Origin: Winogradskyella forsetii
Lineage (GTDB): Bacteria; Bacteroidota; Bacteroidia; Flavobacteriales; Flavobacteriaceae
Length of the DNA stretch: 64,000 nucleotides
Reading direction: 5' to 3'
Assembly (NCBI RefSeq): GCF_013394595.1
Contig: NZ_CP053348.1
Coordinates: 1,550,001 to 1,614,000, forward strand
In this document: positions 1 through 64,000 of the stretch, one piece after another
Numbering within the stretch: position 1 is the stretch's first letter
Layout of the letters: every line of letters starts with the position of its first letter
Translations under genes and position numbers: made by a program
Notes under the pieces: model-generated
Told to the model about the DNA's origin: nothing
Seen by the model: the letters and a program-made list of their open reading frames with translations, nothing else
Database searches by the model: none

Positions 1-1
1 A

Positions 2-61
2 AATGGTGCTGACATCATAGCAACCGATAGACCTTTTGAAGCTTTTAAAGCCATTAATTAA
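2..61 (+). CDS. C-terminal end of a probable glycerophosphodiester phosphodiesterase (partial)
   Basis: The window opens inside an open frame that ends at TAA 59-61. The 19 visible residues include GADIIATDRP, which resembles the last strand and helix of GDPD/GlpQ TIM-barrel phosphodiesterases, where a G-(A/V)-(D/N)-x-I-x-T-D-x-P motif closes the barrel. These enzymes hydrolyse glycerophosphodiesters to glycerol-3-phosphate and an alcohol. Only the tail is visible, so the assignment rests on this single motif. The next gene starts 25 bp downstream on the same strand. Confidence 0.45.
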   Translation, partial: NGADIIATDRPFEAFKAIN

Positions 62-86
62 TTTTAAAAAGAATAATTTACTAAAC

Positions 87-560
87 ATGAAATATTCAAG
101 ATTAACAAAAGAACAATTTGAAGAATTACACCAAGAATTCATCAATTTTTTAGCCACACAATCCATTACAGCTGATGAGTGGGAAGACATAAAGAAGAAC
201 AAACCAGAAGTAGCGGAACAAGAATTGGATGTATTCAGTGATTTAGTTTGGCTTGGTGTTTTGGGCAAGGTTGAATATCTAGAACATATTTCGCCTCAAC
301 AAATCCATCTTTTTCAATGCAATGAAAAACACATGCGATTAATTGCCTTAAGAATAGATAAGGAAACTGTAGATTTGACAACCAAAGAAGGTTTCAATTG
401 GTTACGGGATAATTTACTATCGGATTCTGTGGAGTTCTTTAATGCGAAAAAAGAGTATTCTGATGACAAGCATCTCGATATTTTCAAAATGATCCAGTCA
501 GGTGCAAATATTACTAAAGGCGAGTTGTTTGAGTATTTTGCTAATTTGGTGAAGGGGTAA
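87..560 (+). CDS. DUF6495 family protein
   Basis: Soluble 157-residue protein without signal peptide or membrane segment. The opening MKYSRLTKEQFEELHQEF and the acidic central segment ELDVFSDLVW recall the DUF6495 family of Flavobacteriia, whose function is unknown. An in-frame upstream start at 36 exists but would overlap the preceding gene's stop, and its extra residues (LLKPLINFKKNN) look like translated intergenic sequence, so I chose the ATG at 87. It lies 25 bp after the probable GDPD end and may be cotranscribed with it. Confidence 0.7.
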   Translation: MKYSRLTKEQFEELHQEFINFLATQSITADEWEDIKKNKPEVAEQELDVFSDLVWLGVLGKVEYLEHISPQQIHLFQCNEKHMRLIALRIDKETVDLTTKEGFNWLRDNLLSDSVEFFNAKKEYSDDKHLDIFKMIQSGANITKGELFEYFANLVKG

Positions 561-937
561 GGAGAAGAGTAAGAAGAATGGAAAAAGACGGAAGACGGAA
601 GACGGAAAATAAGTAAATATCTTTTGGATTTATAAGTCTTTAAGTAGAAAACTCAAGTCCTCTATCAATGTTTCATTGACCTTTGAAATGCAGAATATAA
701 AAATAAAATCGTAAAGAATTTTTGAAGCCTTGGAGAAAATTTAGATTTTATTTTTGGTTTTTATTCCTGTTAAGGAATAGAAAATTCCTCATTTCAAACT
801 GATTTTTTGGTTCGTTTTGTATCAAGACAAAATGAACATTAAAAATGAAAAAATTAAGTCCGTTTAAGTTAGTAGAATTAAATTTATAACTTTTACTATT
901 TCATAATAATTAATTAAATCTGGATTAATACTGGAAT
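561..937. other. Intergenic region with a short heptanucleotide tract
   Basis: No gene is visible. At 586-608 the 7-nt unit GACGGAA is repeated about three times. The same unit family recurs near 4,850 and 16,150. The rest is AT-rich; I see no clear terminator after the DUF6495 gene. Confidence 0.6.
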
Positions 938-1511
938 ATGATCATCAATAGTCTTGCAGGATTGTCAGCACAAGACAAAAGTTATAAACTTGATGAAAAC
1001 GAGAGTGTCTATTTTGAAGAAATTCTCGAATTTGAAGGTATGTCAAGTAAAGAACTGCATAAAAGGCTAGTAAAAACATTAAAAATATCAGATTACTCTT
1101 TATTGTATCAAGATGAAAACGAGATATATGCCGTTGGAAAATTTGAAGTGCGTTTAAGAAAACACGCATTAATTTTTTATAAAACAGATGAGTATAATTG
1201 TCTCTATGATTTAAAAATCCAATATAAAAGAAGGGAGAATAAAATTTAAGGCAACAAATTTTTTTCTTGTTCCTCTGAATATTAAAATCAGTACTTTCGG
1301 TTTCGCAAATCATAATTCTTCAACAGGATTTACCGGTATTTGGTCAACTACAAAAATCCTATTAGATGTACCTAAAATATCATTAGATCAATATCATAAA
1401 AAGAAATTAAATAAGGATAAAAATTTGTTGTTCGATGATGTTGAAAACAATATTGATTCTTTTCAACAAACTATTAAGAAAATTTTAAATGAAGATGAGG
1501 ATGATTGGTAA
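938..1511 (+). pseudogene. DUF4468-like protein, frameshifted
   Basis: Two overlapping frames make one recognisable protein. Frame 1 (938-1249) has SYKLDENESVYFEEILEFEG and SSKELHKRLVKTL, like the N-terminal part of DUF4468 (TBP-like fold) proteins. It ends just after YDLKIQYK. In the next frame the sequence continues naturally with EGRIKFKATNFF and runs through an acidic tail (ILNEDEDDW) to TAA 1509-1511. Removing one base in the AAAAGAAGGG run near 1227-1236 would restore a single frame of about 190 residues. The N-terminus also looks damaged: only a remnant of a signal peptide (SLAGLSAQ) follows the first ATG. This is either a decaying gene or a sequencing indel. Function of the family is unknown. 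Confidence 0.6.
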
Positions 1512-1578
1512 TTAAATTTAGCAAACAAGAATATTATTAATACTCATTCGTAGATTCCTTTTTCCAAAGGAATTCTTG

Positions 1579-2820
1579 TTATTCATACCGCAAACTCTCT
1601 ATAGGATCTAATTTAGCGGCTTTAATTGCAGGAAATAGTCCAGATAATATGGCCACCACAAACGCAATGGTAGTTGCGCAAAACATAGCAAACCAAGGTG
1701 TGGAAAATTCAAGTTCAAACCCTTTTGAAATTCCCCAGCCCATTAGTATGCCTAGTATAATTCCGAGGATACCACCGAGTTGACCAATGATTATGGTTTC
1801 CATAAAGAACTGAAATGCTATGGTTTTTCGCTTTGCTCCTAAAGCTTTACGCACACCGATTTCTCGTGTGCGTTCACTAACAGAAACTAGCATAATATTC
1901 ATCAAAGCAATAGTAGATCCAAAAATGGTGACGACACTAATAATCCAGGCAGCCCAATATAAAGCAAGTGTGTTTTGAGCCACTTGATTAATCAAATCTT
2001 CACTACGCTCAATACCAAAATCATTATCTTCAATAGGATTAAGGCCTCTAATATTTCGGAATGTTAAGATGGCATCTTCCTGTGCAGCTTCCAGCATATC
2101 GTTTTTGTCGACTTTTACACTCAAACTGTAGTTTATATTTGGGTTGGTAAACATGGAACGCGCTTTTTGAATGGGCATAAACACACGCAAATCTTGATTG
2201 TTACCAAACGTTGAACCCTTTTCCTTCAGTACGCCAACCACCTTAAATTTAGCGCCGCGAATGCTGATGGTTTTCCCAACGGGATTTTCAACAGGAAACA
2301 ATGCTTTTTGCAAATCGCTTCCAATCACACAAACCGCATTGCTATTGTCAACATCAAATACATTTAGGGAACGGCCGTTTTCAATTTCCAATCCTGAGTT
2401 TTCAATGTAAAATTCATTGGTGCCAAACACACCAACTTCGGGATCTGTTTTTTGGTTGTCGTATTTAACTTCGGCAGTCATCGTTCCTGTGAACGATACG
2501 GCCACTTTTGTAAATGGAAAGTTATAATTATCCTGAAAATCCTTCACATTTCGGTAGTCGATTATTGGATTTATTTTTTGGCGTTCTCGACTGCTTTGGC
2601 GTTGGTTGGTGAATTCATAACGTTGAAAATTAAAGGTATTCGAACCCATGGATGAGAAATTACTGGTAATGGTATTTTCTAGAGCAGATACACCACTCAA
2701 AATGCCAACCAAGGCCATAATACCAATGGCGATAATTAAAATCGTTAAAATGGTACGTAGCAATTGACTTTTTATAGAATCGAAGGCAATTCTAATATTC
2801 TCTCTAGCTAATGAAAACAT
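1579..2820 (-). CDS. ABC transporter permease, MacB/FtsX type
   Basis: 413 residues with the standard layout of MacB-type permeases. A cytoplasmic N-terminal helix and first membrane segment (about residues 18-42, TILTILIIAIGIMALVG) are followed by a large periplasmic MacB_PCD domain (about 45-270) and three C-terminal membrane segments (about 290-400). The FtsX signature REIGVRKALGAKRKTI lies in the cytoplasmic loop. Such proteins pair with an ATPase to move lipoproteins, peptides or antibiotics, or to act as mechanotransmission complexes. No ATPase gene is adjacent here, so the partner must be elsewhere. It is transcribed divergently from hisS across a 318-bp gap. Confidence 0.9.
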   Translation of the reverse strand: MFSLARENIRIAFDSIKSQLLRTILTILIIAIGIMALVGILSGVSALENTITSNFSSMGSNTFNFQRYEFTNQRQSSRERQKINPIIDYRNVKDFQDNYNFPFTKVAVSFTGTMTAEVKYDNQKTDPEVGVFGTNEFYIENSGLEIENGRSLNVFDVDNSNAVCVIGSDLQKALFPVENPVGKTISIRGAKFKVVGVLKEKGSTFGNNQDLRVFMPIQKARSMFTNPNINYSLSVKVDKNDMLEAAQEDAILTFRNIRGLNPIEDNDFGIERSEDLINQVAQNTLALYWAAWIISVVTIFGSTIALMNIMLVSVSERTREIGVRKALGAKRKTIAFQFFMETIIIGQLGGILGIILGILMGWGISKGFELEFSTPWFAMFCATTIAFVVAILSGLFPAIKAAKLDPIESLRYE

Positions 2821-2934
2821 AGTTTTATTTCAAGTTAATTGGGTGGTTTAAAAACATAAGACTACCTAAACACGATAAAGTTACTATAAAATCCAATTAT
2901 CTTAGTCAGACCTCTAAAAATTATAATATTTTTG

Positions 2935-2976
2935 TGACATATACTTAGGAACTTTGCAGTTCCTAAGTATATGTCA
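2935..2976. repeat. Perfect 19-bp inverted repeat (hairpin)
   Basis: Arms 2935-2953 and 2958-2976 are exact reverse complements around a 4-nt loop TTGC. It lies between the divergent permease and hisS genes, so it is not placed to end either transcript. It abuts a second inverted repeat and is best read as a REP/MITE-like intergenic element. Confidence 0.9.
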
Positions 2977-3047
2977 CACTGAGCGTAGTCGAAGTGCTTA
3001 GGTACAGAATTTATAGTTAGTCGACTGTACTTTGACTTCGCCCAGTG
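2977..3047. repeat. Imperfect inverted repeat of a CACTGAGCG...TCGAAGT element
   Basis: The left arm (CACTGAGCGTAGTCGAAGT) starts at 2977 and returns in inverted form near 3025-3047 with three mismatches. Short words of this kind are, to my knowledge, dispersed intergenic repeats in Bacteroidota genomes. Together with the neighbouring perfect hairpin it forms a compound palindromic element of about 110 bp. Confidence 0.6.
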
Positions 3048-3102
3048 ACCAGGCTCAATATGACAGTTGAGTTCAATTTTTAAATAAAGTTTCATTAAAA
3101 AA

Positions 3103-3118
3103 TCCCGAAGTTTCGGGA
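3103..3118 (+). promoter_or_regulatory. Short hairpin in the hisS leader
   Basis: TCCCGAA and TTCGGGA pair perfectly across two bases, 20 bp before the hisS ATG. A second CCCG/CGGG pairing is possible with 3129-3132. It could be an RNA structure in the leader of hisS or the end of the upstream repeat cluster. No T-box or leader peptide is visible. Confidence 0.4.
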
Positions 3119-3138
3119 CCGTTTTCACGGGAAATAAT

Positions 3139-4803
3139 ATGGCACAAAAACCAAGCATACCAAAAGGCACAAGAGATTTTAACGCAGAAGAAGTCGCGAA
3201 GCGTTCTTATATCATGGAAACGATAAAGGAACAGTTTCAGGTCTATGGATTTCAACCGATTGAAACGCCTAGTTTTGAAAACTCAGACACCTTAATGGGA
3301 AAATATGGTGATGAAGGCGATCGCTTGATTTTTAAGATTTTGAATAGTGGAGATTTCTTGAGAAGTTTTAATGAAAATCTAATAAAAACCATAAATACAG
3401 CTGTTTTTAATCTAGGCATCGGAATTCGAGAAGATGAAAATTTTGATATCAATAAGTTTGAAGTCAATTTTATAAAGAAGTTTCCAAACATTTTGAGATC
3501 ACTAAAAAATATCAAATTTGATGAAAGTCAAATAAATCTTGAAAACTTAACTAAGGATATTTGGTTCAGGATTCGTGAAATAGTTTTAAAACATGAAAAG
3601 CTTAAAGCTATGTTAATGATTGATGATGCACATAATCGAGCTATATTATCCAATATGATTCATGGTGATTTTTATTTTCAACTTGGAAATAAATATGTTG
3701 GTAATTATATAAGTGAAAAAGCCCTTCGATACGATCTCACAGTTCCTTTCGCACGTTACGTCGTACAACACCAAAACGAAATTGAATTCCCCTTCAAACG
3801 TTACCAAATTCAACCGGTTTGGCGTGCAGACCGTCCGCAAAAAGGACGATTTAGAGAATTCTTTCAATGTGATGCGGATGTGGTCGGTTCAAAATCTTTG
3901 TTTCAAGAAGTGGAATTTATTCAACTTTATGACGCGGTGTTTTCAGCCTTAAAATTAGAAGGAGTGACCATCAAAATCAACAATCGCAAAATCCTTTCTG
4001 GTATCGCTGAAGTGATTGGAGCACAAGACAAATTGATTGATTTTACAGTCGCTTTAGATAAGCTCGATAAAATAGGCGAGGAGAAGGTAAAAGAAGAAAT
4101 GCGAAGCAAAGGGATTTCCGAAGAAGGTATTTCCAAGCTGCAACCATTGTTCACGCTTAAAGGCGGTTTCGGAGAACAAATTGAGAGTTTAAAATCAATT
4201 CTGAGTTCATCTGAAATCGGATTAAAAGGCATTGAAGAACTCGAATTTATAAATACGGCAATTTCAAACTTAAAACTTAAAACAGCAACCTTACAATTAG
4301 ACGTGACTTTAGCAAGAGGCCTAAACTATTATACAGGCGCCATTTTTGAAGTCTCAGCACCAGAAGGCGTAAATATGGGCTCGATTGGTGGAGGCGGTCG
4401 CTATGATGATTTGACAGGAATTTTTGGTCTAAAGGATATGAGTGGCGTTGGAATCAGTTTTGGACTGGATCGTATTTATTTGGTCTTGGAAGAATTAGAT
4501 TTATTTCCAGCGACCATAGCAGAATCAACTAAAGTGATCTTTATCAATTTTGGAGAGAACGAAGCGATGGCATGTTTGCAAGCCGTTACTAAATTGAGAC
4601 AAGCAGGTGTCAAAGCAGAATTGTATCCCGATGCAGCTAAAATGAAAAAACAGATGAATTACGCCAACCGTCGTAACATTCCTTTCGTGGTTTTGGTTGG
4701 AGAAGAAGAATTGAAATCTGGTGTCTTTGCTTTAAAAAATATGGCGTCGGGCGAACAGCATAAAGTTGAGTTTTCTGCGTTGGTGGAGTTGTTGGGGAAT
4801 TAG
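3139..4803 (+). CDS. hisS: Histidine--tRNA ligase with an internal insertion
   Basis: Class II aminoacyl-tRNA synthetase that charges tRNA-His. Visible landmarks are the N-terminal SIPKGTRDF, the motif 2 region ([17 protein letters not shown], about 223-239), the histidine-specific [14 protein letters not shown], motif 3 ([10 protein letters not shown]) and the C-terminal anticodon-binding domain. The protein has 554 residues; from memory Bacteroidota homologues have about 455-460. The extra length sits between NSGDFL (about 70-74) and [10 protein letters not shown] (191-200), where homologues carry only some 20-25 residues. The inserted segment is AT-rich and Asn/Ile/Lys-rich, has no intein motifs, and keeps the frame. 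The rest looks fully functional. Confidence 0.95.
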
Positions 4804-4805
4804 GT

Positions 4806-4868
4806 TTTTAGGGGTGAGAGGTGAGGGGTGAGAGGTGAGAAAGTACAGAAGACCGAAGACCGAAGACT
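4806..4868. repeat. Heptanucleotide tandem tracts (GGTGAGA; GAAGACC)
   Basis: Just after the hisS stop, GGTGAGA-like units repeat about four times, then GAAGACC units about three times. Both have a 7-nt period although their sequences differ. No coding role is visible. Confidence 0.8.
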
Positions 4869-4970
4869 AATACTAGACGCTATCTAAAACCAATAACACA
4901 AACTTCACGAAAAAGAGAAAAAGGCATAAAGAAGTAATGTAGTTCAGTTGAAAGAACTTTATACTTCTTA

Positions 4971-5046
4971 CTGCCAACTGCCAACTGCCAACTGCCAACC
5001 GAACACTGACCACTGAACACTGAACACCGAACACTGAACACTGAAA
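4971..5046. repeat. Heptanucleotide tandem tracts (AACTGCC; GAACACT)
   Basis: AACTGCC repeats four times from about 4974, switching at about 5000 to seven degenerate copies of GAACACT. Both units are 7 nt long. Short open frames here are translated repeats and not genes. Confidence 0.85.
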
Positions 5047-5060
5047 CATCTCCAATAAAG

Positions 5061-5093
5061 AAAGTCTCAGCCAATATGAGAAACTGAGACTTT
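5061..5093. terminator. Bidirectional hairpin terminator between hisS and the LamG gene
   Basis: AAAGTCTCAG (5061-5070) pairs with CTGAGACTTT (5084-5093), a perfect 10-bp stem. It lies just 3' of the LamG gene and on the 3' side of convergent hisS. The T-runs are short on both sides, so its strength as an intrinsic terminator is uncertain. Confidence 0.6.
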
Positions 5094-5118
5094 CTATTCA
5101 CTAACTAAAAACAATCAA

Positions 5119-7824
5119 CTAATTCATTATTATTTTTTTACTTATGGCAGCATCTGTTGCGGTTTGTAACTTGACAATATATGTTCCTGCACTAAGATTA
5201 TGTATGTTGTATTCGGAGTAATTACGGTGTTCTAATTTATCAATGCTGTAAACGGATTGTCCCAACATATTGAACAACGTCATGGATTTTAATTCAACTT
5301 GGTTGGGATTGATGACCACAATTTTTTCAAGTTGATGAGAGTACAAAACAGCAATGCTATTGGAAGTTTGATCTTCTATGCCTAATATTTGTTCAGGCGT
5401 ACCAAATGTAATTTCAAAACGATTATGATATTGGCCAGCATTTAAGAAAATGTCATAATTACTCGCTCTCAAATCATGATAGAGATCTAAATCGATGTCG
5501 TGTAAATAAACATTCAGATCATCTGGAACATGTTCTAAAGCTTCAATCATAATGGTGTTGATACCATCGGTGTCCGTTTTAATTCCCAATGGATAAACCG
5601 CAGAGATTTCGGCTTCATTGCTCGCTTGAATTATATAGGCGTCATCGTTTATGAGCCAATACATGTCATCAATTTGATTTTCATTTATTTCGCCATCATA
5701 AGCCCAATCGGCATCTGGTGTAGTGTTTTCGTCAATGGTTAATAAGAGTTGACGACGAATGGTGTTAACAGATTTGAAGCCTATTCTGAATTTCATTCGA
5801 AGGTCTTCCTCCATGGTTTGGTCTTCGGATTCTTGATTGTTTTCAGAAGCCGTATTAACAGAATTGCGCATAAATACAGAGGCACTATTTTCTCTTTTAA
5901 AAACACGTTGTCTGTTATTGAAATTTATAACGCCTGAGTCATTTCCTGTAACAAAAAAGCCTTGACCAACAGGAATATAGCGTCCTGGGCGTTTGGTGAG
6001 AAAGCCATCTGGTGCATTAGTTGGATTAAGGCTACTTTTGTAAGCGGCTTTGACAGCGCCAGAAAGGTTATATGTGGAATAACCACCTTGATAATCTTGT
6101 AGCATGTGCGACCCTCCGCCCCAATGTTCCCAGAAATAAAGTGTACCACTTATTAAAGGCTCAGAACCTACTAAGGGTCTGTTGTCGTAGCCCATTTCAG
6201 GACCGTTATCTTTAATGAATTGATCGGCATCTATTGCTGATGGATACGGGTTTCCAACCAGATAATCGCTATCGGTTGCCAAGATGAGATTGATATCACC
6301 ATTATTAGGAAGGCCTTCAAAAACGTAGTTTTGTCGTTGACCTATTTCACCTGTTCCTGGCCCTTTCATGGTAAACCCTTCTCCTGGAAGAATAGTGCCT
6401 GTTCGTCTCAAATGTTGCCAAGCTGAATAGGTTCCAGAGGCATAATTAGCGTATTTCCAAATCCAATAATCGGCAATCTTTATTGGAGTGGTGGCTGCAC
6501 CATTATATCCAGATGATGAAAAGTTGATAGCAACAGGGTTATCAGGATCTGAACCGTCTCTCATCACATCCCTAATTCTAAAACTATTGGATGTCAAATT
6601 TTGAATTTTCACGGGAGAAGACCAATAATTATATGTAAAAGTATCTGCTGTGCCTTGTTGGTCGCATTCAATTTTACCGATACTCGTAGCATCCAGTATA
6701 CTATCGTCGCCTTGTACCAATTGCGATTCGCCTTCGAGATCAATAAAACCATCGAGTTTTAAATACCAAGACACGTTAAGTTCGGAGTCATCCGTAATAT
6801 GATATTCTATGGGATTTGAATTGCTGTCGGTTTCATTAATAAATAAACCTAAATGCTTTTGCCTATTATTGAAAGTAACATCATTGTGCCTAATCCTTAC
6901 AATAGACCAATCGTAAGTAACGGCATCATTTCCGTTAATACCAGCAATGGAATTGGTTAGTGACGTAGGAAGATTTCCACTACTTTGTGTAATGAATGGC
7001 AGTGGTGCGGATTGTGGTTCAATTTGAGCTAGAGCCATGTTGTGAAGCGTTGCTCCTGTCAAAGCATCTATGTCTGGTGTGGTGAAGTTATCTGTTACAA
7101 GTCCTCTGTAATTATCAAAGCGGTAATATTTAATTAGATTGGACCAAGAAAGATTGTGGATGTCTCTTGGGATTTCCGAACCGCGAATATTTCCATTGTT
7201 CTCAATTTCTTGATAGACTACTTTTTGAATTTCATCAGTTGTCAGCGCTTGGTTAAATAGTCGCACCTCATCCATACGACCTTTAAAGTGCCAATGATCT
7301 GGTCCTTCATATTTTCTACCAATAGAAAAAGGTGTGGTATCGGTAACTAAAGCGCCATCGATAGTTGTTTGGCTGACTTCTTCTCCGTTAACATAAAGTT
7401 TAAGACTATTGGATGTGTCACTGTAAGTGGCACCAATATGAACCCATTGATTTGGAGGTAATCCAACATTTAATATTAAACTTGTGTTATTTGCTCTGAT
7501 CGATAAGCGTCTGTTGCCACCTATTCTAAAGTAGAAATTATCTTGTCCAAATAGGATTTGATTTCCCGTACCTGTCGGATCAATTTTTATCCAACCCATT
7601 AGTGAAACTTCTGGCCATCCGCTTAATAAGGATTCATCTTCTACATAATCATCTACACCATCAAAATAAAGTTGGAATTTTCCATCTAAAGTTGTGCTTG
7701 AATTAATACTGTTAAAAGCATTAGTTGTGTCAACAGGATTTTGGGCAAACGAGAAGCTTGTGAACAAAAAGAATACACTATATAATATATACAGTCTTTG
7801 AGCAAGATTGGTTGGAGCTCTCAT
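5119..7824 (-). CDS. Secreted LamG-domain protein with T9SS type A sorting domain
   Basis: 901 residues. An N-terminal signal peptide ends near SFSFAQ. Residues about 45-190 form a LamG/concanavalin A-like jelly roll (typical phrases VSLMGWIKI, WVHIGATYS, LYVNGEEV, GRMDEVRLFN), a fold often used to bind carbohydrate or other ligands. The long middle section (about 250-680) has no domain I recognise but contains the YLVGNPYPSAIDAD phrase common in T9SS cargo. The last 80 residues are a type A sorting domain (MTLFNMLGQSVY, LSAGTYIVKL, KKIIMN), so the protein is probably exported by the type IX system and attached to or released from the surface. It is a single-gene unit with a hairpin behind it. 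Confidence 0.85.
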   Translation of the reverse strand: MRAPTNLAQRLYILYSVFFLFTSFSFAQNPVDTTNAFNSINSSTTLDGKFQLYFDGVDDYVEDESLLSGWPEVSLMGWIKIDPTGTGNQILFGQDNFYFRIGGNRRLSIRANNTSLILNVGLPPNQWVHIGATYSDTSNSLKLYVNGEEVSQTTIDGALVTDTTPFSIGRKYEGPDHWHFKGRMDEVRLFNQALTTDEIQKVVYQEIENNGNIRGSEIPRDIHNLSWSNLIKYYRFDNYRGLVTDNFTTPDIDALTGATLHNMALAQIEPQSAPLPFITQSSGNLPTSLTNSIAGINGNDAVTYDWSIVRIRHNDVTFNNRQKHLGLFINETDSNSNPIEYHITDDSELNVSWYLKLDGFIDLEGESQLVQGDDSILDATSIGKIECDQQGTADTFTYNYWSSPVKIQNLTSNSFRIRDVMRDGSDPDNPVAINFSSSGYNGAATTPIKIADYWIWKYANYASGTYSAWQHLRRTGTILPGEGFTMKGPGTGEIGQRQNYVFEGLPNNGDINLILATDSDYLVGNPYPSAIDADQFIKDNGPEMGYDNRPLVGSEPLISGTLYFWEHWGGGSHMLQDYQGGYSTYNLSGAVKAAYKSSLNPTNAPDGFLTKRPGRYIPVGQGFFVTGNDSGVINFNNRQRVFKRENSASVFMRNSVNTASENNQESEDQTMEEDLRMKFRIGFKSVNTIRRQLLLTIDENTTPDADWAYDGEINENQIDDMYWLINDDAYIIQASNEAEISAVYPLGIKTDTDGINTIMIEALEHVPDDLNVYLHDIDLDLYHDLRASNYDIFLNAGQYHNRFEITFGTPEQILGIEDQTSNSIAVLYSHQLEKIVVINPNQVELKSMTLFNMLGQSVYSIDKLEHRNYSEYNIHNLSAGTYIVKLQTATDAAISKKIIMN

Positions 7825-8038
7825 AAGTAGGGTTTTTTTAGTTTGGGACTAAATTACCTGACAAACATATATAAAATATCTATAAAATGCAAATAAATCG
7901 GATTAAATGCATTATTGTGTAAAAATTTATAGTTTTAAATACAACGATAAATTGAAATGACTAATCAATCATCTTGTTATAAAGCGGCTAATTTTATAGA
8001 AAAGGCTTTCCTATCCAAAGCGTGGGATACTAAAATTT

Positions 8039-8060
8039 GAATAGCTTTCAGTGGCTATTC
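8039..8060 (-). terminator. Hairpin after the membrane protein gene
   Basis: GAATAGC (8039-8045) pairs with GCTATTC (8054-8060), about 20 bp past the stop of the minus-strand gene. The following bases on that strand are only moderately T-rich, so it is a weak terminator candidate. Confidence 0.4.
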
Positions 8061-8079
8061 GGAATTAGATTTTTAAATC

Positions 8080-8805
8080 TTATGTGATATCGGTTTTATC
8101 ATTTTCCGATGTGCCCACGACCTCGTTTTTAAAGGCCACAATATTTTCAATGGCTTTACCTTTTACTAACCAAGAAATACCAAAAGCAATGACAGCAACG
8201 GTTTCGAAAATAAAAACGTAATAATTGTTGATGAAAAAATCAATATCTGTTTTTTCTAGAAGGATACAAACAATAATAAGTGCTACAGCAATAAACACCA
8301 TATTTCCACAACGTCTATATAAGGTGTTGAATTTGGTATTACGCCCTCTGGTAAATTTATATTTCGACATCCAACCCATACAGAAGATAAAAATTCCTGC
8401 GCTTACCAAATGAATAGTGCCTAACGTTGAATTGTTATGACCAAAGAGCGGTAAATTATCATTTTCACAAAGTAGCGTAATGTAAGTGCTCATGCTTTCT
8501 TCGCAAGCCGTAGGTATAAAAACGACAATTAAAGCGGCAAATCCACCGATGTTGGTTAAAAAGTCGTCACTAATAGTTTCGGTTTCAATATCCTTTTTAT
8601 AGCCTTTATAGGAAATTAAAAACAACCCAAAGGCCGACAGTATAATTATAAACAATAAAGAGGATAATGTCGAATAATAGTAATGACTAATAGAAGCCAA
8701 AAATTGGTTGGAAGCTATAGGAAGCAAAATAGGGAGGGCTAAACCTAATGAACCAATAAGCTTACGAATTCTATAATCGGATTGCTGAAGATCTTGTAGA
8801 GGCAT
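8080..8805 (-). CDS. Six-helix membrane protein of unknown function
   Basis: 241 residues with about six hydrophobic segments, at roughly 17-35, 47-66, 84-102, 130-148, 170-186 and 196-214. The phrase SISHYYYSTLSSLLFIIILSAFG and LFLISYKGYKKD recall a family of small integral membrane proteins seen in many environmental bacteria. I cannot name its function. The C-terminus is a charged cytoplasmic tail (ENIVAFKNEVVGTSENDK). It stands alone, divergent from the giant adhesin gene. Confidence 0.6.
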   Translation of the reverse strand: MPLQDLQQSDYRIRKLIGSLGLALPILLPIASNQFLASISHYYYSTLSSLLFIIILSAFGLFLISYKGYKKDIETETISDDFLTNIGGFAALIVVFIPTACEESMSTYITLLCENDNLPLFGHNNSTLGTIHLVSAGIFIFCMGWMSKYKFTRGRNTKFNTLYRRCGNMVFIAVALIIVCILLEKTDIDFFINNYYVFIFETVAVIAFGISWLVKGKAIENIVAFKNEVVGTSENDKTDIT

Positions 8806-9186
8806 AATTTCAAAATTTAATTGATTATGTACGTGTAGGTTATAATTGTTTTAAAGGTATCAAAATACCTTGTATTGGGTATTTTAAATATAGATTTAAA
8901 AGAAGAATTTTACAAAATCATCTCGTTTTTTGAATTGTAATGTGCAATTCAAGGAGTATAAGTATAATCTTGTCGAAAAGATAAAATTTTCAAGTTTAGA
9001 TTGACAAGAATTTAACTATTTTGAAAATCTTTAAGTAATTAGCTATTACATATTTATGGGGAAAATTCAATATGGTCTGCTGTTTAGCATTGGGCTTTTA
9101 TATGGTGTTCTGCGCAAAAACTTAATAGCTAATACAATTAAAGCTACTAAGAATTAACCAACCAATTGCAAGCTCATTATTGTATT
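8806..9186. other. Intergenic region upstream of the adhesin gene
   Basis: 381 bp between divergent genes. I see no RNA gene, strong hairpin or convincing TAnnTTTG promoter. TTAATAGCTAAT at about 9121 partly repeats AATTAGCTATTA at about 9039. Confidence 0.5.
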
Positions 9187-12100
9187 ATGAAGCATACTAA
9201 ACACATCCACTTTTTAATTGTTTTTTTCCTTATCATTAGTTCTGCTATCGCTTTAAATAAAACCATGGCGACTAAAAACATCGGAACTTATACCGCACCA
9301 CCAGATGTGAGTTTTGTTTTTAATAATGATGACGTTTGTTCGGGTCAAACGGTGTCTTTTACCTCTACAGTAACAGGCGATGCTCCTTTTGAATATCTTT
9401 GGAATTTTGGAGATGGTGATACTTCTACGCAGGCCAACCCAAATCATGTATTTCAAGAATTAGGATGTGGAACGCAAACCCGAAACGTAACCCTTACTGT
9501 AACCGATGACAATGGAGAGGTAAGCACAACTTCCGAAACCATAACTATAAAACGAAGACCTTCCATTAATTTTATTGACCCAGATGCAAATTTTGGGACT
9601 CCATTCCAAAACTGTAATGCTTCTACTGTAGAATATGCCATTACTGTTGAGAACGATTCAAATTCAGATGTTTGTGTCACTTCCTATTCGATAAATTGGG
9701 GTGACGGAAATTCAGAAAATGATATAACATTTCCAATTGATCATACGTATCTCACCTTAGGCTCATTTAATATGGTAATTAGTGCAACAGGCGCAAATGG
9801 TTGTACGACAAATAAAACTTATCTTGTAAGTAACTCTAGCAACCCTACTGGTGGAATAGTAACACCAGGAGGCACTGTTGATTTATGTTTACCTGTAGGT
9901 CCATTGGAATTTAAAATTAGTACTTGGGGAGAAAATCCACCTGATACATTATATGACATTGATTTTGGTGATGGTACATCATTTATTTTAACTCAAGACG
10001 ATTTAGAATCTTCAATATACTACAATAGTGCTAATCCGGCTGCATCGGACAATTTCCCTATTCCTCACACCTATACGGAATCTAATTGTCCAAACTTCAG
10101 TTATACCATCCTTTTAGATATTATTACGTCTTGCGGAACGTCTAATTTAACGGCAGGACCTATTACGATATATAAAAGACCAGACGTGAGTTTTGATATT
10201 GACGAAAGTGCGTGTATAAATGTGAATGTTCCAATTACCAACACATCTACAAGCGGATTCAATATTAACTGTTCAACGGATGCCAACTGGTTTTGGGATA
10301 TGGGAGATGGGACCACATATACGGTATTTGAACCTGTGCATACCTACACAGCTTCGGGAACCTATACCATATCATTATATGCTGAAAATTATTGCGGTGA
10401 AACAGATCCAGTTACCCAAGAAATATGTATCGAAGGACCGCTAAACCCAGCTTTTACAACAAATGTAGATGAAGGCTGTTCGCCATTAGCCATTACCACG
10501 ACAAACTCTACAGATGAATCTGTCAGTTGTATAGTACCAACCTATTTATGGGAAGTCATCTACACTGCTGAATTCTGTGGCACGTCTGAATCGTGGAGTT
10601 TTACAAACGGTACAGACGAAAATTCAAAGAATCCTTCATTTCAATTTGACACTGCAGGGACTTACGAACTCGTCATGACAGCTACTAATTCATGTGGCGA
10701 CTTTTCAACCTCTCAATTTATAGAAGTAAAACAGCCACCAACCGTAACAATAGATCCTATAGAAGATGCTTGTGGTTCGCTTACGTTTAATCCAGTTGCC
10801 GTAGTTGATACCTGTGCACCTGCTTCAGATACTGTAACCTATAGCTGGTCGTTTCCTGGAGGTTCGCCGGCCACTTCAGATCAATTGGATCCTGGAATCG
10901 TTGAATATACAACCGTCGGAGATTATACCATCACCTTCAGTATAACCAATGGTTGTGGAACAACTACGGAAACAGAAATGTTTTCTATTAACAATTCTCC
11001 TACCATTACAAATACGGATACGTCCCAAACCATTTGTTCAGGGGCATCCACAACAGCTATCAATCTGACTTCAGATGACACCAGCACCACATTTAGTTGG
11101 GTGTCCAATACGCCTGCAGGTCTTACAGGTTATATCCCAAGCGGAACGGCCAGCCCCATTCCTGTGCAAACCATAATTAATACGACCACAAATCAAATAA
11201 CCTTAGAATATACAGTGACACCAGAGATTGATGGATGCGAAGGCATGCCAATCGATTTTAGTATTGTTGTAGAACCTGCGCCTTTGATAACGATGCAGCC
11301 GATATCAGATGGTGTTTGCCAAAATGGGACCACAGCTGATTTATCAGTGGCTTACCAAGGCACGGGAACTCCAGTTTATCAATGGTATGAAAACACGGTT
11401 GATAATACCACATCAGGAACCGCAATTGCAGGCGCAACCTCAGCAACATTTTCGCCACCAACAGCTACGGTTGGCATCACTTATTATTACGTTATTATTA
11501 CATTTTCTTCTGGAGGTTGTAACGAAATTATATCTGATACCGCAGAAATTGAAGTTGCCAGTGCACCTCAAATCGATACACAACCATTAAATACACAATC
11601 GATTTGTGAGGGAGGAAATTCAGAAGCGCTGTCGGTTAGCGTTTCTGGAGGATCAGGAACGGCTTCATATCAGTGGTTTAGCAATTCCACGAACAGTAAT
11701 TCTGGTGGTACCATGATTTCGGGTGCTACAGCTTCAAGTTATACACCACCTTCTTTTAATACAGTTGGTACTTTTTATTATTATGTTGAAATCTCTTTTG
11801 TGTCCAATGGCTGTTCAATGCTTATAAGTGACGTATCAGAAATTGAGGTCGTTAATGATCCTGTGGTAACGGCACAACCCTTAGATTTTCAAAGTTTATG
11901 TCAGAATTCAACAGTTCAGGATTTAGAAGTAACGGTTTCAGGTGGTTTAGGTACACTATCCTATCAATGGTATGAGAATACTTCAAACAATACAACCTCT
12001 GGAACACCAATAGCAGGAGCAATTTCAAGTACCTATACACCTCTAGGAACTAGCGTCGGAACACTTTATTATTACTGTATCATTACACAAGATGTGTCAG

Positions 12101-14940
12101 GCTGTGAAGTTACAAGCGCTATTGCTGAGGTTGAAATTAGCGCTGGCGCACAATTTAGCGCACAACCTATTTCAGATGAATTATGCATCGGAGAAACTAC
12201 GGCTGCATTGCATGTAGCTTATACGAACGGGACAGGAACAGCGACCTACCAATGGTATCTCAATCCTGCCAATGATACCACAACCGGAACGCCTATTACA
12301 GGCGCAACAGCAGATACGTATAATCCTGAGGTTAATGTGACAGGAACCTTATATTATTATGTGATTATTACCTTCAGTTCTGGCGGTTGTACCGAAATCA
12401 TATCCAATACAGCTGAAATTATAGTGAATGAAACGCCTTTTATTGATGATTCAACGGCTTTGATTTGTAGCGGAAATACTTTTGAGTTTGTACCAGATAC
12501 AACAAATACAGGTGATATTGTGCCTTTAAATACATTATATACATGGACCACTCCAGTAGTGAGTCCTGCAGGAAGCATTACAGGGGCAACGGAACAATTG
12601 ACACCAATAGCTACGGTTTCTCAATTTTTAGAGAATACAACTACGAGTCCAGCGACGGTAACGTATACGGTAACGCCAATCTCAGGAAACTGTCCAGGGT
12701 TGGATTTTGAAGTGGTGGTAACGGTTAATCCTTCCATTTCTGTAATGTCTTCCGTAACCCAGAATTTATGTTATCAAGTCAATACGGCATCCATAGACAT
12801 CAGCATTGTTGGTGGCGTGCCTTTTACAACAGGAAATGCATATAACATCACTTGGTCAGGACCTAATGGTTTCATGAGTAATGACGAAGATATTTTTAAT
12901 CTTGAAGCTGGTGATTATACCTTGAATGTTGAAGATGATGGTGGTTGTCCGTATTCAGAAATAATAACGATTACCGAACCTGATGAACTCACATTCAGTA
13001 GCGTGGATTTTGATCCAGAAACCATTTCATGTTTTGATGCGGATGATGGGAACATAGGAATCGATATTTCTGGAGGCACGCCTCCTTATGCCTACACCTG
13101 GACTCTAGGTGGAGCACCATTTTCTGCGGATGAGGATTTAACGGATTTAGGACCTGGTATTTATACAATTTCAGTGACCGATGCTAATAATTGTGGTCCC
13201 ATACAAATGAGCTTCGACATCCAAGAGCCAGATGAACTGCAAGTCACGCTAGATTCTAAAATTGATGTGCTATGTTTTGAGGATGCCACAGGACTAATAA
13301 ATGTAAATGTCATAGGTGGCCGAACCGATTATAGTTTTGTTTGGTCTGGACCGAATAGTTTTTCAAGTACAAATCAGAATATTGATACCTTAATTGCAGG
13401 AATTTATAATCTTACGGTTACGGATAATTCAGGCTGTACAGATACTTTGGAAGTAGAAATCCTTCAAAATGACCAGATAGAAATAGATCTTAGTGTGAAC
13501 CAAATTTTGTGCTATGGCGATAATGATGGCTCCATAACGATTAATTCAATTTCAGGAGGTGTGGCGCCTTACAACATCGCTTGGAGTAATTTAGGGACTG
13601 GAAATAGTCAGACGAATTTATCTGGTGGGACTTATACCATTACCATAACAGATGCTGAAAATTGTGAACGGCAGTTCCCTGTGGTAATCGATGAACCTCC
13701 TGTGTTTTTAATTGATCCTGAAATCACACAAATGTCTTGTGCCGGCGAAAATGATGCGAGTATCACCTTGAATTTTGTCGGTGGCATTGATCCTGTAACG
13801 CTTGTTTGGGACGATGATGCCACAGCGGGTACAGAACGAAATAATTTAGCCCCTGGAACCTATACGGTTACCATAACGGATGGTGTGCCTTGCGTTATTC
13901 AAGAAAGTTTTACCATTAATACGCTTTTGCCATTAGCGGTTTCTGCAACCATTACCAATGCTTTGGATTGTGAAGATGCCAATAGCGGAGCGCTTAATTT
14001 GCTGATACAAGGTGGTACGCCGCCTTTTGATGTGTTTTGGTCCAATGGAGCGCTAACGGAAGATTTAATAGACGTTCCTCCAAACACCTATATCGCCACG
14101 GTAACGGACGCCAATGGTTGTATGATTGAAGGCAGTTGGGAGGTGACCCGTTTTGAACCTTTGGTTTTAAATGTTGATGAACAAGTGGATGTAAATTGTG
14201 ATACGCAAACTATAGAACAGACTTTTGTGGCCATCGCAAGTGGAGGTGTGCCACCATTTCAATATAATTGGTCTAGCGGAACCGTTAGTGGCCTTAATAA
14301 TGAATTTATGACGACTGACGAAAATGGTTTAGTGGTTTTAGAGGTGACGGATAGTTTTGGCTGTTCAACCAATTACACCTTTAATGTGGAATTAACCATT
14401 TTAGGCGATGCCGATTTCGAAACCACGTCCTTTGGCTATTTAAACTATGGTGTTTATGCCATTCAAGATCCTATTGAATTCATCAATACAGCAACAGGAA
14501 ATTACCAAACCATCCTTTGGGACTTTGACGATGGCAGTTTTTCAGGAGAAGAGAATCCATTTCATACCTATTTTACACCTGGTAGTTATGTGGTAAAACA
14601 AACCGTCACCTATCCTTATGGATGTGTGTATGAAAGCACAATAACGCTCATCATTGAGGAAGGCTATAAATTGATAATGCCAGATGCCTTTACACCAAAC
14701 GAAGATGGTATTAATGATTTCTTCGGGCCTGTTTCCATTGGGCTCAACACTCTAGAAATGAATGTGTATGACACTTGGGGAAGCCTCATTTATAATGAAA
14801 CTGGCGATGCTATTAGAGGTTGGGACGGTAAAGTAAAGGATGAAGATGCCGAAAACGGTAATTACTATTACACGTTTACAGCCAAGACCTTTTACGGAAA
14901 CGACGTTAAACAACAAGGCGCTTTTGTATTTATCAAATAA
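9187..14940 (+). CDS. Giant PKD/Ig-like/SprB-repeat adhesin with type B (gliding-type) sorting domain
   Basis: 1,917 residues from the ATG at 9187, which starts a good signal peptide (FLIVFFLIISSAIA); the upstream in-frame ATG at 9166 adds seven unlikely residues. Several PKD domains (DFGDGTS- and WDMGDG-like motifs) occupy about residues 30-560. Ig-like repeats of about 95 residues with YQWYENT and TYYYVIITFSSGGC phrases follow at about 700-1080. SprB-type repeats (ISGGTPPYAYTW, GIYTISVTDANNC) fill about 1185-1660. A final PKD domain precedes the C-terminal CHU_C/gliding-motility domain (FTPNEDGINDFF, VYDTWGSLIY, GWDGK, GNYYYTF). Such proteins are T9SS cargo on the cell surface, used in adhesion or gliding. 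The next gene encodes its probable outer-membrane partner. Confidence 0.9.
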   Translation: MKHTKHIHFLIVFFLIISSAIALNKTMATKNIGTYTAPPDVSFVFNNDDVCSGQTVSFTSTVTGDAPFEYLWNFGDGDTSTQANPNHVFQELGCGTQTRNVTLTVTDDNGEVSTTSETITIKRRPSINFIDPDANFGTPFQNCNASTVEYAITVENDSNSDVCVTSYSINWGDGNSENDITFPIDHTYLTLGSFNMVISATGANGCTTNKTYLVSNSSNPTGGIVTPGGTVDLCLPVGPLEFKISTWGENPPDTLYDIDFGDGTSFILTQDDLESSIYYNSANPAASDNFPIPHTYTESNCPNFSYTILLDIITSCGTSNLTAGPITIYKRPDVSFDIDESACINVNVPITNTSTSGFNINCSTDANWFWDMGDGTTYTVFEPVHTYTASGTYTISLYAENYCGETDPVTQEICIEGPLNPAFTTNVDEGCSPLAITTTNSTDESVSCIVPTYLWEVIYTAEFCGTSESWSFTNGTDENSKNPSFQFDTAGTYELVMTATNSCGDFSTSQFIEVKQPPTVTIDPIEDACGSLTFNPVAVVDTCAPASDTVTYSWSFPGGSPATSDQLDPGIVEYTTVGDYTITFSITNGCGTTTETEMFSINNSPTITNTDTSQTICSGASTTAINLTSDDTSTTFSWVSNTPAGLTGYIPSGTASPIPVQTIINTTTNQITLEYTVTPEIDGCEGMPIDFSIVVEPAPLITMQPISDGVCQNGTTADLSVAYQGTGTPVYQWYENTVDNTTSGTAIAGATSATFSPPTATVGITYYYVIITFSSGGCNEIISDTAEIEVASAPQIDTQPLNTQSICEGGNSEALSVSVSGGSGTASYQWFSNSTNSNSGGTMISGATASSYTPPSFNTVGTFYYYVEISFVSNGCSMLISDVSEIEVVNDPVVTAQPLDFQSLCQNSTVQDLEVTVSGGLGTLSYQWYENTSNNTTSGTPIAGAISSTYTPLGTSVGTLYYYCIITQDVSGCEVTSAIAEVEISAGAQFSAQPISDELCIGETTAALHVAYTNGTGTATYQWYLNPANDTTTGTPITGATADTYNPEVNVTGTLYYYVIITFSSGGCTEIISNTAEIIVNETPFIDDSTALICSGNTFEFVPDTTNTGDIVPLNTLYTWTTPVVSPAGSITGATEQLTPIATVSQFLENTTTSPATVTYTVTPISGNCPGLDFEVVVTVNPSISVMSSVTQNLCYQVNTASIDISIVGGVPFTTGNAYNITWSGPNGFMSNDEDIFNLEAGDYTLNVEDDGGCPYSEIITITEPDELTFSSVDFDPETISCFDADDGNIGIDISGGTPPYAYTWTLGGAPFSADEDLTDLGPGIYTISVTDANNCGPIQMSFDIQEPDELQVTLDSKIDVLCFEDATGLINVNVIGGRTDYSFVWSGPNSFSSTNQNIDTLIAGIYNLTVTDNSGCTDTLEVEILQNDQIEIDLSVNQILCYGDNDGSITINSISGGVAPYNIAWSNLGTGNSQTNLSGGTYTITITDAENCERQFPVVIDEPPVFLIDPEITQMSCAGENDASITLNFVGGIDPVTLVWDDDATAGTERNNLAPGTYTVTITDGVPCVIQESFTINTLLPLAVSATITNALDCEDANSGALNLLIQGGTPPFDVFWSNGALTEDLIDVPPNTYIATVTDANGCMIEGSWEVTRFEPLVLNVDEQVDVNCDTQTIEQTFVAIASGGVPPFQYNWSSGTVSGLNNEFMTTDENGLVVLEVTDSFGCSTNYTFNVELTILGDADFETTSFGYLNYGVYAIQDPIEFINTATGNYQTILWDFDDGSFSGEENPFHTYFTPGSYVVKQTVTYPYGCVYESTITLIIEEGYKLIMPDAFTPNEDGINDFFGPVSIGLNTLEMNVYDTWGSLIYNETGDAIRGWDGKVKDEDAENGNYYYTFTAKTFYGNDVKQQGAFVFIK

Positions 14941-14947
14941 AACCAAC

Positions 14948-15952
14948 ATGACAATTAGAACACAGATCACCATTTTTATAGCGGTTTTATTAGGGTTAAA
15001 TGCCATGGCCCAAGACCCTATATTCACACAATCCAACTATATACAAGAAACCATAAACCCTGGGTTTTCCGGATTTGAGGATAATGACCGAATTAGTGCC
15101 GGCATTCTAACGCGCACACAATGGCCCAATTTGGATTTAAGGGTGAGCACACAATATTTCTATATCAATAAATCCTACGAAAGCCGAAATAGTTCAGGTT
15201 CCGGCATAGGGTTTAGTGCGCTCTGGCAAAATGAATCCTTTAGCAATTATAATTTTTATCAGGCGAATGTCAATTATATGCATCGTGTGAATCTTAATGG
15301 CGGATGGTTTTTTAGACCAGCGCTGGAAGTGGGCTTTGGGTTTAAGGATATCGGGTTTAATAGCTTGACGCTTGCCGATCAAATTAATATTAATACAGGA
15401 GCGATTGCACCAGTGTCTGTAGATCCCTTTAGTGGCAATACCGAAAATGTATTCTTTTTTGATGTGTCGTCAGGATTTGTATTTGAAAAACAGGGTTATA
15501 ATGGTGACACCTATTGGTTTGGGATTTCAGCCAAACACCTCAACCGACCAAATATTTCCTTTTTAAGAGATGGGAATGTGCCGTTGGATATATTCTATTC
15601 CATCCATGGGAATTATCGGTTTCCGTTTATGGTTGACTATCATATGATGCTGACGGCTAACTATATGCAACAAGGCCAGTATAACCGTTTGGATGTTGGG
15701 ACCTTGTTTCAAGTGAATCAGTTTTTGTTGGGAGTTACTGCGGCTACAAATCCAGCCCGAAATGATAATAACAGTCATTTGGTCACCTCACTAAATGGAT
15801 TTCTTGGTTTGGAATATACCTATTTTAGATTCGGCTTGTCCTATGATGCCAATATTTCAAAAATTGGAAATACCAATGGCGTTTACGAATTTTCGCTAAC
15901 CTATATGTCGCGCTGTCGTAGCTGTCCGACGAATCGTAATCGAAAGCGGTAA
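14948..15952 (+). CDS. PorP/SprF family outer-membrane protein
   Basis: 334 residues beginning MTIRTQITIFIAVLLGLNAMAQ, a clear signal peptide; an upstream in-frame ATG at 14840 lies inside the preceding gene and is rejected. After cleavage comes DPIFTQSNYIQETINPGFSG, the characteristic start of PorP/SprF beta-barrel proteins. The remainder alternates short amphipathic strands and turns. SprF-type proteins are needed to export or anchor a specific partner adhesin with a type B sorting domain. It starts 7 bp after the adhesin stop, so the two are almost certainly one operon and one export pair. The Cys/Arg-rich tail (CRSCPTNRNRKR) is typical of the family. Confidence 0.9.
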   Translation: MTIRTQITIFIAVLLGLNAMAQDPIFTQSNYIQETINPGFSGFEDNDRISAGILTRTQWPNLDLRVSTQYFYINKSYESRNSSGSGIGFSALWQNESFSNYNFYQANVNYMHRVNLNGGWFFRPALEVGFGFKDIGFNSLTLADQININTGAIAPVSVDPFSGNTENVFFFDVSSGFVFEKQGYNGDTYWFGISAKHLNRPNISFLRDGNVPLDIFYSIHGNYRFPFMVDYHMMLTANYMQQGQYNRLDVGTLFQVNQFLLGVTAATNPARNDNNSHLVTSLNGFLGLEYTYFRFGLSYDANISKIGNTNGVYEFSLTYMSRCRSCPTNRNRKR

Positions 15953-15954
15953 AA

Positions 15955-16345
15955 GGGAGTGGGTGAGAGGGGAGTTATGAGAGGGGAGTTATGAGAGGTG
16001 AGTGATGAGAGGTGAGACTGGGTGATGAAAACTGACTTCCAAATAATATATTACGAACTGCATTTTTTACTTTATGTTGTTGATGGTTGATGGTTGATGG
16101 TTGATGGTTGATGGATGATGGAAGACGGTCAACTCTATTCAGGGATGTACATGAGGACGGAAGACGGAAGACAGAAGACAGAAGACTGAGGACTGACCGC
16201 TACCTACGAACACTGAAAACTTCACACTTCATACTTCACACTTTATACTTCACACTTTACACTTTTCACTTCACACTTTTCACTTTTCACTTCACACTTT
16301 TCACTGCATACTGAACACCGAACACTGACCACTGAAGACTGAGGA
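15955..16345. repeat. 390-bp block of successive heptanucleotide tandem tracts
   Basis: Between convergent genes lie successive tracts with a 7-nt period: GGTGAGA-type units (15960-16020), TGATGGT units (about five, 16081-16122), GGAAGAC units (16155-16190), then CTTCACA/CACTTTT-type units (16210-16300) and GAACACT units (16310-16345). The units are unrelated in sequence but share the period and recur near 590, 4,810 and 4,980. An open frame of 68 codons here is only translated repeat. Confidence 0.85.
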
Positions 16346-16356
16346 CAAAGGGGAAC

Positions 16357-17799
16357 CTACCCCAAATCCCAAACCAAAGGCAGAATAAAATACACAATTA
16401 AGGTCACCAGAATAATCGATATCACATTCATCCAAATCCCTTTCCGCACCATATCTTCAATTTTCAAATAGCCCGAGCCAAAGACCACAGCATTAGGCGG
16501 AGTAGCCACAGGTAGCATAAACGCGCAAGAAGCGGCTAAGGTGGCACTAACCAGTAATATATAAGGGTGAATATTGAGTACGGCAGCCAAGGCCACCAAT
16601 ACAGGTAAAAGCATCGCCGTCGTAGCCATATTGGAGGTGATTTCGGTTAAAAAGTTGACGGAAGCAATCAATACCAATAGTAATATAAAAACGGAAACGC
16701 CAATCAACGAGGTTAATTGATTCCCAAGCCATGCTGCCAATCCACTAGTTTCAAAACCGGTTGCCAAGGCCATGCCGCCACCAAAGAGCAATAAAATGCC
16801 CCAAGGTAATTTTACGGCGTCAGTCCATGAAATAAGCGCATCGATTTTTTTACGATTAGGAATTAAAAACAACACCAAGGCCGCCATAATGGCTATAATG
16901 GTATCATCAATGGCAGGTAACCATTTAGAAAGTACAAACGAACGAGAGATCCATGCTATGACAGCGCAAATAAATACCACCAAGACCGCTTTCTCTTCAT
17001 AAGAGATGTTACCTAAAGCTTTCAGTTGTTTTTCAATTTCTTTTCGGCCGCCAGGAAACTCTTTTTGCTCAAACTTAAAAGCGAATCGGGTGAGGTAAAA
17101 CCAACATATCAACAACAGCACTATACTGATGGGAAACCCAAACATAAACCATTGTGAAAAAGTGATTTCGGTATGATAGGTGCTTTCTACTACACCAGCC
17201 AAAACCAAATTTGGAGGCGTTCCAATAAGGGTGGCCATACCTCCAATGGAAGCGCTATAGGCAATGGCCAACATCAATGCTTTTCCGAAGATTAGATTTT
17301 CGTTGGCTTTGGTATTCGGATTATCCTGAAGTTGTAATACAATAGCAATACCTACAGGCAAAATCATAACAGCTGTTGCGGTATTGGAAATCCACATGGA
17401 TAACAAAGCCGTCGCTATCATAAACCCAAGAATAATTCGGCTAACATTAGTGCCCACCAATTTAATGATATTTAAGGCAATGCGTTTGTGCAAGTTCCAT
17501 TTTTCAATAGCAATGGCGAGTATAAAACCGCCCAGAAAGAGGAAAATGTATTTATGACCATAAGACGCTGTGGTTTCACTTATGGAAATACCACCGGACA
17601 ATGGGAACAAAACAATGGGTAATAAGGCCGTGACTGATATGGAAATAGCCTCGGTAATCCACCAAACAGCAATCCAAGCGGTTGAAGCTAAAATCGCATT
17701 GGCGGAAGCATCCAAACCTGCAGGATGAAAGAATAATTTAATGCCAATAAATAAAAGTGGTCCTAAAAAGAGCCCTATGTTTTGTTTGGTTGTTTTCAT
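16357..17799 (-). CDS. SLC13 (DASS) family sodium/anion symporter
   Basis: 480 residues and about 12 membrane segments. The SLC13/DASS signature is clear: WWITEAISISVTALLPIVLFP near the N-terminus and the two SNT-type substrate and sodium motifs (SMWISNTATAVMILPVG about 135-151 and EITSNMATTAMLLPV about 388-402). Members import di- or tricarboxylates or sulfate with sodium. Substrate cannot be told from sequence alone; in Bacteroidota most are annotated as dicarboxylate carriers. The gene stands alone, facing the adhesin operon across the heptamer block. Confidence 0.9.
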   Translation of the reverse strand: MKTTKQNIGLFLGPLLFIGIKLFFHPAGLDASANAILASTAWIAVWWITEAISISVTALLPIVLFPLSGGISISETTASYGHKYIFLFLGGFILAIAIEKWNLHKRIALNIIKLVGTNVSRIILGFMIATALLSMWISNTATAVMILPVGIAIVLQLQDNPNTKANENLIFGKALMLAIAYSASIGGMATLIGTPPNLVLAGVVESTYHTEITFSQWFMFGFPISIVLLLICWFYLTRFAFKFEQKEFPGGRKEIEKQLKALGNISYEEKAVLVVFICAVIAWISRSFVLSKWLPAIDDTIIAIMAALVLFLIPNRKKIDALISWTDAVKLPWGILLLFGGGMALATGFETSGLAAWLGNQLTSLIGVSVFILLLVLIASVNFLTEITSNMATTAMLLPVLVALAAVLNIHPYILLVSATLAASCAFMLPVATPPNAVVFGSGYLKIEDMVRKGIWMNVISIILVTLIVYFILPLVWDLG

Positions 17800-18057
17800 G
17801 AGTTGGTAAGCTAAGGTTTTTTATAATAGTAATTTTCCTATATTTTTATTGATGCGCTTTTTATAGTAAAATTCTAGCTGAAAGGACTGTATGGTCTAGA
17901 TTTCTCTATTAGTGGGATTAAATATAAATATATAATATTTCTTACTTTGAAAGTGTTAACTGCTTGAAATATAGGTATAAAATGTTAATAACTTTTAAGA
18001 TTTAATTCTAATTATTATTGTTAGTTCTGTTTTTTTGTAATCCCAAAACTACTAAAA

Positions 18058-19623
18058 ATGAAACTATTTTACCTTACAGCATTTGCTGTGGCTTTTTGTT
18101 ATATGGCAAAAGCACAAGACCCATCTCGTACGATGCATATAAGTGCGGGAACTTCAGTTATCGTGTCATCGGGCACCACACTTTCTGCATCAGAAGTCAA
18201 CCTTAAATCCACATCAGACCGCTTTGCATGCTTGTTTCTAAATGACGATTTAGAGGCTTCTACCGTTGTGAATTATGACCGTTATGTTAATATGATCGGT
18301 TCGTCTACCCAAAATGGAAATGATTTAATTTCTTTACCCGTAAAGACCACAGCAGACGCTACCTTTGCTGATTTTTTAACATATACCGATGGTACAAACG
18401 CTAATTCGGCTATTATTCCAAATGCACCATCGATCCCAACGCTATTTGCTTTTGGTCCTTATAACAATACGAACCAATCCTACACCAATTATAATACCGC
18501 GACAGATGGTGGTGTTATACTTAAAAGAGCCGTAGGTTACAGGGCTGCAAGTTATAGTGGACAGACCGTGAGATTTACGGGCACCGTATCTACGGTATCA
18601 GAAACGGTTGACATATCTACAAATAATAACCGATGGAACTCCGTTGGTAATCCTTACCCAACCTATATAGATTCTCAAGCTTTCCTATCTGCAAATGCTG
18701 CAGTTTTAGACCCTAGTGCACAAGCCATTTATGCTTATAATAGCGGCACTAATACCGATACAGGTGCTGGAACCTTCGGTAACTTTACCATTATTAATGC
18801 ACTAACAAATACAGACATCAACATTGCGCCAGGTCAGGGCTTCTTAGTCGCAAATGATCCTGTTGAACCCACAAATCAAGTCAGCTTTACTACAACAATG
18901 AGAAGTTTTGATGGAACGGATGATTTTATATTAGGTAGAACTACCGATCAAAATCAAATGTTACGCCTTCAAGTTGAAAATGGTACGGAAGATTTTGCCA
19001 CAGAAATTTACTTTAATGCGAATTCAACTTCTGGATTAGATCCTGGATACGATGCCATGCTTTACGGCAATGGTTATAATTTGATGGTTTATTCTCATTT
19101 GGTGGAAGCTAACCAAGGCAAAAAAATGGCGATTCAAAGTCTAGGACTTCAAACGCAAAACGACATGAGTATTCCACTAGGCGTAAAAGCAGGCCAAGGA
19201 CAGCAAATTACATTCAGTATTGAAGCCTCTACATTACCCTCTGAGGTTGAGGTTTATTTAGAAGATGCCCAAACCAACACCTTTACCTTATTGAATGCCA
19301 ATTCATTTACCGCTAATAACGCTATTTCCGGTACTGGACGCTTTTATCTCAGATTTGAAAACACGTCACTATCAACGACAGACCTCCATAGGGAAAACGT
19401 GCAAATCTCTGCAAGCGCACAGACGCTTTTCATCAATGGCCTACTTTTAGCAGATACAGAAGTCTCGGTTTACGACATTCAAGGGCGTTTGGTGCTTTCT
19501 TCCACCTTAAAAGAAGCCTCAAATAGAAACACCATAGATGCGGCGCGTTTAAGCCAAGGCATCTACGTAGTTAAGTTAAATAATAAAGTGCAACAGCAAA
19601 CCAAAAAAGTGGTTATTAAATAA
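18058..19623 (+). CDS. Secreted protein with T9SS type A sorting domain
   Basis: 521 residues. A signal peptide (LTAFAVAFCYMAKAQ) is followed by a beta-rich region with no catalytic motif I recognise. It includes DRYVNMIGSSTQNGNDLISLPV and WNSVGNPYPTYID, phrases common in flavobacterial surface proteins. The C-terminal 75 residues form a type A sorting domain (EVSVYDIQGRLVLSS, LSQGIYVVKLN, KKVVIK). It is probably exported by the type IX system. The next gene (219 bp on) is also secreted, so the pair may be expressed together, although no shared promoter is visible. Confidence 0.8.
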   Translation: MKLFYLTAFAVAFCYMAKAQDPSRTMHISAGTSVIVSSGTTLSASEVNLKSTSDRFACLFLNDDLEASTVVNYDRYVNMIGSSTQNGNDLISLPVKTTADATFADFLTYTDGTNANSAIIPNAPSIPTLFAFGPYNNTNQSYTNYNTATDGGVILKRAVGYRAASYSGQTVRFTGTVSTVSETVDISTNNNRWNSVGNPYPTYIDSQAFLSANAAVLDPSAQAIYAYNSGTNTDTGAGTFGNFTIINALTNTDINIAPGQGFLVANDPVEPTNQVSFTTTMRSFDGTDDFILGRTTDQNQMLRLQVENGTEDFATEIYFNANSTSGLDPGYDAMLYGNGYNLMVYSHLVEANQGKKMAIQSLGLQTQNDMSIPLGVKAGQGQQITFSIEASTLPSEVEVYLEDAQTNTFTLLNANSFTANNAISGTGRFYLRFENTSLSTTDLHRENVQISASAQTLFINGLLLADTEVSVYDIQGRLVLSSTLKEASNRNTIDAARLSQGIYVVKLNNKVQQQTKKVVIK

Positions 19624-19842
19624 GTTTTAATTCACTTTACAAATAGCCATTTGATCATAAGTTCTCAAAACTGTGGTTTAATGCTGCTAAAAACAAAAGC
19701 ACTAAGTCTGTTCTTGTTTAAGAACCCTTTTAAAGGCACATAAACCATTATTGAGCACTCAACATCATAATAAAAACAATCATCTTCAAGATGAACACTA
19801 TTCATAGACCCCAAAAATACATTAACCTCACAACCCTAAATT

Positions 19843-21303
19843 ATGAGACATTTTAAAACATTACTTTTTAGTTTATTACTTAGCATTACCGGATTATCCA
19901 CAGCACAAGTAGGAATCGGTACAGATCAACCAGATGCGTCGTCGCTTTTGGATTTAAATTCGAACTCTAAAGGTTTGTTAGCACCGCGCATGACCACCTT
20001 AGAACGCGAAGCCATTGCTAGTCCTGCAGAAAGCCTATTGGTTTTTGACACCGACTTGGATGCTTTTTATTTTTATAATTCAACAAACAGTACTTGGATA
20101 GAATTAGCGAATAACAACGCCATTAAAAGAAATAATTACAAACTCGTAAAATCTGCCGACGATTTAGCTCCAGAATTAACTGCAGGAGGCGGAACTAGTT
20201 ATCAATTGGATGAAAACACCTATTATGAAATCAATGGAACCATTACCTTAACTGCTCCTATCGATTTAAATAACGCCTATATTTCTGGGTTAGATTCGTT
20301 TGAAGATGTGCTCTACGCAACGGGTGTTGTTTTTAAAGGCAGTGCAGGTGGCGGTGTTAGAAACGTGACCTTAAATGGCACGAAGGCTTTTGAAATTACA
20401 GGTCCAGGATTAGCAACCTCTTCAGCGCTTTTAGTTCAAAATGTGGTTATCGATGGGATGACCTCAAGTGTAGGAAGCGTTTCAGGCTTAGGCATAGTTT
20501 TCGGTAATGTCATTCAATTTATAAACAATACGAATGGAATAACGTACTCTGACATTGGTCATTTGTTATTGGATAATCAAGCTTGGTTTAGTAGTAATAA
20601 TGGTACTTTTGAAACCTATTCCGGTAACTTCGGGTTAATAGAAAAGGCTGGTGGTTTTTTTACGGTAAATGGGTCTGATGTGGCCATTGATGTCAGTAGT
20701 GGTAGTATTAACGTTGGAACTGGAATTGTGCAAGGAACAGTGTTTGCAGGCACCACAACATCACCTTCAGGCTATATTAAAGGCTATACCACAGGAGCTT
20801 ATCTCGATTATAATTTCAATAATGATTGGTCTGTAAGTGCACCTGGTATCCCAAGGGAAAATGATGACGCCAGCTCTGGTAACTTATACTATGATGAGTC
20901 TAGTCCAGCGCCAGTAGTTAACATTACCAATTCAACACCGTTTAAACTTCCAGTGGATACAGAGGCGATCAGACTTTTTAGAATGGCAGAAGGTACTGGC
21001 GTAAATAGTGAAAACCGTATTGTATATGAGGGTGAAACAAGACGCTCTATAGATATTTTTGCGACAACCTCATTCACCGCGACTGCTGGCACCCGATTAG
21101 GATTCTCTATCTATAAAAACGGAACTAAAGTGACAGGAACAGAAACTATAGTGGATGTGATTCAAACCAATGCCAGACAATCGGCTTCAATTATTGGAAC
21201 CGTTAATGTGGAGAAGGATGATTATATAGAAATATACGTCAGAAAATTGTCTGCTTCTGATGAACAATTCTTAGTGACCTCTTATAACTTAATCGCGAAC
21301 TAA
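19843..21303 (+). CDS. Secreted protein with a VGIGT tail-fibre-like N-terminus
   Basis: 486 residues with a signal peptide (LLFSLLLSITGLSTAQ). The mature N-terminus VGIGTDQPDASSLLDLNS followed by KGLLAPRMTT is a motif widespread in Bacteroidota surface proteins that resembles phage tail-fibre segments. The middle is Gly/Asn/Thr-rich and beta-helical in character (about 130-320). The last 110 residues look like a compact beta-sandwich. There is no recognisable T9SS sorting domain, so attachment or export route is uncertain. A strong terminator follows at 21327. Confidence 0.65.
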   Translation: MRHFKTLLFSLLLSITGLSTAQVGIGTDQPDASSLLDLNSNSKGLLAPRMTTLEREAIASPAESLLVFDTDLDAFYFYNSTNSTWIELANNNAIKRNNYKLVKSADDLAPELTAGGGTSYQLDENTYYEINGTITLTAPIDLNNAYISGLDSFEDVLYATGVVFKGSAGGGVRNVTLNGTKAFEITGPGLATSSALLVQNVVIDGMTSSVGSVSGLGIVFGNVIQFINNTNGITYSDIGHLLLDNQAWFSSNNGTFETYSGNFGLIEKAGGFFTVNGSDVAIDVSSGSINVGTGIVQGTVFAGTTTSPSGYIKGYTTGAYLDYNFNNDWSVSAPGIPRENDDASSGNLYYDESSPAPVVNITNSTPFKLPVDTEAIRLFRMAEGTGVNSENRIVYEGETRRSIDIFATTSFTATAGTRLGFSIYKNGTKVTGTETIVDVIQTNARQSASIIGTVNVEKDDYIEIYVRKLSASDEQFLVTSYNLIAN

Positions 21304-21326
21304 ACACGTTACTAAACCCTAACTAA

Positions 21327-21359
21327 AAGCCTTCGGTATGTATTATCGAAGGCTTTTTT
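21327..21359 (+). terminator. Rho-independent terminator
   Basis: AAGCCTTCG (21327-21335) pairs with CGAAGGCTT (21347-21355), followed by a T-run to 21359. It ends the transcript of the preceding secreted protein gene. Confidence 0.9.
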
Positions 21360-21379
21360 GTCTTACTTGTAAGAATAAT

Positions 21380-21800
21380 CCATAGCTAACCCGCTTATGA
21401 CACGCTTATGACCCGACTATGCTATGGGAAAGAGTAAAAAAATCTAGTTTTATTTGATTAGGAAATCTTAATGGCTGCTATGTGCCCTAAAGCTATTTTC
21501 CCGAAGCGATTATTATAAGAAAGGGTCAGCACAATAAAAAAACTAAAGCCTTAGCCTTACAACAAAATAGTGATAGGGTAAGGGCTTTAGTTAAACAGGT
21601 CCACATTCTTGAGGTGAATCGCGAACTTCACCTGTTTTCTCAATAACGAAATATGCGTCTATTGAGCATAAGTATCAGTTGTTCAATGCTAATACTTATA
21701 TTGTTGCCTCTAGTTAAAAAACGATAGGCGTGTAACAAAAATAGGAATCTTATTTTTATAGACCATTTAGCTTGGTAAGCTAGTGGCTTTTTTTATCTTT
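21380..21800. other. Structured gap of about 500 bp before the restriction-modification operon
   Basis: No gene is visible, but inverted repeats are dense. CCATAGC (21380) pairs with GCTATGG (21421), with CGCTTATGAC repeated directly in the loop. AACTAAAGCC (21541) pairs with GGCTTTAGTT (21583), extended by a bulged CCTTAC/GTAAGG. AGGTGAA (21613) pairs with TTCACCT (21627). ATAAGTAT (21668) pairs with ATACTTAT (21691). TAGCTT (21768) pairs with AAGCTA (21777), followed by a T-run. It could hold a small RNA or be a mobile-element scar. Confidence 0.5.
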
Positions 21801-21832
21801 AAACTCCCTTAATTAATTTCTTGTAATTCATA

Positions 21833-21870
21833 TTGATTTTTAATCAATTTACTTATGTTTGAAACATAAG
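21833..21870 (+). promoter_or_regulatory. Promoter of the R-M operon with a perfect palindrome over the -7 element
   Basis: TTG (21833-21835), an 18-nt spacer and TATGTTTG (21854-21861) match the Bacteroidota promoter pattern TTG-N17-23-TAnnTTTG. The -7 box sits inside a perfect 19-bp palindrome, 21852-21870 (9-bp arms around a central G). A dimeric repressor or the HsdM/HsdS complex could bind there. The predicted start site would leave a leader of only about 12-15 nt before the hsdR ATG at 21882. Confidence 0.65.
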
Positions 21871-21881
21871 CACTACTATTT

Positions 21882-24800
21882 ATGACATTTAACGAAGACT
21901 CAAGAGTCAAATTACCTGCAATTTTACACCTAACTCAATTAGGGTATGGTTACCTGTCTTTAAAAGATGCGCAATGGGATTTAGACACTAATATCTTTAC
22001 TGATATATTCAAAGCAGCTATTGCTAAGATTAATAATGGTATTTCAGAAGAAGAAATAAACCGATTGTATCAAGATATAAGTTTAGCGCTAGAAAACGAG
22101 GATTTAGGAAAAGCTTTTTTCGAATTGCTAACAAAGCGGTCAGGAACAAGGCTAATAGATTTCGAAAATTTTGAAAATAATACCTTTAATGTAGTTACTG
22201 AGCTAACCTACAAAAATGGAGAGGATAACTTCAGACCAGATGTGATAGCGTTGGTGAATGGAATACCTTTAGTGTTTATTGAAGTTAAAAAACCTAACAA
22301 TCGCAATGGTGTTATAGCCGAGCGCACGCGTATTAACTCACGTTTTCAAAATAAAAAGTTTAGAAAGTTTATCAATTTAACGCAGTTTATGATCTTTTCT
22401 AATAATATGGAATATGATGATAACGAGATTGAACCTTGGCAAGGCGCTTATTATGCGTCAGCATCATATCATAAACCAATTTTCAATTATTTTAGAGAAG
22501 AAATTGGGTTTAATTTTTCAAAAGTGTTAAATCCCTTAGATACTGATGTGGAAGACTTTTTATTAAAAGACACCAATTATCAATCTATAAAAAATAGTGC
22601 GGAATACATTACAAACAAAGACCCTAACAAACCTACTAATCGCATAATAACTTCAATGCTTTCCAAAGAGCGATTGAAATTTATTTTACAATACGCTTTA
22701 GCTTATGTAAAAGAGACAAATGGATTAGAAAAACACATAATGCGTTATCCGCAATTGTTTGCAACAAAAGCAATTGAAGAAAAACTAGATCAAGGTGTTC
22801 GCAAAGGTATTATATGGCATACTCAAGGAAGTGGTAAAACAGCACTTGCCTATTATAACACCCATTTTTTAACGGATTATTATCAGAAACAAAACATCAT
22901 CCCAAAATTCTATTTTATAGTAGATCGTTTGGATTTGTTAACCCAAGCTAGAGATGAATTTACAGCACGTGGACTTAAAGTGCACACAGTTAATTCGCGT
23001 CAAGCTTTTGTAGCAGATTTGAAGAAAACAACAGCTATTAATAATGATAAAGGGAAACGGGAAATTACAGTAGTTAATATTCAAAAATTTCAGGAGGATA
23101 AAGATGTAAGCAATACAACAGATTATAATCTAAACATTCAGCGTGTCTACTTTTTAGATGAAGTCCATAGAAGTTATGATCCCGAAGGTAGCTTTTTAGC
23201 TAATTTGGAAGAATCTGATCGTAATGCTATAAAAATTGGTTTAACAGGAACACCACTAATTGGTGATAGTTTAAAATCTAAGCACCTATTTGGTAATTAT
23301 ATTCATAAATATTATTACAACAAATCCATTGCAGATGGCTACACCTTAAAACTAATTCGTGAGGAAATTGAAACGGAGTACAAAGTAAAATTCAAAAAAA
23401 TACTTGACGATTTAGATATTAAAAAAGGTGATGCCAATAAAAAGCAAGTATATGCGCATCCTTCATTTGTTGCGCCAATGTTAGATTATATTGTTGAAGA
23501 CTTTCAACGTTTTAGACAACACTATGACGATGAAACTATTGGTGCATTGGTGATTTGTGATAGTAGCGAACAAGCGCAAGAGTTATTTAGTGTTTTCAAT
23601 AAAGTATATGCCAATACCGAAACCGAAACCGAAACACTTGGCATGGCAGCAGAACCTAGTTCTGAATACATCAAACTACGTAAAGAAGAGTTTCGCGTTA
23701 AAAAAGCAGCATTGATATTATACGACTCTGGTAGTAAAGAAGAACTTGGGACTTGGCGTGACGATTTTAAAGCAGGTAAAATAGATATCCTATTTGTTTA
23801 CAATATGTTACTTACTGGTTTTGATGCCAAACGTTTAAAGAAAATCTATTTAGGACGTGTTATAAAAGCGCATAATTTATTACAAGCCTTAACCCGTGTA
23901 AACCGCAAATACAAAAATTACAAATATGGTCATGTTGTAGATTTTGCAGACATTTCAAAAGAATTTGACAAAACTAACAAGGCTTATTTTGAAGAGCTTC
24001 AAGAGGTTTTAGGCGATGAAATGGAAAGTTATTCCAACCTATTCATGTCTCGTGAAGAAATGGAAACGACCATACGAGACATTAAAGAAGCGCTAGCAGA
24101 TTTTGATTTAAAAAATGCAGAAAACTTCTCTTCTCAAATTTCACAAATTAGCGATCAAGTCGAAATGCAACGTATTAAAAAAGCATTGGAAGATGCACGT
24201 TCATTATATAACATTATTCGTTTAGTTGGTGAATATGAGTTGTTGGATAGTATTGATTTTAGAAAATTAGGAGAACTTCGTATTGAAGCTACCAATCACT
24301 TAGCATTAATTAATGCCAAAGAAGCCTTAGAGCAAAATGAAGAGGTTGGTAATCTGCTAAACATGGCTTTAGAGGATATTGTGTTTGGTTTTAGAAAAAT
24401 TGGCGAAAACGAATTAATTCTTGCAGGAGAACTTAAAGAAATCTTAAAGAAAACCAGAGAAGCTTTAGGTGGTAATTTTGACCCTAAAGATCCAGAATGG
24501 ATTAGTTTGTATGAAGAACTTCGTCGTTTATTTGATAATAAAAATTTAAACGAAGTGTCTCAAGAAGAGATGCAAAACAATATTACTTCACTAAAAACAA
24601 TACATGAAAAAATTAAAGAATTAAACCGACGTAATGAGTTATTAAAAGATAAATATAAAGGCGACCCTAAATATGCTCGCGTTCAAAAAAGATTACTAGA
24701 AGCTGGCAGACCTTCTAAATTAAAAACTGCTATTATAGAAGCTTTACAAAACATAAAACAACAAACAGATATTGCTGTATTAGACCGTAGCGATAGCTTA

Positions 24801-24956
24801 CATAACGAAAGCTATTTTGCACGTGTGGTTGCTAAATTAGTATTTAATGAGTTTCAAAAAACCATAGACACACCTATGGATTTTGAAACCGTAGAATTTA
24901 TACGCGACCTTATTGTAGAAGAATATCTAAACGAATATCACGGAAAATCCGCTTAA
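21882..24956 (+). CDS. hsdR: Type I restriction enzyme R subunit (ATP-dependent translocase and nuclease)
   Basis: 1,024 residues. The N-terminal PD-(D/E)XK nuclease has FRPD (Asp120) and IEVKK (Glu134-x-Lys136). The SF2 motor follows with Walker A (TQGSGKT, about 315-321), a DEAH-type box (FLDEVHRSYDPEG, about 424) and motif III GLTGTP. Further SF2 motifs include FVYNMLLTGFDAKRL and QALTRVNRK. The C-terminal helical part (about 720-1024) joins the methylase core. In the complex it translocates unmodified DNA and cuts at a distance. It is first in the operon and starts right after the palindromic promoter. All key motifs are intact, so the system is probably active. Confidence 0.95.
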   Translation: MTFNEDSRVKLPAILHLTQLGYGYLSLKDAQWDLDTNIFTDIFKAAIAKINNGISEEEINRLYQDISLALENEDLGKAFFELLTKRSGTRLIDFENFENNTFNVVTELTYKNGEDNFRPDVIALVNGIPLVFIEVKKPNNRNGVIAERTRINSRFQNKKFRKFINLTQFMIFSNNMEYDDNEIEPWQGAYYASASYHKPIFNYFREEIGFNFSKVLNPLDTDVEDFLLKDTNYQSIKNSAEYITNKDPNKPTNRIITSMLSKERLKFILQYALAYVKETNGLEKHIMRYPQLFATKAIEEKLDQGVRKGIIWHTQGSGKTALAYYNTHFLTDYYQKQNIIPKFYFIVDRLDLLTQARDEFTARGLKVHTVNSRQAFVADLKKTTAINNDKGKREITVVNIQKFQEDKDVSNTTDYNLNIQRVYFLDEVHRSYDPEGSFLANLEESDRNAIKIGLTGTPLIGDSLKSKHLFGNYIHKYYYNKSIADGYTLKLIREEIETEYKVKFKKILDDLDIKKGDANKKQVYAHPSFVAPMLDYIVEDFQRFRQHYDDETIGALVICDSSEQAQELFSVFNKVYANTETETETLGMAAEPSSEYIKLRKEEFRVKKAALILYDSGSKEELGTWRDDFKAGKIDILFVYNMLLTGFDAKRLKKIYLGRVIKAHNLLQALTRVNRKYKNYKYGHVVDFADISKEFDKTNKAYFEELQEVLGDEMESYSNLFMSREEMETTIRDIKEALADFDLKNAENFSSQISQISDQVEMQRIKKALEDARSLYNIIRLVGEYELLDSIDFRKLGELRIEATNHLALINAKEALEQNEEVGNLLNMALEDIVFGFRKIGENELILAGELKEILKKTREALGGNFDPKDPEWISLYEELRRLFDNKNLNEVSQEEMQNNITSLKTIHEKIKELNRRNELLKDKYKGDPKYARVQKRLLEAGRPSKLKTAIIEALQNIKQQTDIAVLDRSDSLHNESYFARVVAKLVFNEFQKTIDTPMDFETVEFIRDLIVEEYLNEYHGKSA

Positions 24957-24963
24957 AAAAACA

Positions 24964-26598
24964 ATGACAAAAGAAGATATAAATAAGCAACCCTTTGTAA
25001 CCAGAACAAAAGCACTTATAGACGAGCTTAAAGCTGTATGTGCAAGTTATGGTTTAGGAAACGACGGAAACGAATTTAAAATTATTAGTCAAATATTTTT
25101 ATATAAGTTTTTAAACGACAAGTTTGCTTACGAGATTAAACAATTAAAGCCAGAATTGGCAAATAATGACCATTGGGAAGCAGAATTGGCTAACATGAAA
25201 GACAGCGACTATAACATGTTGCAATTTCAGTTAGGCGAAGCCACAGCGTTTTTAAAACCGCATCATTTGATTGGGTATTTGTTTGAAAGACAAAACGAAC
25301 CCGATTTTGCCAAATTGGTAGATGATACCTTAATAGATATCGCAGTTTTAAACAACGATTTATTTGCTGTAAAGACTGAAGATGGACAAAAAATACAATT
25401 GTTTGATCGTCTTACAGAATATGTAAGTAGTAAACGCGATGGTTTTGCAGTAGCTTTATTAAATAAGTTGGTGATTTTTAATTTTGAAAATATTATGGGA
25501 GAAGGTTTTGACTTTTTCTCAACCATTTTTGAGTATTTAATAAAAGATTACAACTCTGATGCTGGCGGAAAATACGCAGAGTATTATACACCACACGCAG
25601 TTTCTAAAATTATAGCCAATATATTAGTGCCAGAACCAACAAGCAATGTTACAATTTACGATCCTAGTGCAGGATCTGGTACGCTTTTAATGAATTTAGC
25701 ACACGCAATTGGGGCAGATAAATGCACGGTATATTCACAGGATATATCACAAAAATCGTCTAATTTATTACGTTTAAACTTAGTGTTAAACAACTTGGTA
25801 CATAGTATAGAAAATGTGATACAAGGTAACACCATGACAGATCCTTACCATAAAAAGGATAATAAATTAAGACAGTTTGACTATATCGTATCCAATCCTC
25901 CATTTAAGTTAGATTTTAGTGATGATGTAGATACACTAAATAAAAAGGAAAATAAAACCCGCTTTTTTGCAGGCATACCAAATGTGCCAAAAAAAGCAAA
26001 GGATAAAATGGCAATTTACACCTTGTTTTTGCAACACATTATCCATTCTATGCGAGCAGGAACTGGTAAGGCTGCTATTGTAGTGCCAACTGGTTTTATA
26101 ACCGCACAATCTGGTGTAGATAAAAAAATACGCCAAAAAATAGTGGATGGCAAGATGTTAGCAGGTGTGGTAAGTATGCCTTCTAATATTTTTGCAACAA
26201 CAGGAACTAACGTTTCGATTGTGTTTATGGATGCAGCAAATAAAGAGGATGTGGTTTTAATTGATGCCTCAAATTTAGGGACAACAGTTAAAGAAGGTAA
26301 AAACCAAAAAACAGAATTAATTGATGTAGAAGAAGACCAAATTATAGACACATTTACCAAAAAAGAAGCCAAAGACGATTTTTCTGTAGTGGTGAGTTAT
26401 GAAGAAATAAAAGCTAAAAACTATAGCTTAAGTGCAGGACAATACTTTGAAGTTAAAATTGAATATATAGATATTACTGCGGAAGAGTTTGCTAGTAAAA
26501 TGGACAGTTTTGAAAGTAATTTAGAAACACTTTTTACTGAAAGTAGAGATTTGGAAAATGAGATTCAGGATAATTTGAAGAGTTTAAGGTATGAGTAA
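24964..26598 (+). CDS. hsdM: Type I DNA methyltransferase (M subunit)
   Basis: 544 residues; N6-adenine methyltransferase of the HsdM family. The helical HsdM N-domain (about 1-140) precedes the catalytic domain, with the SAM-binding motif DPSAGSGTLL (about 233-242) and the catalytic NPPF (about 311-314). The C-terminal helices contact HsdS. With HsdS it methylates the recognition site and protects host DNA; with HsdR it forms the restriction complex. It starts 7 bp after hsdR and its last 8 bp overlap hsdS, which implies translational coupling. Confidence 0.97.
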   Translation: MTKEDINKQPFVTRTKALIDELKAVCASYGLGNDGNEFKIISQIFLYKFLNDKFAYEIKQLKPELANNDHWEAELANMKDSDYNMLQFQLGEATAFLKPHHLIGYLFERQNEPDFAKLVDDTLIDIAVLNNDLFAVKTEDGQKIQLFDRLTEYVSSKRDGFAVALLNKLVIFNFENIMGEGFDFFSTIFEYLIKDYNSDAGGKYAEYYTPHAVSKIIANILVPEPTSNVTIYDPSAGSGTLLMNLAHAIGADKCTVYSQDISQKSSNLLRLNLVLNNLVHSIENVIQGNTMTDPYHKKDNKLRQFDYIVSNPPFKLDFSDDVDTLNKKENKTRFFAGIPNVPKKAKDKMAIYTLFLQHIIHSMRAGTGKAAIVVPTGFITAQSGVDKKIRQKIVDGKMLAGVVSMPSNIFATTGTNVSIVFMDAANKEDVVLIDASNLGTTVKEGKNQKTELIDVEEDQIIDTFTKKEAKDDFSVVVSYEEIKAKNYSLSAGQYFEVKIEYIDITAEEFASKMDSFESNLETLFTESRDLENEIQDNLKSLRYE

Positions 26599-27988
26599 AA
26601 CTATCCAAATAAATGAAATTGCGATTCTAAATAAAGAGACTTATAAAAAAAGTGAAATTCCTAAAACTCTATATTATTTAGATACTGGAAGCCTAACTAA
26701 AAACAAAATAGAATCCTTACAAGAATTTAATACATCTAAAGATAAAGTACCTAGTCGAGCGCAAAGAAAAGTACAAATAAACACTATTCTGTATTCAACT
26801 GTAAGACCTAATCAAGAGCACTATGGGATTATTGAAAATGAAATAGAAGATGTCGCTGTATCAACAGGATTCACAACAATTGATGTGGATAATGAAAATG
26901 TTTATCCAAAGTATTTATATTATATGTTAACTCAAAACCACCTTACTGAGTATTTACATTCAATTGCTCAAAATAGTGTGTCTTCTTATCCTTCAATTTC
27001 TTCTAATGATTTAGGTTCATTGACTTTTGATATTCCAGAAATTGAAATTCAAAAACAAATAGCCAAAGTCCTTTCCAATATAGACGCCAAAATAGAAGTC
27101 AACAACAAAATAAACCAAGAGTTAGAAGCTATGGTAAAAACGCTGTACGATTATTGGTTTGTACAGTTTGATTTTCCAGATGCTAATGGTAAGCCTTATA
27201 AATCGTCTGGTGGTAAAATGGTTTTTAATGAGGAATTAAAACGTGAAATTCCTGAGGGTTGGGAAGTTGATGCTTTGTCTACATGGATTAAAAATGATAA
27301 AAGTGGAGATTGGGGAAAAGCAGAAGAACAAGGTAATTATATAAACAAAGTGTCTTGTATTCGTGGTGCAGATTTAAATGGACTAAACGGTAAAGGAGTT
27401 GTTAAAAGTCCAACACGTTTTGTATTAGAAAAAAACAGTCACAAATTATTAGAAATAGGAGATTTTATAATTGAAATTTCTGGAGGAAGTCCAACTCAAT
27501 CAACAGGTAGAATGGCTTTCATAACAAAAGAAACTTTAGAGCGATTTGAAAACCCTTTAATCTGTTCTAACTTTTGTAAAGCTGTAACATTAAAAGATGA
27601 AAAAGCACTATATAATTTCGCTTATCTATGGAATAGATTATATGATGCAGACGTTTTATTTGGATGGGAAGGAAAAACAAGTGGGATAAAAAATTTATTA
27701 TTTGAATCGTTTGTTACTAACTATCAAGTGGCCAATCCTGACTCTATAATTATGGAGCAGTTTTACAATAAGGCAAAACCAATTCACTCACAAATTCAAA
27801 CAAACTTAAAACAAAATCAAAAACTCTCAGAGCTTAGGGATTGGTTGTTGCCTATGTTAATGAATGGGCAGGTGCGCGTAGCACATTCTCATACAGAAGG
27901 GAATCTTGCCAAAGTAAAGCAATCTTATAAAGTAAATACCAAAACTGATTTGGGTAGGGTTGCAGAAGAAGGAGAAACTTATAATTAA
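26591..27988 (+). CDS. hsdS: Type I specificity subunit (S subunit)
   Basis: 465 residues with two target-recognition domains, each followed by a conserved coiled-coil spacer: TRD1 about 1-150, helix about 155-190 (QKQIAKVLSNIDAKIEVNNK), TRD2 about 215-400, and a second helix about 405-435 ending LRDWLLPMLMNGQV. HsdS chooses the bipartite DNA site. TRD1 begins almost at the N-terminus (IQINEIAILN). The start codon overlaps the hsdM stop by 8 bp. The DNA for its conserved C-terminal helix is repeated about 1.4 kb downstream, which suggests recombination has taken place here. Confidence 0.93.
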   Translation: MSKTIQINEIAILNKETYKKSEIPKTLYYLDTGSLTKNKIESLQEFNTSKDKVPSRAQRKVQINTILYSTVRPNQEHYGIIENEIEDVAVSTGFTTIDVDNENVYPKYLYYMLTQNHLTEYLHSIAQNSVSSYPSISSNDLGSLTFDIPEIEIQKQIAKVLSNIDAKIEVNNKINQELEAMVKTLYDYWFVQFDFPDANGKPYKSSGGKMVFNEELKREIPEGWEVDALSTWIKNDKSGDWGKAEEQGNYINKVSCIRGADLNGLNGKGVVKSPTRFVLEKNSHKLLEIGDFIIEISGGSPTQSTGRMAFITKETLERFENPLICSNFCKAVTLKDEKALYNFAYLWNRLYDADVLFGWEGKTSGIKNLLFESFVTNYQVANPDSIIMEQFYNKAKPIHSQIQTNLKQNQKLSELRDWLLPMLMNGQVRVAHSHTEGNLAKVKQSYKVNTKTDLGRVAEEGETYN

Positions 27989-27995
27989 TTTGTAG

Positions 27996-29213
27996 ATGAA
28001 TTATACTTACATTTTACTTTCAGAAGTACAGACTATTGTAAATAGTTATTCTAGGATAAATAAAATGTCTGGACAAAATTTCAATTTATTCACCTTACTT
28101 AGAAAAGAAAGTGATGAGGTGAGATTGCATTCTAAGTTTATTTCAGAATTATTAGATCCGCAAGGTTCTCATCAACAAGGTACATTATTTCTAGATTCTT
28201 TTTTAGATAAACTGGGTATTAAAGATTTCGAAACTCAAAATGCTACATCTCATATAGAATACTACACAGGTATTATTAATAAGGATAAAGATTTAGGAGG
28301 TAATATAGATATACTTATTCGCTCTGATAATAACAAAGTGATCAAAATTGAAAATAAGATTTACGCAAAGGAGCAAGAAAATCAACTTTTGAGATATTAT
28401 AATTTTCAGAATGATGGGCACTTAATGTTTTTGACTTTAAATGGAAAATTAAGTGATGACCATAAGGATTTAGAAATCAGAAATATAGAATATCAACCAA
28501 TTTCTTATCGAAAAGATATAACAGAATGGCTACAGGTTTGTATAGAGAAATGTGCAACGGTCCCTATAGTTAGAGAAAGTATTGTTCAGTATCTAAATTT
28601 GGTCAAAAAGCTAACACATCAAAATATAAATAGTAAAATGAGTAAAGAAATAGCCGAAAAAATTACCAAAAGCAAAGATAGTTTTGAAGCATATTTAGCA
28701 TTGCGTAAATCAGAAAATGATAATGAGATTTACTTTGATATTGCATGTAAACACTTAATTCCGTTTTTTGAAGATTTTGCTAATAAGAATAATTTGACAT
28801 TTAAGAATTTATATAAAAGTCTCATAGAAAAAAGAGAGCGATATAGTGGTTTTTTCTTTACTAATAGCGATTTACAAAAATATGGCTTAAAATTGTCTGT
28901 ACAGTTTCATAACTCATTTAATAGAGATTTATATTATGGACTTTCATTTGTAACTGAAAATCCAGAAAACCAACCTGTTCACGATATTATTGCAAAAGAA
29001 GCAAGACTTGTTATGGATAAACCTAATCCACCTAATAATTGGTGGTTATGTAATAGTTTTTGGCGAGAGTATAGAGATTTGGGAGAGATTGAGACTTTAT
29101 ATAATATCGCTTATGGTAATTTTCAAAAAGAATTTTCATCTAAGCTAAGTGAGGTTTTAGAAATGTTTAGTTCGGCTGTATATAATTATGAGAATGGAAA
29201 TATTTCAAATTGA
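27996..29213 (+). CDS. PD-(D/E)XK nuclease family protein
   Basis: 405 residues. The N-terminal half matches the PDDEXK_4-type nuclease family: LHSKFISELLDPQGSHQQG, then GGNIDILIRS (catalytic Asp) and IKIENKIYAKEQENQL (Glu-x-Lys in ENK, followed by the conserved QL). The C-terminal half (about 210-405) is helical with aromatic patches (GFFFTNSDLQKYGLKL, NNWWLCNSFWREY) and unassigned. Such genes often accompany R-M systems and may act as accessory restriction nucleases. It follows hsdS by 7 bp and lies between hsdS and a duplicated hsdS tail, so it probably entered as part of a cassette. Confidence 0.75.
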   Translation: MNYTYILLSEVQTIVNSYSRINKMSGQNFNLFTLLRKESDEVRLHSKFISELLDPQGSHQQGTLFLDSFLDKLGIKDFETQNATSHIEYYTGIINKDKDLGGNIDILIRSDNNKVIKIENKIYAKEQENQLLRYYNFQNDGHLMFLTLNGKLSDDHKDLEIRNIEYQPISYRKDITEWLQVCIEKCATVPIVRESIVQYLNLVKKLTHQNINSKMSKEIAEKITKSKDSFEAYLALRKSENDNEIYFDIACKHLIPFFEDFANKNNLTFKNLYKSLIEKRERYSGFFFTNSDLQKYGLKLSVQFHNSFNRDLYYGLSFVTENPENQPVHDIIAKEARLVMDKPNPPNNWWLCNSFWREYRDLGEIETLYNIAYGNFQKEFSSKLSEVLEMFSSAVYNYENGNISN

Positions 29214-29328
29214 ACAACTCTCAGACCTTAGGGATTGGTTATTACCTATGCTTATGAATGGGCAGGTTACTGTTGGTGAGGCTAAAGAACAGTTGGGTAT
29301 GGTTGCGGAGGAGGGAAAAAAGTTATAG
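29194..29328 (+). pseudogene. Orphan hsdS 3' end (duplicated C-terminal helix)
   Basis: The open frame 29194-29328 encodes EQLSDLRDWLLPMLMNGQV followed by a short tail ending VAEEGKKL. The core is nearly identical to the end of the upstream HsdS (SELRDWLLPMLMNGQV) and its tail resembles the HsdS end (GRVAEEGETYN). It overlaps the nuclease gene's last 20 bp in another frame. This is a remnant of a second hsdS or a by-product of the event that placed the nuclease gene here. Confidence 0.8.
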
Positions 29329-29340
29329 TAAAAATAAAGT

Positions 29341-29922
29341 ATGGCTAAAAAGAAACAAAAGATAAAAGTAATGATAGCCTCAACCGTTTATGGATTTGAA
29401 AATGAGCTTTCTGCTATTGTTGCTCAATTATCTACTTTAAAATACGATGTAATTAATTCTCATCATGGTACAGTAAAAGTTAACCCAAATCTTTCTAACC
29501 TAGATAATTGTTTAAAAGCAGTCGAAGAATGTGATTTTTTTGTTGGTATTATTAGGCCTTATTATGGTACAGGTAACATTGACGATTTAAATATAACTTT
29601 TGAAGAAATTAAAACAGCAATAAAACTAGGTAAACCGTATTGGTTTTTGGTACATAGAGATGTGGTTTTTAGTAGATTGTTGCTTGGTAAAATTGAATGT
29701 AAAGATGGTAAAGGCTATATCATAAAAAAGAACAGATTTTTTGACGAACGCTCTATTGATATTTACAATCATGTGATTAAAGATGGAGAGCCTGTGGCTT
29801 TAAGGAATGGTAATTGGGCACAAGAATTTTATAGGTTAGATGAAGCAATGACCTATATACAAGCACAGTTTGGCGATAAAGAATTTATAGAGAGTTTAAT
29901 TAAAGATAGTGAAGATGAATAA
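29341..29922 (+). CDS. DUF4062 domain protein
   Basis: 193 residues. The start KIKVMIASTVYGFENELSAI and the segment CDFFVGIIRPYYGTG are typical of DUF4062. That domain has a Rossmann-like, TIR/SLOG-type fold and is often found as a sensor module in prokaryotic conflict systems. The C-terminal part holds WAQEFYRLDEAMTYIQAQFGD. Its stop overlaps the start of the next gene (AlbA_2 ATPase), so the two are translationally coupled and probably work together. The link to defence is inferred from the family and the neighbouring R-M genes; its biochemical activity is unknown. Confidence 0.75.
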   Translation: MAKKKQKIKVMIASTVYGFENELSAIVAQLSTLKYDVINSHHGTVKVNPNLSNLDNCLKAVEECDFFVGIIRPYYGTGNIDDLNITFEEIKTAIKLGKPYWFLVHRDVVFSRLLLGKIECKDGKGYIIKKNRFFDERSIDIYNHVIKDGEPVALRNGNWAQEFYRLDEAMTYIQAQFGDKEFIESLIKDSEDE

Positions 29923-31357
29923 TAGCTTTATAGTAAAAAATTTACTTGCTAAAGAAGAAGGTACACGCTTAGAGTTTAAAGCTGATGTGTCTCAAGCTGC
30001 TATTGCTAAAATTGTTACAAGCTTTATTAATACAGAAGGAGGAGATGTAATTATTGGTATAGATGACGATAAAGAGGTAATTGGTATTGAACATGCAGAA
30101 AGAAAGCTAAGCTCGTTACAGCAAACCTTATTAGAAAGCATAAAACCAGAAGCACCAATTTCTTTTCAAATAATAAATTATAAAAACAAAGATGTTATTC
30201 TTATAAGTACTTGGGAAGGTGCTAACAAACCTTATCAATTTAAGAATATTATTTATGTAAGAGAAAAGGCTACAACCAAAGTTTCTGATGTTAATTCGAT
30301 AACAAATTTAATAGCTGAACGCAAAAATGCAGACTTTCATTGGGAACGTAGAACTGTACTTGCAGCAGAATTAGATAATTTATCTCAAACAGAGATAGAG
30401 AAAACAATAGTTTTATATAAACAAAGATACACTAAAGCAACTATTTTAGACAATGAAGATTTTTTAGTGCAAACTGGACTTGTTAGAAATAATAATTTAA
30501 CCAATGCATGTGTGCTTTTGTTTGCAAGTTTACCTTTACGTTTTATTCCACAATCACCAATTAGAATTACTGTATTTCCAGGAAGTGAAACAGGAGATAC
30601 TTTCTTAGGAGATCGATTATTAAATAGAAATATATTTGAAAATATTGAAGATGCTTTAGATTATCTTGATATCGTTTTTGGTAAAACAATTGAAGTTGTA
30701 GATAATTTAAGAACAGAGAGGCACAATTATCCTCAGTTAGCTATTAGAGAAGCTCTTATGAATGCTGTAGTGCATAGAGATTATAATTCTGTAAATAGCT
30801 TTCTTCAAATTAATGTTTTTGCTGATAGAACTGAGATTTCTAATTATGGAACACTACCAGAAGGGATTACCATTAAAGATTTAAAAAAAGAGCATAATTC
30901 TATTCTTAGAAATCCAGATATTGCTCAAATATGTTTTACAAGACGCTATATAGAAATGTTAGGTAGCGGTACATTGAGAATGATTAATGATTGTAAGATA
31001 AATGGTTTTAAAACTCCTAAATGGGAAGAAGGAGATAAAACATTTAAAGTAATCTTTGAAGGTGTAAAACACAAAAACTCAAATGAGGGAGTAAATGAGG
31101 GAGTAAATGAGGGAGTAAAATATATAGTTTTTAAAGATATAAATGAGGGAGTAAATAAGACACTTAATGATGTACTTGGTATTATAAGAAATAACCCAGA
31201 ATTAAATACAAATGAAATAGCTAATCAAATAGGTAAAGGTGTATCTACAACAGAAAGATATCTTAAACTATTAAAAGAAGAAAATCTAATAGTTTTCTTA
31301 GGTTATCCTAAAACAGGAGGTTATGTGTTAAAAGAGCATTTAGATAGGTTGAAATAG
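29915..31357 (+). CDS. AlbA_2/Schlafen-domain putative DNA-binding protein with GHKL ATPase-like domain
   Basis: About 480 residues; I prefer the ATG at 29915 to the in-frame GTG at 29909. The N-terminus is a Schlafen AlbA_2 domain (EGTRLEFKAD, INTEGGDVIIGIDDD). The middle has the HATPase_c_4 signature (REALMNAVVHRDYNSV, about residue 280; MLGSGTLRM about 350). The C-terminus is a winged helix (about 410-470, LNTNEIANQIGKGVSTTERYLKLL). The linker carries three 12-bp repeats of AATGAGGGAGTA (EGVN units), which stay in frame. Often annotated as RecG-like or transcriptional regulator. It forms a pair with DUF4062 behind the R-M operon. Confidence 0.8.
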   Translation: MNNSFIVKNLLAKEEGTRLEFKADVSQAAIAKIVTSFINTEGGDVIIGIDDDKEVIGIEHAERKLSSLQQTLLESIKPEAPISFQIINYKNKDVILISTWEGANKPYQFKNIIYVREKATTKVSDVNSITNLIAERKNADFHWERRTVLAAELDNLSQTEIEKTIVLYKQRYTKATILDNEDFLVQTGLVRNNNLTNACVLLFASLPLRFIPQSPIRITVFPGSETGDTFLGDRLLNRNIFENIEDALDYLDIVFGKTIEVVDNLRTERHNYPQLAIREALMNAVVHRDYNSVNSFLQINVFADRTEISNYGTLPEGITIKDLKKEHNSILRNPDIAQICFTRRYIEMLGSGTLRMINDCKINGFKTPKWEEGDKTFKVIFEGVKHKNSNEGVNEGVNEGVKYIVFKDINEGVNKTLNDVLGIIRNNPELNTNEIANQIGKGVSTTERYLKLLKEENLIVFLGYPKTGGYVLKEHLDRLK

Positions 31358-31364
31358 TGAAAAA

Positions 31365-31505
31365 GTGCATCCGCAATTTGTAAAATATTACCATAGAAAA
31401 CATAAAACAAAAACCTTCTTCTTAAACCAACTAAGTAACAACGAAGAAGCGCTTTTTAATTACATAAATATCAACAGAGATAATCTAGATGAAGTTATAC
31501 AATAG
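31365..31505 (+). pseudogene. Short orphan open frame, coding-like remnant
   Basis: From a possible GTG at 31365, about 46 codons (KYYHRKHKTKTFFLNQLSNNEEALF...) run to TAG 31503-31505. The residue content looks like protein, but I do not recognise it and it has no convincing start or RBS. It probably belongs to gene debris between two defence genes. Confidence 0.3.
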
Positions 31506-31591
31506 TATAAACCATAACACGAGTTTTAACCAGTGAACACCTAACGTTTTTTAATAGCAAGTGAGATTAAAAGAGGTTTAAAATTAACGCA

Positions 31592-31717
31592 GAGGTTATC
31601 AGCCAATTAAAGCAAGAATTAGACTTGTATCGCTTGTATGCAAAAGATGATGCATTTTACCAAGCATTTTTTGATCCGATGAAGCGTATGGCGAATACAA
31701 GAAATAATATAGAATAA
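31592..31717 (+). pseudogene. Truncated open frame, C-terminal remnant of an unknown protein
   Basis: An open frame without a start codon encodes EVISQLKQELDLYRLYAKDDAFYQAFFDP and ends at TAA 31715. It looks like the helical C-terminus of a larger protein, possibly a lost restriction or helicase gene. No matching upstream part remains. Confidence 0.35.
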
Positions 31718-31770
31718 AGTTTAAAACCAATAATAACAATTTAATAAACCCCCAAAAATTAAAACTAAAA

Positions 31771-32643
31771 ATGAAATATTTATCTACTTCAGCATTAGCT
31801 AAAGAAAGACAATTAGATTCAAAAGAATTATTTAAAAAGTTAAAAGCAAAAGGTTGGATTTATAGAAAAGACGACTCTTGGCAATTAACAAAAAATGGTC
31901 GTGTTGCAGGAGGTGACACTAAATACAATCCAAAGTTTGGCGAATATGTTGTTTGGCCATTCAATTTAAATATTGAAATGGAAGTAGATTCCAATAACTT
32001 ATTAAATGCAACCAAAATAGGTGATCATTTTAATGTCTCAAACAGAAAAGTGAACTCGTACTTCTCGGATTTGGGTTGGATTCAAAAAGATCGAGATGGC
32101 TGGATTACAACAAAACCAGGAATTAAGAATGGTGGTCATCAAATGGAATTGAAAAATGGAGTACCCTTCGTGCTATGGGATAATGAGGTGCTTACTAATA
32201 AACACTTAATTAGAACCATTGGAATAGGCGAGGGCACACAAGAGGATAACGATAGTGAAATAGCCGAAAAAGACAAAGAATTAATAGATATTAGGAAAAA
32301 ATATCCTGCGGAAAAACGAACTTCGGACGGACATTATGTGAGAAGTCGTGCAGAGCTACTTATTGATAATTTCTTCTATAGGAATGGAATAGTCCACGCC
32401 TATGAAAAGAAATTAAATATAGAAGAGGTACTATATTGTGACTTTTATTTACCTGAAAATAAAATATATATTGAATATTGGGGAATGGAAGACGATAAAA
32501 AATATTTGGCTAGAAAAAAAAGAAAGTTAGAATTGTATGCGCAAAATGGTTTTACCTTAGTTGAATTAAATGACTCAGATGTTGAAAATCTAGAAGAAAA
32601 TTTAGAATCAAAATTAAGGAAGGTAGGATTAGTAATTAATTGA
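31771..32643 (+). CDS. Putative winged-helix plus PD-(D/E)XK-like nuclease
   Basis: 290 residues. The N-terminal ~130 residues hold two similar helix-turn units (STSALAKERQLDSKELFKKL and NLLNATKIGDHFNVSNRKVN), each followed by a W-(I/Q)-...-K-x-G segment, suggesting a duplicated DNA-binding domain. The C-terminal part has RSRAELLIDNFF, YCDFYLP and KIYIEYWG, with the E...D...E pattern of a restriction-endonuclease-like fold; a Trp occupies the position after the last Glu where Lys is usual. A role in defence or DNA processing is inferred from fold and place. It has its own 5' gap and no coupled neighbour. Confidence 0.6.
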   Translation: MKYLSTSALAKERQLDSKELFKKLKAKGWIYRKDDSWQLTKNGRVAGGDTKYNPKFGEYVVWPFNLNIEMEVDSNNLLNATKIGDHFNVSNRKVNSYFSDLGWIQKDRDGWITTKPGIKNGGHQMELKNGVPFVLWDNEVLTNKHLIRTIGIGEGTQEDNDSEIAEKDKELIDIRKKYPAEKRTSDGHYVRSRAELLIDNFFYRNGIVHAYEKKLNIEEVLYCDFYLPENKIYIEYWGMEDDKKYLARKKRKLELYAQNGFTLVELNDSDVENLEENLESKLRKVGLVIN

Positions 32644-32648
32644 AAAAT

Positions 32649-32963
32649 ACCATCGTCACTGCAGGTACGAAGTATCTCAGAAAGCACAACTTAGAAAGAT
32701 CACTTCGTACCTTGCGATGGCGTTTCGATTTGTGTTTTTCATGATAATAGACCAAGTATTTAAAGGCTCGTGAATAGGGGAGCGTATTTTGGATAAAATG
32801 AAAGATTTTGTACAGGTGTTTGTTAATGGGATGACTGGGTAATTACTTCTGAATTAAACAAGATTGAAATGCACTTAAAGGATTTAAGTGGGTTAAGATT
32901 TTAAAAGTGTAAAATTTTTGTCATATTAATAGCGAGTAAATTATATATAAGAAGAATTATTGG
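32649..32963. repeat. REP-like inverted repeat and gap before the five-gene operon
   Basis: CCATCG (32650) pairs with CGATGG (32715), and GGTACGAAGT (32664) pairs with ACTTCGTACC (32701), giving an outer and an inner stem. The CGTCACTGCAGGTACGAAG-type arm resembles the GTCATTGCGAG...CGAAGCAATC repeats seen near 39,900, 44,150 and 47,120. The rest, to 32963, holds a short coding-like scrap ending at about 32904 and no clear promoter. Confidence 0.65.
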
Positions 32964-33467
32964 ATGATAAAGATTGGAATAATAGGGCCTAATAAATCGG
33001 TTTGTGGGAATGATTTGTATAATTTTGGAGAAAACCTAGGCAAAGTTATAGCGCAAAAAGGCCGTGTATTTTTAAATGGAGGCGCAGGTGGTTTTATGGA
33101 AGCTGTTAGTAAAGGAGTAAAATCATCTAAAGAAACTTTCGACGGGCAAACAATAGGTGTTCTGCAAGGAGACAGTGCTGAAGACGCTAATGAATTTATA
33201 GATATAGCCATACCAACAGGTATGGGAATAGCACGGAATATGATTTTAATAAATAGCTCGGATATTATTATCGCAGCAGGAGGAGGAGCAGGTACATTGT
33301 CCGAATTAGCTTTTGCATGGCAAAAAAAGAAAATAGTTTTATGTGTCACAGAATTTGGCGGCTGGTCTAAGGAATTAGCAGGAAAAAATCTAGATCATAG
33401 ATTGAAAGATTTATTAATTCCCGTGAAGACGATTGAGGATATTGAAAAATATATTAAACAGATGTAA
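32964..33467 (+). CDS. LOG/TIGR00725-type SLOG-superfamily protein
   Basis: 167 residues with a Rossmann-like fold. The motifs GIIGPNKSVCGNDLY, GGAGGFMEAVSKG and AGGGAGTLSELAFAW match the SLOG superfamily (LOG/lysine-decarboxylase-like and TIGR00725 proteins), where the GGxGT(x)xE signature binds nucleotides. Plant-type LOG enzymes release cytokinin bases from nucleotides; other SLOG proteins are proposed sensors or hydrolases of nucleotide signals. This protein lacks the PGGxGT sequence of classic LOG and is closer to TIGR00725. It is first in a five-gene operon and ends 6 bp before the glycosyltransferase fusion, so it may supply or process a nucleotide-linked intermediate. Confidence 0.75.
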   Translation: MIKIGIIGPNKSVCGNDLYNFGENLGKVIAQKGRVFLNGGAGGFMEAVSKGVKSSKETFDGQTIGVLQGDSAEDANEFIDIAIPTGMGIARNMILINSSDIIIAAGGGAGTLSELAFAWQKKKIVLCVTEFGGWSKELAGKNLDHRLKDLLIPVKTIEDIEKYIKQM

Positions 33468-33473
33468 AAGTAT

Positions 33474-36287
33474 ATGGTTGTTTTTACAGTTGTAGTTACT
33501 CATGATAGAGTAAAATTATTAAAAAGAGCACTCAAATCTATTCATAATCAAGTTCGGAAACCAAACTTCGTAATCGTAGTTTCTAATTCTCAACAAAAAA
33601 ATCATCTTACAGAGCAACAGATATGTGAGGCTTATAATGTCATTTGGATTAAAAACGAAAGAACAAATAATTATTCAGGAGCTTTAAATACAGGTATAGA
33701 ATATTTTATTAGCAATAACGATATTGTTGATACAGTTTATTTTTCATCACTTGACGATGATGATGAATGGCATATAGATTATCTAGATGCAGTGACTTCA
33801 AATACTACCAATGAGGATATTGTTTTTGCGAACCTCATCAGACAAGATTCAAACATAGCGTCTCTTTTAAAATTACCTAAGCAACTAGATTTTCATAATT
33901 TCTTATATGGCAATCCAGGCGTTGGTGGCTCTAATACTTTTGTAAGATTAAAAACACTATTGAGAGCAGGTGGTTTTGACGAAGCAATGGTAGCTACAGT
34001 AGATAGAGATGTATTTGTAAGGTTATTTCAGTTGAAGCCTACATATAGAGTTCTTGAAAACCATCTCGTAACATTACATGTTGAAAATACGCGTCAGCGC
34101 TTGACAAACAATTTTGAACTCAAAAAAGAGAGTTATAGGTATTTCTACTATAAATATCAGCATATTATGACTTCTCTAGATAAGCAACGTTTTTTTAGCA
34201 GAGCAAAAAGAGTATTTGAATTTGAAGAAAAAGATATTGTTGTTTCTAATATAAACCAGCAATTAGGCAATAGGCAAGATATACTATTTAATGATCATAA
34301 AGATTTTGACTTCATTGTAGGCTTTATCGCCGGAGATAAAAAAATCGCAGAAAGAATTATTGACTCTATTATACAAAAAACAATTAGAGTAGATAAACTT
34401 TTGATAATAGATAATCTATCATTTTTAGATGGGTTTGATGATGTAAAAAAAAAATTAGTCAAATCTAAAATAGACTTTGTAATTGTGCATAAAGCGGATT
34501 GGGAGACTAATTTAAAATTAGGCTATTATGGCACGTACTTTAAAAAGTTTAATAAAATAAACTCTATTCCTATTGGTCGCACAATACTTCAACATCATTT
34601 GTTTACAGAATCTATATCATTTAAAAATCCAGTGTATTGGGTTATAGATGATGATATTACTTTTTCTAATACACATGGGAATAATAAGGGTTCAAAAACA
34701 GATTTGTTTTCTATTATCAATAACTATAAAGATGATTATGATGCCTTAATAGGCAGTGTAAGTAAAGACCCACCATTACCTTTTTTATCATCTATTAGAG
34801 TGCAATTGGTAGATTTAGTTTACAGTTTGTATTCCAATAACCAAGAAGAGTTAGATTTTAATAATCTTAAAGAATTAAAGGATTATTATTATGATATTTC
34901 AGATTCGCATTTTACACATGTTGAATCACCTATTTACTATGGTTCCAATATAGAAAAAGATATCGTTTACATTTTTTCAGGTAAATCAGTTTCTAGGCCT
35001 GTTTTACAAAAAAAAGAGATTAATCATTCGGAAGTTGTTAGTAATCGAGGTCCTAATACCTTGATTTTTAATAGGGATTTGCTGCGATTTTATCCTGTGG
35101 TGAATTTAGAAGTAAATGATAAGTTTGTACGAAGAGGTGATTTGTTTTGGGCGCTTTTAAATCAATCAGTATCTAATAGAAAAATTGCGGAGCATACGTT
35201 TTGTGTTGATCAAAATAGACCTATTCAAAATTTTAGAATAGAGCACGAACTTGATAAATCGGCTAATGATATTATAGGTTATGCATTCAATAAGGCTATA
35301 ATTAAAACAATTGATGAAATAAAACAGAACACGAAACCTAATAGACCAAAGGATATTTATGAAAGGTTAAATGAAGCTGGCTTTTTTAATGTTTTTTTAG
35401 TAGAATATAAAAAGACCATAATAAAAAGAAAGTCTCGTTTTTTAATGAACTATTATAGAATAGCTGGACTACTAGAAATATTAGGCAAAGATTATAATTT
35501 TATAGGGGCTTATGCTAATCAATTTACTGACCTAGTTTTAAAGAAATATTTTATCGATATTATTGAAGTTTCAAAAAACGAAATATTGTTAAAGCAATTT
35601 ATAGAATCTTTAGCGACTACAGTATGGTCTTATACCGATTCAATTAAAAGAAATATAGAAACAACGGATAGTAATAAACAAAAAATTAAAGAGGCATTTG
35701 AGTTAGATACAGATTTAGTCTTGCTAGGAGATGGATCTGAAGGCATCGTTTTTACGGACTATACGTTTGTGTATAAATCATTTTATTCTATAAAAGATTA
35801 TGAATGGGAACTGTTAAAAAACAATAAGTGTGTGTTTTCTAAATGTACTTTGTTAGAATCTTTAGAGCTTGTAGAAAATACAAATGGTAACTATATTAAA
35901 TATCCTTATCATCCTTTTAAATCAATGGATTATGTAGAGGAAGATCAACTCATTTATTTTTTGAGATTCTGTAAAAATAATGGGCTTATATTTTCAAATA
36001 TTAAACCTGTAAATTTTATTGTTATTAATGATAAGGATTTAAAGCTTATAGATTATGGTAGGTCATTTGAACCATATACAGAGCGTAAATATATAAACAT
36101 GATTAAAAGAGCATTTTTAATGCTTAATTATCCTAAAATGTTAGATTTAGAATTTAGGAGTTTAACAGCAAAAATTAATTTAGGTGAAATCCCATTAGAA
36201 ATTAAGGGTTGGGAGAATTTCATGACTAAAGTAATTAATCATAAAGAAAATAAGGAGATTATAAATTCAAAAGAGTTAGTTAAATGA
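33474..36287 (+). CDS. Fusion of two GT-A-like glycosyltransferase domains and a kinase-like domain
   Basis: 937 residues. The N-terminal ~260 residues are a family-2-like GT-A domain: FTVVVTHDRVKLLKRALKSI and an acidic metal motif SSLDDDDEW (Asp94-97). Residues about 280-600 form a second GT-A-like domain (DFIVGFIAGDKKIAERIIDSI, YWVIDDDITF, and a later NRGPNTLIFNRDLL). The C-terminal ~190 residues look like a protein-kinase fold: GDGSEG glycine loop (752-757), VYKSF lysine (768), NGLIFSNIKPVNFIV (about 837-851) and LIDYGRSF (DYG at 860). In the catalytic loop HRD is replaced by FSN, so phosphotransfer is doubtful; it may be a pseudokinase. No membrane segments. It overlaps the next gene by 4 bp. 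Confidence 0.65.
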   Translation: MVVFTVVVTHDRVKLLKRALKSIHNQVRKPNFVIVVSNSQQKNHLTEQQICEAYNVIWIKNERTNNYSGALNTGIEYFISNNDIVDTVYFSSLDDDDEWHIDYLDAVTSNTTNEDIVFANLIRQDSNIASLLKLPKQLDFHNFLYGNPGVGGSNTFVRLKTLLRAGGFDEAMVATVDRDVFVRLFQLKPTYRVLENHLVTLHVENTRQRLTNNFELKKESYRYFYYKYQHIMTSLDKQRFFSRAKRVFEFEEKDIVVSNINQQLGNRQDILFNDHKDFDFIVGFIAGDKKIAERIIDSIIQKTIRVDKLLIIDNLSFLDGFDDVKKKLVKSKIDFVIVHKADWETNLKLGYYGTYFKKFNKINSIPIGRTILQHHLFTESISFKNPVYWVIDDDITFSNTHGNNKGSKTDLFSIINNYKDDYDALIGSVSKDPPLPFLSSIRVQLVDLVYSLYSNNQEELDFNNLKELKDYYYDISDSHFTHVESPIYYGSNIEKDIVYIFSGKSVSRPVLQKKEINHSEVVSNRGPNTLIFNRDLLRFYPVVNLEVNDKFVRRGDLFWALLNQSVSNRKIAEHTFCVDQNRPIQNFRIEHELDKSANDIIGYAFNKAIIKTIDEIKQNTKPNRPKDIYERLNEAGFFNVFLVEYKKTIIKRKSRFLMNYYRIAGLLEILGKDYNFIGAYANQFTDLVLKKYFIDIIEVSKNEILLKQFIESLATTVWSYTDSIKRNIETTDSNKQKIKEAFELDTDLVLLGDGSEGIVFTDYTFVYKSFYSIKDYEWELLKNNKCVFSKCTLLESLELVENTNGNYIKYPYHPFKSMDYVEEDQLIYFLRFCKNNGLIFSNIKPVNFIVINDKDLKLIDYGRSFEPYTERKYINMIKRAFLMLNYPKMLDLEFRSLTAKINLGEIPLEIKGWENFMTKVINHKENKEIINSKELVK

Positions 36288-37084
36288 TTAATACGTTAAA
36301 AAAGTTTATAACTATCAAGACGATTGCTAATAATAGAGAAGCAAACCTTGAAGGAATTAATTTAGTTAAAGGTTTATTAGAAAAAATAGGTTTTACAATA
36401 TCGATAGAAGGCGATAGTCCTTATAATCAACCTGTAATAATAGCTAAGTATATTAATGTTAATTCGTCAAAAAAAGTAACATTGTATAATCATTATGACG
36501 TTGAAAAAATAAATAAAAAAGAAAAATGGAAAACAGACCCTTTTGTTCTAACTGAAATTGAAGGTCGGTACTATGCAAGAGGAATAGCAGATAATAAAGG
36601 TATACTTATATGCCGCATATTTGCCTTTTTGGAAATGAAAGAAAAAGGATTTGAAATACCAAATATATTGTGGATTATTCAAGGTGAAGAAGAGGTTGCA
36701 GGAAAAACACCTTTTGAAGTGATACCAAAACATATTGCCGAATTTGGTTCTAAAATATATGTTGAAGAAACAGGAGTTGGTAAAGGAGAAATACCAGTTA
36801 TCTTTTATTTACCAGTGACTAAAAAACAGCCTTCTTACTTAACAGAATTAAACAATGTTATATATAACGGTGACGCTATTTTTGATAATAGGAGCTTAAA
36901 TAAATTCACAAAATGTCCTTTTGTTTCTAATATACCAGAGGGTGGCATTTATATTGGTTTTGGTCCCAATGACGGTAAATGCAACATACATAGAGAAAAT
37001 GAAAGTTTAGATACTATAAAATTAGAAAAACATAAAGAGGTGTTTACGCAATTTATACAATGGATTAATAAGGCTGAAATATAA
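36284..37084 (+). CDS. Short M20-family metallopeptidase-like protein
   Basis: 266 residues. All five M20 metal-ligand positions look present: NHYDV (His70, Asp72), ARGIADNKG (Asp103), QGEEEVAG (catalytic Glu and ligand, 135-137), VEETG (about 161) and IHRENE (His236). Classic M20 enzymes have about 400 residues because a dimerisation (lid) domain is inserted after the fourth ligand; here only about 70 residues separate VEETG from IHREN, so the lid is missing or vestigial. It may hydrolyse or deacylate an amide on a biosynthetic intermediate. It starts inside the end of the fusion gene (ATGA overlap) and ends 2 bp before the AsnB-like gene, so it is part of one transcript. Confidence 0.75.
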   Translation: MINTLKKFITIKTIANNREANLEGINLVKGLLEKIGFTISIEGDSPYNQPVIIAKYINVNSSKKVTLYNHYDVEKINKKEKWKTDPFVLTEIEGRYYARGIADNKGILICRIFAFLEMKEKGFEIPNILWIIQGEEEVAGKTPFEVIPKHIAEFGSKIYVEETGVGKGEIPVIFYLPVTKKQPSYLTELNNVIYNGDAIFDNRSLNKFTKCPFVSNIPEGGIYIGFGPNDGKCNIHRENESLDTIKLEKHKEVFTQFIQWINKAEI

Positions 37085-37086
37085 AT

Positions 37087-38520
37087 ATGTGCGGTATTGC
37101 TGCTTTAATAGGAAATCATAATTCCCACGCTATCCATAAATGTCTAAGGCTTTTAAGTCATAGAGGTAAAGATGGTTCTAATATATATCAGGATAATAAT
37201 ATAGCCATAGGTTTTAATCGTTTGGCAATTAACGATGAATCTGAAAAAGGAATGCAACCATTTGAGTTTGGAGACTATATTGGTGTATTTAACGGAGAGA
37301 TTTTTAATTTTAAATCTTTGGCAAAAGAAAATAACATCTCATTAGTCTCTGAATGCGATACCGAAATTATTTTACCCTTATTTGCTAAATATGGAGGAGA
37401 AGTAATTCATCTTTTAGATGGGTTCTATTCAGGCTTAATATATCATAAAACAACTCATAATGTATATACAGTTAGGGATTATATTGGAAAAAAACCGCTC
37501 TTTTACGGTTCTAGTGTATCATCTAAATTTATTGCTAGTGAGTTAAAGTGTATTAGTGAAATAGAAAACTTTGAATTTGTTCCAAAGGGGTTTTCTATTA
37601 TAGATAATAATTCAATTTCAAATAATATAAAGCATCAGTTTTTAGATAAATCACCATTAGATTTAAAAGAAATAATTATAAAGGCTATCGAAAAGAGGAT
37701 TCCTGAAAACAGAGATATACCTGTTGGTGTTTTTTTAAGTGGTGGAATCGATAGTTCTATAATAGCATCAATTGTGAATACGTTAACTAAAAATGTGATT
37801 TATTATTCGCTCGTAGATTTTGAGAGTGAAGATTATAAATTTGTTCAAGAATTATCAGTTTTTTTAGGTATTGAAGAGCAATTAATAATGGTTTCATTGC
37901 CTGATCCAGATGAATTAGATCAGTTAATAGATCAGTTGGTTTATCAAACAGAAAGTTATAATCCGTCTATAATAAGTAATGGTTTAGCCACATATCTTTT
38001 ATCTAAATCGGCTTCAAAAGATGGTTTAAAAGTGATATTATCAGGAGAAGGAGCAGATGAGCTATTTTGTGGTTATAAAATTTCTAAGGATGCAGAAGTA
38101 ACTAGGAATAAAAGTAAAACTTTGATTAATAATTTACACTTTACTGAGTTAAGACGATTAGATTTGGCATCAATGGCTAAAACTATTGAAGTAAGGTGTC
38201 CTTTTTTAGATAAACAAGTTTATGAAGCTTCCTTAGATTTATCAATAAAGCAGCTAACAGATAAACAAGTATTGAGAGATTTGTTTATGGAAGAGTTACC
38301 AAAAGATATTATATCTCGTAAAAAAACTGCATTCGATGTTGGTTCAGGTATTAGAAAATTAGTAGTAGAGCATCTTTGTCATAATAATGAATTGGAGAGA
38401 CAGTCTTTAAAAAAAATATGGTCTAAATATTATCCGGAAAGACTATTCGTAGAGGATTATTTCCATCAATACCCTGTTTTTGATGATGCAATAGACAAAA
38501 GAGGGATCAAACATAGATAA
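37087..38520 (+). CDS. Asparagine synthetase B-like amidotransferase
   Basis: 477 residues with both domains of glutamine-hydrolysing AsnB. The class II amidotransferase domain has Cys2 (MCGIAAL) as nucleophile, LSHRGKDG and FNGEIFN. The synthetase domain (from about 200) has the PP-loop VFLSGGIDSS and SGEGADELFCGY. AsnB makes asparagine from aspartate, ATP and glutamine; many homologues in gene clusters amidate other carboxylates or condense an amine with an acid. It is shorter than housekeeping AsnB (about 520-550 from memory). Its location between a peptidase-like and an N-acyltransferase-like gene favours a dedicated biosynthetic role. Confidence 0.9.
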   Translation: MCGIAALIGNHNSHAIHKCLRLLSHRGKDGSNIYQDNNIAIGFNRLAINDESEKGMQPFEFGDYIGVFNGEIFNFKSLAKENNISLVSECDTEIILPLFAKYGGEVIHLLDGFYSGLIYHKTTHNVYTVRDYIGKKPLFYGSSVSSKFIASELKCISEIENFEFVPKGFSIIDNNSISNNIKHQFLDKSPLDLKEIIIKAIEKRIPENRDIPVGVFLSGGIDSSIIASIVNTLTKNVIYYSLVDFESEDYKFVQELSVFLGIEEQLIMVSLPDPDELDQLIDQLVYQTESYNPSIISNGLATYLLSKSASKDGLKVILSGEGADELFCGYKISKDAEVTRNKSKTLINNLHFTELRRLDLASMAKTIEVRCPFLDKQVYEASLDLSIKQLTDKQVLRDLFMEELPKDIISRKKTAFDVGSGIRKLVVEHLCHNNELERQSLKKIWSKYYPERLFVEDYFHQYPVFDDAIDKRGIKHR

Positions 38521-38521
38521 G

Positions 38522-39199
38522 TTGAGTACCATCGATAAAGTAGAGTCATTATTATTAGACGAATTTAAAACGGTTCCGTTTCACAACCTGTTTATGTTAA
38601 ATAATATTCAGAATAAACAATTGTCTTTAGGAGGCACTTGTTCTGATAAAGTTTTAAGGTTTAAGGAGGTATTATATAAAAATTATATTAATAGTAATCT
38701 ACATTCGTCTTTTATTAATGGCATAGAATGTCATAGAATGCTTTCTGTTATTATCGAGGATAGAAAATACTATATAGATGTGGGTTCAGGTTGGCCATCA
38801 GTAAAACTATTTCCTGAGTTTAAAGAAATAGAATATTCTGCTTATGGTATGAGTTTTAAAACAGAAATAAAGGATAATGAAATTGTTTTATATCACAAAA
38901 CTAAGGCTTCATGTGAGTATAATAGAATGATGGTGATACCTAAAGAATCTAAGTCTCAAGAAGATATTTTATTAGATATTAAAAATAGATTCGTCGATTC
39001 TTCAATTTATCCTTTTCAAGATAGTTTTAGGTTTTCAATAGTGAAGGATCAGATGTTTTATTTTATAAAAGGCTTTCGTTTAAGAGTTTATTCCGATAAC
39101 GAATTGAACGAATATAAGCTAAATAAAAAAGAGGTTTTAAGATTTATAAAAGAAAAATTTAATCTTTTAGAACAGTATTCAAATGTTATACTGAAATAA
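38522..39199 (+). CDS. Arylamine N-acetyltransferase-like (transglutaminase-fold) protein
   Basis: 225 residues, translated from a TTG start one base after the preceding stop. A Cys-His-Asp triad of NAT type is visible: GGTCSDKVLRF (Cys40), GIECHRMLSVII (His71) and RKYYIDVGSGWPS (Asp86). The His-to-Asp spacing of 15 equals that of classical NATs (107/122), and VPFHNLFMLNN recalls the segment before the active Cys. NATs move acyl groups from CoA to amines; related enzymes close amides in natural-product pathways. The protein is shorter than typical NATs (about 270-280), missing part of the C-terminal lid. It is the last gene of the five-gene operon. Confidence 0.65.
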   Translation: MSTIDKVESLLLDEFKTVPFHNLFMLNNIQNKQLSLGGTCSDKVLRFKEVLYKNYINSNLHSSFINGIECHRMLSVIIEDRKYYIDVGSGWPSVKLFPEFKEIEYSAYGMSFKTEIKDNEIVLYHKTKASCEYNRMMVIPKESKSQEDILLDIKNRFVDSSIYPFQDSFRFSIVKDQMFYFIKGFRLRVYSDNELNEYKLNKKEVLRFIKEKFNLLEQYSNVILK

Positions 39200-39207
39200 A
39201 ATATTAA

Positions 39208-39730
<523 letters not shown>

Positions 39731-40218
39731 AACGCTAAGCTATACTATGGTATGTCATTTTCATAGTGGTTATAATTTAAAATTCAATCTAAAGATATTG
39801 GTCTGGATGTCATAGCTATATCTCAAAACTCAAACCGTTAAAATAGTAATCATTTAGGTCTAGTTTGTTTTTCGATTTTTTATTAACGTCATTACGAAAA
39901 CCGTCATTGCGAGCCTAGAGCCTTACGCGAGGAACCAAGCAAAAGTAAACCCATAATAGCATAACAAAACCTTATACAAAAACCTTAAAGAATGCACTAG
40001 AGTTTTTAGGCGAGATAAGCACACTAAAAGTGATAGCGTGTATTATTAATTTTAAGTTAACACTAAGGTTTAAAATGGCAGGTGTTAGTAATAGTATCGT
40101 AATACAGTTAACGGTAAGATAGCGGTAACTTAATAAAACGGTTTTTATTAATTAACAAGTTTATAGAAGGCTAAAAGTAGCTTTGTGGACACATTATAAC
40201 CACTAACAACCTTAAATT
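39731..40218. other. Gap between repeat A and the PhoX-like gene
   Basis: A REP-like word GTCATTGCGAGCC lies at about 39903. A likely -7 element TAGCTTTG (TAnnTTTG) lies at 40178-40185, 33 bp before the next start codon, with no clear TTG at the usual -33 distance. Nothing else is recognised. Confidence 0.5.
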
Positions 40219-41757
40219 ATGAAACAAATTATTAAATTATTTTTATTAGCATTTATTATTACAGCATCAGGCGCACTTGTAGTGAGCTGTGACGTTGAAG
40301 ATGGAAAGGACGGCATCGATGGTGTTGACGGATCGGATGGTTCTGACGGCTCGGATGGAGAAGATGGAGAAGATGGAGAGGATGGAAGCGATGCTTCTGT
40401 GTATTTAACGGCCTCTAAGACGCCTACCTTATTAAAGGTAACCGATCAGTTTGTTAACCTTAGAATTTCTACACTTTTAACTTCAGAAGATATCATTCCA
40501 AATACCCCTAATTTTATTTATGGGTCTATGGCAGATGGTGCCGGATTAATTAATAACGGAGATAACACCTTTACTTTAATTAATAATATTGAAGCCGATT
40601 ATTCTATTGCAAGAATTTTGTTAAACGAAAACTTAAGACCATATAATGGTGAGTATATATTAAATGCTACAGCAACTGCAGAAACGGCTATGTGTTCTGG
40701 TACTTTGGTAACGCCAGAAGAACATGGCTTTGGACCCTTATACCTTTCTGGCGGAGAATGGGGTGGTGCTTCAAAAGGGGTGTTTGTAGTAGATCCTACT
40801 AAAAGTGCTAATGACGCTAGTGTAGGGGAAACGTTGGCAGCTTTAGGACAATGGTCTACAGAAAATGCTGTTCCGATTGGAAAAGATGCCTACCCAGATA
40901 AAACGGTTGTTTTTATTGGAGATGATCATGCAGATAACTCCGTACCTTCTGGTCAATTAGGAATGTATGTTGGTAACCGTGGAGATTTATATGGTGGTCA
41001 ATTATATGGATTAAAAGTGACAACTGCAGGTATCGATTTTGAAATGGATATGGTAGAAGGCACATCATATAGTGCAGAATTTGTAGAATTAGAAGAAACA
41101 GAAATTAATGCTCTTGATGCTGAGGCAAAAACCAAAGGTGTTATGGGATTCTCTAGATTAGAAGATATTGATTGGAGAAGAGGTTCTGCAGCGAACCAAA
41201 GAGAACTATATTTTTGTGTTACCGGTCGTATCTCTGCTGGTTTAGCAGGAAAAGGATCTGCTTTAGGTCGTATTTACAAGGTAACATTGAATGAAACCGA
41301 CCCAACAGGACCTGCAACCATTACTTGTGTATTAGATGGTGATATTGTAGGTGGTGTTGCAGAAGGATTCCATTCGCCAGATAATATTTTAGTGACTGAA
41401 AACTACGCTTACATTCAAGAAGATCCTAATGGATACTTAGATACATCAATCAACGGTTATGCTAAGCTTTACCAGTATAACTTAAATACAGGGGAATTAA
41501 AAACAGTATTAGAAGCAGACCAAGCTAGAGCTGAAAATTTAGGATATGGTTCAACGTCTAGTACTTGGGAAATTACAGGTATGATTGATGTCACTGATGT
41601 TGTAAATAATGGAGAAAACACATTTTTAGTAATGACACAAAATCATGGCTGGAACCCTGCTGATGGAACCTCTTTTACAGATCCATTAGCTAATCCTAAC
41701 GTATCTAATGCTAAAGAAGGTTCAATGCTTTATGTTATTAAAGGTTTAGATAGATAA
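40219..41757 (+). CDS. PhoX-like (DUF839) lipoprotein with collagen-like repeats
   Basis: 512 residues. The N-terminus (FIITASGALVVSC) is a lipoprotein signal with Cys24 as probable lipid anchor. Residues about 30-57 are Gly-Asp-rich Gly-x-y triplets (GVDGSDGSDGSDGEDGEDG), a short flexible collagen-like stem. The rest resembles PhoX/DUF839 beta-propellers: MADGAGLINNGDNTFTLINN, GVMGFSRLEDIDW and GFHSPDNILVTENYAYI. PhoX enzymes are calcium/iron phosphatases; I cannot confirm all metal ligands, so activity is uncertain. It is followed after 12 bp by a di-haem peroxidase lipoprotein, and the two probably act together on the cell surface. They lie between repeats A and B. Confidence 0.65.
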   Translation: MKQIIKLFLLAFIITASGALVVSCDVEDGKDGIDGVDGSDGSDGSDGEDGEDGEDGSDASVYLTASKTPTLLKVTDQFVNLRISTLLTSEDIIPNTPNFIYGSMADGAGLINNGDNTFTLINNIEADYSIARILLNENLRPYNGEYILNATATAETAMCSGTLVTPEEHGFGPLYLSGGEWGGASKGVFVVDPTKSANDASVGETLAALGQWSTENAVPIGKDAYPDKTVVFIGDDHADNSVPSGQLGMYVGNRGDLYGGQLYGLKVTTAGIDFEMDMVEGTSYSAEFVELEETEINALDAEAKTKGVMGFSRLEDIDWRRGSAANQRELYFCVTGRISAGLAGKGSALGRIYKVTLNETDPTGPATITCVLDGDIVGGVAEGFHSPDNILVTENYAYIQEDPNGYLDTSINGYAKLYQYNLNTGELKTVLEADQARAENLGYGSTSSTWEITGMIDVTDVVNNGENTFLVMTQNHGWNPADGTSFTDPLANPNVSNAKEGSMLYVIKGLDR

Positions 41758-41787
41758 TAAAATAACAGCATGAATAATAGCATATTT

Positions 41788-43578
41788 ATGAAAGCTAAGA
41801 CATATACAGTTTGTATATGTCTTTTGCTTTTAAGTACGGCGTCGTGTAAAAAGCAGACGGAAACGGTAAACATAGACGATACGGATAAGAAAATAGCCTT
41901 GTATTATAATTCAGAGTTAGAGCGTTGTATTACGTTTTTAGATTCTATCTCTATGTCAAATAATACAGGGGAGCGTATTGCTTATTATAAAAAAGCGCGT
42001 CGACATTTTAAAGCGATGGAGCCTGTTTTGGCATCGATAGATAAGAATAATTATAAATCTCTAAATGCCCCAAATATTCTACAAGTTCAGGAAGAGGATT
42101 TAACCGATGTAAAAATCAGGAATCCATTTGGTTTTCAGGTCATTGAAGAGTTGTTGCATGAAGAAGAAGGAGATGAAGGGGCATTACTTAATGCGTTAAC
42201 AATTACGTCTGATCGACTGAAGTTGATACAGCGTAATACACATATTAAATTAAAAGATTATCATCTTATTTGGTTAATTAGAGATCAAATTATGAGAACT
42301 GCAGCTACAGGTATTACAGGATTTGATTCACCTGTTTTAGGACAGGCATTGACCGAAAGTCAGTATACAACCCAAACGCTTATAGCGTTGATAGATATTT
42401 GTAAGGATAAGTTTAGCTCTAAAGCTATTTATGATGACTTGAGGAGCTCCTTTAAAGACGGGATTGCTGCTCTTGATTCTGATTTTGATACTTTTGATCG
42501 CTTTGATTTTATAAAAAATTATACCGATCCCCAATTAAAATTAGTACTGAAAACTCAGGAGGATTGGAATGTTTCGTTTCCATTTGAAATGGCTATTTCT
42601 AATAATACGTCATCTTTTTTTGGTGCCAATACGGTGAATGTGCTATATTTTTCAGACTATAAGAGCGATACCCTTTACTTAAAACAAAAGGAGGACTTTG
42701 GAAAGGCACTTTTTAATGACCGTACACTATCGAGACATCATGATATGGCTTGTGCCAGTTGTCATATTAAAGATAAGGCGTTTACAGATGGTAGAAAGAC
42801 CTTTGATGCCCGACAAGTAAGAAATTCACCAACACTTACCTACAGTGCTTATCAACAATCGTTTTTTATGGATGGACGTGCAGGGAGTTTAGAAGGGCAA
42901 ATTGTAGGTGTCGCCGAAAATCATGATGAATTTAATTTACCTATGGATTCTATAGTGCGTCGGGTATTAAATAATCCAACATACAAAGCGGCAATAGATA
43001 GTTTGTATGGCAACAAACGTATTGATTTTAATATCAGACATGCTATTGCGAGTTATGTGCGCAGTTTAAATGGTTTTAATTCTAAATTTGATAAGAATAT
43101 AGAAGGTATCGAATCTTCTTTAACAGCAGCAGAAAAGCGAGGGTTTAACCTGTTTATGGGTAAAGCTGCTTGTGCAACCTGTCATTTTCCACCATTGTTT
43201 AATGGTACGGTTCCACCTAATTATAATGATACAGAGGTAGAATTGCTTGGTGTACCAGCAACAAACGATACTATTAACGCTAGTATTAGTAGTGACTTAG
43301 GGCGTTATAATGTGTTTGGTACCAATCAGAGAAAGCACTTTTTTAAAACACCAACGGTAAGGAATAGTAATGTAACAGGACCTTATATGCATAATGGAGT
43401 TTACATGACTTTGGAAGAAGTGGTTGATTTCTATAATCGTGGAGGAGGAAAAGGTATTGGGATTCACGAAGAATATCAAACTTTACCTTTTGATGAATTA
43501 AACCTAACCATGGCGGAACAAGAAAGCATTGTCGCATTTATGAAAACCTTAACCGATGCTGATTTTATAGACAAATAA
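41788..43578 (+). CDS. Di-haem cytochrome c peroxidase (MauG/CcpA family) lipoprotein
   Basis: About 596 residues from the ATG at 41788; an ATG at 41770 adds only six residues before the signal. The signal ends in LLLSTASC, a lipobox. Residues about 25-260 form a helical N-terminal domain often seen in Bacteroidota members of this family and reminiscent of imelysin-type iron-regulated domains. The C-terminal peroxidase part has two haem sites, CASCH (about 322) and CATCH (about 462), and the segment FKTPTVRNSNVTGPYMHNGVY. It reduces peroxide or oxidises a partner protein in the periplasm. A hairpin terminator follows at 43612, so it ends the two-gene unit with the PhoX-like gene. Confidence 0.9.
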   Translation: MKAKTYTVCICLLLLSTASCKKQTETVNIDDTDKKIALYYNSELERCITFLDSISMSNNTGERIAYYKKARRHFKAMEPVLASIDKNNYKSLNAPNILQVQEEDLTDVKIRNPFGFQVIEELLHEEEGDEGALLNALTITSDRLKLIQRNTHIKLKDYHLIWLIRDQIMRTAATGITGFDSPVLGQALTESQYTTQTLIALIDICKDKFSSKAIYDDLRSSFKDGIAALDSDFDTFDRFDFIKNYTDPQLKLVLKTQEDWNVSFPFEMAISNNTSSFFGANTVNVLYFSDYKSDTLYLKQKEDFGKALFNDRTLSRHHDMACASCHIKDKAFTDGRKTFDARQVRNSPTLTYSAYQQSFFMDGRAGSLEGQIVGVAENHDEFNLPMDSIVRRVLNNPTYKAAIDSLYGNKRIDFNIRHAIASYVRSLNGFNSKFDKNIEGIESSLTAAEKRGFNLFMGKAACATCHFPPLFNGTVPPNYNDTEVELLGVPATNDTINASISSDLGRYNVFGTNQRKHFFKTPTVRNSNVTGPYMHNGVYMTLEEVVDFYNRGGGKGIGIHEEYQTLPFDELNLTMAEQESIVAFMKTLTDADFIDK

Positions 43579-43611
43579 GTTGTCATTTTTAATCTTGAAT
43601 TGGAATGTGGT

Positions 43612-43658
43612 ATCGCTTCATATGACTTTGCAAAATTGATGTGAAGCGATTTGTTTTT
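43612..43658 (+). terminator. Rho-independent terminator
   Basis: ATCGCTTCA (43612-43620) pairs with TGAAGCGAT (43642-43650), followed by a T-rich run to 43658. It ends the PhoX-like/peroxidase transcript. Confidence 0.75.
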
Positions 43659-43711
43659 GGAATGGTTGAAGGTTTGGGGTTGGTAGAACTTTAGAGATTA
43701 GTTACTTTTGA

Positions 43712-44125
<414 letters not shown>

Positions 44126-44369
44126 ATTCTGGTATTTAGGTCAGAGTTGTTTTTTACGCCAATATGAGCCTAACGAAGCAATCTTACCAAATAAGACACA
44201 AACAATTACAAAAAAATCTCATAGGGCAAAACCCACCCAACTTTACCACAACACTACCCAAGTATTAAATTAACGCTAAATCTTTGATATTTAGTCGATT
44301 TAGGGGTGGTGCCGACATCCAAAAGTCAGATTCGCTTCGTAACTTTGGTAATACCAAATACTACATGCT

Positions 44370-44513
44370 ATGACACATTTTAAAGCATTGATACAACGCC
44401 TGTTAAAGTTGAAGCCTGCAACGCAAAAAAACAACGCCAATGGCGAGCACTCTAAACCCAAAACTCTAATCACAAGATTTACAAAGGACGAGGATACCAT
44501 TATGTTTATATAG
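44370..44513 (+). CDS. 47-residue small protein inside repeat B
   Basis: Open frame MTHFKALIQRLLKLKPATQK... ending RFTKDEDTIMFI. The same frame is kept in repeat C (47354-47497) with three amino-acid changes (A to E, N to T, P to A) and about three silent ones. It is basic and Lys-rich and has no known motif. Its conservation could be simple recent duplication, so coding status is uncertain. Confidence 0.35.
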   Translation: MTHFKALIQRLLKLKPATQKNNANGEHSKPKTLITRFTKDEDTIMFI

Positions 44514-44536
44514 GTTTGTGGTTGCTGGTGTTGAGA

Positions 44537-44760
44537 ACGTTACGCCCAATTATAAAATAAAACTATAACTATTCAGAAGTAGTTCTAATTAAAACAATCA
44601 TTATTCACTTCACGTATTAATTACATAGTCTCTCACAACCCATTTTTAATTTTGCTCTACACTAGGGTAACATAAAAACGATTCAAATAGTGCGTTAAAA
44701 TACACTTACAGTGAATTTATTCAATTAAAAAGTATATATTTACATTAAAAGAGCCATATA
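44537..44760. other. Upstream region of the HipBST module
   Basis: Short AT-rich gap. TATATTTA at about 44735 is one base off the TAnnTTTG -7 consensus, 18 bp before the hipB-like start. Operators recognised by HipB are expected here, but I cannot define a clean palindrome. Confidence 0.35.
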
Positions 44761-44976
44761 ATGCACTCGCAACAATTAGTGGAAACCATAAAAGCACGTA
44801 GAGAGATGCTTAATGTTACCCAAGAAATGCTGGCAGCGCTTTCTGGCGTTGGGTTGCGTACCCTTAAACAATTTGAAAGTGGTAAAGGCAATCCTACCTT
44901 AGACACCTTACAGAAATTAGGTGATGCTTTAGGTATGGAAATTACGTTTACAGTAAAAGAAGCAAGTACTAAATAA
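44761..44976 (+). CDS. HipB-like antitoxin (XRE helix-turn-helix)
   Basis: 71 residues, nearly all an XRE-type HTH domain: QEMLAALSGVGLRTLKQFESGKGNPTLDTLQKLGDALGMEI. In HipBA and HipBST systems the HTH protein represses the operon and forms the inhibitory complex. Its stop overlaps the next start by 1 bp (TAATG). It lies directly before separate N- and C-terminal HipA-like genes, as in the tripartite HipBST arrangement known from enteropathogenic E. coli. Confidence 0.85.
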   Translation: MHSQQLVETIKARREMLNVTQEMLAALSGVGLRTLKQFESGKGNPTLDTLQKLGDALGMEITFTVKEASTK

Positions 44977-45293
44977 TGAGGCAAGCTGAAGTGTTATACA
45001 AAAAGGAAGTTGCTGGCTTATTAACGCAACTAAACGATGGTAGTTTTGTGTTTACCTATAAAGACCATTGGTTTAACAATGCAGATAAACCAGCCATTAG
45101 TTTAACCTTGCCTAAAACACAACAAAAATATACCTCTACATATCTATTTCCTTTTTTTTATAATATGTTACCAGAAGGCTCTAACAAACAAACTGTTTGT
45201 TTTGAGAATAGAATAGACACTAAAGACCATTTTGGGATTTTAATGACCACTGCACAACACGATACCATAGGAGCTATAACCATTAAAAAGTAA
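44976..45293 (+). CDS. HipS-like protein (HipA N-terminal subdomain)
   Basis: 105 residues corresponding to the N-terminal subdomain 1 of HipA (GLLTQLNDGSFVFTYKDHW, LPKTQQKYTS, LFPFFYNMLPEGSNKQ). In the HipBST system a free protein of this type acts as the antitoxin of the HipT kinase. It starts one base inside the hipB-like stop and ends 7 bp before the kinase gene. The split from the kinase is clear: a stop codon and new start separate them, with no frameshift that would restore a fusion. Confidence 0.8.
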   Translation: MRQAEVLYKKEVAGLLTQLNDGSFVFTYKDHWFNNADKPAISLTLPKTQQKYTSTYLFPFFYNMLPEGSNKQTVCFENRIDTKDHFGILMTTAQHDTIGAITIKK

Positions 45294-45300
45294 CGACCTA

Positions 45301-46284
45301 ATGGCTATGCTAAAACGAACATATTGTCCAGGTACGCTTTCGAAGAATCATTCTAGCTATAGTAATACGGCATTGAAGCGTGTGTTCAATGGACGGAAAG
45401 TAAGTCCCATATTGCCTTACGATTCACCAGCAAGCAATGAACAAACAGCTGTATTATTTACTGAAAACAGAAAACGTATATCTATTTCTGGTGTTCAGGA
45501 AAAATTTTCAGTCTTATTAGAAAAAAATAAATTGCGTTTAATAACAGAAGGGGAACAAGGCCAATACATTTTAAAACCTATACCAAATGTTGGTAAAAAT
45601 GCCAGCCAAATGCCAGCTAACGAACATGTCACCATGCAAATTGCGCGTCAGGTGTTTGCAATGGAAACTGCTGAAAATGCACTCATATTTTTTAAGAATG
45701 GAGAGCCAGCTTATATTACCAAACGTTTTGATGTTAAGGACGATAGCACTAAATGGGCTCAAGAAGATTTTGCGTCTTTGGCAGGTAGAACACCACAAAC
45801 GCATGGTGAAGATTTTAAATATTCGGGTAACTACTTAGCGCTTTTTACGCTATTAAAAAAATACACACCAGCTTATACTGTAGAATCTGTCAAATTATTT
45901 AAGTTGATACTTTTTAATTATTTGTTTTCAAATGGTGATGCACATTTTAAGAACTTTTCTTTAATTGAAACGCCTTTAGGAGATTTTAGGTTAAGTCCGG
46001 CATACGATTTATTAAATAGCAGATTGCACATAGACGACAAGGAGTTTGCACTAGACGATGGTTTATTGCCACTTCATTTGGCAAAAGGCAGAGTGACAGC
46101 GCAGTTTTATAAATTAGGGGAAGAAGCAGGAATTGTAAAAAGGCAAGTAGAAAAAGTGTTTACGGATTTAACGTCCAAACAAAATGATGTGGAAACATTA
46201 ATAGAGGCTTCGTTTTTAGATGAAAAGGCAAAACGAAATTACAAACAAGCTTACCAAACAAGATTAAATAAACTACTACGTTAA
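45301..46284 (+). CDS. HipT/HipA-like serine/threonine kinase toxin
   Basis: 327 residues matching the HipA C-terminal kinase. The P-loop-like segment RISISGVQEKFSVLL (about 61-75) holds the serines that HipT autophosphorylates. The catalytic loop SNGDAHFKNFSLI (about 211-223) keeps the Asp and Asn, and the metal-binding motif is SPAYDLLNS (about 233). These kinases phosphorylate aminoacyl-tRNA synthetases (GltX for HipA, TrpS for the E. coli HipT) and stop growth; the target here is unknown. Its stop overlaps the start of a decayed hsdR (TAATG), so the toxin set once led into a type I R-M operon. Confidence 0.85.
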   Translation: MAMLKRTYCPGTLSKNHSSYSNTALKRVFNGRKVSPILPYDSPASNEQTAVLFTENRKRISISGVQEKFSVLLEKNKLRLITEGEQGQYILKPIPNVGKNASQMPANEHVTMQIARQVFAMETAENALIFFKNGEPAYITKRFDVKDDSTKWAQEDFASLAGRTPQTHGEDFKYSGNYLALFTLLKKYTPAYTVESVKLFKLILFNYLFSNGDAHFKNFSLIETPLGDFRLSPAYDLLNSRLHIDDKEFALDDGLLPLHLAKGRVTAQFYKLGEEAGIVKRQVEKVFTDLTSKQNDVETLIEASFLDEKAKRNYKQAYQTRLNKLLR

Positions 46285-46643
46285 TGAGCTATGAATATTC
46301 AGAAGATGGTTTAATAGAAAATGCAATGCACTAGTTTCTCTAGGAATTGGGTTGGACTGTACTTATAATCTGGAAAAAAGAATCATTCGGCACAGACGGT
46401 TTATGAGGTAGAGAAGATAAAAGTGAAGTAGTGTTAACGCGCTATGTATTTCAAGCGCTTAAAGAATTAAATCCAGATCATCCAAAATTAGCTTACGAGC
46501 ATGTCATAGCGTTATTCATACAAAACTTAGCAGACCAAACCTTAGACAGCATAAATAAAGACAAAAGTAATCTGTTTAAAAAATGGATTTCCTGTAAGTT
46601 ATACCAATGATAATGGAGAACTAATAATAAAACAGTGACAAAA
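46284..46643 (+). pseudogene. Decayed hsdR N-terminal fragment (second type I R-M system)
   Basis: Conceptual translation across stops and frameshifts gives MSYEYSEDGLIENA, ELGW, ESFGTDG, GREDKSEVVLTRYVFQALKEL, HPKLAYEHVIALF, and later VSYTNDNGELIIK after a frame change. This is the recognisable N-terminus of an HsdR of a different subfamily than the intact one at 21882. At least three internal stops and one or more frameshifts are present. No hsdM or hsdS remnant follows. The start overlaps the HipT-like stop, showing the earlier gene order. Confidence 0.75.
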
Positions 46644-46753
46644 ATTGCTGCACCAAGAATTACAAGTGCAACAGCTAAAGCTTCTCCTACAGGAGGTATA
46701 TCAAAAAAAAATGGCTTTGCATCAAGAGCATCAATAGCAGCAGCTAAAAACAC
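46493..46753 (-). CDS. Possible small membrane protein (low confidence)
   Basis: The first ~45 residues (MFLAAAIDALDAKPFFF, then IPPVGEALAVALVILGAAIF) look like a small one-helix membrane protein. The remaining part is antisense to the hsdR remnant and is probably read-through beyond a lost stop. It may be a real small gene truncated by the same event that broke hsdR, or chance. Confidence 0.25.
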   Translation of the reverse strand: MFLAAAIDALDAKPFFFDIPPVGEALAVALVILGAAIFVTVLLLVLHYHWYNLQEIHFLNRLLLSLFMLSKVWSAKFCMNNAMTCS

Positions 46754-46971
46754 TAAGCAATAACTATTTAAGGTTATAAGTAGAACAATCTATTTATTAG
46801 TTTTTAAAATTATTTATGATGACTTCATACAGAGATGAAGATCAAATTCAGGCAGACAACGACAATCATGCTATCTAGTGAAGCAAATGCTGTTTAACGA
46901 GAATTATTTTTTTGAAGTATTTTTGGGAATATTATGCGACATTAAAACTATAAATAAGTAAACGCCTCCAA
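46754..46971. other. Gap between hsdR debris and repeat C
   Basis: AT-rich, no gene, no RNA and no terminator recognised. Confidence 0.4.
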
Positions 46972-47250
46972 ATGACCGTCAACCAACTACCAGGAACCTA
47001 CAACATTGTAGGTAGCAACCAAGACGAAACGGCATAGCTTACAAAGGTGTGTTAGAATTAGTCTTACATGAACACAACAACGAGAACTCGTTAATTGAAT
47101 TCTGGTATTTAGATCGGAGTTGTTTTTTATGCCATTGCGAGACTAACGAAGCAATCTTACCAAACAAGATAAAAGCAAGATACAAACAGCCACAAAAAAA
47201 TCTCATAGGGCAAAACCCACCCAACTTTACCACAACACGACCCAAGTGTT
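46972..47250 (+). pseudogene. Repeat copy C gene: internally deleted 120-residue protein
   Basis: Starts ATGACCGTCAACCAACTACC like copies A and B. It has a 1-base loss in GACGAAACGGC (GACGAAAACGGC in A), and then jumps from ...TGAACACAAC directly to AACGAGAACTCG, skipping about 230 bp that are present in copy B. The deletion ends lie in similar ACACAA words, pointing to slippage or short-homology recombination. The gene is dead, although the 3' repeat continues intact. Confidence 0.85.
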
Positions 47251-47353
47251 AAATTAACGCTAAATCTTTGATATGTAGTCGATTTACGGGTGGTGCCGAC
47301 ATCCAAAAGTCAGATTCGCTTCGTAACTTTGGTATTACCAAATACTACATGCT

Positions 47354-47497
47354 ATGACACATTTTAAAGAATTGATACAACGCCTATTAAAGTTGAAGCC
47401 TGCAACGCAAAAAAACAACGCCACTGGCGAGCACTCTAAAGCCAAAACTTTAATTACAAGATTTACAAAGGACGAGGATACCATTATGTTTATATAG
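47354..47497 (+). CDS. 47-residue small protein inside repeat C
   Basis: Same frame as 44370-44513 (MTHFKELIQRLLKLKPATQK...), intact despite decay of the gene before it. Coding status is uncertain. Confidence 0.35.
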   Translation: MTHFKELIQRLLKLKPATQKNNATGEHSKAKTLITRFTKDEDTIMFI

Positions 47498-47520
47498 GTT
47501 TGTGGTTGCTGGTGTTGAGA

Positions 47521-47888
47521 GCGCTACCAACAATTTTGAATCCTTGAACCGATTGCTTTTGTTTCGTGCCTCGCAACAGGCTAAAGCCTCGCCATGACGG
47601 TACAGGTGGCGATGACCTAAATATTTGTAAAGGAAAAAAGAGAACGATTGTGCCTGTTTTTTAACCTAGTTTTAAATTGGAAGTCATCAATGCTTTGCAT
47701 TTGACACGTCATTCTTTTAGGCAATTACGGTTGAAAAGTAAAACTATTCTACACGACATAAAATCTATATTACAGTAAACCAAAGTAAACAGAACCTTAA
47801 AGCCTAAGCTATACTGTTAAAAACAAGCAATCACTCGAGTCTTGTGTTTTATTGTTATAACTTGCTGTAGAATCAAAATATATAGTTT
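47521..47888. other. Gap with REP-like sequence
   Basis: GCCTCGCAACAGGCTAAAGCC and GCCATGACGGTACAGG at 47569-47608 are further variants of the REP-like family. No gene is visible. Confidence 0.5.
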
Positions 47889-48701
47889 ATGAAAAAAATT
47901 ACTTATGCACTTGCGCTATTGACTATTGGCGTTCAAGCCCAAACCTTTCCAGCGCCCTATTGTGAGATTACAGAAAGTAACAGCGTCACTGTAGAAGAAA
48001 TTACTGCTGTTGATTTTGCAGGTACTAGTATTACAAATACAGATGCGGCTAATGTTTTAATTGATAAGACAGCGACTATTGTCAATGTGGCTCAAAACGA
48101 ATCCTATACCATTGAAGTTGCAGGCAATACCTACGGTAACTTTGATACGGATATGGTCGCTTTTATAGATTGGAACCAGAACGACCTTTTAGACGATGCC
48201 AATGAAATCTATGAGATAGGCACCATTACCAATTCCACAGGTAATGATGGCATTACGGTAAGTTTGGCAATTACGGTACCAGCAGATGCTGTGTTAGGTA
48301 ATACACGAATTAGACTTACCAAAACCTATCAAGATCCTGATTCTCCTGCAGCTATAGATGCTTGTGGTATCATGTTTTTTCCTTTTGGTTTTGGCCCTAA
48401 CGCAGGTTTTGGACAAGCCTTGGATTTTACATTAAATATTGAACCGTCTTTGAGTGTTGGCACGTTTGAGACTAATGCCTTATCGGTATATCCTATACCT
48501 GCAAAGGCTGTGTTGAATGTGAATTATAAATCAGTCATAGATGCCGTATCAATTTATAATCTTTTAGGGGAAGAAGTGTATGCTATACATACGGTTTCTG
48601 CTGATTTACAGTTAGACGTATCGCATCTAACGGCTGGTGCTTACATGGTTAAATTAGTTTCAGAAGACCAACAGCACCGCTTTAAAATGCTAAAGCAATA
48701 G
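47889..48701 (+). CDS. Secreted GEVED-domain protein with T9SS type A sorting domain
   Basis: 270 residues. Signal peptide ITYALALLTIGVQAQ. A GEVED domain covers about 40-190: FIDWNQNDLLDDANEIYEIG, DGITVSLAITVPADAVLGN and RIRLTKTYQ. It is a small beta module common in T9SS cargo, sometimes calcium-binding. The C-terminal 75 residues form a type A sorting domain (SVYPIPAKAVLNVNY, VSIYNLLGEEVY, LTAGAYMVKLVSED). It has no enzymatic domain, so it may be an adhesin or a fragment of a once larger cargo. Confidence 0.8.
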   Translation: MKKITYALALLTIGVQAQTFPAPYCEITESNSVTVEEITAVDFAGTSITNTDAANVLIDKTATIVNVAQNESYTIEVAGNTYGNFDTDMVAFIDWNQNDLLDDANEIYEIGTITNSTGNDGITVSLAITVPADAVLGNTRIRLTKTYQDPDSPAAIDACGIMFFPFGFGPNAGFGQALDFTLNIEPSLSVGTFETNALSVYPIPAKAVLNVNYKSVIDAVSIYNLLGEEVYAIHTVSADLQLDVSHLTAGAYMVKLVSEDQQHRFKMLKQ

Positions 48702-48769
48702 ACGAGACTGACGTTTTTTAGACTACATTTAACTCTAACTTAAAAGAGAAATCTTAAAACACGACTATT

Positions 48770-48874
48770 ATGGGGAAATCACAAGACGCAAAGAAAAATG
48801 TAAAAAAAGAAGCCGCATTATCACCTAAGGAAAAGAAGGCGGCAAAATTGGCTAAGAAAGCCAATCGTAAATAG
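48770..48874 (+). CDS. 34-residue Lys/Ala-rich basic peptide
   Basis: MGKSQDAKKNVKKEAALSPK followed by EKKAAKLAKKANRK; about 40 % Lys plus Arg. I recall very similar small basic proteins in many flavobacteria, often with unknown function. It is probably cytoplasmic and may bind nucleic acid or ribosomes. It starts 69 bp after the GEVED gene. Confidence 0.6.
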   Translation: MGKSQDAKKNVKKEAALSPKEKKAAKLAKKANRK

Positions 48875-49030
48875 GAGTTATAGAGGTGTTCAGGTTTTAT
48901 TAATAGAAGACCTAGGAAGTTAAAAACAGATTATTCCTGTCTTTCTAATGAATTAAAAAGGATGTTTGAATGCTCTTTATTTGCTTTGTCTTGCGTCCTC
49001 GTAATGACAAATACGATGTAACCAGGTTAG

Positions 49031-49312
49031 GTGTACATACTCACCAATAAAAATACTACCACGCTTTATATTGGTGTGACTGCCTATGTAAAAGAGCGCA
49101 TGCTACAACCTAAAGATAAATTCGAAAAAAAGTCTTTTAATGCTAGCTATAATTTAGATCCGTTAGTCTAGAATGACGCCCACCAAATAATAGGGGATGC
49201 TTTTGGTAGGGAAAAGCAGTTGAAGGGTGGGAGTTGGGCTCAGAAAATAGCACTTATGGAAGGGTTGAATCTGGAGTGTAGGAATTTGTTTGATTTGCAT
49301 CCTCTCAGTGAC
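49031..49312 (+). pseudogene. GIY-YIG endonuclease relic
   Basis: YILTNKNTTTLYIGVTAYVKERM is the GIY-YIG motif region (YIL...YIG) of small UvrC-like/URI nucleases. A TAG interrupts after SYNLDPLV, and in the same frame past the stop comes HQIIGDAFGREKQLKGG and KIALMEGLN, the conserved second half including the catalytic Glu in REKQLKG. One in-frame stop and altered residues show that it has decayed. These short nucleases are common in Bacteroidota and spread as mobile genes. Confidence 0.8.
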
Positions 49313-49394
49313 CTAAGTGAAATCCTGCTACTTTCAATACCATTTGTAAAATAATCCCACTACCTTTAGCGCTTATTAAAATGATCTCAACCAA

Positions 49395-50156
49395 ATGGAC
49401 ATAAAACTAGCCGTACTCATCGATGGTGATAACATCCCATCAGCCTACGTTAAAGAAATGATGGAGGAAATTGCCAAATACGGCAATCCCACCATTAAAC
49501 GTATTTATGGCGATTGGACCAAGCCCCATTTATCCAAATGGAAAAACATGCTGCTGGAAAATGCCATCACACCCATACAACAATACGGTTATACCACAGG
49601 AAAAAACGCAACAGATTCTGCCATGATTATCGATGCGATGGATATTTTGTATTCGGAGAAAGTGGATGGGTTTTGTTTGGTATCCAGCGATAGCGACTTT
49701 ACACGTTTGGCAACACGGTTGCGTGAAGCTGGCATGAAAGTCTATGGGATTGGCGAAAAGAAAACACCGAATCCGTTTATTGTGGCTTGCGATAAGTTTA
49801 TTTATATAGAGATTCTTAAAAGTGAATCGGAAGAGTCAGCTTCTCCTTCTAGCGCGAAATCGGTAGTGACCAAAAGTAAGTATGATAATATTACCTCTAA
49901 AGATATTAAGCTCATAGCAGCCACCATAGATGATGTAGCCGATGATGATGGTTGGGCGTTTTTAGGAGATGTTGGTGGTCTGTTGCAAAAGAAACAGCCT
50001 AATTTTGATTCCCGGAATTATGGCTTTCAGAAATTAACGCCTTTGATTAATTCCATTCCTGCGTTTGAAATTGAACGCCGTGAAGATTCCAAAGGGCATA
50101 AGAAGCTTATTTTTGTGAAGATGAAGGAGGATGGTTCTAAAGGGAAGAAACGTTAG
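49395..50156 (+). CDS. NYN (PIN-like) nuclease domain with OST-HTH/LOTUS domain
   Basis: 253 residues. The NYN domain (about 1-140) keeps its acidic catalytic residues: VLIDGDNIPS (Asp9, Asp11), NATDSAMIIDAMD and VSSDSDFTRLATRLREAG. The C-terminal OST-HTH/LOTUS domain (about 170-245, GWAFLGDVGGLLQKKQPNFDSRNYG) is an RNA-binding winged helix. This LabA/MARF1-like architecture suggests a metal-dependent RNase guided by an RNA-binding module. Its last 43 codons are duplicated at 50773-50904. It is a lone gene between pseudogenes. Confidence 0.85.
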   Translation: MDIKLAVLIDGDNIPSAYVKEMMEEIAKYGNPTIKRIYGDWTKPHLSKWKNMLLENAITPIQQYGYTTGKNATDSAMIIDAMDILYSEKVDGFCLVSSDSDFTRLATRLREAGMKVYGIGEKKTPNPFIVACDKFIYIEILKSESEESASPSSAKSVVTKSKYDNITSKDIKLIAATIDDVADDDGWAFLGDVGGLLQKKQPNFDSRNYGFQKLTPLINSIPAFEIERREDSKGHKKLIFVKMKEDGSKGKKR

Positions 50157-50189
50157 GGTACTTTCCAAACAGAATACTTTTGTGTTTTA

Positions 50190-50395
50190 CCATATGCCAA
50201 GTGGCACTTCTCGATATAATATTACTAAGAAAGAAATTCGCTCGAGGAGGTAATAATATTTAAATCAACCACTGTCGTCAGTTCGAGTGATTCCGATTTT
50301 TTTATCGGAATTGTATCGAGAACAATTTTCTATACCAATGCTTCTCGATACAAAATTTCAGAAAAAGAAATTTCACTCGAAGAGACGTATAAGAT
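50190..50395. repeat. REP-like repeat cluster (TTCTCGATA...TCACTCGA type)
   Basis: CTTCTCGATA occurs at about 50206 and 50341, with GAAATTCGCTCGAGG and GAAATTTCACTCGAAG following. The central hairpin ATTCCGAT/ATCGGAAT (50290-50311) is flanked by TTCGAGTG and GTATCGAGAAC. I know similar words from intergenic repeats in Flavobacteriaceae. Confidence 0.6.
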
Positions 50396-50407
50396 GTAAT
50401 AAGGTCT

Positions 50408-50617
50408 CTAATCTTTTCCCTCTGGTAAAGGCGAAATCATAATATGTGCTCTATGGGTTTCAGGATTCATAATCCAAGGATGGTTGGACGCTACTGGTGC
50501 TTCCGGCAGCCCTGTCGATTCAGCCGTAGCAAAAGGCAAATACACCACATAACGGTGTTGCGCTCCATCGACTTTTGAGGTGTTCGGGTCGTATTGCGTA
50601 TTTGGTCCAATCCTCAA
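50408..50617 (-). pseudogene. Orphan C-terminal fragment of an unrecognised protein
   Basis: Open frame with RYVVYLPFATAESTGLPEA and SNHPWIMNPETHRAHIMISP, protein-like composition and a natural-looking end (PLPEGKD). The N-terminal residues (MRIGPNTQYDPN) follow no clear RBS, and the region upstream is repeat-rich. I read it as the tail of a lost gene of a family I cannot name, brought in with the duplicated NYN tail. Confidence 0.4.
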
Positions 50618-50772
50618 TTGAATTTCAAAACATTACTTATGGCTCGTTATTTCTGAAAATCGTTGGTTCCGACTGTGTCGGAATTTGGGTGTTGCTTGTT
50701 TGCATTTTTATGGCTTGAGTTAGCTTTATTTTTTGTCTTCGTTGTTGTTTGTTCCTTTCTTGTCAATATAGT

Positions 50773-50904
50773 TTTCAGAAATTAACGCCTCTGATTAATT
50801 CTATTCCTGCGTTTGAGATTGAACGAAGTGAGGATTCCAAAGGGCATAAGAAGCTTATTTTTGTGAAGATGAAGGAGGAGGGTTCTAAAGGGAAGAAACG
50901 GTAA
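50773..50904 (+). pseudogene. Duplicated 3' end of the NYN/OST-HTH gene
   Basis: Encodes FQKLTPLINSIPAFEIERSE... to KEEGSKGKKR and TAA, matching the last 43 codons of the gene ending at 50156 with only a few base changes (for example ERRED to ERSED, KEDG to KEEG). No upstream part of the gene is present. A 617-bp segment of foreign debris lies between the two copies. Confidence 0.9.
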
Positions 50905-50995
50905 GGGTTGGGATGTTCATTTTAGTTCCTGTGGTTTCTATTTTATTGAATCGATAGTCATAAATGCTATCGCATTTGCCTTGATGTACTATTAA

Positions 50996-51024
50996 GTTTA
51001 AAATGTCTTGTAGACATTTTAAAC
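50996..51024. repeat. Perfect 13-bp inverted repeat
   Basis: Arms 50996-51008 and 51012-51024 pair exactly around the 3-nt loop TGT. There is no T-run on either side. It may be a REP-type element or the 3' structure of the minus-strand small genes. Confidence 0.8.
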
Positions 51025-51065
51025 TAACTACAAAACCAAAAGTGTTATTAAAAAAGTACTACGTT

Positions 51066-51179
51066 TCACTGATTTTCACGATCAATTTTATCATAAGCAC
51101 GAATGGCCAACACAGCCCATACAATAACACAGATAGATACAAATATGGAAAACCCAAATATGATTTCATTTGCCTCCAT
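51066..51179 (-). CDS. 37-residue single-helix membrane protein
   Basis: MEANEIIFGFSIFVSICVIV continues with WAVLAIRAYDKIDRENQ: one strong membrane helix and a charged tail. Its ATG overlaps the last 14 bases of the upstream small gene (51166-51354) in another frame, so the two are probably translated together. Function unknown. Confidence 0.5.
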   Translation of the reverse strand: MEANEIIFGFSIFVSICVIVWAVLAIRAYDKIDRENQ

Positions 51180-51354
51180 TGTAAATCTGTTTTATAAATA
51201 TTACAATCAATAAAAGTGTTGGTGCCCAAAGGCCAACAAATATGGCGTGCCGTTCATCTCCTCTTAAAAAGAGATATTCGGCAACCACAATAATTAGGAC
51301 ACAAAGCCCTAAGATAAATAGATTTAAAGGGCCTATTTTTTTAATAAGATTCAT
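51166..51354 (-). CDS. 62-residue two-helix membrane protein
   Basis: From the ATG at 51354: NLIKKIGPLNLFILGLCVLI, then AEYLFLRGDERHAIFVGLWAP and a second hydrophobic segment, TLLLIVIFIKQI. The phrase GDERHAIFVGLWAPT recurs, as I recall, in short membrane proteins of many bacteria. A longer reading from 51456 adds 34 less convincing residues. It overlaps the 37-residue gene by 14 bp. Confidence 0.55.
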   Translation of the reverse strand: MNLIKKIGPLNLFILGLCVLIIVVAEYLFLRGDERHAIFVGLWAPTLLLIVIFIKQIYNGGK

Positions 51355-51619
51355 TAGTGGTTTTGTTAGAAATTCTAAGTTAATAAAAAAAAGGTATTTA
51401 ATTATACTATTTAGAAAGTTAAGAAGATTTGTGGGTATTAAATTTTCTAAAAGCAATTCTGTAACTTCTTAAGTTAAGAACCCAGATCATATTTATTTAG
51501 AGTAATTGACTTTGTGATACCGTTTTAAAGTTTCATACAATGAATTTTTTTTGCCATTTAAGAGCTTATACTTACAAATGGAAAATAGTAATATGGGTAT
51601 ATAACGAATGTGCTTCGGA
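51355..51619. other. AT-rich gap upstream of the small membrane genes
   Basis: Nothing recognised apart from the possible N-terminal extension of the 62-residue gene, and no promoter match. Confidence 0.4.
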
Positions 51620-51729
51620 GATTCTTTTTATGTAAAGTAATTAGCTTCGCTGATTCTACGCGAGGTGAGCTATACAATAGTAAAAGTCCACAACGCTAAG
51701 GCGTTGCTATGGCCTTTTTTTATGCTTGT
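51620..51729. repeat. Perfect 110-bp direct repeat, first copy
   Basis: Identical over all 110 bases to 51795-51904; start-to-start distance 175 bp. It ends in a small hairpin AACGC/GCGTT followed by GCTATGGCCTTTTTTTATGC, which looks like a terminator. Confidence 0.95.
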
Positions 51730-51794
51730 TTATTTTGAAGTTGGTTCAGATGATAAGGCTTGGAAATAAGATAATAGTCTGGATTGGTTATTTT

Positions 51795-51904
51795 GATTCT
51801 TTTTATGTAAAGTAATTAGCTTCGCTGATTCTACGCGAGGTGAGCTATACAATAGTAAAAGTCCACAACGCTAAGGCGTTGCTATGGCCTTTTTTTATGC
51901 TTGT
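51795..51904. repeat. Perfect 110-bp direct repeat, second copy
   Basis: Second identical copy. Its part GTAAAAGTCC...TTTTTTTATGC resembles, in inverted orientation, the tail of tRNA-Met (TAAAAGTCC, hairpin, ACTTTTTTTATGC), so the unit may derive from a tRNA 3' flank. Confidence 0.95.
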
Positions 51905-51934
51905 GCGCTTTGAAGCGAGCTTCGGCGCAACGCA

Positions 51935-51965
51935 TAAAAAAAGTCCGGCACCTTCGTGCTGGACT
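51935..51965 (-). terminator. Terminator of tRNA-Met
   Basis: On the minus strand AGTCCAGCAC pairs with GTGCCGGACT (one mismatch), followed by a run of seven T. It lies about 10 bp past the tRNA 3' end. Confidence 0.85.
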
Positions 51966-51975
51966 TTTACTGCTG

Positions 51976-52049
51976 TAGCGAGAACGAGAATTGAACTCGT
52001 GACCTCCGGGTTATGAATCCGACGCTCTAACCGACTGAGCTACCTCGCC
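51976..52049 (-). tRNA. tRNA-Met (anticodon CAU)
   Basis: 74-nt cloverleaf on the minus strand. The acceptor stem GGCGAGG pairs with the 3' TCTCGCT (G1-U72 wobble), and the T arm is CGAGTTCAATTCTCG. The anticodon stem and loop, CGGATTCATAACCCG, gives CAU. It could be elongator Met or the tRNA-Ile2 whose C34 is modified to lysidine; D-arm and acceptor identity do not settle this by eye. CCA is not encoded. A terminator follows. Confidence 0.9.
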
Positions 52050-52285
52050 ATATTTACATTAATGTCGCTCTAACCTCCCAATCATTTTCGGGAGAGTTAA
52101 ATCGCCATTTCTCAGTTACGTCGATATTTTAAATTGTAAGCCTTAAAACCTATACGTAATTGCGGCTGCAAATATAAAAACAAATTCTGCGACAGCAAAC
52201 AATAAAAACTAAAAAAAATTATTTTAAACTTAATGTTTAAAACTCAACTATAATTGTATATATTGAGCAAATAATAATTGTATTT

Positions 52286-52678
52286 ATGGACGATAAAGAA
52301 AAATATGAAATGGAGTTTGTGATCCAAGCATCACCAGCACTAATATATACATACATATCTACACCTTCAGGCTTATCGGAATGGTTTGCAGATAATGTTA
52401 ACTCGCGTGGTGAATTTTTCACCTTTATTTGGGATGGCTCAGAGGAACAAGCCAAGCTCTTGAGCAAAAAGACTGGCGAACGTATTAAATTTCGCTGGGT
52501 AAACGATGATGAAGAGGGTGCGGCCTATTATTTTGAAATTCGTATACAAGTGGACGAAATTACCAAAGATGTGTCTTTGATGATTACGGACTTTGCTGAA
52601 GAAGATGAGATAGATGAAGGAAAAATGTTGTGGACTAACCAAATTGGAAGTCTTAAACAAGTTTTAGGATCTCGATAG
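52286..52678 (+). CDS. START-like (SRPBCC) domain protein
   Basis: 130 residues. The fold is that of AHSA1/SRPBCC proteins: KYEMEFVIQASPALIYTYIS (strand and first helix), GLSEWFADNVNSRGEFFTFIWDG, and a C-terminal helix WTNQIGSLKQVLG. In Bacteroidota this is a small stand-alone START-like protein conserved beside the class IV aminotransferase gene. It probably binds a hydrophobic ligand or a chaperone, but no function is established to my knowledge. A hairpin terminator follows and abuts the next start codon. Confidence 0.85.
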   Translation: MDDKEKYEMEFVIQASPALIYTYISTPSGLSEWFADNVNSRGEFFTFIWDGSEEQAKLLSKKTGERIKFRWVNDDEEGAAYYFEIRIQVDEITKDVSLMITDFAEEDEIDEGKMLWTNQIGSLKQVLGSR

Positions 52679-52700
52679 CCACTAAATAATTAAACTAATA

Positions 52701-52708
52701 TATCTTTG
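52701..52708 (+). promoter_or_regulatory. -7 element TATCTTTG upstream of the aminotransferase gene
   Basis: Matches TAnnTTTG. No TTG lies at the usual -33 distance. Transcription would start at about 52713-52716, inside the next hairpin. Confidence 0.45.
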
Positions 52709-52745
52709 TCCCGATTTAATTTCTAAACTAAATCGGGATTTTTTT
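52709..52745 (+). terminator. Terminator hairpin abutting a start codon
   Basis: CCCGATTTA (52710-52718) pairs with TAAATCGGG (52729-52737), then a T-run to 52745, and ATG of the next gene at 52746. It ends the START-like gene and leaves no independent leader for the aminotransferase gene. Confidence 0.85.
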
Positions 52746-53597
52746 ATGGTCAATTATAACGGAACACTTCTTTCTGATTCAGATTCTAACCTCACCATTC
52801 AAAATAGAGGCTACAAATATGGTGACGCCCTTTTTGAAACCTTAAAAGTCGTTAATGGAACTATATTCTTTTGGGAAGACCATTACTTTAGGCTTATGGC
52901 TTCAATGCGAATTCTTAGAATGGATATTCCCATGAATTTTACTATGGAATTCCTAGAGTCCGAAATTTTAAAAACTTTAGACGCTAACCAATTATTGCAA
53001 GCTTCCGCTCGTGTAAGACTGAATGTCGATAGAGGTGAAGGAGGCAAATATTTACCTTCAGAAGAAGCTAAAGTGCAATTCAATATCAGTGCAGAAGCAC
53101 AGCACAACCCTTTTTACACCATTGATACCAATGCGAAGTGCACCGTAGATTTATACAAGGATTATTTTATGGCGCCAGGATTATTATCTGGATTAAAGTC
53201 CAATAGCAAAACCATACAAGTCATTGGTAGTATTTATGCCCAAGAAAATGATTTTGACAATTGCTTGGTTTTAAACACCAATAAAAGTGTCATTGAAGCT
53301 TTAAACGGCAATTTATTCTTGGTAAAAGGTGATACCATAAAGACACCACCTTTAGAAGATGGTTGTCTTAAAGGGGTAATGCGCAAGCAAATTCTAGAAT
53401 TGTTATCGAAAGACGTTAATGTCACAGTAGAAGAAGCGTCCATCAGTCCATTTGAACTTCAAAAAGCAGATGAGTTATTTATAACCAATGTTATAAAAGG
53501 CATCGTGCCAATAACTAAATATCGTAAAAAGGAATATGGAAGTGAATTTGCCCAGCGCCTTGTTACCAAGTTAAACGCCAAATTGAGACTTATATAG
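52746..53597 (+). CDS. Class IV PLP-dependent aminotransferase (PabC/IlvE-like)
   Basis: 283 residues. The class IV signature is visible: NRGYKYGDALFETLKVVNG at the N-terminus, LKSNSKTIQVIGS containing the PLP-binding Lys (about 139-141), EALNGNLFLVKGD, and PPLEDGCLKGVMRKQI. Such enzymes are branched-chain or D-amino acid aminotransferases or 4-amino-4-deoxychorismate lyase (PabC) of folate synthesis. The length and lone position favour PabC-like activity, but sequence alone does not separate them. Its ATG directly follows the terminator of the START-like gene. Confidence 0.85.
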   Translation: MVNYNGTLLSDSDSNLTIQNRGYKYGDALFETLKVVNGTIFFWEDHYFRLMASMRILRMDIPMNFTMEFLESEILKTLDANQLLQASARVRLNVDRGEGGKYLPSEEAKVQFNISAEAQHNPFYTIDTNAKCTVDLYKDYFMAPGLLSGLKSNSKTIQVIGSIYAQENDFDNCLVLNTNKSVIEALNGNLFLVKGDTIKTPPLEDGCLKGVMRKQILELLSKDVNVTVEEASISPFELQKADELFITNVIKGIVPITKYRKKEYGSEFAQRLVTKLNAKLRLI

Positions 53598-53601
53598 GCT
53601 A

Positions 53602-54156
53602 TTAATTATAACTAGGATTTTCAGGAGCATTGGACCAAATACTATAATCGCCACCAAGTTCCAACATTTTTTCGCGCCAAAAGGTCACACAGGATTTAGA
53701 AATAATTTCTTTTGAATATATATTTTCAGATACCAACCAAGCGTTAGATTTCAGTTCAGTATCCAATTGCTGTTCGTCCCAACCGGAATAGCCTAAAAAG
53801 AAACGAATATCTTCGCTGGAAATTTTTTCTTCATTAATAAGATCTAGCACTACCGTAAAATCGCCTCCCCAAAATATACCATTGGAAATTTCTATGCTAT
53901 CTGGAATTAATTCTGGTGATTTATGAATAAAATAAAGATTATCCTGTTCTACCGGTCCACCATTGTATACAGGAAACTCAGATTCTGTATCTTCAATAAG
54001 ATCTTTAAGATTGTAATCTAAAGGCTTGTTTAAAATAAACCCAACCGAACCTAAATCGTTATGATCTGCTAAAAGTATCACTGCACGATTAAATGAAATA
54101 TCACCGATAATAGATGGCTCTGCAATTAATAAATTGCCTTTTTCGGGCTTGTTCAT
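53602..54156 (-). CDS. YqgE/AlgH family protein
   Basis: 184 residues from the ATG at 54156; the upstream extension to 54213 (LFKQKKHRFNQ...) is not typical of the family. Landmarks: GNLLIAEPSI, FNRAVILLADHN, GSVGFILNKPL, VYNGGPVEQDNLYFIH and the C-terminal FLGYSGWDEQQLDTEL. YqgE is a conserved soluble protein of unknown biochemical role; AlgH of Pseudomonas affects alginate regulation. It is convergent with the aminotransferase gene, the stops being only 5 bp apart. Confidence 0.9.
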   Translation of the reverse strand: MNKPEKGNLLIAEPSIIGDISFNRAVILLADHNDLGSVGFILNKPLDYNLKDLIEDTESEFPVYNGGPVEQDNLYFIHKSPELIPDSIEISNGIFWGGDFTVVLDLINEEKISSEDIRFFLGYSGWDEQQLDTELKSNAWLVSENIYSKEIISKSCVTFWREKMLELGGDYSIWSNAPENPSYN

Positions 54157-54234
54157 TTTGCTTATTAATTTTAACGGTTGATTAAATCTATGTTTTTTTT
54201 GTTTAAAAAGCAACTAATTCCCTCAAAATTAGAA

Positions 54235-54263
54235 CAAAAAAAAACCTGCTCAAGGAGCAGGTT
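54235..54263 (-). terminator. Terminator of the HU gene
   Basis: On the minus strand AACCTGCTC pairs with GAGCAGGTT (54243-54251 with 54255-54263), followed by a run of T. It lies about 25 bp past the HU stop. Confidence 0.9.
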
Positions 54264-54286
54264 CTGTATTTCAAACAAAAAATGTC

Positions 54287-54559
54287 TTAGTTTACAGCAT
54301 TACTTAAGTCAGAACCTGCCTTAAATTTTACTACATTTTTAGCTTTGATTTTTATAGTCTTTCCAGTTTGTGGGTTTCTTCCGTCTCTTGCAGCTCTTCT
54401 AGAAACTGACCAAGATCCAAATCCTACTAAAGAAACTCTGTTTCCTTTTTGTAAAGATCCTTCGATGTCAACTAATAATGAATCTAATGCTTTTTTAGCA
54501 GCTGCTTTTGTGATTCCAGCATTCTCTGCCATTCCGTTGATTAAATCTGTTTTGTTCAT
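54287..54559 (-). CDS. HU family DNA-binding protein
   Basis: 90 residues: NKTDLINGMAENAGITKAAA, then SLQKGNRVSLVGFGSWSVSRR, the beta-arm segment AARDGRNPQTGKTIKI with the intercalating Pro, and AKNVVKFKAG. It is a nucleoid protein that bends and compacts DNA without sequence specificity. A clear Bacteroidota promoter precedes it and a strong terminator follows, so it is a monocistronic, probably highly expressed gene. Confidence 0.97.
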   Translation of the reverse strand: MNKTDLINGMAENAGITKAAAKKALDSLLVDIEGSLQKGNRVSLVGFGSWSVSRRAARDGRNPQTGKTIKIKAKNVVKFKAGSDLSNAVN

Positions 54560-54621
54560 AAATGTTTATTTTAATTGTTAAAAATTCGGTTTTAAAAAAG
54601 TAGTTCTTTAAAATCCGTACA

Positions 54622-54651
54622 CAAAATTATTAGGAATATTAAGCTACACAA
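54622..54651 (-). promoter_or_regulatory. Promoter of the HU gene
   Basis: On the minus strand TTG (54651-54649), a spacer of 19 nt, then TAATTTTG (54629-54622). This is a full match to TTG-N17-23-TAnnTTTG. The leader to the ATG is about 50 nt. Confidence 0.8.
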
Positions 54652-54755
54652 GTAATAGCAAGGGAAATACGGGTTTTTGTTGATAACTTATAGCATTTGT
54701 TAATAAAGGCTATGCATTTTAACGGTTTTTTTACAAAACCAATGGTTATAAGGGT

Positions 54756-55715
54756 TTACAGCAGTTTTGCCGATTCTGAAAAATCGAAGCCATTTAAAAG
54801 AGACTTTACATCCATTTTTCGCTTTCCAGGTAATTGAATTTCTAGGATATTTATATAACCACCTTCACAGGCCACTTTTAACTCATTTTTGGTGGTCATT
54901 AATTTGCCATCATCGTAATCATGGTCTTCTTTAATTTTTTCGACACCATAAATTTTTATTGATACCTGAGTTTCTTCATTATTATCTAAATAACACCAAG
55001 CTGCTGGAAACGGATTTAAACCTCTAATCTTATTGTATATGGTATCGATGGGTTGCGACCAATCAATTTTACAATTATCACGATTGAGCTTGTAGGCTGT
55101 TTTTAAATCTTCGTTTTGTGGCTGAATTGTAGTCGTTACGGAATCGTTTTCAATCTGTTGCGCCGTTTTTATAACCAAATTGCTTCCTAGAGTCATTAAA
55201 TCATCATGCAATTCGCCAACCGTTGTAGAATTTTCTATTTGGGTTTCTTCACTTTTAATGATGACTCCCGTATCAATTTTTTCATCTATAAAAAAGGTCG
55301 TCACACCTGTTTTGGTTTCGCCATTTATAATGGCCCAATGAATAGGTGCGGCACCTCTATATTGCGGCAATAATGACGCATGAAGATTAAAAGTACCATA
55401 TTCGGGCATTTGCCAAACTACCTTTGGTAACATCCGAAACGCTACGATGATTTGTAAATTGGCATGCAAGGCTTTTAGTTCTTCAATAAAAGATTCTGCT
55501 TTTAGGTTTTTGGGTTGCAAGATCTTCAAATTGTGTTCTAAGGTAAATTCTTTTACAGCGGAAGCCCTTAGTTTTTGCCCTCTTCCTGCAGGTCTGTCTG
55601 GTGCTGTGATGACGCCAACTACGTTATATTTATGGTCAATGAGCGCTTTTAATGTGGCAACCGCAAAATCTGGAGTGCCCATAAAAACAATGCGTAAGTT
55701 ACGTTTTGTTGTCAT
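54756..55715 (-). CDS. fmt: Methionyl-tRNA formyltransferase
   Basis: 319 residues. RIVFMGTPDFAVATLKALID at the N-terminus and the formyltransferase active-site region FNLHASLLPQYRGAAPIHWAI (Asn/His of the N-x-H-x-S-LLP motif) identify Fmt. The C-terminal OB-like domain binds initiator tRNA. It formylates Met-tRNA-fMet for translation initiation. Its start overlaps the end of recQ by 17 bp, so it is the third gene of a three-gene unit (AAA ATPase, recQ, fmt). Confidence 0.97.
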   Translation of the reverse strand: MTTKRNLRIVFMGTPDFAVATLKALIDHKYNVVGVITAPDRPAGRGQKLRASAVKEFTLEHNLKILQPKNLKAESFIEELKALHANLQIIVAFRMLPKVVWQMPEYGTFNLHASLLPQYRGAAPIHWAIINGETKTGVTTFFIDEKIDTGVIIKSEETQIENSTTVGELHDDLMTLGSNLVIKTAQQIENDSVTTTIQPQNEDLKTAYKLNRDNCKIDWSQPIDTIYNKIRGLNPFPAAWCYLDNNEETQVSIKIYGVEKIKEDHDYDDGKLMTTKNELKVACEGGYINILEIQLPGKRKMDVKSLLNGFDFSESAKLL

Positions 55716-57606
55716 ATAAGGTATAAGTATTAGCTGAAGTTAGTTTTATTTTTCTTAGTTCAATTAATTCGGAAAGACTTTCTAGAAGTAACTTCTCCGA
55801 ACATTTGATCTGTAGTAATAGTTGTCGCGAAGATAAAGGACCGGTTTCTAAAATTTTTATAATTTGAATCGAAATAGTTTTGGTTGACGCCTTATCAATT
55901 TTTGAAGCTTTAGCTAAACAAACGGAACATTTACCACAGGTTTTGTTGGTTTTTTCTCCGAAATAGCGAAGAAGCTGTTGACTTCTACAAACCGAATCAT
56001 TTTGAATATAGTGCAATACAGATTCAATTTGTTGATGTTTTAAAGTGTGCTGTTGTTCTATCGTTTTAGCAATTGGGTTAATGGTAAGGTCATCTTCACG
56101 AGGTTTTAAAAACGTAATTTCAGAATCGGTATTGGCCATTTGAAGACTGATCACTTCATCTTTTTCTAACCGTTGTAATTGTTCAATCACTTGTTTTTCT
56201 GAAAGATTGGCTTTCTTAATAATCAAACTAAGGTTTACTTTAGTTTCATAATCAAAAATACCTCCATAGGTTCTAAGCAACACTTTTACTAAAATATTCA
56301 GATCCAGATGTGTTTCTAAATACCGAAATAAAACGGCATTCGTAGTTACAAATTGAATCTTAGTCCTGAAATTAAAATGCTGTGTCAGCGTGATAATCGC
56401 ATTTCGGTCTAATAATAATAGAGCATTGTATGTTATACTTGCACTTAATTTATAGTGATTGCAAAAAGATTTAAAATCGAATTGATGCATAGTGTTTTCA
56501 CCTTCACCATAAGAAACTTGAAAATAATTACTCAGCTTATTATAGACTGTTTTTACGAATGCCACAGAAGGTAAGGTGCTTAAAAACTGACCTCGCAAGT
56601 GATCTTCATCTATATGTTGTTTTAGAATAACAGCATGTGCCAATTTTCCATCTCTTCCAGCTCTTCCAGCTTCTTGATAATAACTTTCCAAGCTTTCGGG
56701 TAGATTGAAATGGATCACGGTTCTTACATTTGCCTTATCAATTCCCATTCCAAAGGCCGTGGTTGCCACTATAATCTCTATCTGTCCATTGGTCCACTGG
56801 TACAAACGTTCTTGCTTTTCTTTATTAGTAATGCCACCATGATAATAGGTGGATGAAAACCCTTTGGCATTCAGAAAATTATTGATATCCGTCGTTGCCC
56901 TTCTGTTTCTAACATATATTATAGACGAACCAGAATGCATTTTCAGTAGATGCTCGAGTTGAAATAATTTATCGTCGGTATGAATCACATGATATGCGAT
57001 GTTTGGTCTTGCAAAAGAGGCCTTGAATATTTTTGGATTGATAAAATCGAGATTTTCAACGATATCATCAACCACATTATGTTTCGCCGTTGCTGTCAGT
57101 GCAATACAATTCACATGAGGATGCATCTGTCTTAAAACTGCAATGTTGTTATACGCGGGTCTAAAATCATTTCCCCATTGACTGATACAATGGGCTTCAT
57201 CAACGGCAATTAAATTCACTTTCATTTGTTGAATCCGCTCTTGTACCAAAGTTTGTTGTAAGCGTTCTGGCGAGAGGTATAGAAACTTATAGTTGCCGTA
57301 AATACAATTGTCTAATTGTGTGTCTAAATCCTTGTAGGACATACCAGAAGTTAAGGCAATGGCTTTAATACCTTTTTCTTTTAAGGTATTCACTTGGTCT
57401 TTCATCAAGGCAATCAAAGGCGAAATAACAATACAAATCCCATCTTGTATCAACGCAGGAATTTGAAAACAAACCGATTTTCCACCTCCAGTTGGAAGTA
57501 GTGCAAAGGTATCCTCTTGGTTTAGTACCGAAGTGATAATCTCTTCTTGCAACGGTCTAAATGACGTGTGATGCCAATACCGTTCTAAAACTTCTATAGG
57601 ATGCAT
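55699..57606 (-). CDS. recQ: ATP-dependent DNA helicase RecQ
   Basis: 635 residues. SF2 helicase motifs: LLPTGGGKSVCFQIP (Walker A, about 36-50), VDEAHCISQWGNDFRP (DEAH and the aromatic-rich loop), TTAFGMGIDKANVRTVIH and QEAGRAGRDG. A zinc-binding module near the end has Cys residues in CRSQQLL and TCGKCSVC. RecQ unwinds recombination intermediates and stalled forks. The region after the zinc domain is short (no clear HRDC domain), which is common for a second RecQ in Bacteroidota. Start overlaps the AAA ATPase stop (TAATG). Confidence 0.95.
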   Translation of the reverse strand: MHPIEVLERYWHHTSFRPLQEEIITSVLNQEDTFALLPTGGGKSVCFQIPALIQDGICIVISPLIALMKDQVNTLKEKGIKAIALTSGMSYKDLDTQLDNCIYGNYKFLYLSPERLQQTLVQERIQQMKVNLIAVDEAHCISQWGNDFRPAYNNIAVLRQMHPHVNCIALTATAKHNVVDDIVENLDFINPKIFKASFARPNIAYHVIHTDDKLFQLEHLLKMHSGSSIIYVRNRRATTDINNFLNAKGFSSTYYHGGITNKEKQERLYQWTNGQIEIIVATTAFGMGIDKANVRTVIHFNLPESLESYYQEAGRAGRDGKLAHAVILKQHIDEDHLRGQFLSTLPSVAFVKTVYNKLSNYFQVSYGEGENTMHQFDFKSFCNHYKLSASITYNALLLLDRNAIITLTQHFNFRTKIQFVTTNAVLFRYLETHLDLNILVKVLLRTYGGIFDYETKVNLSLIIKKANLSEKQVIEQLQRLEKDEVISLQMANTDSEITFLKPREDDLTINPIAKTIEQQHTLKHQQIESVLHYIQNDSVCRSQQLLRYFGEKTNKTCGKCSVCLAKASKIDKASTKTISIQIIKILETGPLSSRQLLLQIKCSEKLLLESLSELIELRKIKLTSANTYTLYDNKT

Positions 57607-58148
57607 TACTGCAAATTTAAGGACTCTAGAATAAAATCTGCCCTATTTTCAACACTACCAAAAGGAACATCGACTAAATTATAGCCAAATCGCTTATAAG
57701 TGTTCAGTAAATGTTGATGGATTTCAATAGCTTCTTCAAAATTTTCATAACGTTCACTATCACTTGTAAAAATCTCTTGCCAAGGTGCTAAAATGAGGAT
57801 ATTATCATATTTATGGGTGTTGCAGGCTTCAACAAAATGGTCTGGGTAGGTGTCGCCAATATAATCCATATAGGCTAAAACATCGGGAATGCCTCTGTCT
57901 AGAAAAACAACGGATTCTGACTCCTGTTCAGCCGCTTTAAATTGTTGCGTTCTGCCTTCCAACAGTTTTTTACTAAACAATAAAGGTTCGGTTAAAAAAA
58001 GTTGCTCAATACCATCTTTTCTAGCTTGTAGCGTAATTTGTCGTGAGATTTCATCATAGCAAACAAAACCACGTTTTTTCAACTCATTAATGATGGTAGT
58101 TTTTCCGGTGCCTGGACCACCTGCGATAACGACTTTTTTTGGATTCAA
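57606..58148 (-). CDS. AAA_28-type P-loop ATPase
   Basis: 180 residues: VVIAGGPGTGKTTIINELKK (Walker A), VCYDEISRQIT, and VVFLDRGIPDVLAYMDYIGD (Walker B-like LDRG). This is the AAA_28 family of small P-loop proteins resembling nucleotide or NAD kinases. Function unknown; the fold suggests phosphorylation of a small molecule or ATP-driven switching. It is cotranscribed with recQ and fmt and divergent from the DUF493 gene. Confidence 0.85.
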   Translation of the reverse strand: MNPKKVVIAGGPGTGKTTIINELKKRGFVCYDEISRQITLQARKDGIEQLFLTEPLLFSKKLLEGRTQQFKAAEQESESVVFLDRGIPDVLAYMDYIGDTYPDHFVEACNTHKYDNILILAPWQEIFTSDSERYENFEEAIEIHQHLLNTYKRFGYNLVDVPFGSVENRADFILESLNLQ

Positions 58149-58213
58149 ATTGGGTTAATTTTTGATGTAAAATTCGTGATAAAAAATTAAACCAAAAAAT
58201 ATGAAGTAAAATG

Positions 58214-58221
58214 TATCTTTG
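58214..58221 (+). promoter_or_regulatory. -7 element TATCTTTG upstream of the DUF493 gene
   Basis: Matches TAnnTTTG, 18 bp before the start codon at 58240. No TTG at the -33 distance was found, so it is a partial match. Confidence 0.5.
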
Positions 58222-58239
58222 TAGCTGAAAAAAAATACT

Positions 58240-58533
58240 ATGGACAGTTCTAAAAAAACAGAAGAGTTTTACGAAAAACTAAAATCGCAATTATACGATA
58301 CAGCCCTTTGGCCATCGGAATATTTATACAAATTCATTGTACTTTCAGAAGGCTCTGGTGTCAAGGATATAGAAGATCTTTTTAACGACCTTGGCGCTGT
58401 TATTACCACAAACGAATCTAAAAACGGAAAATACACCAGTGTGTCCATAAACGTTAGGTTGAAAAACCCTGAAGAAGTAATCGTCAAATATAAGGAGGTC
58501 GCTAAAAATGTTGAAGGTGTAATTTCTTTATAA
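58240..58533 (+). CDS. DUF493 family protein
   Basis: 97 residues with the ferredoxin-like fold of DUF493/YbeD: WPSEYLYKFIVLSEGSGVKD, TTNESKNGKYTSVSINVRLKN and VIVKYKEVAKNVEGVISL. E. coli YbeD is a small regulatory protein of this family, with possible allosteric role in lipoate metabolism. It opens a plus-strand stretch with DUF4290 and murA, though 95 bp separate it from the next gene. Confidence 0.85.
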   Translation: MDSSKKTEEFYEKLKSQLYDTALWPSEYLYKFIVLSEGSGVKDIEDLFNDLGAVITTNESKNGKYTSVSINVRLKNPEEVIVKYKEVAKNVEGVISL

Positions 58534-58628
58534 ATTTCGTTTAAGCTTCATAATTTTTTGTATTTTGCAACAAAACCTAAAAAGACTACGGGTTTAATTT
58601 ATACACTACACATTTTTATTATACAATT

Positions 58629-59288
58629 TTGATTGACGATTTAGAATACAACACAGAACGCGAGCATTTAATTATACCGGAATATGGACGTCATCTGCAA
58701 AAGATGATTAATTATGCTAAGACTCGCGAAACAAAAGAGGAACGCAATAAAGTAGCCAAAGCGGTTATTTCCGTCATGGGAAATCTACAACCGCATCTTA
58801 GGGATGTGCCAGATTTTCAGCACAAACTATGGGATCAGTTGTTCATTATGTCAAATTTTGAAATCGATGTGGACGCCCCTTATGGCGAACCGTCGAAAGA
58901 AGAAATACAAGCACGACCAGAACCTTTAAAATATCCTCAAAACCATCCGAAATACCGTTTTTATGGTAATAACATAAAGACCATGATTGATGTTGCTGTA
59001 AGTTGGGAAGATGGAGAATTAAAGGAAGCTTTAATTTATACGATTGCCAACCATATGAAAAAGTGTTTCCTTAATTGGAATAAAGATACGGTTGAGGATG
59101 ATGTTATTTACAATCATTTGTATGAGCTTTCTGATGGAAATATAAATTTGAAGAATACCGACGAAGATCTTACGGATGCTACAAGTTTAATGCGTACGAA
59201 GTCTAAATATGGCGGTAAAAGCAATTCCAATAAAAAGAGCAATAACTCTAGCAAGAAGAAATATTCTAATAACAGAAAACGTTACTAA
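58629..59288 (+). CDS. DUF4290 family protein
   Basis: 219 residues from a TTG start at 58629 (no ATG gives the conserved N-terminus DDLEYNTEREHLIIPEYGRH). The helical body contains VISVMGNLQPHLRDVPDFQHKLW and YPQNHPKYRFYGNNIKTMID. The last 35 residues are Ser/Asn/Lys-rich and basic, suggesting RNA or DNA contact. The family is Bacteroidota-specific and uncharacterised. It ends 5 bp before murA, so the two are cotranscribed. Confidence 0.9.
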   Translation: MIDDLEYNTEREHLIIPEYGRHLQKMINYAKTRETKEERNKVAKAVISVMGNLQPHLRDVPDFQHKLWDQLFIMSNFEIDVDAPYGEPSKEEIQARPEPLKYPQNHPKYRFYGNNIKTMIDVAVSWEDGELKEALIYTIANHMKKCFLNWNKDTVEDDVIYNHLYELSDGNINLKNTDEDLTDATSLMRTKSKYGGKSNSNKKSNNSSKKKYSNNRKRY

Positions 59289-59293
59289 AACGT

Positions 59294-60610
59294 ATGAGTA
59301 CATTTATTATTGAAGGTGGTCACCGACTAAAGGGTAAGATTCAGCCACAAGGCGCCAAAAACGAAGCTTTGCAAATTTTATGTGCCGTTCTCTTAACTGC
59401 TGAAGAAGTACAAATAGATAACATTCCAGATATTATTGATGTCAATAAGCTCATTGCATTACTAAAAAAGCTAGGCGTTAAAATCAATAAATTAGGCAAA
59501 GGTTCTTACACCTTTAAAGCAGACGATCTCAATCTTGGTTATTTAGAATCGGCAGAATTCAAAGAAGATGGCAAAGGACTTAGAGGTTCAATCATGATTG
59601 TTGGGCCGTTATTGGCACGTTTCGGTAAAGGATACATTCCAAAACCAGGAGGTGATAAAATTGGTCGTCGTCGTTTAGATACACACTTTGAAGGCTTTAT
59701 TAATCTTGGGGCTAAATTTCGCTATAATAGGGAAGAATTATTTTATGGCGTAGAAGCGAAAAAGCTCAAAGGGACTTACATGCTTTTGGATGAGGCTTCC
59801 GTTACAGGAACGGCAAACATTGTTATGGCTGCTGTTTTAGCTGAAGGAAAAACGACGATCTACAATGCTGCTTGTGAACCTTATTTACAGCAATTGTGTA
59901 AAATGCTAAATCGCATGGGCGCAAAAATTTCTGGTGTTGGTTCTAATTTGTTAACCATTGAAGGTGTGGATTCCCTTGGAGGAACAGAACACAGGATGCT
60001 TCCAGATATGATTGAAATTGGTAGCTGGATTGGCTTGGCGGCAATGACAAAAAGTGAATTGACCATTACCAATGTGAGTTGGGATGATTTAGGCCAGATC
60101 CCAAACGTCTTCAGAAAAATAGGAATTACGGTTGAGCGTCAAGGCGATGATATCCATATTCCAGCGCATACAGATGGTTATGAAGTGCAAAGCTTTATTG
60201 ATGGTTCTATTTTAACCATTGCAGATGCACCTTGGCCAGGGTTTACGCCAGATTTATTAAGTATTATTCTTACGGTTTTAACCCAAGCAAGAGGAAGTGC
60301 GATTGTGCATCAAAAGATGTTTGAAAGCCGTTTGTTTTTTGTTGATAAATTGATTGATATGGGAGCGAAGATTATTCTTTGTGACCCTCATAGAGCAACT
60401 GTCATTGGTCATGATTTTAAATCGACATTAAAAGCAACGACCATGACCTCTCCAGATATTAGAGCAGGTGTTTCTTTGTTAATTGCGGCGTTATCCGCAA
60501 AAGGGACATCAACCATTCATAATATTGAGCAAATTGATAGAGGCTACGAAAATATAGCCGAACGTTTAAGAGCGATTGGTGCAAAGATTGAACGTGTGCA
60601 TGGGAATTAA
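59294..60610 (+). CDS. murA: UDP-N-acetylglucosamine 1-carboxyvinyltransferase (MurA) with Asp at the Cys115 position
   Basis: 438 residues. First committed step of peptidoglycan synthesis: adds enolpyruvate from PEP to UDP-GlcNAc. Landmarks: IQPQGAKNEALQILCA (conserved Lys-Asn), VTGTANIVMAAVLAEGKT and ERLRAIGAKIERV. The active-site loop reads PKPGGDKIGRRRLDTH; Asp121 stands where E. coli has Cys115 (PGGCTIGARPVDLH). The same change in mycobacteria and chlamydiae makes the enzyme insensitive to fosfomycin. It is cotranscribed with DUF4290 and followed by a terminator. Confidence 0.97.
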   Translation: MSTFIIEGGHRLKGKIQPQGAKNEALQILCAVLLTAEEVQIDNIPDIIDVNKLIALLKKLGVKINKLGKGSYTFKADDLNLGYLESAEFKEDGKGLRGSIMIVGPLLARFGKGYIPKPGGDKIGRRRLDTHFEGFINLGAKFRYNREELFYGVEAKKLKGTYMLLDEASVTGTANIVMAAVLAEGKTTIYNAACEPYLQQLCKMLNRMGAKISGVGSNLLTIEGVDSLGGTEHRMLPDMIEIGSWIGLAAMTKSELTITNVSWDDLGQIPNVFRKIGITVERQGDDIHIPAHTDGYEVQSFIDGSILTIADAPWPGFTPDLLSIILTVLTQARGSAIVHQKMFESRLFFVDKLIDMGAKIILCDPHRATVIGHDFKSTLKATTMTSPDIRAGVSLLIAALSAKGTSTIHNIEQIDRGYENIAERLRAIGAKIERVHGN

Positions 60611-60640
60611 GAGTTAATACTAAATTCGAAATTACAAGAA

Positions 60641-60666
60641 AACCTCATTTTTAATGGGGTTTTTTA
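60641..60666 (+). terminator. Terminator of murA
   Basis: AACCTCATT pairs with AATGGGGTT (one G-U), followed by a T-run, about 30 bp past the murA stop. Confidence 0.85.
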
Positions 60667-60819
60667 GTTCAGTTATTTATATATAGTACCGTTTGGTACA
60701 AATGCTATATTGAATTTATGGTGCAACTAATCGATATAAAAGATGATTATGTCTTATTGATTTTGGGTTACATGTAATTAATTGTATCATTAATATAACA
60801 GATGTGAAATTTTAGCATC

Positions 60820-63800
60820 ATGAACCCTATTTTCCCTCTAAAACCTTATTTACTACTTTGTCTGTTTTTGACGAGCCAGATGATTACTGCGCAATTGAGT
60901 GATTTTAATTTTTCGGTAATGACAACTGATGAGTCCTGCACTGGAAATGGTTCTATTTCTATGGCTGTTTCAGGAACTACAGCCAATGCATCAATCACTT
61001 ACCTCCTTTTTTTATATCCAGATACGGCTACCCCAATAGCCCAAACTTCAGCAGCTAGCTTTACCAATTTAGAAAGTGGAACCTATTTGGTGCAGGCCAT
61101 ACAAACCTTAGGTGAATTACAAAACTCTCAAAGTGCCGATGCTACGATTAATGATGTCATTTCTGTTTTAGATTTTGAAGTCGGTCAAGGGTTTTCTGGT
61201 AATTGTAATGAGATTGACCTTATCGTAACCGTTTTATCAGGAAATGCACAGTCCTTTGAAATAATTTCAGGTCCTATAACGGTTCCATTACAAACCAATA
61301 GTAATTTTAGTGGTCTTCCCCAAGGGACTTATATAATTCGCGTTTTCGACGATTGTGGTAACGCCTTAACTAAAACTTATACGTTACTGCTTGGTAATGA
61401 TACATTTACGGTTTCTGCCGTTGAACAACCTAATATTCTTAACAGTTGCGAAGAGACTACAATAAACCATATAATAACTGCTATTGGAGGAACAGGATTG
61501 TCTTATCCACTAACTGTAAATTATACCATAAGTCTGTTGGATGGAAGTGAGTCCACAAGCTTTAGTCAAACCTATCAAAACGGACCAGAAACCCAAATTG
61601 AATTATCTGAAACAGTAGCAAATTACAACGATCAGGTCTTTAGAATTGAAATTGAGGTGCAAGATGATTGTGGTAATATTGTGAATAATTCAACAGTCAT
61701 AGATCCTAACCCTCAAGTTAGTATAACACCTACACCTAATGTTTGTGGTAGCGATTTAATTGTAATAGCGACTAATTTAGTACTGCCTTACACACTAGAG
61801 TTTCTTGAAGCTCCTAGTGAGTTTGACCAATCAGATTATAATGATAATGAAGGGGTTTATACGGATTTTGTAATTGTATTTGAACAAGAAGATTTGGGTG
61901 TGCCTTATGGCACCTACACGGTTAGAGTTGTTGACGCCTGCAATAGAATTGCCCAATCTACATATGAGCTAATTGAGGAACCAAAAGAACCTAATATAGC
62001 TTCATCAAATGGCGGTTGTGATCCTCTTTTTGGTGAGCTGTTTGTAAGTATTCCCGATAGAGAAATTGTATCCGCTATATTCACAGAAGCTCCAATAGAT
62101 TACTCAAATGAAATACCTCACGATATCTCTGATTTTATTTCAGCTAATGGTTCCTTAGAACTAAATGAGCTTCTCAAGGGCACCTACATTTTGGAAATTA
62201 CAGACAATTGTGGGGCAGTATATATTGAAGAAATAGTAATCCCTGAACTTGCGGATTTGCCGATTAACGTTGTAACATCACCTAGTTGTATCTCTCAGGC
62301 AGGCAGTCTAAGAATTGATGGCGCTTATGGCGAAATTACTTCCGTTTTTATTACCGAAGCACCTGCTGCATTTTCTCAAATAGTGCCTTTTGATTACAGT
62401 TTCGCTATTTCACCGGAAGGCTTTTTCTATGTAGATGATATTCCGGCAGGAAATTATAGTGTAGAGTTTACGGACTCTTGTGGAAATGAATTTACGTTTA
62501 ATGAAATCATAGAAAGCTACAATTACAGCAATGAAGCCATTTATAATTTACACTTAAATTGTGGGTCATTTGATTTAAGTATTTTAGATGATGATAGTTC
62601 AGTTGCCAATCGATCCTATTGGTTTCAAAAGTACTATCCAGATAGTGATAGTTGGGGGCATCCTGCTACAGGTGTACTCTACACTGAAGGTGAGTTACCG
62701 AATACTTCAAATTCTATTTCTATTGAAAACGGTGAGACCCTCCTCAATATTTTCTTTACAGGAGCCTTTAGGCTAATCAAGGCATTTCAATCTTTTAATA
62801 CCCCTAATACTGATGAATATTGCTTTGATTTCTTTGCCGAATTTGAAGTAGGTTCGAATTTAGTAATACAGGATGTGTTTAATCTTAATTGCGATGGTGG
62901 CTCGGGACCGTCTGATATTTTAGTGGATGTGAGCGGTGTTCCGCCTTATAATTTTTCTATTGTATCGCCTATAGTTATCGATAATGAAGAAAATAATATT
63001 TTCACTGATTTAACTCCTGGTTTATATGAAATTAGGGTAGAGGACGTGTGTGGAAGCATTGAAACCATTATGGTTAATACATTAGACTTGGTTCCAGTAG
63101 TGAACATTTTTACTCCGACAGATTTAGTAATTTGTAATGAAGGGATGGCTAACCAAGCCGTTTTCGACCTATCACAGCAAAATGCTCAAGTGTTGGGAAA
63201 TCAAAATCCTGACAATTTAACCATTACCTATCATTTGAATCAAAGTGATGCGGATTCTGGTAATAATCCTATTTCAGAAACCTATCAAAACATTATAAAT
63301 CCACAGACGATTTATGTTCGAATGATTCATAACACTTTAGATATTTGTTATGAAATAGCTTCATTTCAGCTTGTAGTTGGATCGACCCCTCAGTTGGGAC
63401 CAGATGAATTTATTACGATTTGTGATGACGAATCTTTGTTACTTTCGGCAGATTCAGGGTATTCCCGTTATCTATGGTCATCAGGTGAAACCACTCGAAG
63501 TATAGTGGTTGATACCTCTGGCATATATGCTGTAACAGTTTCAAATGACTATGGTGGTTTTTCCTGTGAGGCTACAAAGACCTATACTGTTGATGGTTCT
63601 GGTATTGCCAATATTGATTCCATTGTAACAGAAGATTTTACAGCTAATAGTAATGCTATTGCTATCAATGTGTCAGGTGTTGGTGAGTATGAATATTCTT
63701 TAGATGGTATAAATTATCAGCCCGAAAGTTTATTTGCTAATTTGGAAGCTGGAGATTATACTGTTTTTGTAAGAGATATTAATGGTTGTGGCGTTACAAC

Positions 63801-64000
63801 AGAAACTATTTCACTGCTCAATTACAGAAGATTTTTTACACCTAATGGAGACGATGTTAATGAATATTGGCAAATTTCAGGGTCTCAATTTGAACCCGAT
63901 TTACTAGTGTATATTTTTAATCGGTACGGAAAGTTGTTGACTAGTTTTTATGGTGACCAAATAGGTTGGGACGGTCGTTATAATGGCGAACTAATGCCTA
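60820..64000 (+). CDS. Large secreted protein with type B sorting domain, cut by the window edge
   Basis: An open frame of at least 1,060 codons runs off the right end. Signal peptide: LLLCLFLTSQMITAQ. The mature part consists of repeated beta domains with SprB/PKD-like phrases (LESGTYLVQAIQT, LPQGTYIIRVFDDCGN, IPAGNYSVEFTDSCGN, LTPGLYEIRVEDVCG), about 8-10 units. The C-terminal section has a YLWSSGETTRSIVV unit and then the gliding-type type B sorting domain (FFTPNGDDVNEYWQ, YIFNRYGKLL, GWDGRYNGELMP), which should end some 15-20 residues beyond the window. It is T9SS cargo on the cell surface. Near its promoter, GTACC/GGTAC can form a small hairpin at 60688-60701. Confidence 0.85.
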   Translation, partial: MNPIFPLKPYLLLCLFLTSQMITAQLSDFNFSVMTTDESCTGNGSISMAVSGTTANASITYLLFLYPDTATPIAQTSAASFTNLESGTYLVQAIQTLGELQNSQSADATINDVISVLDFEVGQGFSGNCNEIDLIVTVLSGNAQSFEIISGPITVPLQTNSNFSGLPQGTYIIRVFDDCGNALTKTYTLLLGNDTFTVSAVEQPNILNSCEETTINHIITAIGGTGLSYPLTVNYTISLLDGSESTSFSQTYQNGPETQIELSETVANYNDQVFRIEIEVQDDCGNIVNNSTVIDPNPQVSITPTPNVCGSDLIVIATNLVLPYTLEFLEAPSEFDQSDYNDNEGVYTDFVIVFEQEDLGVPYGTYTVRVVDACNRIAQSTYELIEEPKEPNIASSNGGCDPLFGELFVSIPDREIVSAIFTEAPIDYSNEIPHDISDFISANGSLELNELLKGTYILEITDNCGAVYIEEIVIPELADLPINVVTSPSCISQAGSLRIDGAYGEITSVFITEAPAAFSQIVPFDYSFAISPEGFFYVDDIPAGNYSVEFTDSCGNEFTFNEIIESYNYSNEAIYNLHLNCGSFDLSILDDDSSVANRSYWFQKYYPDSDSWGHPATGVLYTEGELPNTSNSISIENGETLLNIFFTGAFRLIKAFQSFNTPNTDEYCFDFFAEFEVGSNLVIQDVFNLNCDGGSGPSDILVDVSGVPPYNFSIVSPIVIDNEENNIFTDLTPGLYEIRVEDVCGSIETIMVNTLDLVPVVNIFTPTDLVICNEGMANQAVFDLSQQNAQVLGNQNPDNLTITYHLNQSDADSGNNPISETYQNIINPQTIYVRMIHNTLDICYEIASFQLVVGSTPQLGPDEFITICDDESLLLSADSGYSRYLWSSGETTRSIVVDTSGIYAVTVSNDYGGFSCEATKTYTVDGSGIANIDSIVTEDFTANSNAIAINVSGVGEYEYSLDGINYQPESLFANLEAGDYTVFVRDINGCGVTTETISLLNYRRFFTPNGDDVNEYWQISGSQFEPDLLVYIFNRYGKLLTSFYGDQIGWDGRYNGELMP

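What the first reader, a model, noticed from the sequence alone, without database searches (positions are those of the whole stretch)
32964..39199. Tight five-gene operon combining SLOG, double glycosyltransferase/kinase-like fusion, lid-less M20, AsnB-like and NAT-like proteins
The genes follow each other with gaps of 6, -4, 2 and 1 bp on one strand, so they form one transcript. Seen directly: GT-A acidic motifs, kinase-like motifs, M20 metal ligands, class II amidotransferase Cys2 plus PP-loop, and a Cys-His-Asp triad. Known: AsnB-like proteins make amides, NAT-fold proteins acylate amines or close amides, SLOG proteins process or sense nucleotides, M20 enzymes hydrolyse amides. Inference: the operon builds a glycosylated, amide-containing small molecule or surface decoration, or a nucleotide-derived defence metabolite. 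I know of no described pathway with this set. It lies between a defence cluster and repeat-flanked modules.
Basis: partly seen in the sequence, partly recalled or inferred. Interest (0 to 1): 0.85.

Follow-up and report, generated by a model that had tools for sequence, protein, structure and literature searches.

The report
Mobile operon for a glycosylated metabolite
A compact five-gene operon, found in the same arrangement in several bacteria and often near anti-virus genes, looks like a swappable kit for building an unknown sugar-bearing small molecule; its central enzyme has a domain combination that I found no description of.

The parts
32964..33467 (+). SLOG / LOG-like protein (TIGR00725, PF18306), predicted nucleotide N-glycosidase; Arg91 and Glu114
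   Evidence: R91/E114 invariant in 11 of 11 cassette homologues
33474..36287 (+). Core protein: GT2 glycosyltransferase (residues about 1-258), GT75/MtdL-like nucleotide-sugar mutase-like domain (about 277-728), protein-kinase fold (about 735-922)
33474..34247 (+). GT2 domain; nearest solved folds WrtF fucosyltransferase and the nucleoside 3'-O-glucosyltransferase AvpGT
34302..35657 (+). GT75-like mutase domain; D392-D394, R442, R553xxD556, H574
35676..36239 (+). Small kinase-fold domain; G-rich loop, K768, N847 and D860 kept, catalytic Asp replaced by N842
36284..37084 (+). Lid-less M20 metallohydrolase
   Evidence: PF01546 61.8 bits; H70 D72 D103 E135 E136 E161/E162 H236 invariant in 9 of 9
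37087..38520 (+). AsnB-like glutamine amidotransferase/amide synthetase with Cys2
38522..39199 (+). NAT-fold acyltransferase/amide-forming protein, Cys-His-Asp triad; fused to AsnB in L014, L015, L016, L019
32928..39224 (.). Extent of DNA shared (90.4%) with the W. eximia copy; neighbours on both sides differ, so this is likely the unit that moves
21360..39218 (.). Variable island (type I R-M, PDC-S26, DUF4062, SLFN, nuclease-like protein, this operon) replaced by 4.3 kb of other DNA in a congener
   Evidence: GC of the pieces measured 29-32% against 36-39% outside

Best explanation
A horizontally mobile biosynthetic cassette that makes a furanosylated, amide-bearing cytosolic small molecule, most likely built on a base or sugar freed from a nucleotide. 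Proposed steps, all inferred from family and conserved residues: (1) SLOG (or GTP cyclohydrolase II plus NADAR in Pseudoalteromonas) breaks an N-glycosidic bond of a nucleoside monophosphate; (2) the MtdL-like domain turns an NDP-pyranose into an NDP-furanose, which the fused GT2 domain puts on the acceptor; (3) the kinase-fold domain binds ATP and either regulates or transfers a group by a chemistry without the usual Asp; (4) AsnB puts glutamine nitrogen on a carboxyl, NAT forms or exchanges an acyl-amine bond, M20 removes an acyl or peptidyl group. In other versions step (4) is exchanged for, or joined by, deacetylation, methylation and sulfation. Shown: the gene set, its order, fusions, exchange of modules, conserved residues, folds by prediction, hotspot location. 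Inferred: every reaction, the product and a role in defence.
For: Tight operon with at least four of the five families in 8 of 13 loci. Fusions: of 240 listed core proteins (the window's own included) 52 have the core plus a C-terminal methyltransferase, 1 DUF1152, 1 M20, 1 GTP cyclohydrolase II plus NADAR; AsnB::NAT fusions in 4 loci and in P0063. Domain order is permuted between two clades, while D122, D124, R172, R283, R284 and D286 of the mutase domain stay invariant in 12 of 12. MtdL match over 302 residues, including core and helix regions that the MtdL paper calls unique (PMC9937993, passages). AvpGT is a nucleoside-specific GT2 (PMC11959488, first third read). PtnC of 8-azaguanine biosynthesis is a LOG-like nucleotide nucleosidase encoded with a GTP cyclohydrolase I-like gene; its R95/E118 have the same spacing (23) as R91/E114 here (PMC7109123, passages). 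No membrane segment. Operon GC 29%.
Confidence: 0.5

Rival explanations
1. Surface or cell-envelope glycan decoration: the core protein makes a furanosyl unit that is amidated, acylated, methylated or sulfated and ends on LPS or a capsule, for instance to mask phage receptors.
For: Polysaccharide deacetylase, SDR epimerase, sulfotransferase and methyltransferase accompany the core in other versions; an AsnB model of exopolysaccharide clusters is among the NCBIfam matches, below cut-off (TIGR03108 168.5 bits, cut-off 816.9); the GT2 domain matches polysaccharide enzymes.
Against: No membrane segment in the five proteins and no flippase, polymerase or transporter family among the cassette genes scanned; SLOG and GTP cyclohydrolase II::NADAR have no evident place in such a pathway; several cassettes lie beside restriction or other defence genes.
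Confidence: 0.2
2. Modification of nucleic acid (DNA or RNA hypermodification coupled to restriction): the operon makes a base modification and the adjacent HsdR-like protein cuts unmodified DNA.
For: In two Winogradskyella the SLOG gene starts 14 bp after an HsdR gene; the window has a type I R-M operon upstream.
Against: Upstream neighbours differ between the window and the other two copies, and the homology starts 36 bp before SLOG, so the restriction gene is not part of the unit; no DNA-binding or transglycosylase domain was found in the cassette; in several other loci the neighbours scanned are not restriction genes.
Confidence: 0.1
3. Nucleotide-signal immune system in which SLOG or NADAR senses or destroys an NAD- or ADP-ribose-type signal and the remaining enzymes make or modify that signal.
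For: SLOG and NADAR are both treated as NAD/ADP-ribose-network domains of conflict systems (PMC9503650, passages); defence-type neighbours: putAbiC overlapping the end of the Kordia operon, TOTE helicase 81 bp after the L018 cassette, Mrr, HipA.
Against: No TIR, cyclase, STAND or effector family was found in the cassette; PADLOC models miss SLOG and M20 and match the core only weakly in the kinase stretch (E 0.0035; AsnB and NAT were not scanned).
Confidence: 0.15

Closest known systems
GT75 NDP-pyranose mutases MtdL (antibiotic A201A) and Hyg20 (hygromycin)
   Different: 15% identity, no profile match; fused to GT2 and kinase domains; positions equivalent to Asp195 and His287 not settled
8-azaguanine (ptn) pathway of Streptomyces
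   Same: A GTP cyclohydrolase and a LOG-like nucleotide nucleosidase in one antimetabolite operon (PMC7109123, passages); a GTP cyclohydrolase stands beside the core in Pseudoalteromonas, a LOG-like SLOG in Bacteroidota
   Different: ptn uses a GCH I-like enzyme and nitric oxide synthase; PtnC does not cleave GMP or the GTP cyclohydrolase II product; no glycosyltransferase or AsnB was named in the passages I saw
AvpGT/NucGT nucleoside 3'-O-glucosyltransferases (tubercidin, nucleocidin)
   Different: AvpGT is a 306-residue chain in the PDB without further domains; WrtF scores as well, so the acceptor type is not decided
RibA::COG3236 (GTP cyclohydrolase II::NADAR) of Vibrio riboflavin synthesis
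   Same: Same two-domain fusion as L030 18364-19371 and the C-terminus of P0286
   Different: There it lies in the rib operon (PMC5312566, passages); here in an operon, or one polypeptide, with the core glycosyltransferase
AsnB-type amide synthetases (asparagine synthase B, lasso cyclases, N-acetylglutaminylglutamine amidotransferase)
   Same: GATase and PP-loop synthetase domains, Cys2, GEGADE motif
   Different: Below the curated cut-offs of the NCBIfam models matched (asn_synth 266.8 against 267.1; lasso 96.7 against 525); own invariant stretches TESYNPS..SNGLAT and RxK..DVGSGIRK; fused to NAT in four loci

Membership tests
GT75 NDP-pyranose mutase | GT-A fold with the MtdL core and helix regions | tested here: met
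GT75 NDP-pyranose mutase | DDD metal motif | tested here: met
   invariant in 25 of 25 core proteins; 11 of 12 in the two-clade set, L018 has DND
GT75 NDP-pyranose mutase | Nucleophilic Arg (MtdL R159) and R257xxD260 | tested here: inconclusive
   R442 at the same +48 spacing and R553xxD556 are invariant in 25 of 25; no residue-level superposition was available
GT75 NDP-pyranose mutase | Sequence-profile match to the family | tested here: not met
   no PDB sequence at E up to 10; RGP not among the 25 of 27 families shown
GT75 NDP-pyranose mutase | Mutase activity | not testable with these tools
   needs enzyme assay
LOG-type nucleotide phosphoribohydrolase | SLOG/TIGR00725 family | tested here: met
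   117.8 bits, cut-off 106.9
LOG-type nucleotide phosphoribohydrolase | Catalytic Arg and Glu | tested here: met
   R91, E114 in 11 of 11, spacing as PtnC R95/E118
LOG-type nucleotide phosphoribohydrolase | NCBIfam LOG equivalog model | tested here: not met
   29.3 bits, cut-off 300
Protein kinase | Kinase fold | tested here: met
Protein kinase | Catalytic HRD Asp | tested here: not met
   Asn in 11 of 11 and, by position, in 12 of 12 of the second clade
M20 peptidase | Pfam cut-off and metal ligands | tested here: met
   61.8 bits, cut-off 24.6; 9 of 9
M20 peptidase | Lid (dimerisation) domain | tested here: not met
   no room for it in 9 of 9 (266-269 aa)
NAT (PF00797) | Family cut-off and Cys-His-Asp triad | tested here: met
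   33.6 bits, cut-off 22.8; triad 20 of 20
Lasso peptide system | Cyclase model and precursor peptide | tested here: not met
   96.7 bits, cut-off 525; gaps of 6, -4, 2 and 1 bp leave no room for a precursor inside the operon
Asparagine synthase (glutamine-hydrolysing) | TIGR01536 cut-off | tested here: not met
   266.8 bits, cut-off 267.1, a narrow miss
Known anti-phage system | PADLOC model over most of a protein | tested here: inconclusive
   none for SLOG and M20; weak partial match of the core, E 0.0035; AsnB and NAT were not scanned

The most novel reading that the evidence does not exclude
A widespread, undescribed class of chemical-defence cassettes: a single core enzyme that makes and transfers a furanose (mutase plus transferase in one chain) with a kinase-fold domain lacking the catalytic Asp and so doing new ATP chemistry, joined to enzymes that free a base from a nucleotide, yielding a family of furanosylated nucleoside-like antimetabolites or alarm molecules diversified by exchanging tailoring modules inside defence hotspots.
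Probability: 0.25. Interest if true: 0.92.

Novelty: new variant of a known kind. Interest (0 to 1): 0.74.

Why it matters
If right, hundreds of related proteins in genome and metagenome data belong to a biosynthetic family that I found in no description, with an enzyme that both makes and uses a furanose donor. It would link nucleotide-processing domains known from immune systems to true small-molecule synthesis, and offers a short, expressible operon (about 6.3 kb) with which the idea of small-molecule defence cassettes carried beside restriction systems could be tested directly.

Tried and rejected
Lasso peptide or asparagine synthesis as the role of AsnB: cut-offs missed, the second narrowly. 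The 120-aa ORF at 39223 as a sixth gene: it is a repeat (further copies at about 43763-44094 and, in part, 46969-47077, and in a congener without the operon). Phage origin: no match in phage records for NAT or the core; viral contigs gave only two distant GT2 matches and none with the second-clade or NAT profiles. Confirming the mutase by sequence failed, and a search for RGP (PF03214) in 148 genomes of the phylum gave one match below its cut-off and no GT75 sequence to compare with. Literature for the gene set: searches; in the listings, abstract starts and passages I saw no description of it, but the library lacks most subscription papers. NAT family survey PMC11213898: no occurrence of asparagine or amidotransferase in the main text (term search). 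PMC10853773 (term search): nothing on this gene set. PMC4921024 (passages): lists COG3236 as riboflavin N-glycosidase only. Genome samples: 3 of 397 in the family matched the NAT protein, only the own one strongly; 2 of 395 in the order and 1 of 395 in the phylum matched the mutase domain, only the own one strongly (at most a few candidates per genome were scored).
Full report
WHAT IS THERE. The window lies at 1,550,001-1,614,000 of a one-contig 4.51-Mb genome. Its genus is that of Winogradskyella pacifica (L011) and W. eximia (L012), whose copies of the five proteins are 83-95% identical. Five ORFs from 32964 to 39199 follow with gaps 6, -4, 2 and 1 bp.

CONSERVATION OF THE OPERON. One scan of the genome collection, made with two short peptide patterns and so a lower bound, gave 13 loci. 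L011, L012, L014, L015, L017 and L019 have all five families (the L015 core ORF is split), L013 and L016 four (L016 starts near a contig end): 8 of 13. L018, L020 and L021 have SLOG, a polysaccharide deacetylase, the core fused to a methyltransferase, and a sulfotransferase (for L018, L020 and the L021 deacetylase; for all three), and no M20, AsnB or NAT within the 14-23 kb fetched. L022 and L023 are cut. L014 and L019 insert an SDR epimerase and a DUF1152 protein between core and M20; L017 has the deacetylase as well as M20, AsnB and NAT. AsnB and NAT are one protein in L014, L015, L016 and L019. Among 240 core proteins listed by two searches (best 120 of 151 and best 120 of 636; the window's own protein is one of them), the script assigned, in the first list, GT2-MUT-KIN 49, GT2-MUT-KIN-methyltransferase 52, GT2-MUT 16, one with DUF1152, one with M20 and one partial; in the second list GT2-KIN-MUT order 116, two partial, one GT2-KIN-MUT-GTP cyclohydrolase II-NADAR (P0286) and one odd assignment. 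Source names in the second list include Pseudoalteromonas, Photobacterium, Shewanella, Vibrio, Alteromonas, Desulfobacter and Myxococcales.

THE NUCLEOTIDE CLUE. On a Pseudoalteromonas donghaensis plasmid (L030) the core is followed by a GTP cyclohydrolase II::NADAR fusion, AsnB and NAT with gaps 54, -13 and -4 bp. NADAR domains are N-glycosidases of riboflavin intermediates and ADP-ribose derivatives (PMC9503650, passages; PMC5312566, passages). SLOG of the Bacteroidota cassettes belongs to the LOG superfamily; R91 and E114 are invariant in 11 of 11 with the spacing of R95/E118 in PtnC, the nucleosidase of 8-azaguanine biosynthesis, whose operon also holds a GTP cyclohydrolase I-like gene (PMC7109123, passages). 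So two unrelated N-glycosidases may fill the same slot. Against it: PtnC did not cleave GMP or the GTP cyclohydrolase II product (same passages); GTP cyclohydrolase II::NADAR occurs without the core in 4 of the 5 plasmid records that cover at least 80% of it (two of them looked at, one without annotation); and no Bacteroidota cassette fetched holds it. It is a lead, not a result.

WHERE IT SITS. Winogradskyella: 3 of 68 genomes, the own one included, match the mutase domain. DNA shared with the window starts at window 32928 and ends at 39224 (W. eximia) or 39551 (W. pacifica), about 90% identical. Upstream genes differ: window type I R-M plus PDC-S26, then DUF4062 and a SLFN-type protein; L011 an AAA_5 protein and HsdR; L012 two GmrSD proteins and HsdR, in both 14 bp before SLOG. 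In W. eximia the DNA after the cassette matches window 51933-57692; in W. pacifica two stretches of about 100 bp there match window 51641-51918, and its contig carries the window's left flank gene about 36 kb upstream of the cassette. In a congener without the operon the window's left and right flank genes lie 8.3 kb apart and the 17.9-kb island is replaced by 4.3 kb. GC of the operon is 29.0% against 36-39% outside. Elsewhere: putAbiC overlapping the end of the Kordia operon, TOTE helicase after L018, HipA before L017, Mrr about 4 kb before L015 and an IS21-type pair after L019; around L013, L020 and L021 the few neighbours I scanned were not clearly defence genes. I did not run a statistical test of this enrichment, and most neighbours were not scanned.

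READING. The gene set, the absence of membrane segments, the exchange of tailoring genes and the fusions point to a soluble, furanosylated small molecule. AsnB keeps Cys2, the PP-loop and the GEGADE stretch (10 of 10), M20 its metal ligands without a lid (9 of 9), NAT its triad (20 of 20). I put 0.5 on a small-molecule cassette with probable nucleotide input, 0.2 on surface decoration, 0.15 on a nucleotide-signal immune system and 0.1 on nucleic-acid modification. I know of no described pathway with this set; the searches behind that statement are listed under Tried and rejected.

Noticed in passing
window 39223-39585: A 120-aa ORF without a family is repeated (about 43763-44094, partly 46969-47077, and L043 6397-6759) and sits at junctions of the variable region; it may mark recombination points of the hotspot.
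   Followed up: partly
window 21360-51900: Variable region whose content differs among congeners; outer flanks are conserved (left in L043 and L046, right in L012).
   Followed up: partly
L031 7965-11841 (Salinivibrio kushneri plasmid): A possible third arrangement: a separate GT2 gene plus a 1020-aa protein with a GT2 domain and a stretch like the kinase domain (25.5%, E 2e-6), a radical SAM gene nearby.
   Followed up: no
P0201-P0203: Core proteins in which about 340 residues of unknown type replace the kinase domain.
   Followed up: no
window 31771-32643: 290-aa protein with a marginal antirepressor-type (ANT) domain match; its C-terminal half looks nuclease-like by eye, just before the cassette.
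   Followed up: no
L014 4668-5516, L019 13749-14612, P0108: DUF1152 protein next to, or fused with, the core: a functional association for that family of unknown function.
   Followed up: no
window 45301-46284: HipA_C-type protein in the same variable region; another HipA lies before the cassette in L017.
   Followed up: no
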